A stretch of 64,000 bases of DNA from Bacteroidota bacterium. Lineage in GTDB: Bacteria > Bacteroidota > Bacteroidia > J057 > JAJTIE01. Where the stretch lies: NCBI GenBank assembly GCA_021300195.1, contig JAJTIE010000030.1:1-64000 (forward strand). The letters run 5' to 3'. Below the pieces are notes generated by a model. That model saw nothing but the letters and a program-made list of their open reading frames with translations, had not been told where the DNA came from and did not search any database. This document shows positions 1 to 64,000 of this stretch, one piece after another (positions within the stretch are counted from its first letter, which is position 1; each line of letters begins with the position of its first letter). A program made the position numbers and the translations under genes.

Positions 1-603
1 CCGGCGCTGGTGGCGCGCATAGCCCAGGGCCTGGGCCTGCGCTACACGCCCGAAAAAGAAGCCACCCCCGGCACCTTTGCCCCCCTGGACCTGCTGGACT
101 ATATCTATGCCGTGCTGCACAGCCCCGCCTACCGAGAGACGTATAAGGAGTTTCTGAAGGTAGACTTCCCGCGCATCCCCTACCCTGCAGATGCGGCGGC
201 CTTCGGGCAGCTGGCGGGCCTGGGGGCACAGCTGCGGCAGCTGCACCTGCTGCAGCACCCCGCGCTGGATGAGCCCCTGGCCAGCTATCCCCACCCGGGT
301 ACCGACCGGATAGAGACCAAAATAGCCCGCACAGACTGGGAGCTGTACGATGCCGGGCAGCAGCTGGGCCGCATCTGGCTGAATGGCACCCAGTGCTTTG
401 AGGGCATCCCCCTGGTGGCCTGGCAGCACTACATAGGCGGCTACCAGCCCGCGCAGAAGTGGCTGAAAGACCGGCAGGGCCGCAGCCTGGGCTACGACGA
501 CATCCTGCACTACCAGCGCCTCATCGCTGCCCTGGCCCACACCCACCGCCTGATGCAGGAGGTAGACCGGGCCATAGACCCGGTGCTAAACCCGGCGGGC
601 TAG
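1..603 (+). CDS. Type ISP restriction-modification enzyme, C-terminal part (5' end outside window)
   Basis: The frame is open from base 1, so this is the last ~200 residues of a longer protein cut by the window edge. Family knowledge: type ISP enzymes are single-polypeptide restriction-modification proteins (nuclease, translocase, methyltransferase, target recognition). Visible motifs are LLDYIYAVLHSPAYR and EFLKVDFPRIPYP near the start and YIGGYQPAQKWLKDR near residue 145, followed by DDILHYQ. I recognise these as the conserved C-terminal region of this family, next to the methyltransferase and target-recognition part. It ends in ordinary fashion with TAG and converges on the RhuM-family gene 53 bases downstream. 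Catalytic motifs lie outside the window, so activity cannot be judged. The neighbours (RhuM, AlbA_2-type gene) suggest a defence or accessory patch. Confidence 0.85.
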   Translation, partial: PALVARIAQGLGLRYTPEKEATPGTFAPLDLLDYIYAVLHSPAYRETYKEFLKVDFPRIPYPADAAAFGQLAGLGAQLRQLHLLQHPALDEPLASYPHPGTDRIETKIARTDWELYDAGQQLGRIWLNGTQCFEGIPLVAWQHYIGGYQPAQKWLKDRQGRSLGYDDILHYQRLIAALAHTHRLMQEVDRAIDPVLNPAG

Positions 604-656
604 CAGCACGGGGCCGGGTGCGGCAGGCGGGGCGGGCGTATTAGGCCGGGCAGGGG

Positions 657-1664
657 CTATTCGGTTGGTTTCTTGGGCAGCTTCTTTGCGTTCAGCTTCT
701 TGTGTGCCTGCTCTATACTGGCAATAAACTGCTTTTCTACTTCAGACAGGTCTTCGGCGGCCTTGCGTGTGTAGGCTTCGTATTCGTCATGGGCCTTCTG
801 CCTGGCCAGCTGTGCCGATATGCTGCCCGCATGGGTCAGCACATCCTGCCTGCTCATGCGGATGAAGCCGTCCAGCAGCGCTATCCAGTCCTGCATGTGC
901 ATGGGCCTACGCTGCATGGCGTTTATCTCGGCTATGTCCAGGTAGGCCGAAACAAGGCGGTTCAGCATGGCCAGCTCCTCCTCCGTCAGGTAGTTCTTGG
1001 CTATGCTTGTCTCTTGTTTGGTGGGGTGCTTCCCTTTGAATGCCTTTAGCCCCATAAAAGGCTCCTGCGCATTGGCCCGCTCATAGATGATTTCGGCTGC
1101 CGTATGCCCATGCGATGCCCAGTGCAGCTTGTTTTGCACGGTCTGGAAAAACTGCTGCGTTAGCTCGGCCCTTGGGTCATAGTCTATGCTGGTGGCGTAT
1201 ATCTCCAGCACCTTGCGGTAGAATATCTTCTCGGACGACCGGATGTCCCTGATGCGGTCGAGCAGCTCCTCAAAGTAGCCGCCCCCCTGCTTCAGCAGGT
1301 CGTCGTTCATGGTAAAGCCCTTGGTGAGGTACTCCCGCAGCCGCTGAGTGGCCCACATGCGGAACTGCGTACCCCGTAGCGACTTCACCCGATACCCTAC
1401 CGAGATAATGACATCCAGGTTGTAGTGGTTGGTATCGTAGTTTTTGCCATCCGCCGCAGTTGTCCGGATTTTCCGGACAACTGCATCTTCCGAGAGTTCA
1501 CCCTCTTGAAAGACGTTTGCTATGTGCTCCGATATGGTTCGCTTGTCCTTGTCAAACAGCGCTGCCATCTGCGCCTGTGTGAGCCACACGGTGTCTTCTT
1601 GCAGCCGCACCTGTATCTTCAGCTGCCCGTCATCGGCCTGGTAGAGGAGTATTTCGCTGGACAT
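657..1664 (-). CDS. RhuM-family protein (virulence_RhuM)
   Basis: 335 residues, normal for the RhuM family (PF13310), first named from Salmonella pathogenicity island 3. Biochemical function is not established; members often sit in phage, restriction or other accessory clusters. The sequence shows the family's conserved N-terminal half: VWLTQAQMAALFDKDKRTIS (a probable helix-turn-helix-like segment, residues ~26-45), then HYNLDVIISVGYRVKS and FRMWATQRLREYLTKGF (residues ~81-118). The C-terminal half is helical and charged. The start codon is 2 bases from the stop of the upstream AlbA_2-type gene, so the two are almost certainly co-transcribed. No disruption seen. Confidence 0.85.
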   Translation of the reverse strand: MSSEILLYQADDGQLKIQVRLQEDTVWLTQAQMAALFDKDKRTISEHIANVFQEGELSEDAVVRKIRTTAADGKNYDTNHYNLDVIISVGYRVKSLRGTQFRMWATQRLREYLTKGFTMNDDLLKQGGGYFEELLDRIRDIRSSEKIFYRKVLEIYATSIDYDPRAELTQQFFQTVQNKLHWASHGHTAAEIIYERANAQEPFMGLKAFKGKHPTKQETSIAKNYLTEEELAMLNRLVSAYLDIAEINAMQRRPMHMQDWIALLDGFIRMSRQDVLTHAGSISAQLARQKAHDEYEAYTRKAAEDLSEVEKQFIASIEQAHKKLNAKKLPKKPTE

Positions 1665-1666
1665 GG

Positions 1667-2293
1667 TTACTCGTTTGGTTTCTTGGGAGGGATGATTTGC
1701 CAGTATCCTTTTCTGGGTGTGCCCGTGCGTTGTATTCGCTTTTGGTCTTTAAGTGTTTTTAGGTTCTTTTCAATAGCTGTTGTGCTAATACCTATGTGTT
1801 GAGCCATCTCTGGTATAGATATAGCCGGGTTTTGTTGGATAAGCTGAAGTATCTGTGCTTGGCTATCACCCAACCCATCACCCAACCCCGCTAGCGTATG
1901 GTGTAGTGTAATGCGCATGCCGCCCTGTTCCGCCCGTATCTCCGGCTCGGGCAGGCCTGCCGCTTTGCAGGCTTCGATAATTTTGAGGGTGCCACGTCCC
2001 CACGAGTCAATATATCCAGCCTTGAAGCAGGCATCGGCAATAATGGGGTTGCGAGGGTGGGAGGTGTGCTCCTTGCGTAGGTCGTCCAGGCTCAGGCCCA
2101 TTGGCAGGGTGCCTTCGTTCCAGATGGACAGGCGGTTGGCCTCTGCTACGCCCACTACTTTGCCCGCATCGTCTTTGCCTATGTAGATGATACCCCCCAC
2201 CGCATTGGCAAAGCCGCATACCCACTTCAGGTAGTCGTCGTGCCAGTTTTGCTTGTATTCTATGTTGTGGGATTCGGGCATGGGGGATACCAT
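1667..2293 (-). CDS. Internally deleted AlbA_2/RecG-like (schlafen-type) regulator
   Basis: 208 residues. The first ~48 residues (ESHNIEYKQNWHDDYLKWVC, then YIGKDDAGKVVGV) are the start of an AlbA_2 DNA-binding domain. The sequence then jumps directly to SIWNEGTLPMGLSLDDLR and GYIDSWGRGTLKI, the C-terminal ATPase-like region (HATPase_c_4) of the same family. A winged helix follows (residues ~135-195, ISIPEMAQHIGISTTAIEK). Full-length relatives are, from memory, 450-480 residues, so roughly 250 central residues seem to be missing in frame, with the junction at AEANRL/SIWNEG. The frame is intact, so a short protein may be made, but half of the DNA-binding fold is gone. Start at 2293; an ATG at 2281 (MPESHN) is an equally good alternative. 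Confidence 0.75.
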   Translation of the reverse strand: MVSPMPESHNIEYKQNWHDDYLKWVCGFANAVGGIIYIGKDDAGKVVGVAEANRLSIWNEGTLPMGLSLDDLRKEHTSHPRNPIIADACFKAGYIDSWGRGTLKIIEACKAAGLPEPEIRAEQGGMRITLHHTLAGLGDGLGDSQAQILQLIQQNPAISIPEMAQHIGISTTAIEKNLKTLKDQKRIQRTGTPRKGYWQIIPPKKPNE

Positions 2294-2341
2294 TAGTGAT
2301 TTTGCCGGGCCATTCGCTTGGGGTTCAGCCCCTGGCGGGGC

Positions 2342-3673
2342 TCATCGGCGCACAGCGGGGCTGGTGCTTACGGCCTCAAGGCCTATCAGCCGGTCGTAGC
2401 GGTCGGTAGGCTGGCGGTAGTATACCAGGATGTGGTAGGTATTACCCGTTTCGCTGAAGCTGCCCTCCAGCAGCTCGGTCTGCGGGCTGCCCTCGGGGGG
2501 CAGCAGCACGTACTCATAGTTGTAGATGCCCTGCTTCAGCTTGGTGGTGAGCAGGGCCATGTCGTCCAGGCGGAACAGGCGATAGGTGGGGTCTAGCTGC
2601 CACAGGCTGAAGGCACCCCGGATGTACAACTCGCCTGCGGGAAAGCTATCGGGCAGGCGCAGGCTGAAGGTGGTGCACAGGTAGTCGGCCTCCACATCGG
2701 CCATGGGGTACTGCCGGGTGCCAATGTAGTAGGCACCGTCGAAGTCGGGCTCGGTAAAGTAGGTGAGCTGCGGCCGGGCTTTGTCTTCCAGCAGCTGCAC
2801 CTGGTCGCAGCTATCGGTGTAGGAGATGCTGGCCACGCGGTTGGTAGCACGGCTTACGTCTCTCAGGTCGAACCAGCGAAACTCATTTCCGCCGCTGTAC
2901 TCCAGCTTTCTGTCGAACCGATACTCCAGGTGGTCCGGGTACTGGTAGGCGGGCTCTATGGGGGTGGCAGCGCCCTGCCAGCGGCCATTCTGCACCAGCT
3001 GGAACTGTAGCTCGCGGCTGGGGTCGCGCATGGGTACACGGGTGGGGTATAGGCTGAAGTTAACCGTTTGGTAGCCGCGTGTGGCCCCCCGGCTGGGCAG
3101 TGTTACCAGGTCGGGCACGATGCGGATGCCCTCCTCGGCCACCACAAAGCGGCGGGTGAGCAGCAGGTCTCGTTCGTTCCCATTTCGATACACCTTCAGC
3201 AGGTAGTTTCCGCTTACCTTGAATGCGGTGCCCTCTTTGGGTATCGTCAGCTGGTAGTGGATGTAGGGTGTGCGGGTATTCTGGCTACTGCGGTAGTCAT
3301 TCATGGGGTTGCCCAGGAAGGAGGAGTAGTACTCGATGGGGATGAGCATGCTACGCTGCCAGTTGGCATCGCAGTGCTCGATGGTGTAAAACAGCTGCTC
3401 GGGCTGGGCCTGTAGCATGTCAAACTCCAGGTTCAGGTAGCTGCCCTGGCCCAGCACCAGGTAGGGAAAGCTTAGCTCGTCGTCTTGCCTATACAGCTGC
3501 ACAGTCCGGATGTTTGCCTCATACACCTGGTCGGCGTACTGCAGCTCCTTGTTTTTCCAGGCCGGGCGCGGCTTTTCGCCACGCTGTGCCAGCATGGGCA
3601 GTGGGTGGTGCAGCTGGCACAGCAGCAGCAGGGTGGCTACAGCTGTGCCAGGGTGGCTTCGGCTTCGGCCCAT
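2342..3673 (-). CDS. T9SS plug protein (DUF5103 family)
   Basis: 443 residues with a hydrophobic N-terminus ending near PMLAQ, consistent with export. Recognised by LQYADQVYEANIRTVQLYR, YLNLEFDMLQ, YTIEHCDANWQ and the block NPMNDYRSSQNTRTPYIHYQ (residues ~120-140), all typical of the family annotated as type IX secretion plug protein (DUF5103). Family knowledge: the plug closes the periplasmic side of the SprA translocon when no substrate is loaded. It is not linked to other T9SS machinery genes here, which is usual. Its ATG overlaps the end of the ABC-F gene by 37 bases in another frame, so translation is probably coupled. A GC-rich hairpin (2327-2342) touches the stop codon but has no T-run. 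Confidence 0.85.
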   Translation of the reverse strand: MGRSRSHPGTAVATLLLLCQLHHPLPMLAQRGEKPRPAWKNKELQYADQVYEANIRTVQLYRQDDELSFPYLVLGQGSYLNLEFDMLQAQPEQLFYTIEHCDANWQRSMLIPIEYYSSFLGNPMNDYRSSQNTRTPYIHYQLTIPKEGTAFKVSGNYLLKVYRNGNERDLLLTRRFVVAEEGIRIVPDLVTLPSRGATRGYQTVNFSLYPTRVPMRDPSRELQFQLVQNGRWQGAATPIEPAYQYPDHLEYRFDRKLEYSGGNEFRWFDLRDVSRATNRVASISYTDSCDQVQLLEDKARPQLTYFTEPDFDGAYYIGTRQYPMADVEADYLCTTFSLRLPDSFPAGELYIRGAFSLWQLDPTYRLFRLDDMALLTTKLKQGIYNYEYVLLPPEGSPQTELLEGSFSETGNTYHILVYYRQPTDRYDRLIGLEAVSTSPAVRR

Positions 3674-5544
3674 TCGGTCATCAGTTGGTCCAGGGTCTTG
3701 CTCAGGGCATCGTGGCGCGCCTGTAGTTCGGCCAGCTTGCCAAAGTCGGACGCATGCTCGGGTCCGGCCATTTTTCCGGCCAGCTCGGCCAGCTGCGCCT
3801 CGGTCTGCTCCACCTGTCGCTCCAGGTTTTTCAGCCGGTTTTGGGCTGTTTTCAGCTGCTTGGGGTCGGGGCTTTCTTGGGTGGATTGTTTGGCTGGCTT
3901 CTCGGCTGCAGGGGGCTTCTGTGCGGGCTTGGCAGGTGCCGGGCTGGCTGTGGCCTGCCGGGCCTTCCAGGCTTCATATTCGCCAAAGGTGCCGGGGTAC
4001 TCTCTTATCTGCTGGCCCTCTATGTACCATATCTTGTTCGTTACATGCTGCAGGAAGTATCGGTCGTGGCTCACCACCACATAGCTGCCGGCATAGGTGG
4101 CCAGGGCCTGCATCAGGATCTCGATGCTCTGCAGGTCCAGGTGGTTGGTGGGTTCATCCAGCAGCAGGAAGTTGGCCCGGCTCACCAGGGTTTTGGCCAA
4201 GGCTACGCGGCTTTTCTCGCCCCCGCTTAGTACTTTTATTTTCTTCTCCACGTCGTCGCCGGTGAAGAGGAAGCTACCCAGGATGGTGCGAATGTAGGTG
4301 TCGCCCTTGTGCGGTGCGTGGCTTCGCAGCTCGTCCAGGATGGTATTATCCAGGGTAAGCGACTCCAGCTGGTGCTGGGCAAAGAAGGTGCTGTGCACAT
4401 TGTAGCCCTCCCGTCGGCTACCCTGGTGTGCCTCGGTGCCTGCCAGTATGCGCAGCACGGTGCTCTTTCCGGTGCCATTTGCGCCAATGAGTCCGATTTT
4501 GTCTCCCCGGCGCACCACGGCCTCGGCCTCGTTCAGGATGGGCCTATCGTAGGTTTTGCTTACCTGCTCCAGGGTCAGGATGTCGGCTCCGGGATTCACG
4601 TCTATGTCGAAGCGCAGGCTGATGCTGGTCTTGTCTTCCTCGGGGGCCTCCAGCCGGTCCAGTCTGTCCAGCATTTTCATGCGGCTCTGGGCCTGGCTGG
4701 CCTTGGTGGCCTTGGCGCGAAAGCGGTTGATAAAGCGCTCGCTCTCCGAGATAAATCGTTGCTGATTTTCGTAGGCCGACTTGTGTATGGCCATGCGTTC
4801 CTCCTTTTGCTCCAGAAACTGGCTGTAGTTTCCGGTATAGAAGTGCAGCCTGCTGTGCAGCACCTCCACCACCTCGGTCACCATACGGTCCAGGAAATAG
4901 CGGTCGTGGCTTACGATGATGTAGGTGCCGCCATAGCCCTGCAGGTACTGTTCTATCCACTCGATGGAGGGGAGGTCCAGGTGGTTGGTGGGTTCGTCCA
5001 GCAGCAGCAGGTTGGGCTTTGCCAGCAGGATTTTGGCCAGCATGACGCGCATGCGCCAGCCGCCGCTGAAGGCGTTGTAGGCCTTTTGGCGGTCGGCCTC
5101 GTCGAAGCCCAGGCCATTCAGCACCTCGTGGGCACGGGCCTCCATCTCGTAGCCACCCAGCAGCTCAAAGCGGGTTTGCTTCTCGGCCAGGTCGTGCAGC
5201 AGTTCTTCGCTCTGGTCGTGCTCCAGCTGCTGTAGCAGGGCCTCTATCTCCTGCTCCAGGCGCAGGGGCTCTTCAAAGGCGCCCATGGCTACCTCCAGTA
5301 TATTGGCTGTGGAGCTGAAGGACAGCAGATCCTGATTCAGGAAGCCCAGGCGTAGCTCGCCCGATCGGGTGATCTTGCCCTCCACGGGGGTGTACTCGCC
5401 TGTTATCAGCCGCAGCAGCGTACTCTTGCCGGTGCCATTCTTGCCCACCAGGCCTATGCGCTGCCCCTCGCTGATCTGCCAGTTTACATCGCTGTAGAGC
5501 ACCCGCCCTGCGAAGTCAAAACTTACCTGCTGAAACGTTATCAT
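3637..5544 (-). CDS. ABC-F family ATPase (Uup/YheS-like ribosome-associated factor)
   Basis: 635 residues from the chosen start (MITFQQVSFDF). Two ATP-binding cassettes and no membrane segment, as in ABC-F translation factors acting at the ribosomal E site. Walker A at 34-42 and 354-362 (GKNGTGKST, GANGTGKST), signature motifs FSGGWRMRV (~159) and LSGGEKSRV (~439), Walker B with DEPTNHLD at ~183 and ~463. The inter-cassette linker (~240-300) is charged and helical. After a Pro/Ala-rich stretch, residues ~560-635 form a coiled coil like the C-terminal extension of Uup. Start chosen because the 28 upstream in-frame residues are not family-like and an exact -7 box lies 7 bases before this ATG, implying a nearly leaderless transcript. 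The exact ABC-F subfamily is uncertain. Confidence 0.93.
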   Translation of the reverse strand: MITFQQVSFDFAGRVLYSDVNWQISEGQRIGLVGKNGTGKSTLLRLITGEYTPVEGKITRSGELRLGFLNQDLLSFSSTANILEVAMGAFEEPLRLEQEIEALLQQLEHDQSEELLHDLAEKQTRFELLGGYEMEARAHEVLNGLGFDEADRQKAYNAFSGGWRMRVMLAKILLAKPNLLLLDEPTNHLDLPSIEWIEQYLQGYGGTYIIVSHDRYFLDRMVTEVVEVLHSRLHFYTGNYSQFLEQKEERMAIHKSAYENQQRFISESERFINRFRAKATKASQAQSRMKMLDRLDRLEAPEEDKTSISLRFDIDVNPGADILTLEQVSKTYDRPILNEAEAVVRRGDKIGLIGANGTGKSTVLRILAGTEAHQGSRREGYNVHSTFFAQHQLESLTLDNTILDELRSHAPHKGDTYIRTILGSFLFTGDDVEKKIKVLSGGEKSRVALAKTLVSRANFLLLDEPTNHLDLQSIEILMQALATYAGSYVVVSHDRYFLQHVTNKIWYIEGQQIREYPGTFGEYEAWKARQATASPAPAKPAQKPPAAEKPAKQSTQESPDPKQLKTAQNRLKNLERQVEQTEAQLAELAGKMAGPEHASDFGKLAELQARHDALSKTLDQLMTEWAEAEATLAQL

Positions 5545-5551
5545 CTGGCTA

Positions 5552-5583
5552 CAAAGATAGCGCACCCACGGGGGATGCACAAA
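5552..5583 (-). promoter_or_regulatory. Bacteroidota-type promoter for the ABC-F gene (leaderless)
   Basis: On the minus strand TATCTTTG (5552-5559) matches the phylum -7 consensus TAnnTTTG exactly. TTTG (5580-5583) lies 20 bases upstream as the -33 element. The ATG of the ABC-F gene begins only 7 bases beyond the -7 box, so the transcript would have almost no 5' leader. Confidence 0.65.
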
Positions 5584-5676
5584 AAAGGGGAGAAACACCC
5601 AGGCCTCTCCCCTACACGGTGCCTCCACCGGCCTGTCTTCTCTGCCCTGGCACTAGCCCGGCGAGGGCAGTACACG

Positions 5677-6390
5677 TCAGCTGGTGTGCATGGGCACCTG
5701 GATGGCCAGCAGCTGGCTGTCTTCCAGGGCATTTACGGTTACGGTCTGTGTCTCCCACACGCCCAGGGCATCCCGCTTATCCAGCGTGTGCGCACCTATC
5801 TGCACCCTGCCGTGCAGCAGGAAGAAGTATACACCATTCTGGCTAGCCTGTAGTGGGTATGCCAGGCTTGTGTCGGCTTTCAGGTCGGCGCGGTGAAACC
5901 AGGCATCCTGGTGGATCATCAGGCCCGCTTTGCCGGCCGGTTCTACCAGGGTTTGCCAGGCATTTGCGCGGGCTGTGGGCTCAAAGCGGCACTGGTCGTA
6001 GCGGGGCTTTACGCCCTTTTGGCGCGGAAAAACCCATACTTGCAGGAAGTTTACCTCTTCCGTCTTGCTGGGGTTGTACTCCGAGTGCTGGATACCGGTG
6101 CCAGCACTCATTACCTGAACATCGCCTGTATGAATCACCGAGCCGGTGCCCAGGGTGTCCTTATGCTCCAGGGCACCCCGTAGGGGGATAGAGATAATCT
6201 CCATATCCTCGTGGGGGTGGGTGCCAAAACCGGCCCCGCCCGCCACCACGTCATCATTCAGCACCCGCAGTGCGCCGAAGTGCACCCGATCGGGGTTGTA
6301 GTAGCCTGCAAAGCTGAAGCTGTGGTAGCTGTCCAGCCAGCCATGGTTGGCATGCCCGCGGCTATTGGCCGCATGAAAGACTGTTTTCAT
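5677..6390 (-). CDS. Pirin family protein (YhaK/quercetinase-like bicupin)
   Basis: 237 residues, the usual size for the shorter bacterial pirins. The N-terminal cupin carries the full metal set: H58 and H60 in GTHPHEDME, H102 and E104 in GIQHSEYN. The opening HGWLDSYHSFSFAGYYNPDR is the standard pirin signature. Family knowledge: cytoplasmic, some members oxidise quercetin, others act as redox-responsive proteins; substrate here unknown. No clear consensus promoter directly upstream; its stop lies 132 bases before the ABC-F start region on the same strand. Confidence 0.92.
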   Translation of the reverse strand: MKTVFHAANSRGHANHGWLDSYHSFSFAGYYNPDRVHFGALRVLNDDVVAGGAGFGTHPHEDMEIISIPLRGALEHKDTLGTGSVIHTGDVQVMSAGTGIQHSEYNPSKTEEVNFLQVWVFPRQKGVKPRYDQCRFEPTARANAWQTLVEPAGKAGLMIHQDAWFHRADLKADTSLAYPLQASQNGVYFFLLHGRVQIGAHTLDKRDALGVWETQTVTVNALEDSQLLAIQVPMHTS

Positions 6391-6479
6391 AATGAGGAAA
6401 AATCAATGTTCGTACATCAAAACCCCAAAACCTGAATCCTGGTTCCCGTATGATGGCCGTGGGTGCATGCGCCCCGGGC

Positions 6480-8234
6480 CTAGAATTTGAGGGGCTGGTG
6501 TGGAATGTTCCAGCGCAGGCTCAGGGTGGCCCAGGTGGTTCGGTCTGGCGGCGGGCCGGGCACGTCCTGGGCGCGTACAAAGAGTTCGGCATCTACGAAT
6601 GCGTTTAGCCACCATATCTGGTAGCTTACGCGGCCCTGCACCTGCAGCTGGCGGTAGCGCAGGCCCTGGCCAATGGTGTTTCCGAAGTCATTGGGCTGGG
6701 TGCCATTGGCACGAAAGATATCGGCCCCCAGGTTCTGCCCGTTCTGATCCAGGCCCTGATCCAGCCACACTACGGTAGCCTGCACAAAAAAGCGCGGCAG
6801 GGGCTGGTAGCGCAGGATGCCGGTAAACTCTCGGAAGTTGGCACCCTGTGGGTGTGCCAGGGGCTGATTGTAGTGTGCGTAGTTGGCGCTGATATTGTAA
6901 TGCGCGTAGGTGTAGGGGCGGGCCGTGTTGGCCTCCAATTGCATATCCAGGGTTTCTATCCCCAGCACGTCTATATACTTTAGCCCACCCTGTAGGCCGA
7001 ACTTGTTTCCCCAATAGCCCGAGCCGTTGGCGCGCTGGGCAAAGTTGTAGTCGTCTATCATCAGCTGGCCATACAGCTGCAGGCGTCGCAGCACGTTTAC
7101 CTTGCCCGTCAGGCCCAGGGTGCTGTTATCGGGGCTACCCACGTACTGCTCTATAGTGCGGTAGAAGATGAGCGGGTTCAGATACTGGATCTCAAATCCC
7201 CGGTTGCCATTGGGCAGCACAGGGGCATAGATGACAGACTCGAATATCCCGATGCTCCATTTCTTGTTTGGCCGGAAGGCCAAGTGGTGAAACACCCCAT
7301 ACTTGCGCGGCTGTGCGCCTATGGCGTCCGGCTTGTTGGGGATGAGGTCGATCATCTGGGTGAAGTGGTTCATGTACTCCAGCTTCCAGATGCGGGTGTG
7401 GAAGTTGAGCATGTAGTAGTCGGTGGCGTGGTCGCTGAGCAGCATGCTCTGGTAGCCATCGCCCCAGTGCACACGGTCTCGTCCCAGCTTGATGCGCACG
7501 GGCTTTACGGGGCTATAGGTCAGGTAGCCCTTGGCACTCAGATAGTCGTAGCCATCTGTCCGAAAAGTTTTGTAGAACCCCTCGCCGGGTATGGCCGATC
7601 GGGCACGCACGCGCTCCTGAAAAAAGACCGGAGGCCCTACCTGGTTATCCAGCACCTCGGTATACACACCCACCTTGCCAAACAGGCTGGCCCTCAGGCT
7701 GGCCCCTCGGCTATTGCGGTACACCGTTCGGCTGGACTCGGTGCCCAGGTCGGTCTGCTCCAGGCCGTAGCCGCCATACACCACGGGGTTTATAAACACC
7801 TTGGCGTTGAAGGGTCCGCCCTTGCGGGCGCGCTTCAGGCCTCGCTCGTCCAGGTAGATGCTGTCTGGCCCCTTGTACACCTGCCAGCTTATCAGGTCGC
7901 GGTGGTTGGTGAAGAAGGTGTAGCCCAGCCCCTCGCCTCCGTTTTCGCGGGCATAGTCATCGTCTACCAGTATGCGGCTCCGGTGCTGCCAGCTGAGTGC
8001 CCGCCTGCGCAGCCCGGTCTGGTCGGCCTGCCGCAGCCATTCAGTCACGACCTCCCGGCCATAGGGCTTCAGCGTGCTGGGGATAGCCTCGGGCAGGCGG
8101 CCCTGTATGTCATATCGGTCTATCAGGTGATAGACCTCGTCATTCAGCGGCAGATCCCCGTCTTGTGCAATACCCCGTGTGATACAGAGCGTAGGTATAA
8201 GTGCCAGCAGCAGGTAGCGTATGGGGCCCGACAT
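6480..8234 (-). CDS. Wzi-like outer-membrane beta-barrel (capsule assembly Wzi family)
   Basis: 584 residues with a signal peptide (MSGPIRYLLLALIPTLCITR, cleavage near GIAQ). The rest is rich in alternating polar/aromatic beta strands, as expected for an outer-membrane barrel. The segment LGRDRVHWGDGYQSMLLSDH followed by KLEYMNHF resembles the core of the Caps_assemb_Wzi family (PF14052). Family knowledge: Wzi is an outer-membrane lectin that anchors group 1 capsule. Bacteroidota homologues are common away from capsule operons, as here, so the precise ligand is unknown. It ends ...QPLKF, with an aromatic last residue typical of barrel proteins. The start is supported by a -7 box only 5 bases upstream. 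Confidence 0.75.
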   Translation of the reverse strand: MSGPIRYLLLALIPTLCITRGIAQDGDLPLNDEVYHLIDRYDIQGRLPEAIPSTLKPYGREVVTEWLRQADQTGLRRRALSWQHRSRILVDDDYARENGGEGLGYTFFTNHRDLISWQVYKGPDSIYLDERGLKRARKGGPFNAKVFINPVVYGGYGLEQTDLGTESSRTVYRNSRGASLRASLFGKVGVYTEVLDNQVGPPVFFQERVRARSAIPGEGFYKTFRTDGYDYLSAKGYLTYSPVKPVRIKLGRDRVHWGDGYQSMLLSDHATDYYMLNFHTRIWKLEYMNHFTQMIDLIPNKPDAIGAQPRKYGVFHHLAFRPNKKWSIGIFESVIYAPVLPNGNRGFEIQYLNPLIFYRTIEQYVGSPDNSTLGLTGKVNVLRRLQLYGQLMIDDYNFAQRANGSGYWGNKFGLQGGLKYIDVLGIETLDMQLEANTARPYTYAHYNISANYAHYNQPLAHPQGANFREFTGILRYQPLPRFFVQATVVWLDQGLDQNGQNLGADIFRANGTQPNDFGNTIGQGLRYRQLQVQGRVSYQIWWLNAFVDAELFVRAQDVPGPPPDRTTWATLSLRWNIPHQPLKF

Positions 8235-8239
8235 GGCCG

Positions 8240-8247
8240 CAAAACTA
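8240..8247 (-). promoter_or_regulatory. -7 box of the Wzi-like gene (leaderless)
   Basis: Minus-strand TAGTTTTG is an exact TAnnTTTG match, ending 5 bases before the ATG at 8234. I find no good TTG/TTTG at 17-23 bases upstream (the nearest is ~28 away), so this is weaker than the ABC-F promoter. Confidence 0.45.
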
Positions 8248-8334
8248 CTGAAAATAGAGACTTCGTGTACCGGAGCAAACCGGATGAAACCTGTACAGTG
8301 TTATGTTTGTGAATCTGATTCCAGGCAACCCATG

Positions 8335-8753
8335 CTTAACCTTATTAAACCCAGGCTGCATCGCTTTGACGCGCTGAGCAGCCTGCCCGAACTGAAGAGA
8401 GAGAGATCGGCTCTCGGCTAGATGCGTACAGCATCCTTTCCGATACCTGCGCCATCGAGCGTGTGAATCTGGCCTTTGGCATTATGACCGGCTATCTGCC
8501 CGACGAGCTGGACGGGCTGGCCTGGCAGGCGCTGCTAGACCCGGATGAGGTAGAACGCTTTGAGCAGCAGTGGCTACTGCTACGGCTAACGGGTGACTTG
8601 GCAGAGAGCAAGTGGCTGCTCCGGCGCAAGGATGATGCGGCTATTCCGGTCATTCTCACCGCGCAAAAATTATTGCTCTCCGATCAAGCCTACCTGATCC
8701 TGCTGGCTGAAGAGCTGGGAGAGGAGCACCCCCTGGATTTTGCCATTCTGTAG
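8335..8753 (+). pseudogene. PAS-domain gene broken by a frameshift in an AG-dinucleotide tract
   Basis: Two frames together encode one plausible product. Frame A from ATG 8335 reads MLNLIKPRLHRFDALSSLPE and then LKRE. It continues only if the reading shifts inside the run AGAGAGAGAG (~8396-8405) into frame B, IGSRLDAYSILSDTCAIERV, then the PAS core FGIMTGYLPDELDGLAWQAL, ending LLAEELGEEHPLDFAIL. Removing one AG unit restores a single frame. The PAS part (WLLRRKDDAAIPVILTAQKL) is well formed. There is no output domain after it, so the original may have been a short sensor or itself a fragment. It stands alone on the plus strand between two minus-strand blocks. Alternatives: assembly error, programmed or phase-variable slippage, or decay. 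Confidence 0.6.
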
Positions 8754-8836
8754 CCCGGCATGGCCCGGGTGCCTGTGCGGGCATAAAGGCTGCCGCGTAT
8801 GAACACCCGTTTGCAGAACGCGTGCCGGACCATGGG

Positions 8837-9448
8837 CTACCAGGGCTGGTACGCAGGGTCTCTACCATCCGGCGTCGTGCGGGCTACGTCCTTGCGAGCC
8901 TGGTGAAAGTACTGGATTTTTTCCTTTGCCAGGCGCTGCATCATGGCTTCTATGTCATCCAGGCTCTGCGACTCGTAGGTGGCGCGTTTCCCGTTACCCT
9001 CGGTGGGCAGGGTTTGTGGCTGGGGGCTATCCGGCACCTCGGTGGCTGGCGGCGGTGGCGGGCTGGGCGGTGGCGGGTAGCGCCTTAGTAGCAGCTCCAG
9101 GTTGTATCGGGCCAGGTCATTATCGGGGTCCAGGCTTAGCGCCCGTATCAGTTGGTTTTTGGCGGCGCGTACGGCGGCCTCGTCGGGCTTAGCATCCTGC
9201 TGTAGTTGGGCCCACGCCTGGTTGTTGTGTACGGTAGCGCGGGCCGGGCCGGGCAGGCGCGCGTACAGGCGTGCGTAGCCACTTTCGGCCTGCGCATAGG
9301 CTCCGCTTTTCAGCAGCTTCTGGGCCCGGTTGAACTGCCGGGCCAGCTCGTCCTGCTGGGTGCCCACCTGTGCCGTACACAGCAGGTAGCAGCAGGCCAG
9401 GCCGAATAGGCGGCTGTAGGATAAAGGGGTGCGACACTGGCTACTCAT
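8837..9448 (-). CDS. BatC-like TPR protein
   Basis: 203 residues from ATG 9448, chosen because MSSQCRTPLSYSRLFGLACC begins a signal-peptide-like segment. The longer frame upstream is the shadow of the VWA gene. TPR helices span ~25-130 (QFNRAQKLLKSGAYAQAESG; ALSLDPDNDLARYNLELLLR). Then comes a proline tract (PPPPSPPPPP) and a charged tail. The start lies inside the last codons of the BatB-like gene (8-base overlap), indicating translational coupling. In Bacteroides the BatB/BatC pair belongs to the aerotolerance locus; here only this pair is visible, without MoxR, DUF58 or BatA. Likely periplasmic, paired with the VWA protein. Confidence 0.72.
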   Translation of the reverse strand: MSSQCRTPLSYSRLFGLACCYLLCTAQVGTQQDELARQFNRAQKLLKSGAYAQAESGYARLYARLPGPARATVHNNQAWAQLQQDAKPDEAAVRAAKNQLIRALSLDPDNDLARYNLELLLRRYPPPPSPPPPPATEVPDSPQPQTLPTEGNGKRATYESQSLDDIEAMMQRLAKEKIQYFHQARKDVARTTPDGRDPAYQPW

Positions 9449-10424
9449 GTACGCTTCGCTTGGGTACCGCCAGGAAAGATAGCAAAAAGCAGACAACGGC
9501 CAGTAGCAACGGATACTGATAGGCCGAAGCCACTGCCAGCCGCCCCGGGGGGTAGTAGCGGGGGGTAGCCAGCACCTCTTGGGCCAGGGCCTGCGCCAGG
9601 CTACTATCCCGCTGGCCCTGTAGCCGGTATACCTGCTGGCCAAAGCGCGCTGCCAGGCTGTCCAGCCTTAGCCTATCCGGGCGGCTGATGGCCGGGCTGC
9701 CATCTGCCAGCAGGTAGTAGCCAGTGCCATCTGGCCTGGGTACGGGCCCGCCGACCTCGGTGCCTACCAGTACGGGGATGAGCTTTACCCCCATGCCCGC
9801 TAGCCGCAATAGCCAGCTCTCATAGCTGGGCTCGCGGCTTTCGGCATCGGTAAACAGCAGCAGCACCCGGCCGCCATATTGCTGCTGGGCAGTGTCCAGG
9901 TTCAGGTAGTGGGCATAGGCCTGCCGCAGGGCATAGCGCAGCTGGGTGCGTCCGCTGGAAAACTGGCGGCTGTCCAGGTCCCTCAGGTGTAGCTCAAAGG
10001 CATCCAGATCTCGGGTAAAGGGCACATAGGTATAGGGGAAATCAGCAAAGCCAATGAGCCCGAGTTGTTGCCCCTCCAGCTGCCGGGCCACTTGCCACAT
10101 CAGCTGCCGGGTGGCAGCCAGCCGGCTGGGCTGCAGGTCTTGCACCTCCATGCTCTGGCTGGCATCCAGGGCCATCATCACCTGTAGGGGGGCGGGTTGG
10201 CTGGCCGCTGGCTTGGACAGCTGCGGGTCCATCAGGGCCAGTACCGCACAGGCATAGGCCAGGAGTAGCAGCCCGTGCCGCACCCGGGCTAGCCGGAGCA
10301 CCCGCGGATACAGGCTATAGTAGTGCTGCACCTGCTGCAGCCGCCTGTACTGCCAGCGGTAGGCCAGGAAAAGTAGTGGCAGGCCTGCAAAGGCCCAGGC
10401 CGCATGTAGCTGTCCCCACTGCAT
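9441..10424 (-). CDS. BatB-like VWA-domain membrane protein
   Basis: 327 residues. Two N-terminal transmembrane helices (~10-22 and ~50-65) precede a von Willebrand A domain with an intact metal site: DASQS at 87-91 and LLLFTDAESREPSYE around 190. A C-terminal transmembrane helix (~300-318, PLLLAVVCFLLSFLAV) ends the protein, the layout of BatA/BatB. Family knowledge: these proteins accompany MoxR ATPases and are linked to oxidative or envelope stress. Transcribed 9 bases after the WG-repeat gene and overlapping the TPR gene. The remaining Bat genes are not in the window. Confidence 0.85.
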   Translation of the reverse strand: MQWGQLHAAWAFAGLPLLFLAYRWQYRRLQQVQHYYSLYPRVLRLARVRHGLLLLAYACAVLALMDPQLSKPAASQPAPLQVMMALDASQSMEVQDLQPSRLAATRQLMWQVARQLEGQQLGLIGFADFPYTYVPFTRDLDAFELHLRDLDSRQFSSGRTQLRYALRQAYAHYLNLDTAQQQYGGRVLLLFTDAESREPSYESWLLRLAGMGVKLIPVLVGTEVGGPVPRPDGTGYYLLADGSPAISRPDRLRLDSLAARFGQQVYRLQGQRDSSLAQALAQEVLATPRYYPPGRLAVASAYQYPLLLAVVCFLLSFLAVPKRSVHE

Positions 10425-10433
10425 GGCTGTATC

Positions 10434-11591
10434 CTAGGGGGCTTGTGGGCTTGGTATGGGTTGAAAGGCGATAACCTCCTCATACTGGGGGGCTACCAGC
10501 CAGCTACCATCCTTTTTCAGCAGGCCCCACAGGCCATTCTCCTGTGCCGGGGCTATGCCGCCAGAAAAATTGCGTACTGCCTCAAACTTGAGGGGCACAA
10601 TAGGCCGCCCATCCAGGTCTATATAGCCCCATTTGCCACGCAGCTTTACGGCCGCTACTGCCTCGGAGTAGTCCAGCACCTGGTCAAAGGCGGCGGGCAC
10701 TGCTTCGGCCCCCTCCACCGATAGGTAGCCCCAGCTGCCATGCTGCTGGTAGCGTATGCGGCCCTCCACGGGCCACCCACAGTGCTGGTAGCGCAGGCTC
10801 CTCAGCCGGTGGCCCTGTGGGTCCATCAGGTGCCAGCCATCTGTGGCCTGCACCACCGTGACGGCCTGGACAAAAGGGGCTGTGCGCCGCAGATCCAGTG
10901 GAATGCGCACGGTGCCCGCCGTATCCAGGTAGCCCCACTGCCCGTCCTGGGCTACTTCGGCCAGGCCGCTGTGGTGGGGGTAGGCCTCGTCATACAGCGG
11001 CTGGATGGCCCAGCTGCCATCTGGGCGGATAAAGCCCAGTTTGCCATCCAGGCTTACCAGGGCTAGCCCCTGCCGAAAGGGATAGGCATAGCGATAACTT
11101 GGCTGGATGATCCAGAATCCGGCGGTGTCTATGTAGCCCCATAGCTGATTTAGCCTGGCGGGTGCCAGCCCGGCGGCAAAGTCGCCCACCTCCTCATAGC
11201 GGGGCTTTATCCTGGGCTGCCCCTGGTAGTCCAGGTAGCCCCATTCCTGCCCTAGCTTGATAGCCACCAGCCCGCCCGAGGGGCTGCGTGCCGCATCGTA
11301 GTAAAAGGGGATTACCTCCTGGCCAGTGCTGTCCAGGTAGCCCCATTTGCCCTGCCGCATGGCGGGCACCAGCCCGTCGCCAAACAATCCGATTCGCTCG
11401 TAGCGAAAGGGCGTAATGGGCTGACCCGACTCCCTTAGCAGGGCGTAGTGCCCCTGCTGCCGGGCGGCACCCCGGTAGATGCGGGCAGGCTGTGCGGCAG
11501 AAGTGGCCGGCAGCAATAGGCCCAGCAGGCATACCCACAGGTAGCTCTTGGCCCAATGCAGGGCCGAATCAAGAAAGGAATAGCGCTCCAT
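10434..11591 (-). CDS. WG-repeat protein, exported
   Basis: 385 residues from ATG 11591 (MERYSFLDSALHWAKSYLW). The longer frame needs a TTG start inside the upstream gene. A signal peptide ends near LLPATSAAQ. The mature part is eight ~40-45-residue WG repeats (KWGYLDSTG, EWGYLDYQG, LWGYIDTAG, KLGFIRPDG, QWGYLDTAG, SWGYLSVEG, KWGYIDLDG, LWGLLKKDG). Family knowledge: WG repeats (PF14903) form beta-rich repeat folds in Bacteroidota envelope proteins, with no defined activity. Lies between the YwqK-repeat lipoprotein and the VWA gene; probably one operon. Confidence 0.85.
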   Translation of the reverse strand: MERYSFLDSALHWAKSYLWVCLLGLLLPATSAAQPARIYRGAARQQGHYALLRESGQPITPFRYERIGLFGDGLVPAMRQGKWGYLDSTGQEVIPFYYDAARSPSGGLVAIKLGQEWGYLDYQGQPRIKPRYEEVGDFAAGLAPARLNQLWGYIDTAGFWIIQPSYRYAYPFRQGLALVSLDGKLGFIRPDGSWAIQPLYDEAYPHHSGLAEVAQDGQWGYLDTAGTVRIPLDLRRTAPFVQAVTVVQATDGWHLMDPQGHRLRSLRYQHCGWPVEGRIRYQQHGSWGYLSVEGAEAVPAAFDQVLDYSEAVAAVKLRGKWGYIDLDGRPIVPLKFEAVRNFSGGIAPAQENGLWGLLKKDGSWLVAPQYEEVIAFQPIPSPQAP

Positions 11592-11610
11592 ACCAGACAA
11601 GTACCGGAAA

Positions 11611-12783
11611 TTAGATCTGTATGCCCTCGAAAACAAATTTGCCCTGTACCTCCTTATACACCAGGGGTATGGGCAGGGGCTGGCCCTTGATCTCGAACTG
11701 GTAGATGAGTACCAGTACAGGCACCCCCTCGGCCAGGCCCAGCGAGGTATTGATGAGCCTGGGGTTGCTCAGGTCGCCCTGCTGATACAGCAGGCTCATG
11801 CCTTGGATAAACTGCGCCCTGGGCATCTGCTTCATAGCAGGCCCGGCACGGTCATACAGCAGTCCAGGCTTCTGCTCCATCAGCAGCCTCAGCTCGGTTC
11901 GGGCTACGTCTCGGGTAGCTGGTAGCACGCTGCCTTCTGCGGGCTGAAAGCTGATCTGCGATAGGCGAAACTTCCCCGCCGCATCCTTCACATACTCCAG
12001 TACCGTGCTGGCGGTGGTGTGTGTGTGCTCGGTCTGGTAGCTTACCTGGGCTACGCTCCGCCCCCCCTGGGCTGGCAGGGGCTGGCAACTGCTTATGCGA
12101 TAGCGCTTCAGGTCGCCCAGCATGCGGTGGGCAAAGTCCAGGTAGGTAACCAGGTCCTTCTCCTTGTAGGCCTGCCGGAACTCTGGGGCGGCAGTGCCAT
12201 ACAGGGCTGCATGTGCCTGCTGGACCAGTAGCGCCATGGTCTGGTTTGGCGTAGCAACGGTGAAGCCCGGAATCTGGGGGCCGTCGGGCAGCCGCGTATT
12301 GCCGCTGCTATCCACCGCTGCGGTCTGTATTTCGGCCCGATAGAGCGGGTGCTCGTCTGCCACCAGGGCACCATTGCGGTAGCGCAGATTTAGCTGTACC
12401 TTTTCTCCATCAGCCCGCAGCACCTCCAGCAGGCCATGGGGCTGGCCGTCTGCATAGTGGGTGCGTGCAGTCAGGCGCCCATCGGGTGTGTAGTGGGGGT
12501 AGTAGCCGGTGCCATCCCTCAGGCAGGCGCTATCCAGCACCCTGCCGCTGCTATCGCGAATACGCAGTACCGTCAGTAGCCGGCCCTGCTCGTACACCAG
12601 CTCTTCAAACGGCTTCCCGTTGGGGAAATAACTGATGTACGGGCCTGTCTTCAGGCTATCTGTATTTAGGCTGTATCGCTCGCTTACCTGCCCATTGGGG
12701 TACTTTTTTTCTACCGCCACTGGCTGGTGGCTGCAGCCCACCAGCAGTAGGGCCAGGCAGACCAGTAAAGTTAATCGCATCAT
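11611..12783 (-). CDS. Lipoprotein with YwqK/MORN-like repeats
   Basis: 390 residues, or 389 from the second ATG. The N-terminus MRLTLLVCLALLLVGCSH carries a lipobox (LVGC), so this is a membrane-anchored lipoprotein. Residues ~25-150 contain beta-hairpin repeats of the YwqK type (YPNGQVSERY, YFPNGKPFEELVYEQGRL, YTPDGRLTARTHYADGQPHG). YwqK itself is an antitoxin-like protein in Bacillus, but in Bacteroidota these repeats mostly occur in envelope proteins, so no antitoxin role is inferred. The C-terminal ~220 residues are an unrecognised alpha/beta region. First gene of the lipoprotein/WG/BatB/BatC operon. Confidence 0.75.
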   Translation of the reverse strand: MMRLTLLVCLALLLVGCSHQPVAVEKKYPNGQVSERYSLNTDSLKTGPYISYFPNGKPFEELVYEQGRLLTVLRIRDSSGRVLDSACLRDGTGYYPHYTPDGRLTARTHYADGQPHGLLEVLRADGEKVQLNLRYRNGALVADEHPLYRAEIQTAAVDSSGNTRLPDGPQIPGFTVATPNQTMALLVQQAHAALYGTAAPEFRQAYKEKDLVTYLDFAHRMLGDLKRYRISSCQPLPAQGGRSVAQVSYQTEHTHTTASTVLEYVKDAAGKFRLSQISFQPAEGSVLPATRDVARTELRLLMEQKPGLLYDRAGPAMKQMPRAQFIQGMSLLYQQGDLSNPRLINTSLGLAEGVPVLVLIYQFEIKGQPLPIPLVYKEVQGKFVFEGIQI

Positions 12784-12820
12784 AAGGGTTGCAATTTAGG
12801 GTTAATTGGGGTTAATCTTG

Positions 12821-12828
12821 TAGTTTTG
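12821..12828 (+). promoter_or_regulatory. -7 box upstream of the PGI/PMI gene
   Basis: TAGTTTTG is an exact TAnnTTTG match 73 bases before the ATG at 12902. The -33 element is unclear (TTG candidates at 12 and 29 bases), so treat as probable only. Confidence 0.4.
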
Positions 12829-12901
12829 CGCTTGCTGGCGTAGTGTCTCCTTTATTTTCTTATTTTCTCAAATAGCACAATCACCCATACCTATTGCCCC
12901 T

Positions 12902-13897
12902 ATGGATCCCATGCACGAGCTGATACAGCAATTCTCCGTCCAGATGCGCCGCGCCATAGAGATTGGCGCGGATGCCGAGCTGGAAGGCGGAGCAAACCCG
13001 ATTCACCAAATTGTAGTGCTGGGTCTGGGTGGCTCGGCCTTTGGTGCAGAGCTGGTGCGAGACTATGGATTTGAGCACCTGAAGAGCCCCATTAGCATCC
13101 TGCGGGGCTACGAGCTACCTGCCTTTGTGGGGCCGCATACCCTGGTGATAGCCAGCAGCTATAGCGGTAATACCGAGGAAACCCTGACTACGGTGCAGCT
13201 GGCCCATGCCCGTGGCGCACAGGTGTACTGCATTACCAGCGGGGGTGCGCTGGCAGACTTTGCCCGCCAGCAGCAGCTACCCTGCATCCTCATACCGGGT
13301 GGGCAGCCACCCCGTGCCAGCTGTGGCTACAGCTTTATCCAGCTGCTGTTTATCCTGCATGCCGTGGGGCAGCTGCCCGACTTCAAGGCAGACCTGGAGG
13401 AAGCCGTAACAACGGTGGAATCCTTTGCCGACCACGAGCTGGCACGGGCACTGGCCCAGCAGCTAAAGGATCAGGCCGTGGCCATCTATAGCGGAAACCT
13501 GGCCGAAAGCATGGCTATACGCTGGCGGCAGCAGATAAACGAGAACAGCAAGCAGCTGTGCTGGCACCACGTGGTGCCCGAGATGAACCACAATGAGCTG
13601 GTGGGATGGGAACACCCGCAGTTTATGACTGGGCAAGCCCAGGTAGTGCTACTCCGCACCCGCTTTGACCACGAACGGGTGCAGCTACGCTGGGGGCTGA
13701 ATGCGGATATCCTGCGCCAGCGCGGTGCTACGGTGCACACCGTGGAGGCCAAGGGCACAGGCCTGCTAGCCCAGCTGCTGTACCTGCTACACTATGGCGA
13801 CTGGCTAAGCTGGTACCTGGCCGAGGCCAACGGGGTGGAAGCCACACCCGTAAAGGTAATCGACTACCTGAAAAACGAGCTGGCCAAGTCCATCTAG
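12902..13897 (+). CDS. Bifunctional phosphoglucose/phosphomannose isomerase
   Basis: 331 residues, cytoplasmic. Interconverts glucose-6-P or mannose-6-P with fructose-6-P. The N-terminal SIS domain shows VVLGLGGSAFGAEL (~38-51) and the sugar-binding loop ASSYSGNTEETL (~85-96). The C-terminal domain (bact-PGI_C type) contains MNHNELVGWEHP (~220-231), which carries the conserved catalytic Glu/His-type residues. The length matches the short archaeal/Bacteroidota class rather than classical PGI. Monocistronic on the plus strand; its 3' neighbour is a decayed, convergent gene. Confidence 0.92.
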   Translation: MDPMHELIQQFSVQMRRAIEIGADAELEGGANPIHQIVVLGLGGSAFGAELVRDYGFEHLKSPISILRGYELPAFVGPHTLVIASSYSGNTEETLTTVQLAHARGAQVYCITSGGALADFARQQQLPCILIPGGQPPRASCGYSFIQLLFILHAVGQLPDFKADLEEAVTTVESFADHELARALAQQLKDQAVAIYSGNLAESMAIRWRQQINENSKQLCWHHVVPEMNHNELVGWEHPQFMTGQAQVVLLRTRFDHERVQLRWGLNADILRQRGATVHTVEAKGTGLLAQLLYLLHYGDWLSWYLAEANGVEATPVKVIDYLKNELAKSI

Positions 13898-14093
13898 TTT
13901 CTCCACCACCAGCCGGGATGCAGATAGATCGCCCGGCCAGATGCAGCGGCACACCGCAGGCAATAGCCCCGCCGCAAGTAACCGGTGGAGGGCACACAAG
14001 CGCCCCCGTGTTCCCGAATAAACTGGCGAGCGGCCGAAGGTCGATGGTCGGGCTGAATTTCCCCCGCCTGAAAAAGTGTACTACCCGAAGGTT

Positions 14094-14975
14094 CTACAGA
14101 ACCCTCAAATGGGGAAGAGCAACAAAAAGCTGCTGGGCCACCTCCTCGCGGCAGATCAGCATATTCCGCTCTTTATAGAGATCGCGGACTTGCTCCTTCC
14201 GATCAATAGAAATCTCATTCATTTTTCGCAAAAATCCATGCGGCTCAATCTGAAAATATTGGTAGTGAATATGTCCTAAGACCGCTCGAACATTTCTTGC
14301 TTCTTCTTCACTATTTACCTCCAGAATTATACTCGGCCTGCATCTCTCCAACACATCCAGCATACCCCTAAATGCCTCAGGCTCATATCCCTATATGTCA
14401 ATCTTAAGCAGACCTAGATGATGTATGTTCTTTTCTGCCAATAAGTCAGAAACTCGCCGAACCCTTATTTCAGTCTTAACCTCATTCTTACCCACTTGAT
14501 GCAAAAAAGACCAACCGTTAAATGCTAAAACAGACTCCTCTCTACCTGCAGCAACATTCTCTAACTCAACGTCAAACTTATTAAGTCTGAAATTGGCAGC
14601 TGCCCGCTCTGCTATGTTTGAATTTGGTTCGATAGCAATAACTCGCGCAGCAGGATTTGCAAGCTTTGCTTCGAGAGAATAAGAGCCATTATGAGCTCCA
14701 ATGTCCAAAATGACGGAAGCATCTTTTGTCAACGACCGCCAAATCTCGCGACTCGTATACTCCCAAGGTGTCTTCAGGCCTCCCCAGAAATAACGATTCG
14801 ATATATGGTCGTTGTAATTAATCATCATGAGCTTATCTCCACCATCCGTAGATATGGAGAATGGCCCTCTGAAATGCAAACGCTGAAAAATGAATTCAGG
14901 CGGAGAGATAGGCCTAAGGATGTTTGCCAATGTCCTGCGACAAAAATTGACAATACTATTAATTGTTTTTTTCAA
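14094..14975 (-). pseudogene. FkbM-family methyltransferase interrupted by one in-frame stop
   Basis: One frame runs 14975-14094 (293 residues) except for a TAG at 14391-14393. Before it are VILDIGAHNGSYSLEA (SAM-binding motif I, ~88-103) and IAIEPNSNIAERAAANF. The family signature KIDIEGYE reads K-I-D-I-stop-G-Y-E. The tail (GMLDVLERCRPSIILEVNSE onward) is intact. A single GAG or GAA to TAG change explains the break. Base composition is visibly AT-richer than both neighbours and codon use differs, suggesting horizontal acquisition. Such genes usually sit in polysaccharide clusters, yet this one lies 10 bases after a glutaryl-CoA dehydrogenase gene. Truncated at residue 194, the product would lack the end of its fold. 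Confidence 0.85.
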
Positions 14976-14985
14976 ATAAGTAACA

Positions 14986-16191
14986 TTATTGTTTCAAATC
15001 CCGGCGAAAGGCTGGCATACCGGTTACGTCCATACCCGTTATCAGCAGGTGTATGTCGTGCGTACCCTCGTAGGTTATCACGCTCTCCAGGTTGGCCATG
15101 TGGCGCATGATGGGATACTCCCCGGTTATGCCCATACCGCCCAGCACTTGGCGTGCCTCGCGTGCAATGTGTAGGGCCATGTCCACATTATTGCGCTTGG
15201 CCATGCTTATCTGGGCACTGGTAGCTCTGCCCTCGTTCTTCAGCTGGCCCAGGCGGTAGGTTAGCAGCTGTGCTTTGGTTATTTCAGTCAGCATTTCGGC
15301 CAGCTTCTTCTGGGTCAGCTGGAAAGAGGCAATGGGCACGTCGAACTGAATGCGCTCCAGGGCATACTTCAGGGCTACGTCGTAGCACTCCATCGCCACG
15401 CCAATGGTACCCCAGGCTATGCCGTAGCGGGCACTATCCAGGCAGCCCATGGGGCCTTTCAGGCCGCTTACGTTGGGCAGCAGGTTGGCTTTGGGCACCT
15501 TCACGTTGTCAAACACGAGCTCCCCGGTGGCGCTGGCGCGCAGGCTCCACTTATTGTGGATCTCGGGTGTGGTAAAGCCCTCCATACCACGCTCCACGAT
15601 CAGGCCGTGGATGCGGCCCTCTTCATTCTTGGCCCACACTACTGCTATTTGCGCAAAGGGGGCGTTGCTGATCCAGAGTTTGCTGCCATTCAGCAGGTAA
15701 TGGTCGCCCTTGTCCTCATAGTGGGTGGCCATGCCACTGGGGTTGCTGCCAAAGTCAGGCTCCGTCAGGCCAAAGCAGCCCATCCACTCGCCACTCGCCA
15801 GCTTGGGCAGGTATTTGCGGTGCTGCTCCTCGCTGCCGTAGGCATAGATGGGATACATCACCAGGCTACCCTGTACGGAGGCCATAGAGCGTATGCCACT
15901 GTCGCCCCGCTCCACCTCCTGCATGATGAGGCCGTAGGCCATATAGTCCAAGCCTGCACAGCCATAGGCCTCGGGCAGCATGGGGCCAAATACCCCCAGC
16001 TCGGCCATCTCGGGTATCAGGTGGGTGGGGCACTCGGCCCGCTGCGCATAGTCCTCTATGATGGGCTTTAGCTTTTCATCCACCCACTTGCGCACACTAC
16101 TGCGTATCAGCTTATACTCATCGGTTAGCAGGTCGTCCAGCTGAAAGTAGTCTGGGGCGGTGTATGTGGCGGTTTTTGTAGCGGTACTCAT
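14986..16191 (-). CDS. gcdH: Glutaryl-CoA dehydrogenase-type acyl-CoA dehydrogenase
   Basis: 401 residues, FAD-dependent, cytoplasmic. Oxidatively decarboxylates glutaryl-CoA to crotonyl-CoA in lysine/tryptophan breakdown. GCDH-like features: SSVRKWVDEKLKPIIEDY at the start, the FAD-proximal block GCFGLTEPDFGSNPSGM (~137-153), LNGSKLWISNAPFAQ (~167-181) and the catalytic Glu in TYEGTHDIH near residue 375. The GSNP and YEGTHDI motifs are typical of glutaryl-CoA rather than short-chain dehydrogenases. The enoyl-CoA hydratase gene lies 43 bases upstream on the same strand and would hydrate the crotonyl-CoA product, so the pair makes metabolic sense. A different acyl substrate cannot be excluded. 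Confidence 0.88.
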   Translation of the reverse strand: MSTATKTATYTAPDYFQLDDLLTDEYKLIRSSVRKWVDEKLKPIIEDYAQRAECPTHLIPEMAELGVFGPMLPEAYGCAGLDYMAYGLIMQEVERGDSGIRSMASVQGSLVMYPIYAYGSEEQHRKYLPKLASGEWMGCFGLTEPDFGSNPSGMATHYEDKGDHYLLNGSKLWISNAPFAQIAVVWAKNEEGRIHGLIVERGMEGFTTPEIHNKWSLRASATGELVFDNVKVPKANLLPNVSGLKGPMGCLDSARYGIAWGTIGVAMECYDVALKYALERIQFDVPIASFQLTQKKLAEMLTEITKAQLLTYRLGQLKNEGRATSAQISMAKRNNVDMALHIAREARQVLGGMGITGEYPIMRHMANLESVITYEGTHDIHLLITGMDVTGMPAFRRDLKQ

Positions 16192-16234
16192 GGTTCTTGA
16201 AAAGACAATAGATGGGGGGAAGCCTGATTAAAGA

Positions 16235-17014
16235 TCAAGCCCCGGTAAAGACGGGGGTACGTTTTTCCAGGAAGGCCGATGTACCTTCCTTACCATCGTG
16301 GCTATTGGCTGTTTTGGCAAACTGGGCAGCCTCTACCTGATAGCCATCCTGGGCGGGATCAAAGGCCGCATTCACACTGGTAATGGTGGCGGCTACGGCC
16401 AGCGGGGCCTTTTGGTAGATCTTGCCCAGCAGCGCCAGGGCATAGTCCATGGCTTCTTCCTCGGGCTTCACGGCGTTTACCAGGCCCAGGCGCTCGGCTT
16501 CCTCAGCCTTTATCATGTCTCCGGTAAGCAGCAGCTCCATGGCCTTGGTCTTGCCGATCAGGCGGGGCAGGCGCTGGGTGCCCCCATAGCCGGCTATAAT
16601 GCCCAGGTTTACCTCGGGCTGGCCAAACTTGGCCTTGGGTGTGGCCACACGCAGGTGGCAGGCCATGCTCAGCTCGCATCCGCCGCCCAGGGCAAAGCCA
16701 TTTACCAGGGCAACAATGGGCTTGGCAAACTGCTCGATACGCGCGAAAAGCTGCTGACCATAGGTACTGAACGCTGCTACCTGGCTCGGCGATAGTGCCT
16801 TGATCTCGCTAATATCTGCTCCTGCTACAAAGGCCTTGTCTCCTGCGCCGGTGAGTATGATACCCTGAACGCTGGCATCGTCTTCCAGCTCGTCCAGGGC
16901 ATCGGAAAGCTCCTGGAGCACCGTGCGGCTAAGGGCATTCAGCACTTCGGGCCGCTGTATCCGCAGCACACAGGTTTTACCGGTTCGGACTAGCTCTAAA
17001 ACTGTATACGGCAT
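16235..17014 (-). CDS. Enoyl-CoA hydratase/isomerase (crotonase family)
   Basis: 259 residues from ATG 17014 (MPYTVLELVR), preferred over the longer frame because the extra 13 residues are not family-like. Crotonase fold: AFVAGADISEIKAL (~58-71) forms the CoA oxyanion region; NGFALGGGCELSMACH (~98-113) carries the first catalytic Glu, and FGQPEVNLGIIAGYGGTQRL (~121-140) the second. Both glutamates are present, so hydratase activity is expected. Converts crotonyl-CoA or similar enoyl-CoA to 3-hydroxyacyl-CoA. Paired with the downstream glutaryl-CoA dehydrogenase gene. Confidence 0.9.
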   Translation of the reverse strand: MPYTVLELVRTGKTCVLRIQRPEVLNALSRTVLQELSDALDELEDDASVQGIILTGAGDKAFVAGADISEIKALSPSQVAAFSTYGQQLFARIEQFAKPIVALVNGFALGGGCELSMACHLRVATPKAKFGQPEVNLGIIAGYGGTQRLPRLIGKTKAMELLLTGDMIKAEEAERLGLVNAVKPEEEAMDYALALLGKIYQKAPLAVAATITSVNAAFDPAQDGYQVEAAQFAKTANSHDGKEGTSAFLEKRTPVFTGA

Positions 17015-17042
17015 AGCACTGCAACTAAAGTCGTTTAGTGCA

Positions 17043-17050
17043 CAAATATA
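17043..17050 (-). promoter_or_regulatory. -7 box of the enoyl-CoA hydratase gene
   Basis: Minus-strand TATATTTG, an exact TAnnTTTG match, leaving about 22 bases of leader before ATG 17014. No convincing -33 element at the usual distance. Confidence 0.45.
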
Positions 17051-17092
17051 CAAAGGCTTTTCAGACTATATCGGGCTGAGAGACACCATTGG

Positions 17093-17335
17093 CTAAACAT
17101 GCGGGGCGCTTTCTTCTTCGGCCTCGTCTTGGCCCTCGCCTTCGCCAGGATGGGTACGTTTTACCACGTCTACCCCTTTAAACTTCTTGTCGTCCACCTT
17201 TTCGTCCAGAAACTGGTTTAGCTTATTGATGTCGTAAGAGGAGACAATCTCCCCAAAGGCATTGATCTCTACATCAAAGCCCTTCAGTGCTGCATTTACC
17301 TGCGGTTTCACTGCACCTCGTATTTTTCTAGCCAT
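17093..17335 (-). CDS. Small hypothetical protein with acidic tail
   Basis: 80 residues from ATG 17335 (MARKIRGAVKPQVNAALKGF). The longer frame upstream is not convincing. The N-terminus is basic, the middle has SSYDINKLNQFLDEKVDDKK, and the last ~20 residues are strongly acidic (GEGEGQDEAEEESAPHV). No signal peptide or membrane segment. I do not recognise a family. Support is coding-like composition and position rather than homology. Confidence 0.5.
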   Translation of the reverse strand: MARKIRGAVKPQVNAALKGFDVEINAFGEIVSSYDINKLNQFLDEKVDDKKFKGVDVVKRTHPGEGEGQDEAEEESAPHV

Positions 17336-17471
17336 TGTAATACTACTAATTGGTATGCGGGCGGACAGCGTAAGAACAACAAATTGTGCCCGTTTGGTTC
17401 CATCCATTTTTGTCCGGGATTACAGGGGCATGGCTCCCTGTGCGGGGCCTTGCACTTCCTGCTGTAAATAC

Positions 17472-17500
17472 AAAGGAGCCCGATGCGTTCGGGCTCCTTT
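17472..17500 (-). terminator. Hairpin, probable intrinsic terminator
   Basis: Perfect 12-bp stem AAAGGAGCCCGA / TCGGGCTCCTTT with a 5-base loop. On the minus strand the stem ends in CTCCTTT and runs into TGTATTTA, a modest U-rich tail. It lies 115 bases beyond the small membrane-protein gene ending at 17615. Confidence 0.55.
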
Positions 17501-17614
17501 GGGTACAGTTTAGGACACGTATCTGCCCACACACCTGGTGGAGACAAGACCCGCGTCTTACCGATTTAGCCCTGGCAAGTTAGTAGCCGATCTTCATTTC
17601 TCAAACGCAGGTGC

Positions 17615-17839
17615 CTACTTAATATCCACCAACGGAGAAGGGGGCTGTGGATGCTGAGTGGTGCAGGCCTTCCACTGCTGCCGGTAGTAATCCCGCTGCT
17701 GCTGTAGCTGCAGGATTGCGCGTTCCTGTTCCGCATACCGCTGCCAAAGCCCATCCTGCTGCTGCTGTAGCAGGACGGCCCACAGCACAGCCGCCACAGC
17801 CACTATGCCCAGCATGCCTATCGCCAGTATCCTTTTCAT
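17615..17839 (-). CDS. Small single-pass membrane protein with coiled coil
   Basis: 74 residues from ATG 17839 (MKRILAIGMLGIVAVAAVLW). One N-terminal transmembrane helix (~4-24) is followed by a glutamine-rich coiled coil (QERAILQLQQQRDYYRQQW) and a Pro-rich end. Layout resembles FtsB/DivIC-like or other small bitopic proteins, but no family is claimed. The longer frame starting at 17983 crosses the terminator of the upstream gene and is rejected. Confidence 0.5.
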   Translation of the reverse strand: MKRILAIGMLGIVAVAAVLWAVLLQQQQDGLWQRYAEQERAILQLQQQRDYYRQQWKACTTQHPQPPSPLVDIK

Positions 17840-17970
17840 GCTGCAAATCTTGGGAAAAAAAAATCGCCCCGGCCCTTCGGCTGCCTCCATGAGGGGTGTG
17901 GTGTGGTAGATCAAGGGCCCAAGAGGCAGGCAAATCGCGACAGAGAAGAGGTGTCGGGGTGTTTGAGCAT

Positions 17971-17997
17971 AAAAAAAGGCCACCAGATTGGCGGCCT
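17971..17997 (-). terminator. Intrinsic terminator of the exported basic/acidic protein gene
   Basis: On the minus strand a 9-bp stem (AGGCCGCCA / TGGTGGCCT, one G-U pair, 3-base loop) is followed at once by seven T's. It lies 27 bases after the stop at 18025, a textbook position. Confidence 0.8.
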
Positions 17998-18024
17998 CCT
18001 TATCTGTATCTGTCTGGGGGGGGC

Positions 18025-18507
18025 TTATTCCGCGTCATCGGGCAGCTCGCTGTCCGCCGCCTCCTGGTCCGTAACCTCTCCCGCTGGCAGGTCCGCGTCC
18101 AGTGCCGTGTCAGATGGGCTGTCGCTGGCGTAGTCTGCATCCTCTTTGTTCAGGCTATCCAGGTCTGCCGGCACACTTTGCTTGTTGTTCACAATGGCAA
18201 TGCGTGCCAGGCGGCGGGCATAGCGTGCATGGTGGATGGCAGCCCGGTAGCGGCCCTGTACGTGCAGGGCGCGGGCATAGCGCTGGTGGCGCACTGCACG
18301 GCCCAGATGGCCCGTATAGTTCTTCCCGCTCTTTACGGCTAGCTGGGCATGCCGGATGGCCCGATTGGTGCGGCGCAGGGCCTGGCGGCTGTCATCGCGC
18401 AGTGTGGGGGTGCGGTTGTTTCGCACGCCGCGCTGGGCATAGGCTTCGGGTAGAGATACGGCAAAGAGCAAGGCCGCAAGCCCGATGAAAAGAAAAGATT
18501 TTCTCAT
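18025..18507 (-). CDS. Exported hypothetical protein, basic repeats plus acidic tail
   Basis: 160 residues. A clear signal peptide (MRKSFLFIGLAALLFAVSLP, cleavage after EAYAQ). Residues ~40-100 are Arg/His-rich with a weak period of ~20 residues (RAIRHAQLAVKSGK, RAVRHQRYARALHVQGR, AIHHARYARRLARIA). The last ~50 residues are strongly acidic (SDSPSDTALDADLP). The opposite charges in one chain suggest a self-masking or polyanion-binding periplasmic protein, but this is inference. No family recognised. Confidence 0.65.
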   Translation of the reverse strand: MRKSFLFIGLAALLFAVSLPEAYAQRGVRNNRTPTLRDDSRQALRRTNRAIRHAQLAVKSGKNYTGHLGRAVRHQRYARALHVQGRYRAAIHHARYARRLARIAIVNNKQSVPADLDSLNKEDADYASDSPSDTALDADLPAGEVTDQEAADSELPDDAE

Positions 18508-18605
18508 GTTTCGTTTAGATCAATGAAGGGTGGTTCTATACCAGGAGCACGGCAAATTTCATGCCAAACGCACAGCGCACCAGAATCTGTACCGTGGGCA
18601 AAGGA

Positions 18606-18953
18606 TCAGCCGTGCATCCACTGCTGCTTGGCTAGCAGGGTTTCGGCGGCCTCCTCATGCTCGGGGTCGGGCACGCAGCAGTCTACGGGGCATACGGCCG
18701 CGCACTGGGGTTCTTCATGAAAGCCCATACATTCGGTACACTTGCTGGGCACAATGTAGTACAGCTCCTCAGATACCGGGACCTGCATGTCCTCTGCCCC
18801 GATCACCACCCCGTTGCCAAAGTCAATCTGACCCTTCAGGTGCGTACCATCGGCATAACTCCACTTGGCCCCCCCCTCATAAATGGCCGTATTGGGGCAT
18901 TCCGGCTCGCAGGCACCACAGTTTATGCATTCCTCTGTTATCACAATAGCCAT
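18606..18953 (-). CDS. 2[4Fe-4S] ferredoxin (YfhL-like)
   Basis: 115 residues from ATG 18953 ([15 protein letters not shown]); upstream in-frame residues are not family-like. First cluster motif [12 protein letters not shown] (residues ~9-20). Second is [18 protein letters not shown], a spaced CxxCx8CxxxCP as in YfhL/Alvin-type ferredoxins, with a ~45-residue insert between the two motifs. Soluble electron carrier. No dedicated partner is adjacent. The sulfate-reduction genes begin 298 bases away, divergently, so an electron-donor role there is only a possibility. Confidence 0.88.
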
Positions 18954-19218
18954 CTGTATCTTCCGTTTTGGTTCTTTTGGCAACCGCCTGGGCGGCTGTA
19001 TAGCAAAATACCGGCTGTAAAAGAATAATTCCGCTTTGCGCTGCAAATATGAGGCAAATTTTCAGTTTACACGATTCCGCAGGGGCACGAAAACACCTCT
19101 ACAAGGCCCGAACTAAACCCAGATGTAATTATTTTATGGTATAATATTTTTAAATAGCACAAAAAAATTTATATTTTCAATTTAAAATTCCGCAAAAACA
19201 ACGAACGCTTACCAAAAC

Positions 19219-19230
19219 GAGACCGGTCTC
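19219..19230. promoter_or_regulatory. 12-bp perfect palindrome upstream of cysH, candidate operator
   Basis: GAGACCGGTCTC is a perfect 12-base palindrome 21 bases before the cysH ATG, downstream of an AT-rich promoter-like stretch (19130-19200). Size and position fit a dimeric repressor or activator site, but no regulator gene is linked. The 298-base intergenic region shows no other feature I can support; no SAM riboswitch fold was recognised. Confidence 0.4.
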
Positions 19231-19251
19231 CTTGCATACAGGCTTCCCTTT

Positions 19252-20007
19252 ATGCTAAGCAAGAAACCACAAACAACCCGCCACACATACCCCCCCGAAA
19301 TGCTTCAGACTGAAATAGACAGCTTAATCCACTCGCTCGTAGGATTGTCCGAATCGGATGCCCTGCAGCTGCTGGTGCATCAGCACCCAGGCACGGCCGT
19401 GTTCAGTACGGCACTGGGCCCCGAGGACCAGGCAATTACCCACCTGCTGGCGCAGGCAGCGCTGCCAGTGCGGATATTCACCCTGGATACTGGCCGCCTG
19501 TTTGCCGAGAGCTATGAGCTGCTAGACCAAACCCGCAGCCGCTACCCGGGCCTACCCATACAGGTCTACTTCCCGCAGCATACGGCAGTAGAGCGGCTGC
19601 TGAGTGAGCAGGGCCCTTTCAGCTTCTACGAAAGCGTGGAGGCCCGCAAACACTGCTGCCATATACGCAAGGTAGAGCCGCTGCAGCGTGCCCTGCAGGG
19701 TGCCAGCCTGTGGATAACCGGCATACGGGCCGAGCAGAGCACCCACCGCAGCGAAATGCAGCCCCTGGAGTGGGACGAAACGCATCGGGTGCTCAAGTTT
19801 CACCCCATCTTCTACTGGACCGAGACGCAGCTGTGGAACTATATTCATGCCCATCACATCCCCTACAACAAGCTGCACGACCAGGGATACCCCAGCATAG
19901 GCTGCCAGCCCTGCACCCGCGCCATAAGCCCGGGCGAAGACCCACGGGCCGGGCGCTGGTGGTGGGAGCAGAGCCAGAAGGAATGCGGCCTGCACGAACA
20001 CGAGTAA
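19252..20007 (+). CDS. cysH: Assimilatory APS/PAPS reductase, APS-type
   Basis: 251 residues, cytoplasmic. Reduces adenylyl sulfate to sulfite. The four [4Fe-4S] cysteines typical of the APS-using class are present: C135-C136 (RKHCCHIRK) and C218/C221 (GCQPC). The catalytic Cys is in KECGLH (C245) near the C-terminus. Substrate loop: FSTALGPEDQAI (~51-62). First gene of a cysH-cysD-cysN run; no cysC, sulfite reductase or sulfate transporter is in the window. Start ATG 19252; an ATG at 19300 (MLQTEIDSLI) is possible. Confidence 0.93.
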   Translation: MLSKKPQTTRHTYPPEMLQTEIDSLIHSLVGLSESDALQLLVHQHPGTAVFSTALGPEDQAITHLLAQAALPVRIFTLDTGRLFAESYELLDQTRSRYPGLPIQVYFPQHTAVERLLSEQGPFSFYESVEARKHCCHIRKVEPLQRALQGASLWITGIRAEQSTHRSEMQPLEWDETHRVLKFHPIFYWTETQLWNYIHAHHIPYNKLHDQGYPSIGCQPCTRAISPGEDPRAGRWWWEQSQKECGLHEHE

Positions 20008-20088
20008 GCTGGCTGTTCCGTAAATTTGATCCCGCAAAACGCACGCCATACGGCCCTATATCCTGGCCCACAAGCCACCCCACCACAC

Positions 20089-21015
20089 ATGTCAACACAC
20101 GCACCCACCCAAGCCCTGCTGCACCTGGACTACCTGGATGCCCTGGAGGCAGAAGCCATTTACATCCTGCGCGAAGTGGCAGGCCAGTTTGAACGGCCTG
20201 CGCTGCTCTTCTCCGGCGGCAAAGACTCCATTACCCTGGTGCACCTGGCCCGCAAGGCCTTTGCGCCTGGGCCCCTACCCTTTCCGTTGGTGCACATAGA
20301 CACTGGGCACAACTTTGAAGAAGTAATTGCCTTTCGCGACCAGCTGGTGAAGCAAACGGGCGCGCGGCTGGTGGTAGGCTATGTGCAAGACAGCATAGAT
20401 GCCGGCAAGGTGGTGGAGCAAACGGGCAAAAACGCCAGCCGCAATGCCCTGCAAACCGTTACGCTGCTAGACACCATACAGGCCCAGGGCTACGATGCCT
20501 GCATAGGGGGTGCCCGCAGAGACGAAGAAAAGGCGCGGGCCAAGGAGCGGGTATTCTCCTTTCGGAACAGCCTGGGGGCCTGGGACCCCAAGCGCCAGCG
20601 CCCCGAGCTGTGGAGCCTGTACAATGGAAAAATAAACCCCGGCGAGAATGTACGCTGCTTCCCCATAAGCAACTGGACCGAACTGGACGTGTGGAACTAC
20701 ATCCGCCGCGAGCAGATAGCCCTACCCACCCTCTACTTTGCCCACACCCGCCAGGTAGTGCGCAGGCAGGGGCAGTGGCTGGCTGCCCACCCCATCCTGG
20801 AGATTGACGGAGCGGACGAAGTAACAAGCCTGCGTGTACGCTTTCGCACGGTGGGAGACATCTCCTGCACCGCAGCCCTGGAGTCTGAGGCCGACACCCT
20901 GGATACCGTCATCGAAGAAATAAGCCAGGCACAGATAACCGAGCGCGGCACCCGGATAGATGACAAGGCCAGCGAGGCAGCCATGGAAGACCGAAAAAAA
21001 GGCGGCTATTTTTGA
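20089..21015 (+). CDS. cysD: Sulfate adenylyltransferase subunit 2
   Basis: 308 residues from ATG 20089 (MSTHAPTQALLHLDYL). Together with CysN forms ATP sulfurylase, making APS from sulfate and ATP. PP-loop SGGKDS at 42-47, LVHIDTGHNFEEVI around 70, GARRDEEKARAKERVFSFR and WNYIRREQI typical of CysD. Ends with the family's characteristic MEDRKKGGYF. Lies 81 bases after cysH and 102 before cysN. The longer ORF upstream has no ATG and is not used. Confidence 0.95.
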   Translation: MSTHAPTQALLHLDYLDALEAEAIYILREVAGQFERPALLFSGGKDSITLVHLARKAFAPGPLPFPLVHIDTGHNFEEVIAFRDQLVKQTGARLVVGYVQDSIDAGKVVEQTGKNASRNALQTVTLLDTIQAQGYDACIGGARRDEEKARAKERVFSFRNSLGAWDPKRQRPELWSLYNGKINPGENVRCFPISNWTELDVWNYIRREQIALPTLYFAHTRQVVRRQGQWLAAHPILEIDGADEVTSLRVRFRTVGDISCTAALESEADTLDTVIEEISQAQITERGTRIDDKASEAAMEDRKKGGYF

Positions 21016-21117
21016 GTAAAACCGCACAAAACAACCACACACACCGGCATAAGCGAGCCCAGGCAGCGGCGGCGCAACGATAGAAAAAGAAAGACGGTAT
21101 ACCCCCAAAGAGAAAAA

Positions 21118-22368
21118 ATGGAGATTCTACGATTTTTGACCGCAGGCAGCGTGGACGACGGCAAAAGCACGCTGATGGGCCGCCTGCTGTACGACAGCAA
21201 CAATGTGCCGCTGGACATACTGGCAAGCATCGAGCGCGGCTCGGTAGGCAGAACAGATGGCTCGCTGGATCTTTCGCTGCTGACTGACGGCCTGCGGGCC
21301 GAGCGCGAGCAAGGCATAACCATAGATGTGGCCTACAAATACTTCCATACCCCCACACGCAAATTCATCATAGCCGACACGCCCGGCCATGTGCAGTACA
21401 CCCGAAACATGGTAACCGGCGCCAGCAATAGCGAGGCCGTGCTGCTGCTGGTGGATGCCCGAAATGGCATAATGGAGCAAACACGCCGCCACAGCCTTCT
21501 ATGCCAGCTGCTGGGCCTGCGGCACTTTGTGCTGTGCGTAAACAAGATGGACCTGGTAGACTACTCCGCCAGCCGCTACGAGGCTATTTGCGCAGACTTC
21601 CGGGCTATGGCAGCCCGCATGGGCCTGGCCGATGAGCAGCTGTATACCCTGCCCGCCGCCGCACGCACGGGCCAGAACGTGGTGCACCCCGCCCAGGCCG
21701 ACATGCCCTGGTACACAGGCCCCACCCTGCTGGGCCTGCTGGAGGCCCTGCCTGTGGGCCAGCCCAGAGACCTACCCATGCGCTTTCAGGTGCAGGGGGT
21801 TATCCGCCCACAATCTGCCGAACTGCACGACTACCGGGGCTATATGGGCAAAGTGCTAAGCGGAAGCCTGCGGGTGGGAGACACCATCACCGCACTACCC
21901 AGCTACATGCCCGCCACCATTACCCACATTAGCCTGGGAGACAAGCAGCTGGAGCGTGCCATAGCGCCCGCCTCCGTAACCCTGGAGCTGGATACCCAGA
22001 TAGACATTAGCCGGGGCGACCTGCTGGCGGCCAGCGAGGCACTGCCAGAAGAAACAAGCCTGCTGGAGGCCAACCTGTGCTGGATGGACCCACGCCCGCT
22101 GAAGCCAGGCACGGCACTGATCCTGCAGCACAACAGCCAGCGGCTGCCCTGCAAGCTACAGCAGATTGTACACAAAGTAGACATAGAAACCCAAACGGAA
22201 GTGCCCGATGTGCCCCAGCTGCAGCTAAACGACATTGCCCGTGTGCGCCTGGCCCTGGGTGGCCCCGTATTTGCCGATGCCTATACGACCAACCCCGCCA
22301 ACGGAGCCTTCATCCTGATAGAACCTACCCGAAATGACACGGTGGCCGGCGGCATGGTTCTGGCTTAA
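21118..22368 (+). CDS. cysN: Sulfate adenylyltransferase subunit 1 (GTPase)
   Basis: 416 residues. GTP hydrolysis drives CysD-catalysed APS formation. G1 GSVDDGKST (10-18), G2 region EREQGITIDVAYKYF, G3 DTPGH (87-91), G4 NKMD (142-145). Domains II/III follow (~230-410). Shorter than the ~475-residue enterobacterial protein and not fused to an APS kinase, as in other Bacteroidota. Last gene of the sulfate run. A GC hairpin at 22389-22406 follows the stop. Confidence 0.95.
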   Translation: MEILRFLTAGSVDDGKSTLMGRLLYDSNNVPLDILASIERGSVGRTDGSLDLSLLTDGLRAEREQGITIDVAYKYFHTPTRKFIIADTPGHVQYTRNMVTGASNSEAVLLLVDARNGIMEQTRRHSLLCQLLGLRHFVLCVNKMDLVDYSASRYEAICADFRAMAARMGLADEQLYTLPAAARTGQNVVHPAQADMPWYTGPTLLGLLEALPVGQPRDLPMRFQVQGVIRPQSAELHDYRGYMGKVLSGSLRVGDTITALPSYMPATITHISLGDKQLERAIAPASVTLELDTQIDISRGDLLAASEALPEETSLLEANLCWMDPRPLKPGTALILQHNSQRLPCKLQQIVHKVDIETQTEVPDVPQLQLNDIARVRLALGGPVFADAYTTNPANGAFILIEPTRNDTVAGGMVLA

Positions 22369-22388
22369 ACCTGTGGTTCATGCGGTCC

Positions 22389-22406
22389 GGCCCGGGTATC
22401 CGGGCC
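22389..22406. terminator. GC hairpin after cysN (weak terminator candidate)
   Basis: GGCCCGG and CCGGGCC flank a 4-base loop, 21 bases after the cysN stop and before a convergent gene. There is no T-run, so termination here is uncertain. Confidence 0.3.
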
Positions 22407-22457
22407 AGCAGGTCAGTTGCGTGCGATGCCTGTGCCCGACAATAATGGCCGCCCAGG

Positions 22458-22904
22458 CTACTCAGATACCTCCAGCGGCAGGAAGCGGCTCAGCCAGCTG
22501 CTGGCCATGGTGGTGCGTAGCCCATCCAGCGAACCCCGGTGTACACAGGTAATGTCCAGCACCTGCGTGTGGGGTGCCAGCACACCGCGCTGCAGCAGGT
22601 CGGGCACCTGGTTGTAGTGGCATTCGCACAAGCGGTCGGCCCGATAGTAGAAGACGGTACTGGCATCCAGCAGCTGATTTCCATGCCGGGCCACGCGGGC
22701 TAGCACCATCTGCGTCATCCAGTCTATGCTACAGCCACTCTTTTCGTCCAGTGCCTCTACCACCAGCAGCCTGTCTTCTACAAACTGCATCCGGCTAGGC
22801 ACAGGCTTACCGTGTGCCTTCCAGCCCGCCAAAACCTGTTCGAGTTCCGAGCGAAGATCCTCACTGGCCTTGCGTGCCAATGGGAAGATCCATATATTTT
22901 GCAT
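22458..22904 (-). CDS. Conserved Bacteroidota hypothetical protein (GCSID motif)
   Basis: 148 residues, soluble, no signal. MQNIWIFPLARKAS at the start, AGWKAHGKPVPSR around 26-38, and SGCSIDWMTQMV around 55-66. This resembles a small Bacteroidota family often labelled ABC transporter ATPase in databases, a name that cannot be right because there is no Walker motif. Function unknown. Its start codon is only 14 bases from that of the divergent helix-hairpin-helix gene, and an exact -7 box fills that gap. Confidence 0.7.
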   Translation of the reverse strand: MQNIWIFPLARKASEDLRSELEQVLAGWKAHGKPVPSRMQFVEDRLLVVEALDEKSGCSIDWMTQMVLARVARHGNQLLDASTVFYYRADRLCECHYNQVPDLLQRGVLAPHTQVLDITCVHRGSLDGLRTTMASSWLSRFLPLEVSE

Positions 22905-22908
22905 AACG

Positions 22909-22916
22909 CAAATTTA
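22909..22916 (-). promoter_or_regulatory. -7 box in a 14-base divergent gap (leaderless)
   Basis: Minus-strand TAAATTTG, exact TAnnTTTG, ends 4 bases before the ATG at 22904. A TTG lies 23 bases upstream (22940-22942), inside the coding region of the divergent gene. Predicts a leaderless transcript. Confidence 0.5.
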
Positions 22917-22918
22917 AC

Positions 22919-23893
22919 ATGTTATCTCAACTACCGGTTCAATTTCGGGGCTTTTTGCTGCTTTTGCTGCTGCTAGCAGGTAGCTGGCTGCTGCAGCACT
23001 GGCCCCCCCGGGCACCCGCAGAGGTGCTGGGCCCTGCGGCGCAGCCCTTCCGGCTGGATGTAAACACGGCCTACGAGGCCGAATTGCAGCGGCTGCCGGG
23101 TGTATCGGCACGCCTGGCGCAGCAGATTGTGGCGTACCGGAATGCACACGGCTACTTTCACGCAGTATCGGATCTGCAGCAGGTGCCTGACATGGGCCAG
23201 CACTGGCAGCAGCTGGCACCCCTGCTGTATGTAGATACGCTTGCGCTGCTGCGGCTGAAGGAAGCCGACACCCTGGCACCTGGGCCACACAGGCGGCAGA
23301 ACCTGAACTATGCCAGCGCGGAGACCCTGAGCCAGCCAGGCCTATTGCCCCGCAAAACTGCCGCCCTGCTGGTAATGACCCGGCAGCAGCAAGGGCCCTA
23401 CCGCCACTATGCAGACCTGATGCAGCGCGTGCCGCTCAGCGCCCACGAGCGGCGCGTCCTGGAGCTGTACTTCTACTGCGGCAAGACAATCCCGATCCTG
23501 GACCTGAACCTGGCAGACAGCGGCAGCCTGCGCCAGCTGCCTGGCATAGGCCAGAAGCTGGCAGCGCGCATTGTGCGCTATCGGCACACGCTGGGCTACT
23601 ACCACGCGGTGGAACAGCTGCGCGAGCTACCACGCCTGAGCGAGAAGAACTATCGGCGCATGCAGCCCTACCTATATGTGCGGCAGCGGGCGGGGGTAAT
23701 GACGCTGGACTCGCTGCGCCGGGCTACCCGGCTCCGCCACCCGTACTTTCGGGGTAGCGAGATGCCCCTGCTGGAGGCATGGGCACTGCAGCTAGACTCG
23801 CTGAACCGACCCACCTTTGACCATGCACCCGTATCCGAAGCATGGCGCAGCAGGGCCTTGCCCTACATGGCTTTTCGCGTGTACCCGGAATGA
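22919..23893 (+). CDS. Helix-hairpin-helix protein (ComEA-like repeats)
   Basis: 324 residues. An N-terminal hydrophobic segment (~10-26, FRGFLLLLLLLAGSWLL) is a membrane anchor or signal. Three helix-hairpin-helix units follow: VNTAYEAELQRLPGVSARLA (~48-67), a degenerate one around 128-150 (LNYASAETLSQPGLL), and LNLADSGSLRQLPGIGQKLA (~198-217), each followed by an aromatic YRxxxGYYHAV-type loop. ComEA-type proteins bind DNA in the periplasm during transformation. Multi-HhH versions with an anchor are frequent in Bacteroidota, and uptake has not been shown for them. The C-terminal 80 residues are unrecognised. Confidence 0.8.
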   Translation: MLSQLPVQFRGFLLLLLLLAGSWLLQHWPPRAPAEVLGPAAQPFRLDVNTAYEAELQRLPGVSARLAQQIVAYRNAHGYFHAVSDLQQVPDMGQHWQQLAPLLYVDTLALLRLKEADTLAPGPHRRQNLNYASAETLSQPGLLPRKTAALLVMTRQQQGPYRHYADLMQRVPLSAHERRVLELYFYCGKTIPILDLNLADSGSLRQLPGIGQKLAARIVRYRHTLGYYHAVEQLRELPRLSEKNYRRMQPYLYVRQRAGVMTLDSLRRATRLRHPYFRGSEMPLLEAWALQLDSLNRPTFDHAPVSEAWRSRALPYMAFRVYPE

Positions 23894-23970
23894 AGCGAGA
23901 TAAAACAAGACCATACCCTAGCCTGCCGCCTCGCCGTTGCAGCTCGCTGTGCCCTGCTTCCGGCCTGCTG

Positions 23971-25128
23971 CTAGTGCATCCAGCTCTGCCAGTAGTTCTC
24001 GTCCTCTATGGCACTGGCCTCTTTGGTAAGCCATAGGGTACGGAATGTATCCACCATTACGGCCAGCTCCTCGGTACTCTTCTGGCCGATGGAGCGCTCC
24101 ATGGCCCCAGGGTGTGGCCCGTGGGGGATGCCCATGGGGTGCAGGGTTATCTGGCCCTGCTTAATGTTGTTGCGGCTCATAAAGTCGCCATCCACATAGT
24201 ACAGTACCTCATCACTGTCTACATTACTGTGGTTGTAGGGTGCGGGTATGCTCTGGGGGTGATAGTCGTACAGGCGGGGGCAGAAGCTACAGATGACAAA
24301 GGTATTGGTCTCAAACGTCTGATGAATAGGCGGGGGTAGGTGTAGCCTGCCGGTAATGGGCTCGAAATTGTGGATGCTGAAGATGTAGGGGTAGAAGTAG
24401 CCATCCCAACCTGCGTAGTCGAATGGGTGGGTGGCATAGGTGTAGGGATGCAGATAATGCTCTTTTTTGATCTGGATCAGAAAATCTCCCTGCTCGTCGT
24501 GGGTCTCCAGTGCCTGGGGTGTGCGGATGTCGCGCTCATAGATGGGGCTGTGCTCCTCAAACTGCCCATAGCGGTTCATGTAGCGCTTGGGGAAATAAAC
24601 AGGCGTAAAAGATTCGATGATAAAGAGGCGATTGTCTTCCGTATCGAATTCAAACTGGTGTACCACCCCGCGCGGGATATGGAGATAGTCTCCGTAGGAG
24701 AAGGTCAATGAACCGAAAGGCGTCTTTAGGGTGCCGCTGCCCCGGTGTACAAACACCACCTCATCCGCACTGGCATTCTTAAAGAAATACCCCTCTGTAC
24801 CACGGCGGGGGGCTGCCAGCAGGATTTGCACGTCTGCGTTGGCCAGCATAATCTTTCGGCTTTTGATGTAGTCGTCTGCGGGCGCTACCTGAAAGCCCAT
24901 GTAGCTGCGGCTCTGCATGTTGTGTTCCACATCTATATCTGGGCCACAGGGGCGCGCGGCACCTATGTGCTTCACCATAGTGGGCGGATGCACATGGTAC
25001 ACCAGGCTGTATATATTGCTGAATCCCTCGGTGCTTACCAGTTCTTCTTGATATAGTGCACCATTGGGCTGGCGCATCACCGTGTGGCGTTTGGGCGGAA
25101 CCGTTCCCCGGAATTGGTAGTGTGGCAT
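23971..25128 (-). CDS. hmgA: Homogentisate 1,2-dioxygenase
   Basis: 385 residues, non-haem iron enzyme of tyrosine/phenylalanine breakdown; opens the homogentisate ring to maleylacetoacetate using O2. Supported by YLHIPRGVVHQFEF (cupin core, ~148-161), NHSNVDSDEVLYYVDGDFMS (~293-312) and HPMGIPHGPHPGAMERS (~323-339), whose His and Glu residues form the iron site. Neighbouring pathway genes (hppD, fumarylacetoacetase) are not in the window. Divergent from the ATP-grasp gene, with a palindromic element between them. Confidence 0.92.
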   Translation of the reverse strand: MPHYQFRGTVPPKRHTVMRQPNGALYQEELVSTEGFSNIYSLVYHVHPPTMVKHIGAARPCGPDIDVEHNMQSRSYMGFQVAPADDYIKSRKIMLANADVQILLAAPRRGTEGYFFKNASADEVVFVHRGSGTLKTPFGSLTFSYGDYLHIPRGVVHQFEFDTEDNRLFIIESFTPVYFPKRYMNRYGQFEEHSPIYERDIRTPQALETHDEQGDFLIQIKKEHYLHPYTYATHPFDYAGWDGYFYPYIFSIHNFEPITGRLHLPPPIHQTFETNTFVICSFCPRLYDYHPQSIPAPYNHSNVDSDEVLYYVDGDFMSRNNIKQGQITLHPMGIPHGPHPGAMERSIGQKSTEELAVMVDTFRTLWLTKEASAIEDENYWQSWMH

Positions 25129-25170
25129 GGTATGTAGCGCGATGATTTGTGTACTTGATTATACTCGTTT

Positions 25171-25198
25171 CTCGATTATTTTTCAAAAATGTATCGAG
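25171..25198. promoter_or_regulatory. 28-base imperfect dyad between hmgA and the divergent ATP-grasp gene
   Basis: CTCGAT at the left end and ATCGAG at the right end are perfect arms, with inner TTTTT/AAAAA continuing the symmetry around a central C. The element sits 43 bases from the hmgA start and 61 from the divergent start. The symmetry suits a dimeric regulator; a weak hairpin is the alternative. Confidence 0.45.
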
Positions 25199-25258
25199 CC
25201 CGAATTGTAACGGCAAGCTAAGATAGCTGTTGGAAAAAAAGTATGACTTTTGTCACCT

Positions 25259-26275
25259 ATGCGGCTGGCAGACCTATGGCACAAAGCCCGGCACCCCGAA
25301 TACTGGCCCACGGCTTTGTTTTACGCGCCTGTAATCGTGCAGTGGCTATGGCATAGCCTGCGGGCAGGCAGCCTTACCTGGCCCATACTGGGCAATCCGG
25401 GCATCTATCTGGGTGGTCTGCTGGGCGAGAGCAAGCGCGAGATCATGCAGCTGATACCCGATGGGGCCAAGCCACACACACTAGACCTGCCTGCGGGTAC
25501 CGATGCGGCTACGGCCCATGCAGGGCTGTTGGCAGCCGGGTTGCACTTCCCGCTGGTAGTAAAGCCAGACGTGGGAGAGCGCGGCACCGGCGTGGAGAAG
25601 CTGGAGAGCCCCGAGCAGCTGGACAGCTACCTGGCACGGGCGGGCACCAGGCCCCTGCAGGTGCAGGCCTTTATAGACTGGCCGGTGGAGGCCGGGCTCT
25701 TCTACATACGCCAGCCCAATGCGACCAAGGGCACACTAAGCAGCGTGGTGATTAAGGATTTTCTGCACGTAAAGGGGGATGGGGCACGCAGTGTACGTCG
25801 GCTAATGAACGAGCTGCCACGGGCGCGCTTTCAACTACAGCGGCTGAGCACGACGCGCCTGGACCTGGACTACATACCCGCCCCGGGGGAACAAATGCTG
25901 CTGGAGCCCATAGGAAACCACTGCCGTGGCACTACCTTCGTAAACGGCCAGGCCCTACGCAGCCCCGCACTCAGCCAGGCCGTACACGAGCTGGCGATGC
26001 AAATACCGGGTTTCTACTACGGCCGCTTCGATGTAAAAGCACGCAGCCTGGCAGACCTGCAGCAGGGCCGCTTCCAGGTAATGGAGCTGAATGGGGTAGC
26101 CAGCGAACCCGGGCATGTGTACGACCCCGATTATCCGCTGCGCCGGGCCTGGAAAGACCTGCTGTGGCACTGGCGGCAGCTGTACCGCATCTCGCGCCAG
26201 CTGCATGCCCGTGGCCTGCCCTACCCCCACAAACGCACGGTATGGAAGGCCGTCCGGCAGCACAAGGCACAGTAA
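25259..26275 (+). CDS. ATP-grasp domain protein, function unknown
   Basis: 338 residues from ATG 25259 (the frame extends to a TTG three codons earlier). VVKPDVGERGTGVEKL (~100-115) is the ATP-binding loop of ATP-grasp enzymes and VMELNGVASEPGHVYDP (~280-296) the metal-binding end, with the Glu and Asn in place. The N-terminal 60 residues include a hydrophobic segment (YWPTALFYAPVIVQWLWHSL) that could be a membrane association helix. Such enzymes join a carboxylate to an amine or thiol; the substrate is unknown. The C-terminus is basic. Confidence 0.75.
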   Translation: MRLADLWHKARHPEYWPTALFYAPVIVQWLWHSLRAGSLTWPILGNPGIYLGGLLGESKREIMQLIPDGAKPHTLDLPAGTDAATAHAGLLAAGLHFPLVVKPDVGERGTGVEKLESPEQLDSYLARAGTRPLQVQAFIDWPVEAGLFYIRQPNATKGTLSSVVIKDFLHVKGDGARSVRRLMNELPRARFQLQRLSTTRLDLDYIPAPGEQMLLEPIGNHCRGTTFVNGQALRSPALSQAVHELAMQIPGFYYGRFDVKARSLADLQQGRFQVMELNGVASEPGHVYDPDYPLRRAWKDLLWHWRQLYRISRQLHARGLPYPHKRTVWKAVRQHKAQ

Positions 26276-26292
26276 TTTATCCGGAAGACCTG

Positions 26293-26321
26293 TTTCCTCA
26301 CGTCCAAAAATGCTAATTTTG
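26293..26321 (+). promoter_or_regulatory. Promoter of ndk
   Basis: TAATTTTG (26314-26321) matches TAnnTTTG exactly; TTTC at 26293-26296 lies 17 bases upstream as a near -33 element. The ndk ATG is 54 bases downstream. Confidence 0.5.
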
Positions 26322-26375
26322 CAGGCGTTTAGATAAACTGTTTTTGTTACCCCACAACGTATCTCCACCATCACC

Positions 26376-26816
26376 ATGGCAGGAACCATTACTTTCTCGA
26401 TCATCAAGCCGGATGCCGTGGCCAAGGGCCATGCAGGTAAAATTCTGGATCAAATCCTACAGGCAGGTTTCCGGTTGAAGGCCCTGAAGCTGATGCACCT
26501 GAGCCAGGCCGAAGCAGAAGGCTTTTATGCCGAGCACCGGGCACGTCCGTTTTTCAGAGACCTGGTAGACTTTATGACCAGTGGGCCCTGCATACCCCTG
26601 GTACTGGAGAAGGAAAATGCGATAGCAGACTTTCGCCTGCTCATTGGTGCCACCAACCCGAAAGAGGCGGCAGAGGGCACCATACGCAAGCTGTATGCAG
26701 ATAGCATAGATGCCAATGCCATACATGGCAGCGACAGCGATGAAAACGGCCTGCGCGAAAGCCGCTATTTCTTCTCGGAAATAGAGGAAGTGAGCGTAGA
26801 AAAAGCCATGGCCTAA
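26376..26816 (+). CDS. ndk: Nucleoside diphosphate kinase
   Basis: 146 residues, standard length. Transfers the gamma-phosphate from ATP to other nucleoside diphosphates through a phosphohistidine. The active-site His is H117 in NAIHGSDS. The opening [18 protein letters not shown] and [11 protein letters not shown] are family hallmarks. Single gene with its own promoter and a strong terminator. Confidence 0.97.
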
Positions 26817-26830
26817 ACAGCCCGCTGGCA

Positions 26831-26875
26831 CACAAAATAATAAAAGCCCCCCAAAGGGGCTTTTATTATTTTGTG
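26831..26875 (+). terminator. Strong bidirectional terminator after ndk
   Basis: A perfect 20-bp stem (CACAAAATAATAAAAGCCCC and its complement) with a 5-base loop. The inner part is GC-rich (GCCCC/GGGGC) and flanked by TTTTATTATTTTG, giving U-rich tails in both directions. It lies 14 bases after the ndk stop and can also stop minus-strand readthrough from the operon ending at 27031. Confidence 0.9.
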
Positions 26876-27030
26876 CTCAGCCTGTTTTGTACGCAGTGGG
26901 CAGCATGGAAGTGCGCCGACAAAACTGGTATTACCAACCGTGGGTGCGTTCGCGCAGTGCTGGCTAGCGCAGTCACCTGCGCCTCCCGCCCATGGTGCTA
27001 GCAACGCAGAGCGTGTACAAAAAACAGCTG

Positions 27031-27858
27031 CTACTCCAGGCAAGTGCTTGCGTAGGCGGGCAGTGCCCTGGCCCCCAGCCGGTGGGCAGTGCGAAAGTCT
27101 CGGCAGGCAGACTCCGGATTATTCAGGTACTCCTGTAGCAGCACCGCCCGGTTCTGGTAGGCCTGTGCATTCGTGGGGGCCTGCTCTGTGGCCGTAGTCA
27201 GGTCGTAGTAGGCCTGCACGTACTCCCCCATTACCTGGTACACCAGGGCACGCTCCACATACAGCTCATCGGCAGTGGGCTGCAGGGCTATGGCCTGGTC
27301 CAGGTCCTTCAGGGCATCGGCGGTGTTTCCGCGTGCCTTCTGTAGCCTGGCCCGCAGGTGCAGGCAGGGAACACAGTCGCGCTTCAGGCTCAGTGCCGTG
27401 TCCAGGCTTCGCACAGCGGCAGCATAGTCATACAGGCTGGTATGGCCGGGCAAAAAATCCAGTCGATAGTCCTTTTGCAGGCGAGCCAGGTAGGCCTCGT
27501 CGTATATTCGGTCGTTCTGGAAGAGCGTGGGCTGTAGCTGCTCGTATTGATCGTAGTGAGCAAGCAGATAGGCCCGCAGCAGGTAGGCATAGTCATTCTT
27601 CGGGTCCAGCCGGATAGCCTGGTCGTAGTCGGCCAGGGCCATGGCCTCTTGCCCCAGGCCCTGGTAGCAGCTAGCCCGCAGGGTGTGCGCGGCCGCATTG
27701 GCGGGGCTCATGGCCAGGGCACTATCCAGGTACACGATGGCTGCCTCAAAGCGTTGTGCCTCCTTCAGCCTGGAGGCCTGCTCCAGGTAATAGGTAAGCC
27801 TGGGACGATCGGCTACATATACCGAACAAAGCGCAAGAAGTGTGTAGATCCACAGCAT
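27031..27858 (-). CDS. TPR repeat protein, exported or membrane-anchored
   Basis: 275 residues with a short hydrophobic N-terminus (MLWIYTLLALCSVYVA). About five TPR units: AQRFEAAIVYLDSALAMSPA, GLGQEAMALADYDQAIRLDP, YAAAVRSLDTALSL, GNTADALKDLDQAIALQPT, GEYVQAYYDLTTATEQAPT. Ends with DFRTAHRLGARALPAYASTC, as in Sel1/TPR proteins of Bacteroidota. A protein-protein scaffold, last gene of the adhesin operon (18 bases after the SUKH gene). Confidence 0.85.
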   Translation of the reverse strand: MLWIYTLLALCSVYVADRPRLTYYLEQASRLKEAQRFEAAIVYLDSALAMSPANAAAHTLRASCYQGLGQEAMALADYDQAIRLDPKNDYAYLLRAYLLAHYDQYEQLQPTLFQNDRIYDEAYLARLQKDYRLDFLPGHTSLYDYAAAVRSLDTALSLKRDCVPCLHLRARLQKARGNTADALKDLDQAIALQPTADELYVERALVYQVMGEYVQAYYDLTTATEQAPTNAQAYQNRAVLLQEYLNNPESACRDFRTAHRLGARALPAYASTCLE

Positions 27859-27876
27859 GACGACCGAAACTTGAAG

Positions 27877-28407
27877 TTACGTATAGCGATTGGATTTATA
27901 AAGCCGGGCCTTAAAATCTGAAAATGTACGAGCCACGTAGAACAGCCGGGCCTTGCGATCTGCGAGGGAGATCTCAGCCTGATCCACCTCCTGCTCCGCG
28001 TCCCAGAAAAAGATCTCGCCGGTATCGGTGTCTATGCACATCACATTCCGAAATTGGTCGAAAGCGATGGGCAGCAGCGACTTGGCCGGAAGTCGCCGTC
28101 GATACTCCTGGTAGTTCTTGCTCAGGTCCTCGCTACCGTCCGGATTAACGCTAAGGAATTTACGTATTTTGAAGTGATAAAGATGCCGACTGTCTATACC
28201 GGGGTCGGCATACACGTCGCAGTCGTGGTCGGCATAGTGCAGGTACTCCCTACTTTTAAGAAAATCAATATAGCTGGCCGGAATTTCGCCCGTTACCTTC
28301 CTGGCCAGGCGCTGAATGTGCTTCTGAACCACACGCTCCCATTTATTGGGTGGCAGCCCGCGCATTCGGTGGCCATGTCTGCGGTCCTTCTCGGGGAAAA
28401 AAGCCAT
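27877..28407 (-). CDS. SUKH (SMI1/KNR4) domain protein
   Basis: 176 residues, cytoplasmic. The SUKH fold is indicated by LPPNKWERVVQKH at the start, GEIPASYIDFLKSREYL (~40-56) and LLPIAFDQFRNVMCIDTDTG (~111-130) with IFFWDAE following. Family knowledge: SUKH proteins often act as immunity proteins for polymorphic toxins, and others are housekeeping. No cognate toxin gene is adjacent; instead it follows a SpoIIE-type phosphatase by 20 bases in the adhesin operon. Its partner could be a toxin-like surface protein elsewhere. Confidence 0.75.
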   Translation of the reverse strand: MAFFPEKDRRHGHRMRGLPPNKWERVVQKHIQRLARKVTGEIPASYIDFLKSREYLHYADHDCDVYADPGIDSRHLYHFKIRKFLSVNPDGSEDLSKNYQEYRRRLPAKSLLPIAFDQFRNVMCIDTDTGEIFFWDAEQEVDQAEISLADRKARLFYVARTFSDFKARLYKSNRYT

Positions 28408-28427
28408 GACGAGGGGGCCACAATAGC

Positions 28428-29999
28428 TTAGTTAGGGAACTGTAGGCCAACGAGCAGGATGTCGTCAATCTGCTCATACTCTGTGCCCATCCAGTCTTCT
28501 ATGGCCTTAATTAGCAGCTCGCGCTGGCTATCCATGGGCATGGTCGAAACTTCTTGCAGCAGCTTTTTCAGCTTTCCTACCATAAATTTTCGTCCCTCGT
28601 CTCCACCAAACTGATCCTGAAATCCATCTGAATACAAATACATGGCATCCCCTGCCTGCAGGCTATGCTCCTGCAGGGTAAAGATACGCTGCTCTTCCAG
28701 CTGCAAGCCGCCGACGGACATCTTGTCGGGCTTATATTCCAGGATCTCTTCGCCACGTATTACTACAACCGGATTATTTGCACCCGCCAGATATACTCTG
28801 CCTTCCTCCTTATCCCACATCATCAGGGTGATATCCATACCGTCTCGGCTCTTGCTACCCTCCTGGTCTTGCCTAAGGGCCTTTCGTACGCCCAGGTGAA
28901 GCTGATTGAGGATCTGATCGGGCATATTGGTATCCTCCTGTAGTACAATCTGGTTCAGCAGGGTATTCCCGATCATGGTCATGAAGGCCCCGGGTACGCC
29001 GTGGCCCGTACAGTCGGCCACGGCCAGGATCTTGTATCGATCCTTGGCTGCATACCAATAGAAGTCGCCCGATACAATATCCTTGGGCCGCCATAGCACA
29101 AAGGATTTTTCGAAGGTGCGGCGGATATCCTCTACGCGGGGTACAATGGCATTTTGGATACGGAAGGCATAGTTGATGGAATCGGTTATTTCTTCCTGCT
29201 TCTCCTCAATAATTTTGTATGCCTCTTCCAGCTTCTTCTTTCCTTCTTCTATAATTCGCTTTTCGCGCTCTACAGCATCCCGTTCTTTCTCGGTCTTTTC
29301 TCGCTCCAGGTTGATTTTCAGAGCCGCCATTTCCTTTTGCTTGCGCTGGTCCTCCTCCTTTTTCCGGTCGGTTATATCCCTGGAGTTCAGTACAATGCCC
29401 GCTATGAGCGGGTTATCTAGCAGGTTAGTACCGTTGCTTTCGAAATAGAGCCAGGTACCGTCTCGATGCTGGATGCGGAAACTAAATAAGAAGGTGTGGC
29501 TCTGCCGTTCCAGGGCATAGCGCAGGATGGAATGATCTTCGGCGTGAATAAGCTCGAAAATAGACTGACCCACCAGGTCATCTGGCATATAGCCCAGCAG
29601 GCGCTCGATAGAGGGACTCTGGTACTGGATATTGCCCGCAGTGTCTATAATGGTGATAATATCCAGCGAGTTCTGGATCATTACCTTATACTTACTGTCC
29701 TCCACGGTCTCGGCCTTGGTTACCTTGCGGCGGTCGTCCAGCTTCAGGCCGCGCGTCAGGCCACTGAGGCGCATGGTAACAAAGAGCACCGTGATAAAAG
29801 AGAAGAAGGAGAGGAAGCCGGCCACAATGCCCTCTACATATATTTCCTTGCCCGTCTTCATAAAGTCGGTGCCCAGGCTCATCACCACCGTCAAATAGCC
29901 GATGAGGACAACCATGACGACAATCAACACTCGGTTCAGGTTGCGGATGTTCTTGCGCAACATGCGCATTCTCCGAGATCTTCTGCTTGCAACACTCAT
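28428..29999 (-). CDS. Membrane PAS-SpoIIE (PP2C) serine phosphatase
   Basis: 523 residues. Two transmembrane helices (~23-44, ~58-78), then a PAS domain (~103-210, with PSIERLLGYMPDDLVGQSIF and the PAC part ITDRKKEEDQ), a long coiled coil (~212-275), and a SpoIIE/PP2C domain (~290-520). Metal residues are visible in IVSGDFYWYA, VADCTGHGVPGAFM and DDILLVGL. Family knowledge: such phosphatases dephosphorylate anti-sigma-antagonist proteins or act in Bacteroidota gliding/T9SS-linked signalling. Located 24 bases after the SprF gene, so sensing and adhesin supply may be linked; this is inference. Confidence 0.9.
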   Translation of the reverse strand: MSVASRRSRRMRMLRKNIRNLNRVLIVVMVVLIGYLTVVMSLGTDFMKTGKEIYVEGIVAGFLSFFSFITVLFVTMRLSGLTRGLKLDDRRKVTKAETVEDSKYKVMIQNSLDIITIIDTAGNIQYQSPSIERLLGYMPDDLVGQSIFELIHAEDHSILRYALERQSHTFLFSFRIQHRDGTWLYFESNGTNLLDNPLIAGIVLNSRDITDRKKEEDQRKQKEMAALKINLEREKTEKERDAVEREKRIIEEGKKKLEEAYKIIEEKQEEITDSINYAFRIQNAIVPRVEDIRRTFEKSFVLWRPKDIVSGDFYWYAAKDRYKILAVADCTGHGVPGAFMTMIGNTLLNQIVLQEDTNMPDQILNQLHLGVRKALRQDQEGSKSRDGMDITLMMWDKEEGRVYLAGANNPVVVIRGEEILEYKPDKMSVGGLQLEEQRIFTLQEHSLQAGDAMYLYSDGFQDQFGGDEGRKFMVGKLKKLLQEVSTMPMDSQRELLIKAIEDWMGTEYEQIDDILLVGLQFPN

Positions 30000-30023
30000 T
30001 GCTTTTCAGTAGTAATAGTCTGG

Positions 30024-31049
30024 TTAGAAGCTGGGGAATGGATGGGCAGAGCCGCGATAATTTTGCCCCCCCACCAGGTAGCTGACCATGACCTGCAGGC
30101 CACCATAGCTGTTGGGGGCGAGGGTTTCGCTGGTAATCAAAAAGTCGTAGCCAAAGCCCACGGTCAATGCCTTCTGTAGCTGGAAACCGCCAAAGGCCGT
30201 AATGACCTCGGCATTACGCAGGGTGCTACCCAGTATGAAGGCTGCCTTCTCTCTACCAAACCACACGTTGTTTTCGTAGAGCACAAAGCGGGTAAAGAAA
30301 GAGGCGCTCCACAGGTCGCTGTTGTTCTGGGTTTGGTACTGCAGGTGCAGGTTTAGGTCAAAAGGCGTACGTGTGCGCAGCCTGCCCCCGCCCACAAAGG
30401 TGTTGCGCATATTCAGGCGTGCGCCCTTTCCGCGGTCAAAAAACTCAACAACCGGGCGATTAATGTGGTGTACGGAGAAGCCAAGATAGTGGTTGAACTC
30501 CGGATTTCCCTTGATCTTCTGAGTCCGATACCACATAAGGCCCAGGCTGATGTCGGGGTATAGAATGCTGAGGTCGCTCAGGTCCTCGCCCGTAGGGCGC
30601 GAGAAGCCAATGCCGTCAAACTGGTCTTCGAACCGGTAGTCACCCTTTAGCAGCTGGCGCTGCACGAGGCCAAACTGGAAGCCGGCACGCAGGTGGTGGT
30701 AGCGCACCTTGGTGCCCAGTGGTGCCTCGTAGGCAAAGGCAAACTGCCCCTGTGTGGTGCGTATTCCGCCGGCTTGGTCAGTCTGTAGCAGCATGCCCAC
30801 ACCACCATAGGCAAAGCTGGTCTTGACCGGCAGGTTGGCCGACAGCGTGCTGGTGTTGAACTTCTCTGTGGGCGTGGTGGTACGCACCCGGTGGCTCAGG
30901 GTAGCATTGAAGGTGCCCTCGGCTAGACCTGCAAAAGACGGAGTGAGGATGAGGGGATGGCTATAAACAATGGCATAGCTGGGGTCTTGGGCACGGACGC
31001 ACAGTGCTGCCAGAAGAAAAGTGAGGAGAATGACCAGTAGCTGTTTCAT
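30024..31049 (-). CDS. PorP/SprF-family T9SS outer-membrane protein
   Basis: 341 residues with signal peptide MKQLLVILLTFLLAALCVRA. It then reads as an outer-membrane barrel of the PorP/SprF family: DPSYAIVYSHPLILTPSFAG near the start (the family opening with NPA/SFAG-like turns), PTEKFNTSTLSANLPV, SLGLMWYRT and VGFGYDFLITSETL near the end. SprF-type proteins work with the very large type B adhesin encoded just upstream, as SprF does with SprB in Flavobacterium. Only 5 bases separate the two genes, so they are co-translated. Confidence 0.93.
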   Translation of the reverse strand: MKQLLVILLTFLLAALCVRAQDPSYAIVYSHPLILTPSFAGLAEGTFNATLSHRVRTTTPTEKFNTSTLSANLPVKTSFAYGGVGMLLQTDQAGGIRTTQGQFAFAYEAPLGTKVRYHHLRAGFQFGLVQRQLLKGDYRFEDQFDGIGFSRPTGEDLSDLSILYPDISLGLMWYRTQKIKGNPEFNHYLGFSVHHINRPVVEFFDRGKGARLNMRNTFVGGGRLRTRTPFDLNLHLQYQTQNNSDLWSASFFTRFVLYENNVWFGREKAAFILGSTLRNAEVITAFGGFQLQKALTVGFGYDFLITSETLAPNSYGGLQVMVSYLVGGQNYRGSAHPFPSF

Positions 31050-31054
31050 CCGGC

Positions 31055-34000
31055 TTATCGGATCAGGGTGACCGCCCCCTCATAGAGGATCGGTGCCCTG
31101 TTCTCGCGGTTAATTTTTGCCTTGTAGGTATACGTACCCGGATCGAACGGGCGGCCCGAGCTGTCGTTTCCATCCCAGCCAGTACGCCTGTCGGTCTCGA
31201 ATATCATATTCCCCCAGCGGTCAAAAATACGAATGTACTCCACAGTAGGCTGGCCCGTGAGGGGTAGCGGACGGAATAAATCATTCATATCATCCTTGTT
31301 TGGCGAAAAGGCCGTGGGGAAAACATATTCTTCCTCGCGTATTTCTACATAGTCTTGCCGGATCAGGATGTCTTCGCAGCTCTGCAAGGGTGCGCCCAGG
31401 CCCCTGGGTACTAGCTCGGTAATGATCTGGAAGATGGTAAACTTACCTGTCCGGCCGTAGGTAATGAGCGGGTTCAGTTCATTAGAAATAAACTCCCCCC
31501 CCCGCTGTAGCGTATCGCCCACATACCACAGCACACTCAGCGAGTCGGAGTCGAAACCAGCCTGTACGTTGGTTACGTTGGTCCTGAAGGCACTTACAAT
31601 CTGTATATCGGGCGCATAGATGGGCGAAATAGGCAGGCGAGCCTGCCCCCGGGGAATGATGGGCGGGATGCCCTCTTCCTCCTCCTGCACCTTGGGGTAG
31701 GCATAGAAGCCTGCTGTGGGGGTAGGGGCGGCCCAGATAGAGTCTTCCACCAGAATCTCGCAGCCGGTAGCCGGATCGGTGCAGGCCACTACGTAGTTGA
31801 AGCGGCCCAGGGTAGTAATGGGGAAAGGTACGGTGTCTCGCGCCGCTGTGCTATTGCTCAGCAGCGGATTCAGGCTTGTGCCGGTCTGTACTTCCTCCAG
31901 GGTGTTTCTGTACCAGGTACGCGTTTGGCAGCTAGCCATGGTGGTAGGGTCGGTGGTCAGGAAGTAGTCCTCAAAGGTGCCGCATACGTCCCGGTTCACC
32001 AGGTCAAATCTGGGATTCGTAAAGGGTGCCACATTGATGGTGATGCTAGCCGTATTTCGGCATCCATTTGAAGTGGTGGCACGCACCAGGTAGTTGGTAT
32101 TGGCCAGCGGGCGCACGATAGGGTTCAGCGGGTCGGACACATCAAAGGGGGTGGGGCTCCACACCACATCCGTGAGCGGCCCGGCCGGACTCTGGCTCAG
32201 CGTGAGCTGTAGCACCTCGCCCGGGCAAATACTGGTAGTGGTAGCAGATATGGCAATGGGATTCGGAGGGATAACATTGACCACGATATTGTCCACTATT
32301 ACGCACCCACTAGGGTCAGAGATTGTCACCTCAAACTGCTGGCTAGCGTTGGGATAGACAATGATCTTGCTCTCGCTGCTGGTGGTAGATTCTATCTGAA
32401 AGCGTGTGGGATCTGAAGTAGTCCAGGAGAAGCCCGAGCCTGGCAGGCCCACAGCCGTTATGCGCAGGCTGTCTTCCTGGCAGATGGTAACCGAGGGCGA
32501 AGCGGGTGTGCTGATGCCCGCCACGGCAACACCTGATACGACAATCGACTGTGTGAAGTCTACAGAGTCTGAAATACAGTTTCCGTTCCCCACACGCCAG
32601 GTCAGATGTATGGTGCCAGTAGCGGCATCGGCATTCGTACTGTGGTATGAGGCACCGGCTGTGGTGGGGCTGGGCAAAAACTGGCCGGTACCATTGGTGG
32701 TAAACCAACGTCCGCCCGTGGCACCCGCACCCAGGAAGGCTGGCAGTGTGCTGGTAGAGGAATTGGCACAGATAGTGATGGGGGTGAAGAGCGAGAATCC
32801 CCCCTCAGGCAGCTTAAACTTGGGTAAGGCCTGGGTGTAATCCACAGGGTCGCAGCTGCCATTGCTCACGCGCCAGGTTAGCACTACGTTGGTAAGGTCG
32901 TCAGACGGTACCGATTGGTAGCGTGCAAGGGGGTCTGTGGGATCTGGAAGGAAGGTTATTGGATCCACAAATGTTCCGCCCCCGTTTGTGCTCCACAGCC
33001 CGGTAGCACCCAGGGTGGTAATGCTGGCACCCAGCGAGATGGTGGGATCACCCGGGCAGATCGTGGGGATGGGCGTAGTAAATGTTCCCTCCGGCAAAGC
33101 ATCCACGATGATATTTTTGGTGTAGGATACATCGGGGCACTCGCCATTGCTCAGCGTCCAGCGGAGGGCAACGTTGGTGCCGCCATCGCCCTGTACCGGT
33201 ATAAACCGGGCATTGGGATTGGAGGTGGGGCTGGTAAAGCCGCCCGAGCAGCCAACGCAGCTCCACTGGCCGGTGCCAACCTGCTGTGCAATCGGCGTAT
33301 TTCCGCTACCGGCTAGCATAGCACTTAGCTCGCCCACGCATACGGGGGCTATAGCCGGCCCCGCATCTCCATTGGGTGGGACATCCACCTGAAGGAGCTG
33401 AGAATAGGGTATAGTCGCGCAAGCCGCATCACTCTGTACATTCCAGATAACAGTTACTTGCTGGCCTGCATCTGCCAGAGTGGACTGGAATTGTGCATTC
33501 TGGGTATTTACATTAGGCAAGAAACTGGCAGCGGAGCCGGCACTACAGTTCGTACAGCTCCAGTAGCCCGTACCATCGGTAACGAAGGGCACCAGGAGGG
33601 ACGTGGAATATCCGGCACAGACGCTAAACAGGTTGGTAGAGAAGCCACCGGCAGGCGTGTTGCTGATATTCAGCTGGCGGGTAATGGAGAACTCTGAACA
33701 GGCACCATTTTCTACCGTCCAGCTTATGTTTACCGGCACCAGGCCGGTGCTATTGGCGGGGAGTACGGGCGTAAAGGTTGTGTTGCCAGCTGTGGCTGAA
33801 CCCGTGGCGTTGAAAACAGACTGCGCGAAGGTGCCATAACCCGCAGGGTCTACACTCCAGGTGCCGATGGAACCGCTGGGCCCCACGGTGGCCACCAGGT
33901 TCAGTACATCCGTTTCGCAGATGGTAGTCTGGGCCAGTGCATCAAAGGTGCCATTCAGCGCGGTATTCAGCACAGATACGAAGCGGGTGTTTACATCGGC

Positions 34001-37000
34001 TGGGCAGATCCCGTTGCTCACCGTCCAGCGCAGCTCAATGGTTTTGCCTCCGTCCAAAGCATCCGAGCGGTAGCGCGCTTGAGGGTCATTGGGTGCCGCG
34101 CCACCAGCCGAATCTACAAAGCTGCCAGCCACCGGCACATTGGTAATGGCCTCTACAGCCGTCCAGGTTCCGGTCCCCAAGGATGCGGTCGCGTTCAGAG
34201 GCGGCGTCTCCGATCCAGCACAGATGGGATCCTGTGGGGTATTAAAGACGCCCACCGGGGGCTGCACCATATTCAGGGTGATGGTCAGAGTTTCGGGGGT
34301 GCAGGGGGCTGACTCGGTTATCCAGTACAGCTGCACGGTGGTACCGGCATCTACTGGGCCCGGCACATAGCGCACCTGATTGGGGGTAGCGGTAGCTACA
34401 AAGCCCCCCCCGCCCACTGCGGGCGAACTGGAGGCCCAGCGGCCACTAAAGCCCGTCACCACAGTGCCCGTCAGTATGGGGGTAGTGGCACCAGCCTCAA
34501 AGCAGATGTCGGCTAGGGTGGTGGGCGTAACGGTGCCCGAAGGAATGGGTGCAACAACAAGCTCCTGGCTAAACGCCGCCAAACCGCACGGACCAGGGCC
34601 GGGGGAGGCCTCCACCGTCCATACCAGCTGCACGGTGCCCGAGCTACCCACAGGCGGCGTGTAGGTGGCATTGGGGGTGTTTACTGAGGGCGAGAAAGTA
34701 CCCCCGAAAGCAGCAGGACTTACACTCCAGGTACCCTGAAAGCCCGGGCCCGCCATAGCACCCAGACCTGCCGTAGCTGTATTGACGCATATGGCCTGAG
34801 GTGCCGTGCTAAAACTTCCGTCTATCACGTCTGCGGAAACAAAAAACTCATCGGTAGCGGTGGTACAACCGCAGCTAGGCTGACATACCTCATACTCCAC
34901 TTGCACAAATTTTCCGGCATCTGCTGCCACCGACACATACCGGGCATCCGGGCCCGTGCCACCATTGGGGCCAACGAAAACACCCTGGCCTGTATAGTTG
35001 CCTGCCGTATTGAGTATGGTACGCCAGGTTCGGGTTACCGGGGGCACGTTGCCCGTATTGGTAAGGTTGGTACCGGTAACATTAAAGGGGTCGGTGGTAC
35101 CATTCACACAAATATTGGGCACTGCTGCTATGCCGGTAATAGCAGGGTCATCGCCTATCTGTACCACTCGGTCTACCGTCTGGGGTGTGCAGGGTGGATT
35201 GGCGGTGGTAAAGCGGATCACAACCTCTTGTGCGTCATTGCCCGCACCATCCACCGGGGGGGTGTATAGGCCAGTGCTGGTAATGCTGCCGCCCCCCGAT
35301 ACAAGAGAAAAACTACCCGTACCGTCTACAGCCACGCCCGAGAACTGCACTGCCGCACTGCCCGCACAGATGGGGTTGGGCTGATCAAAGGTGCCAAAGG
35401 GGTCTTCGTTTACGGTAATAGGGCGGGTAATGACCAGGTTATTGCAGCCCGCAGTAGCAACCGTGTAGGTAATGGTAATGGGTAGTCCCCCATCCGAGTT
35501 TACCGACTGATAAAAGGTGCCTGCACCTGTGGCAACAATGCTGCCATTGCCGTTCTCCAAATACGCTTCGGTTCCGCCGCTGGTTGTCGTTCCATTAAGG
35601 GGACCAATCAGGGCTCCGGCACAGTATGGGCCGGGCGACAGGGTGAAGCTGCCATTCACCACCTGTGGCAGTATGGTTACATCCTGCTCATAGGGTACGG
35701 AGCTACAGCTACCGTTGGTAACCGTCCAGCGCAGTGTGCGGGTTGTACCCGCGTGCGTGGGAAGCGAGAGGTAGACAGCATTGGGGTCCAAGGCCGGATT
35801 GGCAGCATATATTGGATTCGTTGTTACAAAGGTGCCGGCTGCACCCGGACTCACATCGGTCCATACCCCGGTGCCGTGTATAGCCGTGACACCCAAGCTG
35901 CCGGTGCTGCCCCCCCCACAGATGGGGGCAGGTGCGGTGGCAAACGTACCCTCGGAGGTGTGGTCGATGGTGATCTGCCGCTCCAGCAGCAGGGCATCAC
36001 AGCTGCCGGAGGTAACCAGGTAGTAGAGGGTTACGGTCTGCTGAGAGCCTGCTATAACCCCCACATCGGTGGTAAAAGTCGCATTGGGGTCTGCCTCGGC
36101 GCTAAAGTCGCCATAGGGGCTGTCCAGCCAGAAACCATTGCCTGCCGTCAGGGTGCCACCCAGTGCAGGCGTGGTGCTACCTTCGCAGAGGGTTATCGCC
36201 GTATTTGCCATGGTAGCTACTGGCACGGGGGCCCGCGCGACAAACACCACATCGCCAATGGCGGTGCTACAGACCTCTTGGATGAGCACCCGGAAATACG
36301 CATCGGCCGTAATGGCACCCGTTGTGTAGGTAGAGGTACCGGCTGCAGTGTTGTTTACCACTGTTCCATTGTTTGGGTAGGCACCACCGCCTGTGGCGGC
36401 CGTCCAGCCCGAGGTTCCGTCGGCCGAGGTCTGCCAGGTGATGGTGGTGCCCGTACTCAGGGTGCCGGTATACAGCAGGCTGGCCGTGGTGCCCTGGCAG
36501 TAGTCACCGCTGCCTACAGTGAGGCCGCGCTCAGGTGCCGGGCCTACGGTTAGCGCGAAAGAGGCATTGGATACATCCGTGCAGGTGCCGTTCAGGTCTC
36601 CGGCCACGGCGCGGTAGTAGTAGGTGCCCAGCGCCGTGAGCGGTAAAGTTATCAGGGTGGCAGACTGTGCTCCCTCGTCAATGAACTGCCAATTAGCATC
36701 GCCGGCGATGGTGGGGGGATTGGTGGTCAGGTTGACTGTACCGACGAAATTAGTCGTGGTCGTGCTCTGCATCCAGTACAGCTTTTCGCCCACAAAGTCG
36801 TCTATCACCACCGTGGCTGTGTTTCCGATACACACATTAGCTGTGGAGGAAGCCGGTACATAGTTCCCCACTACGGCATCGCATAGGTTCAGGTTTACAA
36901 ACACGGTATCCGTGTTCACACATCCATCAAGACTCGTAGCCCTTACCACAATGGTGTCTCGGAAGTTTGCACTGCTGACCGGCGGTAGGCCAAAATCGAT

Positions 37001-39082
37001 CTGAAAGCCTGCGGCAGCCGGGTCTGCATCGTTCAGGGCCTCGGGTGCAGCGTTGCCCTTGCGCCGCTGCCAGTCCAGTCCCGCACCATCGGGGTTAGTT
37101 GCCGTATACGTACGGCGCGTTGTGCCAGCATTGGGTATCACCACGGTTACCGGGCCTGCCAGGTCTATCCTGGGCAGCGGGTTTACAGTAACCGACACAG
37201 CTGGGGTGGTAGTGGAGCTACAGCCGTTTCCGGCATCCGTGTTCGTAACGCGCACGCTGTAGTCTCCTGTTTGGGTAGCGCGGTAGGTATCATTGGTGGC
37301 ACCGGCTATTGTGCCCCCATTCAGCAGCCACTGGTAAGCAGGAGCTGCGCCGCCACCGGCATTCAGGGTGGCTGTTAGCTCAACCCACTGGCCAGCGCAC
37401 ACTGCAGCCGGATTCAGGGGAGCCACAGACACCGAGGGCTGAGGCCGCACCGTAATGTCAAAGAGATCCACACACAGGCCCGGTGTAATTGCCTGTACCT
37501 GGTCCGTCAGATCAGCGATCGTGATATTCTGGCCCGGGTAATACAGTACAGCCGGCTGGTCAACTACGTCGAACGTTGCGGGTGTGTTGAAGTAGCCACC
37601 CGAGTTATTTGCGGCAAAGCTCCAGTCGGTGCCTGCCACGCCCGTGCTAAGTAGATAGGGCCCAGACTCTGGGCAGATGCCACCCACAGTGGCATTGTTG
37701 AAATCCTGAATGGGCTGAAAAGCCAGCACCGTGATCAATAGGGTATCGGAACAGCCATTGGCGGTGGCTATCAGCGTATCTACCCGATCTGCGGGAGTAG
37801 GGCCAAAATTCACGGTAACATCGGTTACACCATTTTGTGTACCCGTACCCGTTCCGGCAAACACCGAGGCTGTGCCGATGGCCGGGCTTATAATCCTCCA
37901 GTTGCTGGCCGCTGCAACCGTAAAGTCTTCGCTGGTAGCACCACAGGCCTGATCTACGCCTACAATATCCACCACAGGCCGAGCCTCGAAGTAGAAGGTG
38001 GTAGAGCCGCCACAGGCAGCGGGATCCTGGAGGGTAATGGTCTTAACACCGGATGCAACCGTAGCATCAAACTCCACGGTGAGTGTAGAAGCATTGTTAG
38101 TCGTCGTAATGGCCGTTACATTGTCGGCTGGCAGCGTCCAGTTTACGGGCCGATTAGCCACCAGGGTAATGCGCGTGCCGTCGCAGGCTATGTAGGGAGC
38201 TGCCACCGTAGTGGCGCCATAGGGGGCATTCAGGCTAAGGGGCGGATTGGGCAGCACATCTACCTCCAGCACATCGGTACAGCTGCCCAGGGTAAACCGC
38301 ACCTGAACGGTCTGGCTGCTAGTAATGGCGGCGGCGTTCAGGTTCAGGGTTACCTGATTCGAAGCCAGAAGCGTACCGGCCAGCTGCCCCACTGTGGAGC
38401 CTGACAGGATAGTCCAGTCTCCGGCGGCATTGCCATTGAGCACAATACCAGTAGTGCCCGCACAGTAGAAAGGATCCAGAGCTGCCGCCGGGGTGATGCG
38501 AGCACCCGCAAAAATGGAGACGGGGTCTACAAAGTTGGCATTGGGCTTTATGTTTGCCAGACCAATGGGGGAGATGACCAGCGGGAAAGCCGTGATGGAG
38601 GTAATGTTTCCAGTAGTGGTTTCCCATTCCAGGTTTATGTTGTCGGTGCAGGCGGTGGCTTTTACGGTGGCGAAGATGCGGGCAATGCGCTGCTTGGTAC
38701 CGTCTACCACGGGTGCTGCATTGGTAATACCGGGCTCGGGGGACACAGTCAGGTTCAGGATGTTCCGCGCCGGGTTGGTACCCAGAAGAACATCCTGGTA
38801 GTGTCCGGCGGCGGCGGCAGAGAATACACCTTGGGTTTCGATACCGAAGTTGACGCCACTCAGGTCGAGCACATTGGGGTCTATACGCAATACGAAGTTG
38901 GAGGGGCCCAGGTAAAAATTGGCCCCAGACGTGCGCTCAATAGATACGTCGATCCACACCCGGTTCCCTACCTGCCGGCTTAGCTCCGCCGTAAGATTAT
39001 AATTATCCTGTGCATAGGCCCGGCTACCAAGTACGGAAACACTCAGCCCAAGAGCAAGGAAAAGAAACGACAGGTACCTCAT
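31055..39082 (-). CDS. Giant SprB-like repeat adhesin, T9SS type B sorting domain
   Basis: 2,675 residues. Signal peptide (MRYLSFLFLALGLSVSVLGS...AYAQ), then a ~170-residue beta-sandwich module (~27-192, ending NANFVDPVSIF) related to that in the gene at 41793. About eight Ig-like units (~205-950) follow, then roughly 13 tandem ~95-residue repeats (~950-2185), then Ig/PKD-like units. The end is the type B sorting domain (~2588-2675: FPTAFSPNKDDMNDLF, RWGNMIFETD, GWDGND, GTYTYKA). Each array repeat has an ICxG motif and a W(T/R)V(S/E)NGxC motif, with two Cys likely in a disulfide. Exported by T9SS to the surface with help of the adjacent SprF-like protein; likely adhesion or gliding. Confidence 0.93.
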   Translation of the reverse strand: MRYLSFLFLALGLSVSVLGSRAYAQDNYNLTAELSRQVGNRVWIDVSIERTSGANFYLGPSNFVLRIDPNVLDLSGVNFGIETQGVFSAAAAGHYQDVLLGTNPARNILNLTVSPEPGITNAAPVVDGTKQRIARIFATVKATACTDNINLEWETTTGNITSITAFPLVISPIGLANIKPNANFVDPVSIFAGARITPAAALDPFYCAGTTGIVLNGNAAGDWTILSGSTVGQLAGTLLASNQVTLNLNAAAITSSQTVQVRFTLGSCTDVLEVDVLPNPPLSLNAPYGATTVAAPYIACDGTRITLVANRPVNWTLPADNVTAITTTNNASTLTVEFDATVASGVKTITLQDPAACGGSTTFYFEARPVVDIVGVDQACGATSEDFTVAAASNWRIISPAIGTASVFAGTGTGTQNGVTDVTVNFGPTPADRVDTLIATANGCSDTLLITVLAFQPIQDFNNATVGGICPESGPYLLSTGVAGTDWSFAANNSGGYFNTPATFDVVDQPAVLYYPGQNITIADLTDQVQAITPGLCVDLFDITVRPQPSVSVAPLNPAAVCAGQWVELTATLNAGGGAAPAYQWLLNGGTIAGATNDTYRATQTGDYSVRVTNTDAGNGCSSTTTPAVSVTVNPLPRIDLAGPVTVVIPNAGTTRRTYTATNPDGAGLDWQRRKGNAAPEALNDADPAAAGFQIDFGLPPVSSANFRDTIVVRATSLDGCVNTDTVFVNLNLCDAVVGNYVPASSTANVCIGNTATVVIDDFVGEKLYWMQSTTTTNFVGTVNLTTNPPTIAGDANWQFIDEGAQSATLITLPLTALGTYYYRAVAGDLNGTCTDVSNASFALTVGPAPERGLTVGSGDYCQGTTASLLYTGTLSTGTTITWQTSADGTSGWTAATGGGAYPNNGTVVNNTAAGTSTYTTGAITADAYFRVLIQEVCSTAIGDVVFVARAPVPVATMANTAITLCEGSTTPALGGTLTAGNGFWLDSPYGDFSAEADPNATFTTDVGVIAGSQQTVTLYYLVTSGSCDALLLERQITIDHTSEGTFATAPAPICGGGSTGSLGVTAIHGTGVWTDVSPGAAGTFVTTNPIYAANPALDPNAVYLSLPTHAGTTRTLRWTVTNGSCSSVPYEQDVTILPQVVNGSFTLSPGPYCAGALIGPLNGTTTSGGTEAYLENGNGSIVATGAGTFYQSVNSDGGLPITITYTVATAGCNNLVITRPITVNEDPFGTFDQPNPICAGSAAVQFSGVAVDGTGSFSLVSGGGSITSTGLYTPPVDGAGNDAQEVVIRFTTANPPCTPQTVDRVVQIGDDPAITGIAAVPNICVNGTTDPFNVTGTNLTNTGNVPPVTRTWRTILNTAGNYTGQGVFVGPNGGTGPDARYVSVAADAGKFVQVEYEVCQPSCGCTTATDEFFVSADVIDGSFSTAPQAICVNTATAGLGAMAGPGFQGTWSVSPAAFGGTFSPSVNTPNATYTPPVGSSGTVQLVWTVEASPGPGPCGLAAFSQELVVAPIPSGTVTPTTLADICFEAGATTPILTGTVVTGFSGRWASSSPAVGGGGFVATATPNQVRYVPGPVDAGTTVQLYWITESAPCTPETLTITLNMVQPPVGVFNTPQDPICAGSETPPLNATASLGTGTWTAVEAITNVPVAGSFVDSAGGAAPNDPQARYRSDALDGGKTIELRWTVSNGICPADVNTRFVSVLNTALNGTFDALAQTTICETDVLNLVATVGPSGSIGTWSVDPAGYGTFAQSVFNATGSATAGNTTFTPVLPANSTGLVPVNISWTVENGACSEFSITRQLNISNTPAGGFSTNLFSVCAGYSTSLLVPFVTDGTGYWSCTNCSAGSAASFLPNVNTQNAQFQSTLADAGQQVTVIWNVQSDAACATIPYSQLLQVDVPPNGDAGPAIAPVCVGELSAMLAGSGNTPIAQQVGTGQWSCVGCSGGFTSPTSNPNARFIPVQGDGGTNVALRWTLSNGECPDVSYTKNIIVDALPEGTFTTPIPTICPGDPTISLGASITTLGATGLWSTNGGGTFVDPITFLPDPTDPLARYQSVPSDDLTNVVLTWRVSNGSCDPVDYTQALPKFKLPEGGFSLFTPITICANSSTSTLPAFLGAGATGGRWFTTNGTGQFLPSPTTAGASYHSTNADAATGTIHLTWRVGNGNCISDSVDFTQSIVVSGVAVAGISTPASPSVTICQEDSLRITAVGLPGSGFSWTTSDPTRFQIESTTSSESKIIVYPNASQQFEVTISDPSGCVIVDNIVVNVIPPNPIAISATTTSICPGEVLQLTLSQSPAGPLTDVVWSPTPFDVSDPLNPIVRPLANTNYLVRATTSNGCRNTASITINVAPFTNPRFDLVNRDVCGTFEDYFLTTDPTTMASCQTRTWYRNTLEEVQTGTSLNPLLSNSTAARDTVPFPITTLGRFNYVVACTDPATGCEILVEDSIWAAPTPTAGFYAYPKVQEEEEGIPPIIPRGQARLPISPIYAPDIQIVSAFRTNVTNVQAGFDSDSLSVLWYVGDTLQRGGEFISNELNPLITYGRTGKFTIFQIITELVPRGLGAPLQSCEDILIRQDYVEIREEEYVFPTAFSPNKDDMNDLFRPLPLTGQPTVEYIRIFDRWGNMIFETDRRTGWDGNDSSGRPFDPGTYTYKAKINRENRAPILYEGAVTLIR
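32530..36235 (-). repeat. Array of ~13 adhesin repeats (~95 residues each)
   Basis: Within the giant adhesin gene. Each unit has the order G(S/T)F, I/VC(A/E/P)G, L..., GTGxW, F, xxNAxYxS, DAGxxVxLxW and NGxC. The copies are well diverged at DNA level, so this is an old array and not a recent amplification. Boundaries are approximate. Confidence 0.75.
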
Positions 39083-39242
39083 GCTTTTAGTCAGTTTTTG
39101 TGTAGCTTTTAATCAAAGATGCTCACTTGATAGAAAAGACCAGATAGCTCATGCGTAAAGATGCACTTTTTCTCATTCCGATCTACCTGCTGCGTGCAGC
39201 AGCCCAGCACTTGTACCTAGGCATTAGCACCCTGCCACTGCC

Positions 39243-41759
39243 CTATGGCACCCGTGTTATTTGTAGGGAGAAGTTATTTGTCCGGGTCCGGTTCAAGTCC
39301 GTAGCATTTACGTTTCCATCCAGATTCGCATCCTCCTGGATGTACACGTTTGCGGGGATACTGTTGTTTTGCACATAGCAGTTAAAGTAGTCGGCTGCAT
39401 TTACGGCACCTACATCCTGGAAACTGGGCAAGTCTACATTATTGCCTGCAAACATGGCCGCTACCACATAGCTGGGCCCATTTGCTACCAGGTGCCCATT
39501 GGTTTCTCCGGACACGGTGAAGATGCTGATTGGATTCGTCAGATCCAGCAGCGGGGGGCTCGCTGCCGTAGAGACAGCATAGGGCTGGGCAGACATGATA
39601 GCCAGGTGATTGCGGTGGCTTACCACCACGTAGTAGTTCCCTGCCGCTGCCAGGCCGCAAAAGTCGACCCCGGCTCTGCTCGCCGTGGCAAAGTCTACCA
39701 CCGTACCATCGGCCCGCAGCCACGCATAGGCTTCGTCAGCCACCACTGGCGCGGCCGTGGCATCGCTGCGGAGCGATACCTTGATCAGATCTACCACATC
39801 ATTGATGGGCAGGTTGCTTATAGCCATATTCGACCCGGGTGGGTTCATAAATCCGGTAGGATCTACGGCAGCTGTACCCAGGCCAAAGATGTCCTCCAGC
39901 AGGTCCTCCACACCATCCCCATCATTTCCATTGTTTAGCCTTGCCCGCATCTCGGGCACCGCACCCGACACATTGAGGGGGCCTTCCAGCATCACCTTCA
40001 GGGCCAGCCGGTATGCAGGAGTGGCCGTTATGGGAACCGTATTGCCCATGGGAGCAGTGCAGGTGGCATTCTGGGCCACGATGCGGAAGGTAAGGGAGCC
40101 TGTAGTGGGGGGCAGGAAACCGAAGGTGAGCGCTCCGCCGGTACCGGCGGTAGTGGTTCCGGCTATGGGGTTAGCGCCGTACCATACTGTATAGTCATAG
40201 CCCGCCTGCGAAGATGCCAGCTGCAGCACCACCGGCTCGCCCGTGCAGTAGGGGCCAGCGATCTGCTCGGTTACGGCGTAGGGCTCGGGACCGATGAACG
40301 TGATCTTGATGGTATCGCGTATCACGCAGCCATTAACGGTGACAGAAAATTCGAGGCTATCGGCCCTAGGGGTGGGTGTAAGGATGGTGGCCGTATAGGT
40401 GGGTGTAAGACTGGTGGCGCTGTTTACCGAGGCACCGGGCGAAATAGGAGTCCAGGTGGGATTGATATAGCCCGCCGGGGGGGTGGGCGCAGTAAGTTGT
40501 ACGCTGGGCTCGCATAGGTCTGGTATATTGGCCATGGGCGTCTGGAAGAAGTAGAAGGTGCCTACCACACTGTCTTTCAGCTGAGCGCCCGAGCAGAGCA
40601 CGGTATTGTTGGATGTCCAGAAAAACTTGTAGACACCCGGCACGGATACCCTTACGCGTGCGGTAGGGCTGGTGTTATCGTTAAACTGCGCCGAACCGGG
40701 GTTGGATGCATGGGCGGACCAGGTGCCACCGCCCACTGTAGTGGCATCCTCGGCGGCCAGGGTCCGGGTGCGGGTATTGCAGGCGGTGAAGTTGGGCCCG
40801 GCATCCAGGTTTACCACCGTGGCGGTAAAGGAGCGCTCATACACGCAGTTGTTCCCTGTGGTAGTAACCCGCCAGGTCAGCACATTCTGGTTCGTCGCGG
40901 TTGTCCCCAGGTTTCGGGCTACCGCATTGTGCACATTGGCCGATGGGGTGAAGGTAACCACGGTGGGGTTATCGCTTATCCACTGGCCTGTGGCCCCCGG
41001 GCCTGCGGGGGCGGCAGCCAGCTGCAGGGTATCGGTATTGCACACCGTTATGTCCGAGCCAGCATTGCGCACCAGCTCCAGGCTCAGCGGGGTGGTCAGG
41101 TTGGTGCGGGCTACTACATAGGTGTAGTTCACGGCCGTGGGCCCGGGCGGGTGGTTAAAGTTGCGCGAGCGGGTGATGGGGAAATCGCAGTCTCCATCAT
41201 TCAGATCCTGCCAGGTGCAGATGATGCCCTGTTGATTGCCAGCAGTTACGAAAAAGGTGGGTAACAGGTCATCCATGCACTGGCCTGCCCCTATGCGCAG
41301 GGCCAGGGCCACCAGCTGCCGCTTCACGGTGCCGTCCGGGGTACCGGTAGCATCAAAGGGGAAGGGGCTGTTCAGCACGGTCCCGGGTGCACTGCGCGTA
41401 ATGGAAATATTGATACGGGGGTGCGCGGCGTTTCCACCATACTGTGCACCAATAGGTGCATAGTCTCCGCTGCTAAACTGAGTAGGCGAGCTGGGATGGA
41501 TGCCAATCGTACTGCCAATGGCCGGCGAACCCAAGTCAATCCTATCATCTGCCGATAGACTAAAAGGGATGTCGGCGGCACCCAGTTGTAGCGCATTAGT
41601 GGGGTGCCGGTTCTCCAGATACACCCGCATGATAACCGTATCGCCATTGCCACGCTCCAGGGTGTAGCTCAGTTCATAGTCCACATCGTAGGGTAGCACC
41701 TGGGCACGTACCGAGAGCCCCAGTAGGAGAGCAAGACTGCAAAAAATAAGCCGCTTCAC
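39243..41759 (-). CDS. Secreted surface protein with Ig-like repeats and dockerin-like C-terminus
   Basis: 838 residues. Signal peptide MKRLIFCSLALLLGLSVRAQ. An N-terminal beta-rich module (~23-195) is similar in layout to those of the adjacent proteins. Ig-like repeats with paired Cys follow (~235-580). A module at ~583-750 (LALKVMLEGPLN, DVVDLIKVSLR, YYVVVSHRNHLAIMSA) is shared with the gene at 43996. The last ~60 residues hold two F-hand-like units: DVGAVNAADYFNCYVQNN (degenerate) and DANLDGNVNATDLNRTRTNN (complete). I see no type A or B T9SS sorting domain, so export beyond the periplasm may use this region or a partner. Co-transcribed with the two upstream genes. Confidence 0.85.
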   Translation of the reverse strand: MKRLIFCSLALLLGLSVRAQVLPYDVDYELSYTLERGNGDTVIMRVYLENRHPTNALQLGAADIPFSLSADDRIDLGSPAIGSTIGIHPSSPTQFSSGDYAPIGAQYGGNAAHPRINISITRSAPGTVLNSPFPFDATGTPDGTVKRQLVALALRIGAGQCMDDLLPTFFVTAGNQQGIICTWQDLNDGDCDFPITRSRNFNHPPGPTAVNYTYVVARTNLTTPLSLELVRNAGSDITVCNTDTLQLAAAPAGPGATGQWISDNPTVVTFTPSANVHNAVARNLGTTATNQNVLTWRVTTTGNNCVYERSFTATVVNLDAGPNFTACNTRTRTLAAEDATTVGGGTWSAHASNPGSAQFNDNTSPTARVRVSVPGVYKFFWTSNNTVLCSGAQLKDSVVGTFYFFQTPMANIPDLCEPSVQLTAPTPPAGYINPTWTPISPGASVNSATSLTPTYTATILTPTPRADSLEFSVTVNGCVIRDTIKITFIGPEPYAVTEQIAGPYCTGEPVVLQLASSQAGYDYTVWYGANPIAGTTTAGTGGALTFGFLPPTTGSLTFRIVAQNATCTAPMGNTVPITATPAYRLALKVMLEGPLNVSGAVPEMRARLNNGNDGDGVEDLLEDIFGLGTAAVDPTGFMNPPGSNMAISNLPINDVVDLIKVSLRSDATAAPVVADEAYAWLRADGTVVDFATASRAGVDFCGLAAAGNYYVVVSHRNHLAIMSAQPYAVSTAASPPLLDLTNPISIFTVSGETNGHLVANGPSYVVAAMFAGNNVDLPSFQDVGAVNAADYFNCYVQNNSIPANVYIQEDANLDGNVNATDLNRTRTNNFSLQITRVP

Positions 41760-41792
41760 AATTTTGATGCTTGGGGTACGGATTAAGCGGGA

Positions 41793-43985
41793 CTATCGGG
41801 TCAGCTCGATGATCTTGCGGGTATAGGTTATGCCATCCAAGCGGACAGACAGGGTGTAGGTGCCGATGCCCTGCACCTCCGAGCCAAAGGGAAAGCTGTG
41901 AGCACCGGGCTCTAGGGGTCCATCTTGCAGGGCTGCCACGCGCTGGCCCACCATATTCAGCACCTCTATCACCACATAGGTAGTGCGCTCCAGCTGGCAG
42001 TGTATGGCTGTCCGGCCAGCGTAGGGGTTGGGATATACATTCAGGCTAAAGCCGCGCTGTGGGTCTACCACACTGGTTACCTGGTAGTCAACAGGCTCGG
42101 AGGTGGCCGCTCCGCACTCGTTTTCCACACGCACGGTATACAGGCCGGGGCCGGGTGTCTCCAGGGTTTTTTGGATAGCCCCGGGTATGGGTGCCCCATC
42201 GCGGTACCACTGCAGGCTGTCGGTCATATCGGCTACCAGGGTATTTCCATTTATTAAAATAACCGGCTGCGAAACGGCAGGCTGCATCTCCAGCAGAATG
42301 GCTGCCGATGGGGCCGAGCGGCACACACCGTCCAGGTATCGGGCTGTGTAGGCACCAGAGGCTGTGGCCACCAGCTCGCTACCCGTTTCGCTCAGCTCCA
42401 CATTGTCTCGGTACCACGCATGCGTGCCCACCAGGCTGGAGAGGATCAGCACCTGGTCTCCCTCGCACACCACCGTATTGGCCGACGTACTTAGTACCGG
42501 GCTGGGTATCACCCGCTCGGCCAGGGTAATGGCTGCGGAGGGGGCCGACAGGCAGCTACCCTGCTTCATGGCGGCGGTGTAGCTACCGGGCTGGGTAGCC
42601 TGGTAGGTAGGGCCATTGGCACCGGGTATGGAGACGCCCGACCGGTACCACACATGCTCGCCGGGCTGATCTGAGCTGAGTGATACGGCTTCGCCCAGGC
42701 AGATCTCGGTACTGGCCTGGCCTAGCAGTGGCTGCTGCACACTGGCGGGCAGGATGGTAACCGTGGCGGGCACAACCCCACAAGTGGAGTGGGCCATGGC
42801 GCGGTATTCGCCGGCCTGGCTGGTGGTAACGCTAGCACCACCGGTCTGGATAAGGTTGTTGTTGAGATACCAGTCGTGGTCGCCCACATAATTGGATGTG
42901 ATGGTAATCGATCCGCCCGCGCACAGGTAGTTGCCCCCCTGGCCGGCAATAAGCGGGGAGATAATGGGTGTTACATTCACCGCCACGGCAGCCGAAAGGC
43001 TGCTGAGGCAGCTGGGGCCTTCCCTGCGCGCGGTGTAAGAACCCGTTTCGGTAACCGTGAGGCTAGGTTGCGCCTGGCCAGTTAGCAGGTTGCCATCCCG
43101 GTACCACACATGTGCACCGCTGAGGTTGGACTGTAGCACCACCTGGTCGCCCGCGCAGATGGACGTGGCGGTAGCCGCCGTAACCACTGGGGCCGTGGCA
43201 TCGAAGTTGGCCAGTGTAAACACCTCCGACACCTCGGAGGCGCAGCTGTGAAACTTGGATATGGCCGTGTAGTTGCCGGCCTGGCTGGCCACCAGGGTGC
43301 TGGTGTTCTGGCCAGTAATTAGGCTTCCATCCCGGTACCACTCGGTTACACCCGCATAGCCTGTGGAGAGGGTAACCTCGCCACCCGGGCAGAGCACCCC
43401 GGAGCCGGAAACAATCTGGGGACGGGCGGGTGTGGAGCACAGCGGAAAATTGGGGGCAGGATCTACGAAGTTTGCATGGTCCTGTATCTCGCTCAGGTCC
43501 CAGGCCGTAATTGCTATGGGGCCAGTCCGCCAAGTCAAGGTGTTGAAGCCAGCAGGATCCACAATGGGAACCACCAGGCGGCCCACCCGGGTGCGGGTGT
43601 CGGGGATGGCGTAGCCCTCGGTAGCGGTACCCGATTTGCTATTGATATTGAGCACCAGGTAGTTGCTTCCGCGCCCGGTGCTTAGATCGAAATAGTGTAC
43701 CGGCCGTGTTTGCACATCCCACGGGCCATCCTGGCTATGGTCTATGTACGAGCCCCCCAGGTTCAGCGCAGTGGGGGTCATGAAGAAAGAAAAGTTGCTG
43801 GAGGCAAGGGCATAGCTGGGCCCATCTGTGCGCTGCAAGTACACATCCACCAGCAGATTACTGCCCGAAACCTGCTGCTCTACCTCTACGTCGAAATGGT
43901 AGGGCTGGGCAGTTCCCACTGCAAACAGTAGGATACACGACAGAAAAAGAGCGGCAAGGTGCTTAATGCGTAGTAGTGTGGCCAT
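41793..43985 (-). CDS. Secreted Ig-repeat protein with T9SS type A sorting domain
   Basis: 730 residues. Signal peptide ending GTAQ. N-terminal cohesin-like beta module (~28-180, ending HANFVDPAPNF). Six Ig-like repeats (~188-636) each read (S/V)xICxG...L, WYRDG, G.YTA and SCxSxxSAA. The type A sorting domain is at ~645-730 (GFSLNVYPNPYAGRTAI, VLNMVGQRVAAL, GTYTLSVRLDGITYTRKI). The mature protein is expected at the surface, anchored or released after cleavage by the PorU sortase. 33 bases separate it from the gene at 41759. Confidence 0.9.
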   Translation of the reverse strand: MATLLRIKHLAALFLSCILLFAVGTAQPYHFDVEVEQQVSGSNLLVDVYLQRTDGPSYALASSNFSFFMTPTALNLGGSYIDHSQDGPWDVQTRPVHYFDLSTGRGSNYLVLNINSKSGTATEGYAIPDTRTRVGRLVVPIVDPAGFNTLTWRTGPIAITAWDLSEIQDHANFVDPAPNFPLCSTPARPQIVSGSGVLCPGGEVTLSTGYAGVTEWYRDGSLITGQNTSTLVASQAGNYTAISKFHSCASEVSEVFTLANFDATAPVVTAATATSICAGDQVVLQSNLSGAHVWYRDGNLLTGQAQPSLTVTETGSYTARREGPSCLSSLSAAVAVNVTPIISPLIAGQGGNYLCAGGSITITSNYVGDHDWYLNNNLIQTGGASVTTSQAGEYRAMAHSTCGVVPATVTILPASVQQPLLGQASTEICLGEAVSLSSDQPGEHVWYRSGVSIPGANGPTYQATQPGSYTAAMKQGSCLSAPSAAITLAERVIPSPVLSTSANTVVCEGDQVLILSSLVGTHAWYRDNVELSETGSELVATASGAYTARYLDGVCRSAPSAAILLEMQPAVSQPVILINGNTLVADMTDSLQWYRDGAPIPGAIQKTLETPGPGLYTVRVENECGAATSEPVDYQVTSVVDPQRGFSLNVYPNPYAGRTAIHCQLERTTYVVIEVLNMVGQRVAALQDGPLEPGAHSFPFGSEVQGIGTYTLSVRLDGITYTRKIIELTR
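42078..43424 (-). repeat. Six ~75-residue Ig-like repeats
   Basis: Within the 730-residue protein. Each unit has ICxGxxVxL, xHVWYRDGxxL, a Gly-x-Tyr-Thr strand and a closing SCxSxxSAA. The last copy is the most diverged (SLQWYRDGAPIPGA). Boundaries approximate. Confidence 0.75.
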
Positions 43986-43995
43986 GCGGTTAGCT

Positions 43996-45933
43996 TTAGT
44001 TCGGGATGTTGGTTACTTTCAGTTGAAAAGCATTTCTTTCTACCTGATTTCTATCCGTTGCGTTAACAAGCGCATCCATCGACAGATCCAGCCTACGGTA
44101 TCTTGCATCGGCGGGCAGTGCGTTGTTCTCGATGATGACTACGAATCGGTCTGCCGAGTTGACCGCCCCCACATCCCCAAATGCGAGGTTGTCTACCGCA
44201 TTTCCGGCCAAGAGGGCGGCTTTGTTATCTGCAGTAAACAGGCGCACGTATTCGGCATCCACGGTGCCAGGAAGGGTAAAATCTACGAGGTTGCCAGGCT
44301 CATACGTGCCTGCAGAGATAGCCCCCAGGTGGTTTCGGTGGCGCACCGCCACCCGGTACTCCGTGTCGGGTGTTGGCACGAAACCACAAAAGGCTACGTC
44401 ACCAGCCAGGCCATTTACAAAGGGCCGGGTAGACCCATCGGGCATCAGCCAGGCCAGAGATTCCGAGATCATAGCAGTACCTCCGGCATCCCAGATCTCT
44501 ATCCTTACTACATCCACGGCATTTGCGGGCACATCCACGCTGCGGTACATCTTGGGGTAGTTGCCGCCCTGATCGCTGGCAACTGCCGGGAACCGCCTAC
44601 TGTAGACCGAATCCAGTAGGGAGTAGACCAGATTGGCCACCATTTTTCTGTCGTAGTAATCTTTACGCATGGTGCCACCAGCCTGGTACGCGCCCTCTAG
44701 CAGGAGTTTTACCTGCATCCGCGCAGCGGGCCGAATGGTAATATCCAGCCGGTCCGTGGTGTCGGCCCCACAGGCATTAGCTATGGTGGCTAGCGCCACG
44801 GCGTTCACAGCGGGGCTGAGGGTGCCAACGGTGTACAGCACGCGCGAGGTTTGGCCCGAGATGGCTGTGTAAGTAGTACCGCCGTCTGTAGACTGCAACC
44901 ACTGAAGACCCACAGCTGGGTCTACACCGCTCACGTTGGCCCGTATGCTGTCCAGCTCGCACACATCGGCTGGGGTTATCAGGCTGGGTAGCCCGGCATA
45001 GTAGGCACAGCGGCCCAGGGCAAAGTAGCCTAGGGTGCCATCTGCAACCGGGTCGCTCTTTACCGCGTAGATGACTGGCACACCCGTACCAATATCCACT
45101 CCGGCGTTGCCGATATCGCTCCAGGTGCCGTTAATAAGTGCTGCCGATCGGGCTACCCGCAGGTTTACGAGGTCTGCCTCATTAACCCCATACAGATTAG
45201 AAAAGCTGGGCATGATGCTGCCCATGGTGGTCAGGCTGCCGCGCAGCATTTTTCCGTACCAGACGTTTTCCTCGGGTTCTATTCTGCTGATTCCGTTGCC
45301 CCGGCTGCCGGATGGAACCGGTGTAGGCAGGGCCGCAAAAACCATGATGGGTGTGGGCCCTGCCGCGTAGCCTATGCCCTGCAGGGTCACCCGGTTGTGG
45401 TCATCACCATTTCCGATCCAAAAGGTCTTGCTGGCCGAGGCTGAGCCGGCAATGCCCAGCTGGCCGTCTACATAGCCGGTGGTGCCAAAGTCTTGCACGG
45501 CATTTTCGTGCAGAATCAGCAGGTTGCCGGGCAGGGTGGCGCGCACCCGCCTTCCACCTATACTCAGGGTGCCGGCAATGTACAGGGTATCGCCCACCTT
45601 CAGGTTCTGGCCATTGGTATACAGGGCCCCCAGGGTGTCTCGCTTGCCCGCCTTGTACAGGTGCTCGCTACTGCCTGTGTAGCGGATAACCGCATCGGCG
45701 GGCGCATTGTGGCGCTGGTCGCCATTGTTTTCAAAGCTATTCCGCAGCCGCAGCTCGCCTGCGTGCAAAAAGGTGGCACCAGCATTTACCACCACATCAC
45801 CGGACACGCTCAGCTGGGTACCATTGGTGAGGGCAAAGATCCCCCCCGCTACACGCAAGTCTGTCTGTGCAGAGAGGCAGAAAGGCAGCCCAAGCAGAAG
45901 AAGAAGAAAGGTATGGGGGAGGAAGCGCATCAT
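43996..45933 (-). CDS. Secreted surface protein with dockerin-like C-terminus (paralogue)
   Basis: 645 residues from ATG 45933 (MMRFLPHTFLLLLLGLPFCL); the 36 residues upstream are not coding-like. After the signal peptide there is a beta-helix-like stretch (~25-180). One Ig-like unit with paired Cys follows (~315-400), then the same C-terminal module as the gene at 39243 (MQVKLLLEGAYQ, DVVRIEIWDAGG, YRVAVRHRNHLGAISA). It ends with two F-hand-like units, DVGAVNSADRFVVIIENN and DLSMDALVNATDRNQVERN; the second has lost the consensus Asp-x-Asp-Gly pattern. No T9SS sorting domain recognised. First gene of the surface-protein series. Confidence 0.85.
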   Translation of the reverse strand: MMRFLPHTFLLLLLGLPFCLSAQTDLRVAGGIFALTNGTQLSVSGDVVVNAGATFLHAGELRLRNSFENNGDQRHNAPADAVIRYTGSSEHLYKAGKRDTLGALYTNGQNLKVGDTLYIAGTLSIGGRRVRATLPGNLLILHENAVQDFGTTGYVDGQLGIAGSASASKTFWIGNGDDHNRVTLQGIGYAAGPTPIMVFAALPTPVPSGSRGNGISRIEPEENVWYGKMLRGSLTTMGSIMPSFSNLYGVNEADLVNLRVARSAALINGTWSDIGNAGVDIGTGVPVIYAVKSDPVADGTLGYFALGRCAYYAGLPSLITPADVCELDSIRANVSGVDPAVGLQWLQSTDGGTTYTAISGQTSRVLYTVGTLSPAVNAVALATIANACGADTTDRLDITIRPAARMQVKLLLEGAYQAGGTMRKDYYDRKMVANLVYSLLDSVYSRRFPAVASDQGGNYPKMYRSVDVPANAVDVVRIEIWDAGGTAMISESLAWLMPDGSTRPFVNGLAGDVAFCGFVPTPDTEYRVAVRHRNHLGAISAGTYEPGNLVDFTLPGTVDAEYVRLFTADNKAALLAGNAVDNLAFGDVGAVNSADRFVVIIENNALPADARYRRLDLSMDALVNATDRNQVERNAFQLKVTNIPN

Positions 45934-46111
45934 GCCTGTCCAAAATTTTGAAGATTGTAACAACTGGTATAAACTATATACGGGCGCACAAAAGACAACA
46001 TGCCCCAGAGCCCGGAAACACCGCGCCGAAACAGACAGCAAGCAGGAATGGGCATCATAAATACTTTGAATTACACTATTTTGTTACGTCAGACATACAA
46101 ATATAAAGAAA

Positions 46112-46128
46112 AGGGGCATTGGGCCCCT
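46112..46128 (-). terminator. Intrinsic terminator after the STAND gene
   Basis: Minus strand: AGGGGC, 5-base loop, GCCCCT, followed by TTTCTTTATATTTG. Located 26 bases after the stop codon at 46154. Confidence 0.7.
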
Positions 46129-46153
46129 CTTCTATTTCCACACCCAGGCTGTC

Positions 46154-49100
46154 CTATTTCGCCTTTAGCAGCAGCTTTTGCCCCACCTTCAGCTCGTTGG
46201 AGGTAAGCCTGTTTAGCGCCTTCAGCTCAGATACGTCCATGCCATACTTCCGCGCGATGATGAAGAGCGACTCGCCCTCCTGCACGCGGTGGAAGCGGGG
46301 CCTGCGCTCGTACTGCCGAACGGGGTCTAGCCGGTCTTTCGATTCCAGTTCTTCCTCTGTGTCTAGCAGGGTGCCATCCAGGTTATCCTTCACATCGGCA
46401 TTGGGCTCCAGGCTCAGGTCTTCCTGTAGGAAGAAGAAGTCTTTCTCGGTTTGTGTCAGGTCTCGCTTCTTCAGGTTCTTGCGTACATAGTCTAGCAGTT
46501 CCTGGCGGTCTGGCAGCACCTTGTACACCTGTATGGAGAATCTGGGGTCGCGCGGGAAGCGCGAGACGGACATGGCAATCTTGCTGCCATCGGGGCTAAA
46601 CACGGCGTAGTAGCCATTAGCATCATGGCCGTCGTAGGTGGCCAGGTGCACGTAGCTGCGGGCATCCCACAGGCGGGCGGTATGGTCGTCGCTGCTGGTA
46701 AGGATATGCTTGCCGGTGCTGCTGAACTCGGCATGGTACACCGGCCCGCCATGTGCCCCCACCCCTTTCAGCTCACCCAGCATCTTGCCGTTGGCCGTAC
46801 TCCACACTTTCGAGCTGAAGTCGGTGCTGCTGGTTACCACCTTCTTATTGTCGGCACTGAAGGCGGCGTGCAGCACAGCGGCCTCGTGCCCCTTCAGCCT
46901 ACTGCGGATGTTGCCATTCACGCCGTCCCAGATGATGGCGGTTTTATCTTCGGACGTAGTTACCACCATACTGCCGTCGGGGCTGAAGGTGGCAAAGGTA
47001 ACGGGGCTGCCGTGGCCCCTCATATCGGCCAGCAGGGTTCCACCCTCGGCTTCCCACAGCTTCACCATCCCATCTGCCCCGGTGGTTACCAGGCGGGTAC
47101 CCTGGGGGTTGAAGGCTACATGCAGCACAGCCTCTGTGTGGCCCTGTAGCACGGCTATGCGTCCGCCATTCTCGCCGAAGAGGAGAGCCGTTTTATCCTT
47201 GCTGGCAGTAGCTACCCGGCGGCCATCCGCCGATAGGGCTGCGGAGGTAAGCAGATCCGCATGTCCGCGGAATACGGCCACTTCTCTGCCCGCCTCCAGT
47301 GCCCACAGGCGGGCGGTGAAGTCCTCGGCCAGGGTAACCACCTGGCGGCCGTCGCGGCTAAACACGGCATTGTCTACAATATGGGTGTGCTTATAGTAGG
47401 TGGTTTTCAGCTTGTTGGTACTCAGGTCCCACAGGCGGGCGGTTTTATCCATGCTTGTGGTAATCAGGTACTTGCCGTCGGGGCTAAACTGGTTGTACAC
47501 CACCTTATTCGTGTGGCCCAGCAGCATGTTTTCGGGCCGATCGCGGTTGTTCATCATCCGGTCGGCCGCGTTGTACAGGGCTCCCTCTGCCTCTGCCACA
47601 TAGGGTCTGCTGTCCTTGCCGCCTATGGTTTCGGGCATGGCGCGCAGGGCTATCAGCAGCCCCAGTTCATACTGGCCCTGCTGCACCTGTTCTTCGGTCA
47701 GGTTAGCCAGGAAGCGGCTCTGGTTTTCCTGAGCGCTGTTTCGCTGTACACGGGCCTCCTCCAGGGCCTCCTCGGCCTTTCGGCGTTGCAGCTCGGCTAT
47801 CTCGGTTTGCTCCTGGGCTACGCGTGCGCTCTCTTCGGCTTCCTTCTTGCGCAGTAGGGCTATGCGTGCGTTTTCTTCTGCCAGGGCTTTCTGCTTCTCC
47901 GCGTAGCGCTTGCGTTCTTCTGCCGTTATGCGTTCGCGGCGCGCTACCTTTTCTTGCATTTTGGCTTGCAGCAGGTTTATCTCGGCTATCAGCGTTTGTC
48001 GGTCGGCCTTGGCGCGCTGTAGCTCGGCCAGGGTTTTCTGGCGTTCGGCCTCTTTCCGCTGGTTGTCGACCTCTGTTTTTTGGGCAATAGCCAGTTGTTC
48101 TTTCTCCTTGGCTATCTCGGCCTGCTGTAGGGCAAAGATGGTCATGGCTATGGCTGCCAGCAGCAGGGCCAGGATGACGACCAGGGCAAAGATGGCGGCC
48201 CTGCGCTGCCGTTCCAGCTTTTCCTGGCTTAGCAGCAGGAACTCGTCCAGATCCTCCAGATAGAGCTCGGCCTGCTCGGTCACATCCATCTCCGGCAGGA
48301 TCTCCTCCGGTGCTATGTAGCGGCGTATCCAGGCCGTGGTGGGCCGGGTATCCTCATACCAGGTGCTGAAGTAGCTGTAGGTGCCTCGGTTCAGCAGGTA
48401 CTTGGGCCGGCAGTCGTGGTCTAGCCAGCGGTTTAGCTGCACCTTTACATCGGCATAGGTAGCCACGCGCTTATGCTCGCGCTCTGCCCATTCTATCAGT
48501 TTGTCCCAGTTTCGTATCAGGGCCTCGTGGGTAATGTCTAGCACCACGCTGGGGGCCAGGTCATAGGGCTCGGGCTTTTCGGGGTCTATGTAGGGCTGGA
48601 TAAAGGTATTGCCCGGCTCGCGGAAGATGTTGAGCACCCGGCCCACCTTCAGGTAGTCTACCTCATCGTTGCCAATCAGGTCTGCAATCTCCTCCAGGGT
48701 CATGCGGTTCCGCACGGCCCGGTTTTCGTCTATCTTGGTCAGGCCGGTAAAGGCATAGCGGATGACCTCCTGTGCTTCCTCTTTGGTAATCTTGTCGTCG
48801 TGGCGTGCATTGTAGTACTCGTGCGCCACGGCATACAGCAGGTTGGCATGCCGGTTCAGGATGTTGCGCAGGGCAGGCTTGGCATACAGCTCGCGTGTTT
48901 CTTCGTTCAGCTTGCTAAACCAACGCTGATAGTCTTCTACCTCGGCCCTGGGCAGCTTCAGCTCTGCCAGGCCGCCCACCTTGGCATAGTGTATCAGGTC
49001 CAGCTCTTCCTTGCCCGCGTCTGCCTGCGTCCATATCTGGTGCAGGGCGTGCTGTAGCACCGGCAGCTGGTCCAGGCCGTCGCCCAGGTCATTCAGTATA

Positions 49101-50854
49101 CGCTGGCTCAGGCGCACGCTCAGCCTATTGCCATTCAGGTATGCGGGCGCATCTATTACCTCCTGTATCTCTTCGCGCTTTAGCCTGGGCACAAAGTAGG
49201 TGGCATTGCCAATCAACTCGGCAAAGCCGCGAAATGCCACGCACTGGCCGATGAAGTCGGACCGCATGGTGAAGACCACATAGACAGGCAGCCCCTCCTG
49301 GCGGGCTATGCGGATAGTCTCCAGCAGTACGTTTACTGTAATCTGGGCTGTGGGGCTAGCCACACCATCGCGGTAGTTCTCGGTATTGGTAAAGAATTCC
49401 TCAAACTGGTCTACCAGTATCAGCAGGTTGGCCGCCTGGCGGCGCATCATTTTTCGGGTCTCCTCATCGCCCTCCAGATACTCATTGCTGGTAACGTCGC
49501 AGTACAGGTCGCTTTTTTTGTACAGGTCCACTAGGGCCGAGAAGCCGTAGCTCAGGGCACTCTCCACCTCGTCGGGGTTGCGCAGGCGCAGTTCTTTGCC
49601 GATGGCGATGCTGAGGTTTCGCAGGGGCTGCCGCTCGGGCCGGAAGTCGGCCACCGCCCACTTGCTAAAGCTGGTAGACAGGAAGCCCCCCTTGAGGCTG
49701 GGAACCAGGCCGGCAAAAATGAGCGAGGATTTCCCGTCGCCAGAGGAGCCGGTTACCATCACAAACTTCTCCTCGCCCAGCATGCGCAGGATGGTGTCTA
49801 CGTGCCTTTCGCGCCCTTTGAAGAAGATGGATTCATCTTCGTTGAACGGGCGCAGGCCGGTGTAGGGGCAAAAACTGGTTTCGGTAATGCGGCCGGTTTC
49901 GGCCACCCGGGCGTGCACGGTGGTAATGGCCGACAGCAGGTTGCGCTTCTTAACCACCTCCAGCAATATCTGCGGTGCACGAAAGCGCAAGAAGCGGTTT
50001 CGGCGCGGCTCATCTTCGCCAATCAGAAGGAAGGGATTGTTTGACGAGGCACCGCCTACCACCTTCCACATCTGTTTCACAAAGCTGATGGCCCAGTCTG
50101 AAGACTCTTTGAAGTAGATGACTGTAAGGCGTGAACGGATGATCCGGCCCTGGGCTTCTTCCTTGTAATCCACCTCCGACTCTGGCACCACCGTTAGCGT
50201 AGTAACCCGCAGGCTCTCGCTCAGCTTCTCTATCGTCTCGTAGCAGTCTGCCGCATCCTGTATGTTGCTGATGAAGGCGAGGTCGTACTCTTTTTTGATG
50301 ACCTCCTTCTGGCCGATGCGCTCCAGAAAGCCCTTGAGGTCCTGAATGAAATCGGAGGCAGAATTGACATTGGAGAACATCATGTCCTCCGTCAGGTGGT
50401 TCTGGATAAAGTTGACCAGCTCCTGCTGCTCGCCTAGCAGCAGCAGCCCCTCCAGGGGCAGCTGCCAGAAAAACACCTTGAAGCTGCCGCCCGTCATGCG
50501 AGACTGGCCGATGGCTACCTCGTACTGGTATCGGGTGTGGCTTACGCTAGAGTCTGCATGCAGGGTACGGCCATACTCGCCGCCTAGCATGATGACGGCA
50601 AAGTCGGCCCGGCGCACATAGGCCTCCGTCTTGTCGCGCAGCTCCTGGTCGGTCTCATAGCGCTCATCCAGGGCCAGCACCTCATAGCCCGCTTTTTGCA
50701 ACATAATGCCAAAGTCGGCCCGGCGCGCCCCTATGTCCTCGGTGGTCCAGGCCAGGAAGACCACGGGCTTTTTGGCCTGGCCCCGGGCCTCTGCCCCCTG
50801 TGCCTGGCTGGCACCAGCCTGGTCGTTTACGAGAATAGATTCCGGATCATTCAT
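46154..50854 (-). CDS. Membrane STAND NTPase: TIR/DUF4062-like N-terminus, nSTAND1, coiled coil, WD40, LysM
   Basis: 1,566 residues. Residues ~30-118 form a DUF4062/TIR-like Rossmann fold (VVFLAWTTEDIGARRADFGI) and ~188-300 look like a second such fold. A linker YTGLRPFNEDESIFFKGRER leads to an nSTAND1-type NTPase (~325-790): Walker A GSSGDGKSS 369-377, Walker B LILVDQFEEFF 478-488. One transmembrane helix at ~886-909, then a long charged coiled coil (~910-1045), eight WD40 repeats (~1110-1446) and a LysM domain (~1521-1565: FHRVQEGESLFIIARKYGMD). With a single membrane crossing, WD40 and LysM would be on the opposite side from the NTPase, probably periplasmic. Family: STAND proteins are ligand-triggered switches, many antiviral. 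Single gene with its own terminator. Confidence 0.88.
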   Translation of the reverse strand: MNDPESILVNDQAGASQAQGAEARGQAKKPVVFLAWTTEDIGARRADFGIMLQKAGYEVLALDERYETDQELRDKTEAYVRRADFAVIMLGGEYGRTLHADSSVSHTRYQYEVAIGQSRMTGGSFKVFFWQLPLEGLLLLGEQQELVNFIQNHLTEDMMFSNVNSASDFIQDLKGFLERIGQKEVIKKEYDLAFISNIQDAADCYETIEKLSESLRVTTLTVVPESEVDYKEEAQGRIIRSRLTVIYFKESSDWAISFVKQMWKVVGGASSNNPFLLIGEDEPRRNRFLRFRAPQILLEVVKKRNLLSAITTVHARVAETGRITETSFCPYTGLRPFNEDESIFFKGRERHVDTILRMLGEEKFVMVTGSSGDGKSSLIFAGLVPSLKGGFLSTSFSKWAVADFRPERQPLRNLSIAIGKELRLRNPDEVESALSYGFSALVDLYKKSDLYCDVTSNEYLEGDEETRKMMRRQAANLLILVDQFEEFFTNTENYRDGVASPTAQITVNVLLETIRIARQEGLPVYVVFTMRSDFIGQCVAFRGFAELIGNATYFVPRLKREEIQEVIDAPAYLNGNRLSVRLSQRILNDLGDGLDQLPVLQHALHQIWTQADAGKEELDLIHYAKVGGLAELKLPRAEVEDYQRWFSKLNEETRELYAKPALRNILNRHANLLYAVAHEYYNARHDDKITKEEAQEVIRYAFTGLTKIDENRAVRNRMTLEEIADLIGNDEVDYLKVGRVLNIFREPGNTFIQPYIDPEKPEPYDLAPSVVLDITHEALIRNWDKLIEWAEREHKRVATYADVKVQLNRWLDHDCRPKYLLNRGTYSYFSTWYEDTRPTTAWIRRYIAPEEILPEMDVTEQAELYLEDLDEFLLLSQEKLERQRRAAIFALVVILALLLAAIAMTIFALQQAEIAKEKEQLAIAQKTEVDNQRKEAERQKTLAELQRAKADRQTLIAEINLLQAKMQEKVARRERITAEERKRYAEKQKALAEENARIALLRKKEAEESARVAQEQTEIAELQRRKAEEALEEARVQRNSAQENQSRFLANLTEEQVQQGQYELGLLIALRAMPETIGGKDSRPYVAEAEGALYNAADRMMNNRDRPENMLLGHTNKVVYNQFSPDGKYLITTSMDKTARLWDLSTNKLKTTYYKHTHIVDNAVFSRDGRQVVTLAEDFTARLWALEAGREVAVFRGHADLLTSAALSADGRRVATASKDKTALLFGENGGRIAVLQGHTEAVLHVAFNPQGTRLVTTGADGMVKLWEAEGGTLLADMRGHGSPVTFATFSPDGSMVVTTSEDKTAIIWDGVNGNIRSRLKGHEAAVLHAAFSADNKKVVTSSTDFSSKVWSTANGKMLGELKGVGAHGGPVYHAEFSSTGKHILTSSDDHTARLWDARSYVHLATYDGHDANGYYAVFSPDGSKIAMSVSRFPRDPRFSIQVYKVLPDRQELLDYVRKNLKKRDLTQTEKDFFFLQEDLSLEPNADVKDNLDGTLLDTEEELESKDRLDPVRQYERRPRFHRVQEGESLFIIARKYGMDVSELKALNRLTSNELKVGQKLLLKAK

Positions 50855-51097
50855 AATCTTGGTGCAGAAGCTATGGACAGAACACGAAACGGCACAACTT
50901 CAGGCCTAAAGATACCAATTTTCTGGTAAAAGAATAGCAAGGCAGGTGTCAGCTACTTGCCCACATGTGCCCCCCTAAATATCGGCCCTGGCTGTCAAGA
51001 ACGCGCTTGTTTAACATAACCGGCATGTATTGGTAGAAGAAGCGCGCTACAACCCGGCTACCTGGCCTACAGCGGCCCGGGTGTGTGGTACGGTACC

Positions 51098-51667
51098 CTA
51101 GCGGGCGCGTGCTTTCCGGATGGCCTCTTGCACTGCCTCAGGCAGTGCCTCGCTACCCTCCGGGTTGCCAGGCGTGCCCTGATCCTCGAGGAAGATGATG
51201 GCCTGCTTGCACACCTGCGCATGGGCCCCGTCCGGATACTCGGCCAGGTAGGCCTTGTAGAGCTTGAGTGCGAGCTCGGGGTTTTTCATCTCCACCTGGG
51301 CAATGCCGGCCATGCGGATAATTGCCTCCGGGCGGTCTTTGGCTTTTGGATATTTCTCGGCCAGGCTGTTGTAGAGGGTGAAGGCCCTGGAGTAGTCTCC
51401 CAGCCCACTGTGGTAGAGGGCAGCGGCTTCCATTAGCTGCTGGGGGGCCTGCGCGGTGCCTGGCCGCTGTGCCACCAGGGCCTCCAGGGCACGTGCCAGC
51501 TGCATCATGGCCAGCGAATCGGGCTGGGCCTTGCCCGCAGCTTGCCGTTCGCGGTTTTCTGCCAGCCGCTCACGCAGCTGCTCTACCCGGGCTTCTGGCC
51601 CGGTTTTATCCGAGCAGGCCAGCAGGCCCATGCCTAGTATACAGGCCAGTAGGACAATAGGCTTCAT
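51098..51667 (-). CDS. TPR lipoprotein (YbgF/BamD-like helical repeats)
   Basis: 189 residues. Signal peptide with lipobox (MGLLACSDK). TPR-like helices from ~60 to 160 (DYSRAFTLYNSLAEKYPKAK, NPELALKLYKAYLAEYPDG), as in CpoB/BamD-type envelope proteins. The C-terminus is charged. Lies 12 bases after the protease gene, so it is probably co-transcribed. A specific partner is not evident. Confidence 0.75.
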   Translation of the reverse strand: MKPIVLLACILGMGLLACSDKTGPEARVEQLRERLAENRERQAAGKAQPDSLAMMQLARALEALVAQRPGTAQAPQQLMEAAALYHSGLGDYSRAFTLYNSLAEKYPKAKDRPEAIIRMAGIAQVEMKNPELALKLYKAYLAEYPDGAHAQVCKQAIIFLEDQGTPGNPEGSEALPEAVQEAIRKARAR

Positions 51668-51679
51668 GTGTTGGTGATT

Positions 51680-54600
51680 CTAGGGAGCTAAAATAGCAAA
51701 CTGACCCTCTACTTCGCCACCGTTGGCATCTTCTACGCGATAGAGATACACACCTGGCTGCACCGTTCGTCCGCTGGCATCGCGCAGGTCCCACTGCAGG
51801 CCGCCGTCGCCGTCGGTCTCTTGCAGGCGGCGGATGGGCTGCCCCAGTGCCGAATAAACCGTAACGGTGCAGCGTGCGGGCAGCTGGGCAAAGCGGCAAC
51901 CCTGCACAAAATCATTGGGCCGCACAGGGTTTGGATACACATACACGCCAGCCAGGCTTTGTGCTGGCTCGTAAAAGGTAGCTGCATCGCCCTGCTGGGG
52001 CACCAGCTGCTGGCCCTGGCTGCCCTGTAGCCCGGAGAAGCGTAGCGTAACCGGGTAGCCGGCCGTGCCCAGCACCACCTGGTCTACGCGCAGCCACAGC
52101 TGGTCTGCGGCCTCCTGCCGCACTTCTACCACCGATCCGGTGGGCGATAGCAGGTACTGCGCACCCGCCAGGCTGCCCGGGGCCAGGGGGGCACTCCAGC
52201 GGATGCGGGCCGTCTTTTCGTCCAGGCGCTGGGCCGTGCGTATGTATAGCAGCTGGCTGGTATCGGGCAGGTAGATAAAGCTGAGCTGGCGAGCAGCGGG
52301 GTCCAGGCGTGCGCCCGCTGCATCAAACAGCAGGGTATCTACCTCGACTGTATGGGTGCCGCTGGCAAGGGGCCTATCCAGCTGCAGCACCACGCGGGTG
52401 CCGCTGGCCGCAATGGCCTGGCCGGGCGTAGTGCCATCGATGCGGTAATAGCCCAGGTCTGTACGGCGGGCCGCCATCTGCTGCGAGAAGGTAAGGGCTA
52501 GGGTAGTGGCATCCAGGGCCTCGGCGGCTAGCAGGCGGGGCCGGGGGTGGGTGCGCACCTCGGCCAGGTTGCTCACAGCCAGCAGGTTGCCCGCCGCGTC
52601 ATAGGCCTCCAGCACATACACCCAGCTGCGCAGGCTGGGCCCGCTGGCATCCAGCGCGGCCACCTCCGTACCGGCCAGGGTGAGCAGGAGGGGTAGGCTC
52701 TCTGGCAGCTCGGCCTGCGCCACCTGCCCGCGGTATAGGCGGTAGCTAGCCACCCCGGGCAGGGCATTCCAGCCTAGCCGTACCTGGCTGGGGCCCAGCA
52801 CCTCGGCCTGCAGGGCCAGCCCGCTGCTGCTGGGGGTGTAGCTGGCATCCTGCTCGTAAAACCGCAGGCTGTCGCCAAAGGCGATGCTGAACTCGGGTAT
52901 GCCATTGCCATTGTAGTCGCCCGCGCCATGGGCCGTACTCAGGCTGCCCTCCAAGTACCAGCGCCAGTAGTAGCGGCTGCCGTCATGGTCCAGCAGGTAG
53001 GTGCGGGGGAAGATGCTGAGCAGGAGCTCGGCAGCCGGGTCCTGGTCCAGGTTGGCCGCATAGCTGGTGTTCCAGCTGGTGCTGGCCAGGTTGTACAGAT
53101 GGTCTTGCCACACCAGCTGGTAGCGGTTGTTTTCTGTAGCCTTGAATATGCGTACCCACCAGTAGAGCGGCAGGTTTTCAAAGTCCTGCTCATCGCGCAG
53201 GGTGCTGGTGTGCGCAGCCACAAATAGCTCGGGCTTTCCATCGCCGTCAAAGTCGCCCAGCTCTATAAAAGGGGCCGTGTTGGTAAGGCGGGTGGTATCC
53301 AGGTAGCGCAGGGCATACTGGCCGCCGCCGCTGTGCTCGTAGATATGGAAATCGCCCTCAGCATCGCCAAACACGATTTCGGGTTGGCCATCTCCATCCA
53401 GGTCGGCCACGGGCGCACTGGGGGCAGCGCTCAGGAAGAAGTCGCCACTGGCATCGGGCAGGGTGGCTGCCAGCACCCAGTCTGTTCCCTGCCGCTCCCA
53501 TACCTCATAGTCTCGCTGCGTTTTTTGGATCAGCTCGGGGTTACCATCGGCATCGGTATCGGCCAGGCCAGCCGGGAAGCGGCCCTGCTGCCGGAAGTAC
53601 TGTAGCCGGGTGGGATAGGCAGCTGGCGTGGGCGGGGTGTAGAGGAAAACGGAGTCGGTGAGATTTCCCAACAGCTCGGGGCTGCCGTCACCGTCTGTAT
53701 CGGCCACGCCCTTGGGGATAAAGCGGGTTCGGTCGGCCAGGCTGTCTTGCAGCACCAGGCTACCCCCATCCCATTCGTAGAAGAGGAAACGCCCTACGGT
53801 CAGGTTCTCATCCAGCCGGCTCATGGCCCACTCTAGTCGGCCATCCTGGTCAAAGTCTGTGGGGGCCTCCAGCGGTACACCGGCAGGCAGGCGCTGGGCC
53901 AGGGGGCGAAAGCCTACACGGTTCAGATACTGGGGGGTATAGTCCAGGGTATCCAGCACGGTGCGCACGCTGTCTCCGGCTGCGTTGGTGGCGCGCAGGT
54001 ACCAGGCATAGCTGCCTGGGGCCAGCTCTAGCAGCAGCTCGCTGTTTCGCAGCAGGCGGTCGCTCTCGGTATACTGCCAGGCACCGGCTGGCAGGGCACG
54101 GTAGTACAGCCGCACGCGGGCGGGGTCGCTGGCACGCCAGGCCCAGTACTGCTTGCGGCTGGCGTTCTCCCATATGGGTGCCACCACCCGCAGCTCCAGG
54201 GTGGGGGGGCTTCGGTCTACCACCACCCGCACGCGGTCCTCCACGGCCTGTCCGTTGGCCAGCTGCACGCGCACCCGCAGGGTGTAGTCTCCGTCGGCCA
54301 AGCTGGCTATATCCCACACGGCCAGGGTATCGGCCCACTGCTGCGCGCTGCCCTGGGCCAGGGGGGTCCAGTTTGCCCCACCCTGTATACCTGGCTGCCA
54401 GCTCAGCGTCCAGCCCGAAAACTGGGGGTGCAGCAGGGTGGCCACAATGGGTAGCTGGTTGGCCTTTGTGCCTGCATCATTGGCCGGATTCAGAATTTGC
54501 ACCTGGCTACCATTGGGTAGCTGTAGGGCACGCTCCAGGTTTAAGCGCCCGGCGCCGGTAAAGTGGTCCCAGCCGGGGTCTAGCAGGTCGTCGGCGGTGG

Positions 54601-55834
54601 AAACCAGCACGCCCCGCACCTGCTGCGGGCTCAGGCCCGGCTGGCGGGCCAGCAGCATGGCAGCAGCCGCGCTAACCATAGGTGCCGAGGTGCTGGTGCC
54701 GCTGAAGAAATCGAATCGAAGTTCGCCCGTTTCGGGGTCCGACAGGTCGGGCGCGAGGATGCCGCTACCCGGCGCGCACAGGTCTACCGACGTGCCAAAG
54801 CTGCTGAGGGGCCACAGAAACTCGCTGCGGCTGCGCGCATCGTAGGCGCTGGCACTCACACTGATAACCTCGGGGAAGCCGGAGGGGTAGTGCAGGTTAT
54901 CGCCGGTTCCGTTTCCGGCGCTGGCCACCATCACCACGCCGCGTGCAGATGCATAGCGGATGGCGGCGTGCATCATCTGGCTGGGGTAGATGTCGCCAAA
55001 GCTGAAGTTGAGCACCTGTGCCCCCTGGTCGGCAGCGTACAGGATGGCCCGGGCTATGTCATCGTCCTCCCCCACCCCCTCGGCGCTGAAGGCCCTGAGC
55101 ACCATGATCCGAGCATCGGGCGCTACACCATAGCCGCCAATGCCATTGTCTGCCCGGGCGGCCAGTATGCCGCTCACCAGGGTACCGTGCTGGTTGTCAT
55201 CCACCGGGTCTCCGTCCTCCCGGCGGCCATCGCCGGCACTGTACAGCTCGGTCTGGTCTACAAAGTCGAACCCAATCACGTCGTCTATCCGTCCGTTGCC
55301 ATCCTCGTCCAGGTCGTTCAGGTCGGTAGCATCCAGGCGGCCATTGTGGTTCAGGTCTTCGGCCGGGTTTACCCACAGCTGCCTCTCAAACTCGGGATGG
55401 TCATACTCCAGGCCGGTATCCACCACCCCCACCACAATGCCGCCGCCACGGTTCTGGCCCCAGGCCTGGCGGGTGCGGATCAGCGGGTGGTAGTACTGCT
55501 CGGCAGCACGGGGATCTGCGGTGTGGAGTACGCGGCTGCGGTTGGGCTCCACCTGGGCAAAGCGCGCATCGGCCTGCAGGCCAGCCAGCCTATCTGCCGG
55601 GCTGGCAAAACTGAGGGTGAACCAGAAACCGGCCTCATCCCGCAGGTTGCGGCCCAGGGGCTGCACACGTGCGGTACCCAGCGGCCCCAGCGGCAGGCTA
55701 TCGGCACCGCGTAGGGCGGCCTGCCAACGGGCAGCCTCTTGCCACCCCGCCAGGCGTACATTGTAGCTGCGCTGGGCCCAGGCAGCCGGAAAGGCCAGGC
55801 TGAGCAGGCAAAAGCTGAGGAGTATTCGTTTCAT
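51680..55834 (-). CDS. Secreted subtilisin-like protease (S8) with T9SS type A domain
   Basis: 1,384 residues. Signal peptide to AWAQ, inhibitor-like propeptide (~22-105), catalytic S8 domain (~110-440): Asp139 (VVDTG), His216 (NQHGTLVSG) and Ser381 (GTSTSAPM) are all present, with a D-rich calcium insert (~160-195, NHNGRLDATDLNDLDEDGNG). An Ig-like part follows, then about seven FG-GAP/VCBS calcium repeats (~660-1020; DTDGDGSPELLG, DLDGDGQPEIVFGD, DFDGDGKPELFVAA), fibronectin-III-like segments (~1035-1110) and a type A sorting domain (~1290-1384; YVYPNPVRPNDF, VYSALGQPIRRLQ). Probable extracellular protein degradation. Intact and full length. Confidence 0.93.
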   Translation of the reverse strand: MKRILLSFCLLSLAFPAAWAQRSYNVRLAGWQEAARWQAALRGADSLPLGPLGTARVQPLGRNLRDEAGFWFTLSFASPADRLAGLQADARFAQVEPNRSRVLHTADPRAAEQYYHPLIRTRQAWGQNRGGGIVVGVVDTGLEYDHPEFERQLWVNPAEDLNHNGRLDATDLNDLDEDGNGRIDDVIGFDFVDQTELYSAGDGRREDGDPVDDNQHGTLVSGILAARADNGIGGYGVAPDARIMVLRAFSAEGVGEDDDIARAILYAADQGAQVLNFSFGDIYPSQMMHAAIRYASARGVVMVASAGNGTGDNLHYPSGFPEVISVSASAYDARSRSEFLWPLSSFGTSVDLCAPGSGILAPDLSDPETGELRFDFFSGTSTSAPMVSAAAAMLLARQPGLSPQQVRGVLVSTADDLLDPGWDHFTGAGRLNLERALQLPNGSQVQILNPANDAGTKANQLPIVATLLHPQFSGWTLSWQPGIQGGANWTPLAQGSAQQWADTLAVWDIASLADGDYTLRVRVQLANGQAVEDRVRVVVDRSPPTLELRVVAPIWENASRKQYWAWRASDPARVRLYYRALPAGAWQYTESDRLLRNSELLLELAPGSYAWYLRATNAAGDSVRTVLDTLDYTPQYLNRVGFRPLAQRLPAGVPLEAPTDFDQDGRLEWAMSRLDENLTVGRFLFYEWDGGSLVLQDSLADRTRFIPKGVADTDGDGSPELLGNLTDSVFLYTPPTPAAYPTRLQYFRQQGRFPAGLADTDADGNPELIQKTQRDYEVWERQGTDWVLAATLPDASGDFFLSAAPSAPVADLDGDGQPEIVFGDAEGDFHIYEHSGGGQYALRYLDTTRLTNTAPFIELGDFDGDGKPELFVAAHTSTLRDEQDFENLPLYWWVRIFKATENNRYQLVWQDHLYNLASTSWNTSYAANLDQDPAAELLLSIFPRTYLLDHDGSRYYWRWYLEGSLSTAHGAGDYNGNGIPEFSIAFGDSLRFYEQDASYTPSSSGLALQAEVLGPSQVRLGWNALPGVASYRLYRGQVAQAELPESLPLLLTLAGTEVAALDASGPSLRSWVYVLEAYDAAGNLLAVSNLAEVRTHPRPRLLAAEALDATTLALTFSQQMAARRTDLGYYRIDGTTPGQAIAASGTRVVLQLDRPLASGTHTVEVDTLLFDAAGARLDPAARQLSFIYLPDTSQLLYIRTAQRLDEKTARIRWSAPLAPGSLAGAQYLLSPTGSVVEVRQEAADQLWLRVDQVVLGTAGYPVTLRFSGLQGSQGQQLVPQQGDAATFYEPAQSLAGVYVYPNPVRPNDFVQGCRFAQLPARCTVTVYSALGQPIRRLQETDGDGGLQWDLRDASGRTVQPGVYLYRVEDANGGEVEGQFAILAP

Positions 55835-55915
55835 GCCGGTTCTATCCCTTGGCTAAAACGCAAATACGTAGAGTTTTTCATACAAACCTATGGGTTTTTG
55901 TCGAACTTTGGGGCC

Positions 55916-57103
55916 ATGCGGCCCGATGTACAGCTATCCAATTATCAGTACAACCTGCCGGATCGGCTCATTGCAGCCTACCCACTGCCCATGCGCGACC
56001 AGAGCAAGCTGCTGGTGTATACGCAGGGCCGTATACAGGACATGTACTTCTACAAGCTGCCGGAGCTGCTACCGCCGGATAGCCTGCTGGTACAGAACGA
56101 CACGCGCGTAGTGCCCGCCCGGCTGTGGTTCCACAGCGACCATGGCGCAAAGATTGAGATCTTCTGCCTGTATCCGGATGAGGCAGACCCCGGTACGGCC
56201 CTGGCACAAACCCGCCAGACCACCTGGATATGCCTGGTAGGGAACAAGAAGCGCTGGCGCCAAGAGGAGCTGACCATCCCCCTACCCGGTGGGGGCCTAA
56301 CGGTGCGCTACCTGGAGGAAGTAGCGGGGGGCCACCGCATCCAGTTCGACTGGCAGCCAGCCCGCCTCAGCTTTGCCGATGTGCTGGACCTGGTGGGGCG
56401 CATACCCCTGCCCCCCTACCTGCAGCGCGAGGCCGACGAAAAGGACCGCGAGCGCTACCAGACCGTTTTTGCCGAGGTAGAGGGATCGGTGGCGGCCCCC
56501 ACGGCCAGTCTGCATTTTACCAAAGGCGTGCTACAGGCTATGGACAGCAAGGACCTGGCCCGCACCCTGCTCACCCTGCATGTGGGGGCAGGCACCTTCC
56601 TACCGGTGAAGAGCGAGCGGATAGCCGAGCATGACATGCATGCCGAAACCTTCACGATCCGTAAGCAGACGCTGCTCCGGCTCATTGCCCATGTGGGGCC
56701 CATTGTAGCCACCGGCACCACCACCATGCGGGCCCTGGAGAGCCTGTGCTGGCTGGGCACCCGGCTGGCACACACGCAGCAGGCACCTACCCTACTGGGC
56801 CAGTGGGAGGCCTACGAACTGGAACCCCTGCCACCCGGCGAAGCACTGACCCGGCTGCTACACTACATGAACGAGCAGGGCCTGGAAGCCCTGACGGGGC
56901 AAACCCGGCTGCTGATAGCCCCGGGCTACCGCTGGCAGCTGTGCCAGGGATTGGTTACCAACTTCCACCAGCCGGGTAGCACGCTGCTGCTACTGGTGGC
57001 TGCCTTTGTGGGAGAAGAGCGGTGGCGCATGATATACGACTATGCCCTTGCGCGCGAATATCGTTTCCTGAGCTACGGGGATGCCTCTCTGCTGTGGAGG
57101 TAG
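55916..57103 (+). CDS. queA: S-adenosylmethionine:tRNA ribosyltransferase-isomerase
   Basis: 395 residues from ATG 55916 (MRPDVQLSNYQYNLPDRLIA). Transfers and isomerises the ribose of SAM to 7-aminomethyl-7-deazaguanine in tRNA, forming epoxyqueuosine. Typical motifs: LVQNDTRVVPARLWF (~57-71), VEGSVAAPTASLHFT (~190-204), LHVGAGTFLPV (~218-228), VTNFHQPGSTLLLLVAAF (~347-364), [13 protein letters not shown] at the end. The gene's last 31 bases overlap the end of rnpA on the opposite strand. Divergent from the protease gene. Confidence 0.95.
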   Translation: MRPDVQLSNYQYNLPDRLIAAYPLPMRDQSKLLVYTQGRIQDMYFYKLPELLPPDSLLVQNDTRVVPARLWFHSDHGAKIEIFCLYPDEADPGTALAQTRQTTWICLVGNKKRWRQEELTIPLPGGGLTVRYLEEVAGGHRIQFDWQPARLSFADVLDLVGRIPLPPYLQREADEKDRERYQTVFAEVEGSVAAPTASLHFTKGVLQAMDSKDLARTLLTLHVGAGTFLPVKSERIAEHDMHAETFTIRKQTLLRLIAHVGPIVATGTTTMRALESLCWLGTRLAHTQQAPTLLGQWEAYELEPLPPGEALTRLLHYMNEQGLEALTGQTRLLIAPGYRWQLCQGLVTNFHQPGSTLLLLVAAFVGEERWRMIYDYALAREYRFLSYGDASLLWR

Positions 57104-57546
57104 GCCTGCAGTTGTGCAGGCATCTGGCTGTGGATAGCCTGTAGGCTGGCCAGCACCTCGGCTGCCAGCACCGCGTAGGGCGGAAGCGCGGACTGCAAGA
57201 ATATAATCTGTATTGCCCAGCACCCACCCTGGTCAAGCTCTCCGTCCGGCACCGGTACCGGATATAGGCAGGCCTTTTGCAGGCGGTAGGCTTCGCGCAG
57301 CTGGCGCTTCACACGGTTCCGGTCGGCTGCGCGCCTCAGCCGCCGCTTGCCCACCGATAGCAGCAGCTGTATGGGGGCTGTAGCGGGCACCGGGGTTGGG
57401 AGCCAACAAAAAAGCACACGCACCCACCGGCCCTTGTAGGCTGTGTGTGCGTGCGCACGCAGAAAATCGATCTGCCGATTGTGATGCAGGCGCTCCGCCT
57501 TGGTAAGGCGAGCCCGGTACCTATCGCTTATGACGAGGCTCGTCAC
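57073..57546 (-). CDS. rnpA: Ribonuclease P protein component
   Basis: 157 residues. Protein subunit of RNase P. Signature [19 protein letters not shown] (~93-111) and the basic GKRRLRRA just before it. Starts with GTG at 57546, inside the last codons of rpmH (26-base overlap in another frame); no other good start exists, so coupling to rpmH is likely. The C-terminal ~40 residues extend beyond the usual end of the family and overlap queA tail-to-tail. Confidence 0.93.
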
Positions 57547-57679
57547 TCACGCTCAGTTTCTTGCGGCCTTTGGCACGGCGGCTGGCCAGTATTTTTTGTC
57601 CATCCTTATCGGCCATACGGCTGCGGAAGCCATGCTTATTGCGGCGCTTACGGTTGCTGGGCTGGTAGGTGCGTTTCAT
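57521..57679 (-). CDS. rpmH: 50S ribosomal protein L34
   Basis: 52 residues, read directly from the sequence: [20 protein letters not shown], then [20 protein letters not shown] and [13 protein letters not shown]34 is unmistakable from its first residues, which are universal. Placed in the standard order rpmH-rnpA. Its 3' end overlaps the rnpA start by 26 bases. Transcription probably begins at the -7 box at 57762-57769. Confidence 0.97.
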
Positions 57680-57761
57680 CGCGTACTAGGGTCTTTAGAG
57701 AATCATACCCACACGCCGCGAGATCCGGCAAAGCCATGAAACACGCTGGTGCAGGGGGATG

Positions 57762-57769
57762 CAAAGGTA
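57762..57769 (-). promoter_or_regulatory. -7 box of rpmH-rnpA
   Basis: Minus-strand TACCTTTG, exact TAnnTTTG, preceded by an AT-rich stretch (TATTTAAATAAA). Implies a leader of about 75 bases before rpmH. No clear -33 TTG. Confidence 0.5.
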
Positions 57770-57947
57770 CAGATTTATTTAAATACCGCACGCTTTTTTT
57801 CGCGGCAGCCACAGCGGGTGGCTCAAGAGCCCGCCCGCCCTGCCAAGCTACGGAAAAAAATCCCCCTGGCCCCAAGCGCAGGATCGGCGCACTGTGCAAA
57901 AGCCTCCTATCTTTACAGCCCTGTTCTCTGTATTTTGACTACCCTAA

Positions 57948-59566
<1,619 letters not shown>

Positions 59567-59609
59567 AGCAGAGAGTGGCCCTACGCATCCTCATCGCTCA
59601 CATTAGACA

Positions 59610-60923
59610 CTATGTGGTGGCGACCTGCACCTTGCCCGCCACCACACACTGTAGCTGCTGGGGCTGCAGGTGCTGCTGGGCCAGGGCCAGTAGCTGGGCA
59701 CTGGTAGCCTCCTGGATCTGCCGGAAGCCCTGGGCCGGTTCGTCGGGTGCCAGGCCGTGGTGTAGTAGCAGCTTCAAGGTATCGGCTACCTCAAAGGGGG
59801 TTTCCTGCTGGCTGATGATGCGGCCCAGCAGGTAGTTTTTGGCCACCTCTAGTTCCTGCTCAGAGATAAGCTCCTGCCTGAGGCGTTCCAGCTCCTGCTG
59901 CACTTCGCGCAGGGTGTCCGCCACAAACTCATTGCCCACATCTGTACCGATAACGAAATAGCCCGCATGCTTCATGCCTACCCAGCTGCTGTGTATGCCA
60001 TAGGTATAGCCTTTGTCTTCGCGTATGTTCTTCATCAGCCGGCTGCCAAAGTAGCCGCCCAATAGGGTATTGAGCAGGCGCAGCAGGTTGTAGTCTGGGT
60101 GGTTTCGGGGTACTGCCAGGTGGCCGATGCGTAGGCTGCTCTGCACGCCCTCGGCCATAGCGTGGTGGTATAGCCCGGGCGCAGCGGGCTGTATGGCTGT
60201 GCGCACTGCCAGCGAGGATGCCTCCTGGGGGGGCAGGGCAGGCAGGCTACCCAGCTTATCATTCAGCAGCTTCAGGGTGTCTGCTTCGTCAAACAAGCCC
60301 GACACAATGAGGAAGGCGCGGCTAGGGTGCAGCGGCCCTGCCAGATAGCTGCGGCAGGCCTCGGCGGTTAGGTGCTGCAGGGCCTCGGCGGTGGGGGTGT
60401 AGGCGTAGGGGTGCTGGTGGCCAAACACGCGCTGGGCAAAGTGCTTGCGTGCATGAAACTGCGTTTTGGTGTGCTCTACCTCCAGGCGCTGCAGGCTGCG
60501 GGCACGGGCATTTTCAAACTCAGCATCCGGCACGGTGGCCTCAGTCAGCACCTCCTTCAGCAGGTTTAGCGTAAGGGGCAGGTGGTGCTCCAGGGTGCTG
60601 AGGGTTATGGTTGTCAGCTCGTAGCCACTCTCTACATTCAGGTGGCTGCCATAGTCGTCCAGCAGTCGGGCTATCTGCAGAGAGGTTTTTCGGGCCGTGC
60701 CCTCCAGTAGCATCTTGCCAGCAAAGTCTGCCAGGCCGGGGTGCGACTCATAGGCATGCCCAGCGCGATATACCATCTGGCACTCCACCACCTCCTGGGT
60801 GCCATAGCGGATCATGTATACGTCCAGGCCATTATCCAGCTGCTGCCGGGTGTAGGGCGGCAGGGCGGTATACACAATGGGCTGGGCGGGGGGGGGCGTG
60901 CTGCGGTCCAGTTTTCGGCTCAT
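59610..60923 (-). CDS. M16 peptidase homologue, inactive partner
   Basis: 437 residues. M16 fold with the C-terminal substrate-binding block GGYFGSRLMKNIREDKGYTYG (about residues 290-310). The zinc motif is lost: the expected HxxEH region reads FAGKMLLEGT. Family knowledge: such proteins form heterodimers with a catalytic M16 subunit. That partner is the gene at 60927, 3 bases upstream, so the pair is co-translated. No signal peptide seen, so cytoplasmic or periplasmic location cannot be set. Codon use normal. Confidence 0.9.
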   Translation of the reverse strand: MSRKLDRSTPPPAQPIVYTALPPYTRQQLDNGLDVYMIRYGTQEVVECQMVYRAGHAYESHPGLADFAGKMLLEGTARKTSLQIARLLDDYGSHLNVESGYELTTITLSTLEHHLPLTLNLLKEVLTEATVPDAEFENARARSLQRLEVEHTKTQFHARKHFAQRVFGHQHPYAYTPTAEALQHLTAEACRSYLAGPLHPSRAFLIVSGLFDEADTLKLLNDKLGSLPALPPQEASSLAVRTAIQPAAPGLYHHAMAEGVQSSLRIGHLAVPRNHPDYNLLRLLNTLLGGYFGSRLMKNIREDKGYTYGIHSSWVGMKHAGYFVIGTDVGNEFVADTLREVQQELERLRQELISEQELEVAKNYLLGRIISQQETPFEVADTLKLLLHHGLAPDEPAQGFRQIQEATSAQLLALAQQHLQPQQLQCVVAGKVQVATT

Positions 60924-60926
60924 GGT

Positions 60927-62162
60927 CTAGCGTTGGCGTAGGTAATGCAGGGTGGTAGCTTGGCTGGGCTGCAGGTAGTGCTGCCTGGCGGCCAGCACAT
61001 CGTCCACACTCAGGCGTCTGTAGGCTTCGGCCTCGGTGTTTATCAGCTCCGGCCGGCCCAGGCTGTCGAATAGGGCCAGGCTCATGGCGCGGTTCAGCAC
61101 CGTGGTTTTGTTGAATACCTCCTGGCTCTCTATCTTGTTTTGCATACGGGTTAGTTCTTCTGGCGTCAGTTGGTCAAACTCCGCCAGCACTTCGTCCAGT
61201 ACGGCCTCATACTCGGCCACGGTTCGGCCCTCTGCCACTCGGCCCTCTATGCTGATCATGCCGGGGTCGTAGAGGCCCCAGCTGAAGGCGCTTACCTGGC
61301 TGGCCACCCGGGTTTCCTTCACCATCCGCTGGTACAGGCGGCCACTCTTGCTGCCGGTCAGTAGGTCGGTTATCATGTCGGCAGCGTAGTAGGCTTCGTC
61401 TGTGCGGGCGGGGCAGGGGTATGCGCGGTATACGGCATCGAAGGGTACTTCTCGCTCTACGCTAATCTGTCGTGCCTCGGCCTGCCAGGGTTCTTTTACG
61501 CGCTTGGGGCGCTTCACATCCCGGGCAGGTATGGGGCCAAACCATTTTTCGGCCAGCCGCATTACCTCGGCGGCCTTTATACCGCCCGATACCACCAGGG
61601 TGGCATTATTGGGCGCGTAGAAGCGGTAGAAGAAGTCCTTAATATCCTGCAGGCTGGTGTGCTCCACGTGGCTCAGGTCTTTGCCAATGGTCATCCAGTT
61701 GTAGGGATGGAAGCGGAAGTGCACGGGCCGTAGCTGCAGGTAGGCATCGCCGTAGGGCTGGTTCAGGTAGCGTTGTTTGAATTCCTCCATCACCACCGAG
61801 CGCTGCACGGCCAGGTTTTCTTCGCTGAAGTCCAGCTCCAGCATGCGGTCGCTCTCTAGCCAGAAGGCGGTCTCCAGCTGGCTGGCGGGCAGGGTCAGGT
61901 AGTAGTTGGTGATGTCGGAGTTGGTGAAGGCATTGTTTTCGCCCCCCACGCGCTGCACGTGGGTATCGTAGTCTGGCACGTGCTTACTACCGCTGAACAT
62001 AAGGTGCTCAAACAGATGCGCGAGGCCGGTACGGGTTGGGCTTTCGTCGGCAGAGCCTACGCGGTAGAGGATGTCTACGGCCACTTTGCTCACGGCAGGC
62101 TCCTCTTGTACAATAACGCGCAGGCCATTGTCCAGCTGGTAGGTAGTGTAGTGTATGTGCAT
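60927..62162 (-). CDS. M16 zinc metallopeptidase, catalytic partner
   Basis: 411 residues from ATG 62162 (MHIHYTTYQLDNGLRVIVQE), which skips nine non-family residues. The inverted zinc motif HLFEH is at 49-53 and a second metal Glu is expected in VVMEEFKQRY about 75 residues later. ENNAFTNSDITNYYLTLP and SGGIKAAEVMRLAEKWFG are typical of the M16B peptidases. Cleaves short peptides or signal sequences in relatives; target unknown. Forms an obvious pair with the inactive homologue. Confidence 0.93.
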   Translation of the reverse strand: MHIHYTTYQLDNGLRVIVQEEPAVSKVAVDILYRVGSADESPTRTGLAHLFEHLMFSGSKHVPDYDTHVQRVGGENNAFTNSDITNYYLTLPASQLETAFWLESDRMLELDFSEENLAVQRSVVMEEFKQRYLNQPYGDAYLQLRPVHFRFHPYNWMTIGKDLSHVEHTSLQDIKDFFYRFYAPNNATLVVSGGIKAAEVMRLAEKWFGPIPARDVKRPKRVKEPWQAEARQISVEREVPFDAVYRAYPCPARTDEAYYAADMITDLLTGSKSGRLYQRMVKETRVASQVSAFSWGLYDPGMISIEGRVAEGRTVAEYEAVLDEVLAEFDQLTPEELTRMQNKIESQEVFNKTTVLNRAMSLALFDSLGRPELINTEAEAYRRLSVDDVLAARQHYLQPSQATTLHYLRQR

Positions 62163-62286
62163 GGCGGGTGCCTTTGGGCCAAAGTACACAAAAAGTATTG
62201 AATCCAGGGCTTTCTCTGCCAGATGGAGCTACCCGCAGCTGGTTTTAAGCGCGAGTGGGGGCTACCGTGCGGCCCGCGTGGGATGG

Positions 62287-63390
62287 TTAGCGCTCGGGGC
62301 TGTTGCGCTCTTCTACGCTGAACACCTCTACTTCCTCCTCCTCCTTTCCGCGCAGGCGGATGGCCCCCATGCTTTCCAGTCGGTAGTTTTCCCAGTTCAG
62401 GCCGGTGCGCCTGGCCCGCCGGAAGCTCTCCAGCACGGCGCGGGTAACCAGGAAGTCTACGCCCAGGGGCTTGCACTGGTCCAGTATGCGGCTGCCGGTA
62501 TTGATTACGTCGCCGTGGAATACAATTTCCTTTTTGGTATCGCCCACCTCGCCCACCACTACCTGGCCACTGTGCAGGCTAGCGCGAAAGCCGGGCACAA
62601 AGCCATACTTCTGCTGGTACTTGGCACCCAGCCGGCGTATGCGCCTGCGGCAGCGGAAGAAGCTGCGGATGGCATAGCCCTTGTACCGGGCATACTCCTT
62701 GTGCCATACCACAATCACCTCGTCGCCCACGTACTGGTATATCTCGCCCTCATGCCGGGCTATCACTTCGTCCAGGTCGTAGAAAAACTCGTTCAGAAAT
62801 TCGTGGTACTTCAGGTTGCCCAGCTGCTCGGCTATGGCTGTGCTATCTTTTACATCCAGAAACATGACTACCCGAAACTCTTCGCGCGGGCTGTGGTACT
62901 TGCCGGTGATGTAGTTGTAGAAGCGCTCGGGGCTGAGGGTACGGCTGATCTGCCACACAAAGTTGGTAATGAAGGAGACCAGGATGAGGAGCACAACGGC
63001 CACACGTGGGCTATGGCCGTATTCGGAAAAATGAAAGCGCAGGAATGCCTGCCAGCTGGCAGGCTGCTGCAGCACATAGGTGGCCACCCAGAACCCCAGC
63101 CAGGCAAAGGCGAAGGCAAGAACCAGGAGGATAAAGGTGCGCGTAAGGAGGACGAGCAGCAGCGGCCACTTGCGCATCTGTCGCCGTAGCACAAAGAGCT
63201 CGATCAGGATATTGAGCAGGCCGAAGAGCAGGCCCGACTCCAGCGCGGCCTGGTAGCGGGCGCGCACATCGGGGCCATCGGGCTGGCCCAGCAGGGTAAG
63301 CCAGGCTACAAACAGGTGAAATGCCACCCAGATGCCCAGTACGATGAGGAGGGTGCCCCGGTTTTTACGAAGTATGAAGCCGACGCGCAT
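62287..63390 (-). CDS. Membrane class III nucleotide cyclase
   Basis: 367 residues from ATG 63390 (MRVGFILRKNRG). Four transmembrane helices (~12-34, 52-68, 77-107, 128-148), then a class III cyclase domain (~165-330). Metal-binding Asp in FLDVKDST (D179) and YVGDE (D223); the Asn and Arg of the transition-state pair appear in GDVINTGSRI (N297, R301). The usual substrate-specifying Lys position is Gln219, so nucleotide preference is uncertain. Overlaps the ppk 3' end by 26 bases and is therefore probably co-translated with it. Confidence 0.88.
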   Translation of the reverse strand: MRVGFILRKNRGTLLIVLGIWVAFHLFVAWLTLLGQPDGPDVRARYQAALESGLLFGLLNILIELFVLRRQMRKWPLLLVLLTRTFILLVLAFAFAWLGFWVATYVLQQPASWQAFLRFHFSEYGHSPRVAVVLLILVSFITNFVWQISRTLSPERFYNYITGKYHSPREEFRVVMFLDVKDSTAIAEQLGNLKYHEFLNEFFYDLDEVIARHEGEIYQYVGDEVIVVWHKEYARYKGYAIRSFFRCRRRIRRLGAKYQQKYGFVPGFRASLHSGQVVVGEVGDTKKEIVFHGDVINTGSRILDQCKPLGVDFLVTRAVLESFRRARRTGLNWENYRLESMGAIRLRGKEEEEVEVFSVEERNSPER

Positions 63391-64000
63391 CGCGCAGTTT
63401 TTTTCGAAGATACGCATAGGTCTTCAACTGAGACCGGATAATGCGGGCCCGGGCAGGACGCTGCACATAGGGGTTCTCGCCCAGCTGGCCCAGCAGGCGC
63501 GCGCGCGCGTTATCCTGTAGCTGGATCCGGATGATGTCGATCACCTCCTGCTGCAGCACCGGGTCCTTGATGGGGAAGGCGCACTCCACCCGGTGATCCA
63601 GGTTTCGGCGCATCAGGTCCGCACTGCTCAGGTACACCCGGGATGCACCGCCGTTGCCAAAGATGAAGACGCGGGTATGCTCCAGAAATCGGTCTACAAT
63701 GCTGATGGCGCGTATCCGGCCCTGCAGGCTGGGCAGGGTGGGGTCCAGGCAGCAGATGCCGCGGATAATCAGGTCTATCTGCACCCCGGCCTCGGCAGCG
63801 CGGTACAGGCGGCGGATCATCTCCCGGTCTTCCAGGCTGTTCATTTTCAGGATCATCCAGGCCTTTTGCCCCTGGCCGGCCAGGGCCTGCTCCGCTTCTA
63901 TCAGTTCGTACAGGCGGTTTCGCATCTGGTTTGGGGCTACCAGCAGGTCTTCGTAGCGGTGGGTTTTGTGCTCGATCAGGAAGGTGAAGATCTGCCGCAC
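63365..64000 (-). CDS. ppk: Polyphosphate kinase 1, C-terminal part (5' end outside window)
   Basis: 212 residues are visible and the frame is open at the right edge. PPK1 makes polyphosphate from ATP. The visible part is the C-terminal catalytic region: LKMNSLEDREMIRRLYRAAE, IRGICCLDPTLPSLQGRI, DRFLEHTRVFIFGNGG and YLSSADLMRRNLDHRVE, with the second active-site His in FLEHTRVF. Family knowledge: processive at the membrane or in the cytoplasm. The cyclase gene follows with overlap. Confidence 0.93.
   Translation of the reverse strand: MRQIFTFLIEHKTHRYEDLLVAPNQMRNRLYELIEAEQALAGQGQKAWMILKMNSLEDREMIRRLYRAAEAGVQIDLIIRGICCLDPTLPSLQGRIRAISIVDRFLEHTRVFIFGNGGASRVYLSSADLMRRNLDHRVECAFPIKDPVLQQEVIDIIRIQLQDNARARLLGQLGENPYVQRPARARIIRSQLKTYAYLRKKLRDARRLHTS

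Follow-up and report, generated by a model that had tools for sequence, protein, structure and literature searches.

X-dockerin-like and cohesin-like modules encoded by adjoining genes as a candidate means of holding proteins at the cell surface beside T9SS-sorted neighbors in Bacteroidota

Substrates of the T9SS are currently recognized by their sorting domains, and a group of adjoining genes in a Bacteroidota bacterium raises the question of how proteins that lack such a domain could be held at the cell surface beside neighbors that carry one. The genes lie in contig JAJTIE010000030.1, in a stretch of 64,000 nucleotides that was analyzed as a whole and is called the window below. Two of the encoded proteins end in an X-dockerin-like module (C-module), three begin with a cohesin-like module (N-module), and one carries both. 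We consider it likely that the anchorless proteins with a C-module dock onto T9SS-sorted neighbors with an N-module and are held at the cell surface in this way. The features of the locus are as follows.

43996-45933, minus strand: P0001, 645 aa, with a signal peptide (read by eye), an N-terminal part and a C-module at the C-terminus
43999-44730, minus strand: C-module of P0001, an X-like beta-sandwich plus F-hand-like units at 44122-44205 and 44053-44088
41793-43985, minus strand: P0002, 730 aa, with an N-module, Ig_7-like repeats and a T9SS type A sorting domain
43437-43907, minus strand: cohesin-like N-module of P0002 (model mb089c6f05c56)
41808-42038, minus strand: T9SS type A sorting domain of P0002 (residues 650-726)
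39243-41759, minus strand: P0003, 838 aa, GTG start, with a divergent N-module and a C-module in a single chain
41070-41690, minus strand: divergent N-module of P0003 (family model and tree)
39246-40019, minus strand: C-module of P0003, an X-dockerin-like dyad (model m037ff7db8e42)
39363-39446 and 39297-39332, minus strand: F-hand-like units of P0003, degenerate and complete, respectively
31055-39082, minus strand: P0004, 2675 aa, with an N-module, a long repeat region and a T9SS type B sorting domain
38501-39010, minus strand: cohesin-like N-module of P0004 (BLASTP and family model)
31058-31321, minus strand: T9SS type B sorting domain of P0004 (residues 2588-2675)
30024-31049, minus strand: PorP/SprF-family gene, adjoining the type B substrate P0004
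28428-29999, minus strand: PAS-SpoIIE phosphatase-type gene, after the PorP/SprF gene

The six genes follow each other nearly head to tail in the order P0001, P0002, P0003, P0004, PorP/SprF, PAS-SpoIIE, with intergenic gaps of 10, 33, 160, 5 and 24 bases by ORF coordinates. Judging by these short gaps, P0001-P0004 and the downstream genes are likely co-transcribed. P0001 gave no match in the NCBIfam and Pfam scans. Upstream of the group lies a gene for a 1566-aa protein (window 46154-50854) that combines an nSTAND1 NTPase with WD40 repeats and has a LysM domain at its C-terminus; a WD40-LysM gene also adjoins the operon of a relative, G019 (L044 15279-17000). In genome G018 a PAS-SpoIIE phosphatase-type gene (L051 13379-14911) likewise follows a PorP-like gene.

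The original prediction had noticed that two proteins end in pairs of F-hand-like units, and these were located in P0001 and P0003. The second unit is complete in P0003 (DANLDGNVNATDLNRTRTNN, with its 12-residue loop at 39297-39332 on the minus strand) and weaker in P0001 (DLSMDALVNATD, 44053-44088), and each is preceded by a degenerate first unit about 30 residues away (GNNVDLPSFQDVGAVNAADYF... and GNAVDNLAFGDVGAVNSADRF...). The C-terminal regions of the two proteins are homologous over about 250 residues with 35% identity (BLASTP 5e-30, over a stretch wider than this region), so the C-module is a larger unit, of which the F-hands are just the final quarter. Ahead of the F-hands, the module forms a beta-sandwich in which an HRNHL motif is conserved. 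P0001 and P0003 are the only two genes with a C-module in their own genome.

Both profile and fold searches returned dockerins as the best matches of the C-module, in line with what had been expected of it. The C-module family profile gave 40 matches among PDB sequences, most of them cellulosomal dockerin chains as judged by their names, with 2vn5_B first (E 4.1e-5) and the X-dockerin chain 2b59_B at 3.4e-4; the best match of a narrower family was 5k39_B (E 0.0021). The predicted structure of the P0003 C-module (pLDDT 82.7, pTM 0.85) has helices at 208-217 and 239-250, with the second loop complete and the first degenerate. Among the best 50 Foldseek matches listed for this model, 5k39_B and 4fl4_L have a probability of 1.00 and all others at most 0.35. 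In a second fold comparison the top eight PDB entries are type II X-dockerin dyads (Z 9.8-10.7; the ninth entry has Z 4.9), with 150-154 residues aligned at an rmsd of 3.8-4.3. The match spans both halves of the module, and therefore the C-module resembles a whole X-module plus dockerin more than a dockerin alone. Thus, the dockerin likeness first proposed was retained, the bare dockerin gave way to a whole X-dockerin-like dyad, and the predicted fold matches that of the clostridial type II X-dockerin dyad.

This likeness lies largely below the thresholds of the usual domain models. In standard family scans, none of the window proteins had a cohesin or dockerin match above cut-off. PF00404 (dockerin) has no match at the Pfam cut-off in P0001 and P0003, nor in the window's genome, and among relatives it matches weakly in 5 of 12 sequences and in 19 of the 111 C-module proteins; one relative's C-module (L092) passes the Dockerin_1 cut-off (25.8 bits against 22.9). 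Within their final 120 residues, 52/113 C-module ORFs show an F-hand pattern one or more times, compared with 0/113 shuffled sequences; across relatives, two or more loops were found by pattern in 22/113. Invariant residues of the module are kept across 12 and 49 sequences; the module alignment (A9) took 47 of 81 eligible C-modules.

The prediction had further held that the proteins encoded at 41793 and 31055, P0002 and P0004, begin with a similar module ending in ANFVDP. This was borne out by BLASTP (3e-13, 27% identity over 193 residues), and both modules end in that motif. The set was incomplete, as P0003 had been missed: it carries a divergent N-module in addition to its C-module, with an E-value of 2.3e-30 in a family model that contains P0003 itself, and in the tree this N-module falls together with that of the corresponding gene in a relative. 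These three are the only N-modules in the genome.

As had been proposed, a cohesin came first among the Foldseek matches of the N-module, and cohesins were favored over controls in profile comparison. The first Foldseek match of the P0002 N-module model is the cohesin 2ccl_A (E 6.4e-3, probability 1.00), closely followed by more cohesins and by CBM3 modules. In the second fold comparison cohesins and CBM3 are level at Z 7-8, where chance matches can also fall (6xx1_D Z 8.0, 4uyq_A Z 7.9). As a reference for profile comparison, 26 Pfam-defined cohesins from the phylum were used (26 of 30 cohesin loci, A10), and their profile itself matches PDB cohesins down to 1.5e-17. Aligned to it by hhalign, the wider N-module family scored 31.8 (E 7.5e-5 as one comparison). 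None of 150 column shuffles exceeded 14.0, the reversed profile reached 12.8, and three unrelated modules compared with the cohesins gave 10.6-13.5. The comparison covered cohesins, X-modules, sorting domains and Ig_7 repeats. Without the window rows the wider family still scored 29.0 (E 2.3e-4); the window's order-level family alone gave a weaker 21.4, where shuffled controls stayed at or below 15.8 and the reversed profile reached 17.7, and it matches the wider family with window rows removed at E 6.7e-14. At the level of sequence profiles, the N-module thus resembles the Pfam cohesins above controls. PF00963 (cohesin) has no match at its cut-off in the window proteins or in G000, and among 15 order-level N-modules it matches one (E 0.014). 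Among PDB sequences cohesins make up 6 of the 13 matches of the wider N-module profile, none with an E below 0.19; the other matches include maltose-binding proteins. The order-level profile gave a single weak and unrelated PDB match, which was set aside. The N-module alignment (A8) dropped 2 of 21 matches as short (L101, L121) and does not include the P0003 N-module.

The sorting domains divide along the same lines as the modules. P0002 has TIGR04183 (26.7 bits) and P0004 has TIGR04131 (42.8 bits), both above the NCBIfam cut-offs, and neither model matches P0001 or P0003, as had been claimed of the two proteins without a sorting domain. In the order, sorting domains were found in 7/7 of the scanned N-only proteins (one below cut-off) and in 0/3 of the scanned C-module proteins; with the window added, the counts are 9/9 and 0/5. 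Among 111 C-module proteins, scanned over their last 300 residues at most, none has TIGR04183 or TIGR04131 by NCBIfam. TIGR04183 was found in 21 of 24 partners, a list that is partly hand-picked (15 by profile and 9 chosen by position). Our own, less sensitive sorting-domain profile points in the same direction, more weakly: it matches 20/56 next-downstream genes, 7/36 upstream genes and 29/534 others, as well as 1/113 C-module genes and 11/17 N-only ORFs.

Scanning named genomes for the C-module gave 80 loci in Bacteroidota, Ignavibacteriota, Kapabacteria, Marinimicrobia and Cloacimonadota, together with a Rhodothermaceae record and Thiothrix. Over these loci a position-blind iterated N-module profile found 21 ORFs. 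An N-module occurs in 15/65 next-downstream genes, in 1/36 upstream genes and in 1/557 genes elsewhere (Fisher 2e-14, a value that overstates independence, since the loci are mutually related). These counts, like those from our own sorting-domain profile, use ORFs called mechanically with a minimum length of 110 aa, so that the class of other genes includes some false ones. Four of the 113 C-module ORFs bear both modules. The ordered module pair in other families and the F-hand pattern relative to shuffled sequences suggest more than chance.

Within the order, N-modules were found in 5 of 22 genomes, and the same five have the strongest C-modules. A similar layout recurs in them: a C-module gene comes first, an N-module gene bearing a sorting domain second and a dual gene third; a fourth gene, the N-module giant, is present in the window and in G019. 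The third gene is apparently split over two contigs in G003, and only the first gene pair was seen in G004. At the class level, 16 of 17 genomes with an N-module also have a C-module, which occurs in 42/295 genomes. The wider profiles find N-modules in 19/295 and C-modules in 37/295, and 16 of these 19 N-module genomes have a C-module by either C-module search. Among the matches listed for whole genomes of the class, 18/41 N-modules are found downstream of a C-module at a distance of no more than 300 bases (16 by the wider and 2 by the narrower C-module profile). Other arrangements include C, N+C, N+C, N (L106) and three C-module genes followed by two N-module genes with sorting domains (G079). 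One dual protein from Ignavibacteriae (L095) lies directly after another C-module gene, has a C-module at 1e-34 and falls just short of the Pfam Cohesin cut-off (E 6.1e-5, 23.7 bits against 24.1). In the module tree the N-modules of the second gene group across families (support 0.98) and the C-modules of the first gene do not, so that stable cognate pairs are borne out only in part.

Taken together, the arrangement of the genes and the way sorting domains are divided among them agree well with the surface-anchoring idea, and we infer assembly. The N-module protein with a T9SS sorting domain would be exported and anchored by the T9SS, and the C-module of an anchorless protein would dock onto the N-module of its anchored neighbor. 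In the window the side-by-side pairs would be P0001 with P0002 and P0003 with P0004, and the dual-module P0003 could link the docking steps into a chain. The two modules would bind each other, with a need for calcium, and the complex would be located at the surface. Against this reading we count the first F-hand, which is degenerate in both P0001 and P0003, the window modules' scores below the Pfam cut-offs, the tie of the N-module fold with CBM3, the weaker cohesin score of the order-level N-module family, the partners in Flavobacteria and Spirosoma without a profile link to cohesins, Foldseek E-values above 1e-3 for both modules, the middling confidence of the N-module model (pLDDT 72.7), the 50/65 next-downstream genes in which no N-module was detected, and genus g25, in whose genomes (7 to 10 or more C-modules scored each) no N-module was detected. 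A bolder version, which we put forward tentatively and think rather doubtful, is that in the periplasm dockerin-tagged proteins lacking a sorting domain bind a dedicated cohesin-like adaptor and pass through the T9SS together with it, that dual proteins chain adaptors into surface filaments, and that this is general in T9SS-bearing phyla. If so, the T9SS displays more than the known sorting domains indicate.

It seems unlikely to us that the C-module is instead a further T9SS secretion or sorting signal beside types A, B and C, which does not bind the N-module and is encoded next to it because the proteins are co-secreted. Such a signal would agree with the extreme C-terminal position of the module (over 111 closed ORFs, 0-85 residues separate the end of the match from the stop, median 10), with its replacement of the known sorting domains in all 111 tails, and with the NCBIfam 'choice-of-anchor' families, which have 5 + 1 + 1 = 7 matches among these tails and also fit an anchoring role. 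SprA is present in all 37 C-module genomes, though it is found in 286/295 genomes and is thus uninformative as a test of T9SS dependence. However, a sorting signal would leave unexplained why the next gene so often starts with a cohesin-like module; the C-module fold is that of the whole X-dockerin dyad, which binds cohesin in solved complexes, and the Thiothrix record also carries C-modules.

The N-module, in turn, might be a CBM3-like carbohydrate-binding or adhesive beta-sandwich acting on glycans, with the C-module binding something else. The tie between CBM3 and cohesins in the second fold comparison speaks for this, but Foldseek places a cohesin first, cohesins are the 6 of 13 PDB sequence matches noted above (all weak), and the profile comparison with cohesins exceeds its controls, in a set of cohesins, X-modules, sorting domains and Ig_7 repeats. 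This reading also leaves the gene-order link to dockerin-like modules unexplained; we think it quite improbable. Least credible, and in our estimate very improbable, is that the modules are relics whose folds were kept for stability without mutual binding, the proteins without a sorting domain being periplasmic or exported in vesicles. The degenerate first F-hands would agree with decay, but invariant residues are conserved over the 12 and 49 aligned sequences and the gene order is conserved over several phyla.

Returning to docking between neighbors, the nearest structural counterpart is the clostridial type II cohesin/X-dockerin pair (PDB 2b59, 5k39, 5m0y, 4u3s), with which the C-module shares the whole-dyad fold. 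In clostridial cellulosomes, likewise, the partner starts with a cohesin-like module and bears a cell-surface anchor. These partners use Gram-positive wall anchors, whereas T9SS sorting domains take their place here and the first F-hand is degenerate. Unlike a cellulosome, the window has no cellulases or scaffoldin: no catalytic domain was found, each protein has one N-module, and the partner is usually a single-module protein encoded next door. Non-cellulosomal cohesin-like modules (C. perfringens 2jh2 and 2w1n, archaeal 2xdh) are among the fold matches of the N-module; they are not known to be tied to the T9SS or to a neighboring X-dockerin gene.

The closest precedent is the set described in Ca. 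Stygibacter of the Cloacimonadota (Williams et al. 2021, PMC8542988), with dockerin-bearing enzymes and a cohesin scaffoldin that has a conserved C-terminal domain. There the dockerin and cohesin domains are annotated, the cohesins are in tandem and enzymes are present, whereas here we find divergent single modules below Pfam cut-offs, adjacent gene pairs and dual-module proteins in many lineages. The sorting domains of types A, B and C, named in a review of T9SS effectors (PMC10202324), resemble the C-module in having a fixed C-terminal position and in deciding surface fate. Types A and B occur on the N-module partners; in contrast to them, the C-module has about 200-260 residues, is X-dockerin-like and was not found together with type A or B. 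Apart from the Cloacimonadota report, the pairing was not described in the literature searched, which lay outside most subscription journals and preprints, so that earlier reports are possible; the available parts of PMC11557425 and PMC3534657 do not describe it.

If docking occurs as proposed, a large unlabeled set of secreted proteins in Bacteroidota and allied phyla would reach or stay at the surface via partners encoded next door, on a scale given by the 42/295 genomes of the class with C-modules, several of them with 7 to 10 or more. The partner pairs would then be predictable from sequence and testable pair by pair, the cohesin-dockerin principle would extend to general Gram-negative anchoring outside cellulose breakdown, and new natural pairs would become available for surface display.

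Several minor observations concern variants of the two modules in relatives. An 851-aa ORF in G255 (L199 5783-8335, minus strand) has three tandem N-modules and is scaffoldin-like; our own profile found no type A sorting domain in it, and its tail resembles that of a 524-aa ORF with one module in G301. In genus g25, G072 and G170, for example, have at least 10 C-modules each with a distinct last part, most matches ending at about model position 203-214. The Gammaproteobacteria record of Thiothrix, a chromosome (L152), has three C-module ORFs and lies outside the other phyla seen; these modules were possibly acquired by transfer. In Flavobacteria and Spirosoma the neighbors of C-module genes encode a signal peptide followed by about 160 residues and then a type A-like sorting domain (L116 10587-11429, L119 10680-11498, L125 14003-14887, L135 10661-11500 and L147 10829-11653). 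The idea that these partners are members of the same cohesin-like family was not supported, as they scored 11 to 19 against all profiles alike (cohesins, N-modules, X-modules, sorting domains and Ig repeats). Finally, six consecutive ORFs at L139 (5052-19367) have only the X-like half of the C-module at their ends, with the F-hand part absent.

What the first reader, a model, noticed from the sequence alone, without database searches (positions are those of the whole stretch)
46154..50854. STAND NTPase with a membrane helix and C-terminal LysM: a possible peptidoglycan-sensing switch
Seen: DUF4062/TIR-like folds, nSTAND1 with intact Walker A/B, one transmembrane helix at ~886-909, long coiled coil, eight WD40 repeats and a well-formed LysM at the very end. 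Known: nSTAND1-WD40 proteins are common and many STAND proteins act in antiviral or developmental signalling; LysM binds peptidoglycan. I do not know a described STAND family that ends in LysM. Inference: cytoplasmic effector/NTPase held by the membrane, with the periplasmic WD40-LysM end reading the cell wall, e.g. wall damage by phage lysins or rival toxins.
Basis: partly seen in the sequence, partly recalled or inferred. Interest (0 to 1): 0.85.

Follow-up and report, generated by a model that had tools for sequence, protein, structure and literature searches.

The report
Membrane STAND receptor ending in LysM
A large bacterial switch protein of the kind used in innate immunity is predicted to cross the inner membrane on a rigid rod and end in a cell-wall-binding domain; because related bacteria keep this layout as an ordinary single-copy gene, it looks like a built-in cell-wall-linked receptor rather than a mobile anti-virus gene, though its trigger and its output are unknown.

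Summary
Domain and structure predictions give two tandem TIR-like domains (the first is DUF4062), nSTAND1 with intact Walker motifs, one strong transmembrane helix, a 137-residue Ala-heptad rod, an eight-bladed WD40 propeller and a well-formed LysM. It is not a one-off fusion: 14 of 16 distinct full-length relatives of this fused form end in LysM, and the fused form is one clade. The hot-spring family f50 carries the gene in 12 of 12 genomes. Basic cytoplasmic flank and cysteine-poor C-terminal half favour a cytoplasmic switch with rod, propeller and LysM in the periplasm. First, the DUF4062 domain, whose relatives are NADases (Swarozyc, TEP1), lacks the catalytic Glu, as does the second TIR-like domain, so no enzymatic effector is recognisable. 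Second, most other relatives are split into a catalytically intact TIR (with or without cyclase) protein plus nSTAND1-TM genes, without LysM. Neighbours are housekeeping genes; viral contigs hold no relative. Best reading: a wall-tethered transmembrane STAND receptor for envelope state. That LysM is the sensing element, and what the output is, remain inference.

The parts
46154..50854 (-). Whole gene: DUF4062/TIR-like tandem - nSTAND1 - TM - coiled-coil rod - 8-bladed WD40 - LysM, 1566 aa
   Evidence: ORF listing and translation, Pfam, orthologues of the same length
50300..50767 (-). TIR-like domain I, DUF4062 (residues about 30-185); catalytic Glu replaced (R108; Q110 nearly invariant)
   Evidence: Pfam E=8.1e-9; profile hit to KpSwz DUF4062 structure 10wc, E=3e-4; column counts; AF2 pLDDT 91
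49880..50299 (-). TIR-like domain II (residues about 186-325), second beta/alpha sandwich, no Glu at W+3
   Evidence: AF2 model; alignment columns 253-260
48962..49867 (-). nSTAND1 NTPase core (residues 330-631)
   Evidence: Pfam E=1.4e-69, same coordinates
49724..49753 (-). Walker A, TGSSGDGKSS (residues 368-377)
   Evidence: GDGKSS invariant in six relatives and in 16
49397..49426 (-). Walker B, LLILVDQFEE (residues 477-486)
   Evidence: V-D-Q-x-E-E invariant in six relatives and in 16
48200..48961 (-). Helical C-terminal part of the STAND module (residues 632-885)
   Evidence: second nSTAND1 stretch and alignment
48137..48193 (-). Single transmembrane helix IFALVVILALLLAAIAMTI (residues 888-906), N-in orientation
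   Evidence: hydropathy 3.07; K/R 4 before, 2 after; helix at the same place across the family
47720..48130 (-). Ala-heptad coiled-coil rod (residues 909-1045), 137 aa, about 20 nm if one straight helix
   Evidence: length 137 in 14 of 16 relatives, 144 in 2; Ala in one register, p about 8e-10; no Pro or Gly
47531..47719 (-). Helical connector between rod and propeller (residues 1046-1108)
   Evidence: AF2 model helices
46520..47530 (-). Eight-bladed WD40 beta-propeller (residues about 1109-1445)
   Evidence: AF2 model, 8 blades, pLDDT mostly 90+; Foldseek E=2e-29 to ODA16 and match to eight-bladed Tako8
46301..46519 (-). Tail helices, then disordered linker (residues 1446-1518)
   Evidence: pLDDT below 50 for most of residues 1479-1515; lowest conservation of the protein
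46157..46300 (-). LysM domain (residues 1519-1566)
   Evidence: Pfam E=5.5e-14; phmmer to LytE and other cell-wall endopeptidase LysMs; present in 14 of 16 full-length fused relatives

Best explanation
It is a single-pass inner-membrane STAND receptor tied to the cell wall. The N-terminal pair of apparently enzymatically dead TIR-like domains and the nSTAND1 ATPase sit in the cytoplasm. One helix crosses the membrane. A fixed-length alanine-heptad coiled coil carries an eight-bladed propeller into the periplasm, and the terminal LysM holds peptidoglycan through a flexible linker. A change in the wall (fragments, damage, altered spacing or load), or a ligand on the propeller, would move the rod, release the STAND switch, and let it assemble so that the TIR-like platform recruits a separate partner. 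Shown by sequence or prediction: domain order, TM helix, rod, propeller, LysM, conservation, loss of the catalytic Glu. Inferred: periplasmic topology, wall binding. Speculative: that wall state is the signal, and the nature of the output.
For: Domains and motifs. TM helix with basic N-terminal flank throughout the family. C-terminal half cysteine-poor: 3 Cys in 2573 aa against 24 in 3532 aa before the helix over four lineage representatives, Fisher p=7e-4. Heptad rod of fixed length, 137 aa, or 137+7. Propeller and LysM models; LysM closest to cell-wall endopeptidases such as LytE. LysM in 14 of 16 full-length fused proteins, none detected in the split relatives. The fused form is one clade (SH-aLRT 98). 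Core gene in family f50 (12 of 12 genomes) and present in 6 of 22 genomes of the window's order. Dead TIR-like domain.
Against: Topology rests on prediction. No wall binding or NTPase assay exists. Two fused relatives (L026, L027) lack LysM, so the module works without it. WD40 propellers are usually cytoplasmic. A single LysM usually binds weakly (general knowledge). No conserved neighbour points to a wall pathway, and no effector was identified.
Confidence: 0.55

Rival explanations
1. LysM is only a tether. The propeller or an unknown periplasmic protein is the sensing element, and LysM merely parks the receptor at the wall.
For: Two fused relatives without LysM keep rod and propeller. LysM hangs on a disordered, poorly conserved linker, so it is mechanically uncoupled.
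Against: LysM is kept over deep divergence in 14 of 16 proteins and is about as conserved as the propeller (mean pairwise identity 0.51 against 0.53).
Confidence: 0.25
2. It is an anti-phage (abortive infection) STAND: the periplasmic part reads phage injection or lysin damage and the cytoplasmic TIR-like pair kills the cell, as DUF4062 proteins of the Swarozyc kind do by NAD depletion.
For: DUF4062 and many STAND proteins are defence components (PMC13174449). Split relatives carry a catalytically intact TIR or a cyclase.
Against: The catalytic Glu is absent in the DUF4062 domain (2 of 48 keep it, window has R) and in domain II. No relative in viral contigs; plasmid and phage hits are the split or generic nSTAND type. 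Flanking genes are housekeeping. Single-copy core gene in f50.
Confidence: 0.13
3. The C-terminal half stays in the cytoplasm, the hydrophobic helix is a membrane-surface or buried helix, and LysM binds something other than peptidoglycan.
For: WD40 propellers are mostly cytoplasmic in characterised proteins (general knowledge); no secretion signal at the N-terminus, so insertion must rely on the internal helix.
Against: Helix hydropathy 3.07, a helix at the same place across nearly all of about 100 relatives, positive-inside flanks, cysteine depletion. Split WD40 relatives end in a conserved cysteine pair that could be a disulfide.
Confidence: 0.07

Closest known systems
Human TEP1 / NWD1 (DUF4062-NACHT-WD40) and bacterial Swarozyc KpSwz (DUF4062-AUX), PMC13174449
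   Same: Same order of DUF4062, STAND NTPase and WD40 as TEP1/NWD1; DUF4062 homology tested here (Pfam and PDB profile hit to KpSwz)
   Different: Catalytic Glu missing; nSTAND1 rather than NACHT; a second TIR-like domain; transmembrane helix, long rod and LysM added; KpSwz has an AUX domain in place of STAND and WD40
Split Bacteroidota relatives found here: (cyclase)-TIR-DUF4062-like protein plus one or two nSTAND1-TM genes (e.g. L049, L028, L059)
   Same: Homologous TIR-like pair and nSTAND1 module, TM helix at the same place, same N-in flank
   Different: Two or three genes, intact TIR with W..EF, other C-terminal repeats, no LysM
iSTAND ternary systems with peptidoglycan-binding domains (PEGA, OmpA, PASTA, Sel1) after a TM segment, Kaur et al. 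2020, PMC7159879
   Same: Idea of a STAND-linked conflict system that touches the cell wall through a domain outside the membrane
   Different: There the wall domain is on effector components of a vWA-MoxR-iSTAND system with an inactive STAND; here an active-looking nSTAND1, WD40 and LysM are in one chain
APAF-1
   Same: STAND switch with a WD40 sensor end and an N-terminal adaptor domain
   Different: Cytosolic, no membrane helix or wall-binding domain, different STAND clade

Membership tests
nSTAND1 STAND NTPase | Match to the nSTAND1 profile over its cut-off with intact Walker A and B | tested here: met
   E=1.4e-69, 236 bits against cut-off 27.1; motifs invariant
DUF4062 / Swarozyc-TEP1 TIR-like NADase | DUF4062 fold and sequence match | tested here: met
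   E=8.1e-9 over cut-off; KpSwz structure is the best PDB profile hit; TIR/NDT-like fold
DUF4062 / Swarozyc-TEP1 TIR-like NADase | Catalytic glutamate (KpSwz E97) | tested here: not met
   Aligned position is R108 in the window; Glu in only 2 of 48 family members; neighbouring Q110 is Q in 47 of 48. So it is not filed as an NADase
LysM peptidoglycan-binding domain | LysM sequence and beta-alpha-alpha-beta fold | tested here: met
   E=5.5e-14; AF2 fold; best PDB match LytE
LysM peptidoglycan-binding domain | Binds peptidoglycan or chitin-type glycans | not testable with these tools
   needs sacculus pull-down or binding assay
Single-pass membrane receptor, N-in/C-out | One strong TM helix, positive-inside | tested here: met
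   predicted topology only
Anti-phage defence system | Located in defence islands or mobile elements, patchy | tested here: not met
   housekeeping neighbours; none in viral contigs; 12 of 12 in family f50. Distribution in the window's order is partly patchy, 6 of 22
iSTAND ternary system (Kaur 2020) | MoxR and vWA partners encoded next to an inactive STAND | tested here: not met
   Walker motifs intact; no conserved neighbour at all beyond very close relatives

The most novel reading that the evidence does not exclude
A bacterial transmembrane counterpart of NOD-like receptors that monitors the cell's own wall: peptidoglycan held by LysM on a fixed-length periplasmic rod controls an inside STAND switch whose TIR-like domains have become an adaptor platform, kept as a housekeeping envelope-integrity receptor.
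Probability: 0.3. Interest if true: 0.85.

Novelty: new variant of a known kind. Interest (0 to 1): 0.6.

Why it matters
STAND proteins are the switch at the heart of plant, animal and bacterial innate immunity, and the characterised ones mostly sense ligands inside the cell. A clade in which the switch is wired through the membrane to a peptidoglycan-binding domain, and kept as a core gene, would give a directly testable case of a STAND protein serving envelope surveillance. It would also show how a TIR/NADase effector module can lose its enzyme activity and become an adaptor. The TEP1-like order DUF4062-STAND-WD40 makes it a bacterial comparison point for the vault protein.

Tried and rejected
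A Pfam TIR_2 search of selected genomes found nothing, but it also missed the known TIR of G034, so that negative was discarded; a protein query with a working positive control found no such TIR in ten genomes with the fused gene. Conserved gene neighbours: none beyond close relatives. Viral contigs: no relative. NADase activity from DUF4062: rejected for lack of the Glu. The 'Ignavibacterium' copy (L038) as evidence of transfer between phyla: rejected as probable contamination (nearly identical to L025; a genome of the phylum with 13% contamination carries a matching C-terminal stretch). PADLOC hit HEAT-ARM_XIII covers only the WD40 stretch and was not taken as evidence. Literature: no paper in the held library describes a STAND-LysM protein; subscription papers are mostly not held.

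Full report
OBSERVATION. The stated coordinates hold one open frame of 1566 codons on the minus strand, ATG at 50854, stop at 46154. Pfam finds nSTAND1 (E=1.4e-69), WD40 repeats and a terminal LysM (E=5.5e-14), and DUF4062 at residues 32-114 (E=8.1e-9). Walker A and B are intact and invariant in relatives. The only strongly hydrophobic stretch is 888-906. AlphaFold2 on a 47-row alignment gives two tandem beta/alpha TIR-like domains for the N-terminus (mean pLDDT 91; Foldseek finds single TIR or nucleoside-deoxyribosyltransferase-like domains). On a 16-row alignment it gives an eight-bladed propeller, a disordered linker and a beta-alpha-alpha-beta LysM for the C-terminus (mean pLDDT 88; Foldseek E=2e-29 to WD40 proteins).

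NOT A ONE-OFF. Proteins of the same length and order occur in six of 22 genomes of the window's order, and a scan of 84,980 species brought 73 related loci, nearly all Bacteroidota. All proteins in which the TIR-like pair is fused to nSTAND1 form one clade (SH-aLRT 98, 19 rows). Of 16 distinct full-length fused proteins, 14 end in LysM; L026 and L027 stop just after the propeller's tail helix. A LysM profile built from the clade finds none in the split STAND relatives. One hot-spring Bacteroidia family (f50, two genera) has the gene in 12 of 12 genomes, single copy in all but a fragmented assembly, and all nine complete proteins that group there in the tree have LysM. Gene order around it is not conserved, so the gene itself is being kept. 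In an even sample of 396 genomes of the phylum only the window's and one contaminated genome carry this C-terminal half: it is a clade feature, not a general one.

TOPOLOGY. A helix lies at the same place in nearly all relatives; the flank on the NTPase side is more basic (fused family: typically 4-7 K/R before, 2-3 after, within 15 residues). Only L027 fell under the hydropathy threshold. With an ATPase inside, this predicts N-in and C-out. Cysteine is depleted after the helix: over one representative of each of four lineages 3 in 2573 aa against 24 in 3532 aa (Fisher p=7e-4; only four lineages, and cytoplasmic propellers can also be cysteine-poor). Split relatives with WD40 ends carry a conserved tail cysteine pair, compatible with a disulfide. 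These are predictions, not measurements.

ROD. Between the helix and the propeller connector lie 137 residues in 14 of 16 proteins and 144 (one heptad more) in the two others. Up to 19 alanines sit in one heptad register (p 1e-9 to 1e-13 across members), with no proline and at most three glycines. As one straight helix this is about 20 nm (1.5 A per residue), of the order of a periplasm's depth. A fixed length changing only by a heptad suggests a mechanical or distance role; that is inference.

NO RECOGNISABLE ENZYME AT THE N-TERMINUS. A 2026 preprint (PMC13174449) shows that DUF4062 proteins are TIR-like NADases with a catalytic Glu (KpSwz E97) and points out the DUF4062-NACHT-WD40 order of human TEP1 and NWD1. 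The family profile hits the KpSwz structure first in the PDB (E=3e-4). By that alignment E97 falls on R108; in 48 family members the position is Q, K or R in most and Glu in two, and the neighbouring Q110 is Q in 47 of 48. Domain II has the invariant D-W-A but no Glu at W+3. In contrast, the TIR of the split relatives has W..EF in 32 of 32, some also with a nucleotide cyclase domain. So in the fused clade the effector enzyme seems to have been lost or moved elsewhere, and no related TIR gene was found in ten of its genomes (positive control passed). The N-terminus is best read as an adaptor or assembly platform. The position of the catalytic residue rests on a profile alignment, not on a superposed structure; the mapping of E97 onto the PDB chain (position 82, construct starting at residue 16) is my own reading of the printed alignment.

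CONTEXT. Near the gene are a TPR lipoprotein-like gene, a subtilase with a sorting-type C-terminus, large secreted proteins, enolase and M16 peptidases. No defence genes were recognised among flanks tested (weak PADLOC hits there are generic domains such as subtilase, helicase or cyclase). Viral contigs hold no relative. Plasmid hits are split or generic nSTAND types, phage hits short nSTAND matches.

MECHANISM AND LIMITS. The simplest account is a wall-linked transmembrane STAND receptor with wall or periplasmic input and inside assembly as output. Not shown: wall binding, direction of signalling, trigger and partner. The flexible linker before LysM (pLDDT under 50) makes a simple pulling mechanism less likely and keeps the static-tether rival alive. 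The anti-phage reading is weakened by the missing catalytic residues, the context and the core-gene distribution, but not excluded.

KNOWN OR NEW. The parts are all known, and STAND-linked wall-binding domains were reported in iSTAND ternary systems as separate effectors (PMC7159879). I found no description of a STAND protein ending in LysM, within a library that lacks most subscription papers. I therefore call it a new variant of a known kind.

Noticed in passing
L049, L028, L059, L072, L081 and about 25 further loci: Widespread Bacteroidota/Balneolota gene set: a (nucleotide cyclase)-TIR-DUF4062-like protein, with the TIR Glu intact in 32 of 32, followed by one or two tandem nSTAND1-TM proteins of about 1350 aa. 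The examples tested matched no PADLOC system apart from the cyclase part; it may be an undescribed TIR/cyclase STAND system.
   Followed up: partly
Hymenobacter tibetensis plasmid NZ_CP094670.1, 1460-3939: A plasmid-borne relative in two annotated genes, matching query residues 33-848 at 44% identity.
   Followed up: no
L056, L136, L142-L147: Split WD40-type relatives end in a conserved tail with two cysteines (C..L.RN....EW........YEKTC), which may be a periplasmic disulfide.
   Followed up: partly
window 62287-63417 (-): Nucleotide cyclase gene with matches to Pycsar cyclase models, about 11 kb from the STAND gene; in split relatives a cyclase domain is fused to the TIR.
   Followed up: no
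L038 (CALHAB010000210.1), G733: A copy labelled Ignavibacterium is nearly identical to L025; G733, a genome of the phylum with 13% contamination, carries a matching C-terminal stretch, so it is probably a misbinned contig.
   Followed up: partly
L053, L055, L028 and other split loci: The two tandem nSTAND1 paralogues separate into two sister clades, suggesting an old duplication and perhaps a heteromeric receptor.
   Followed up: no
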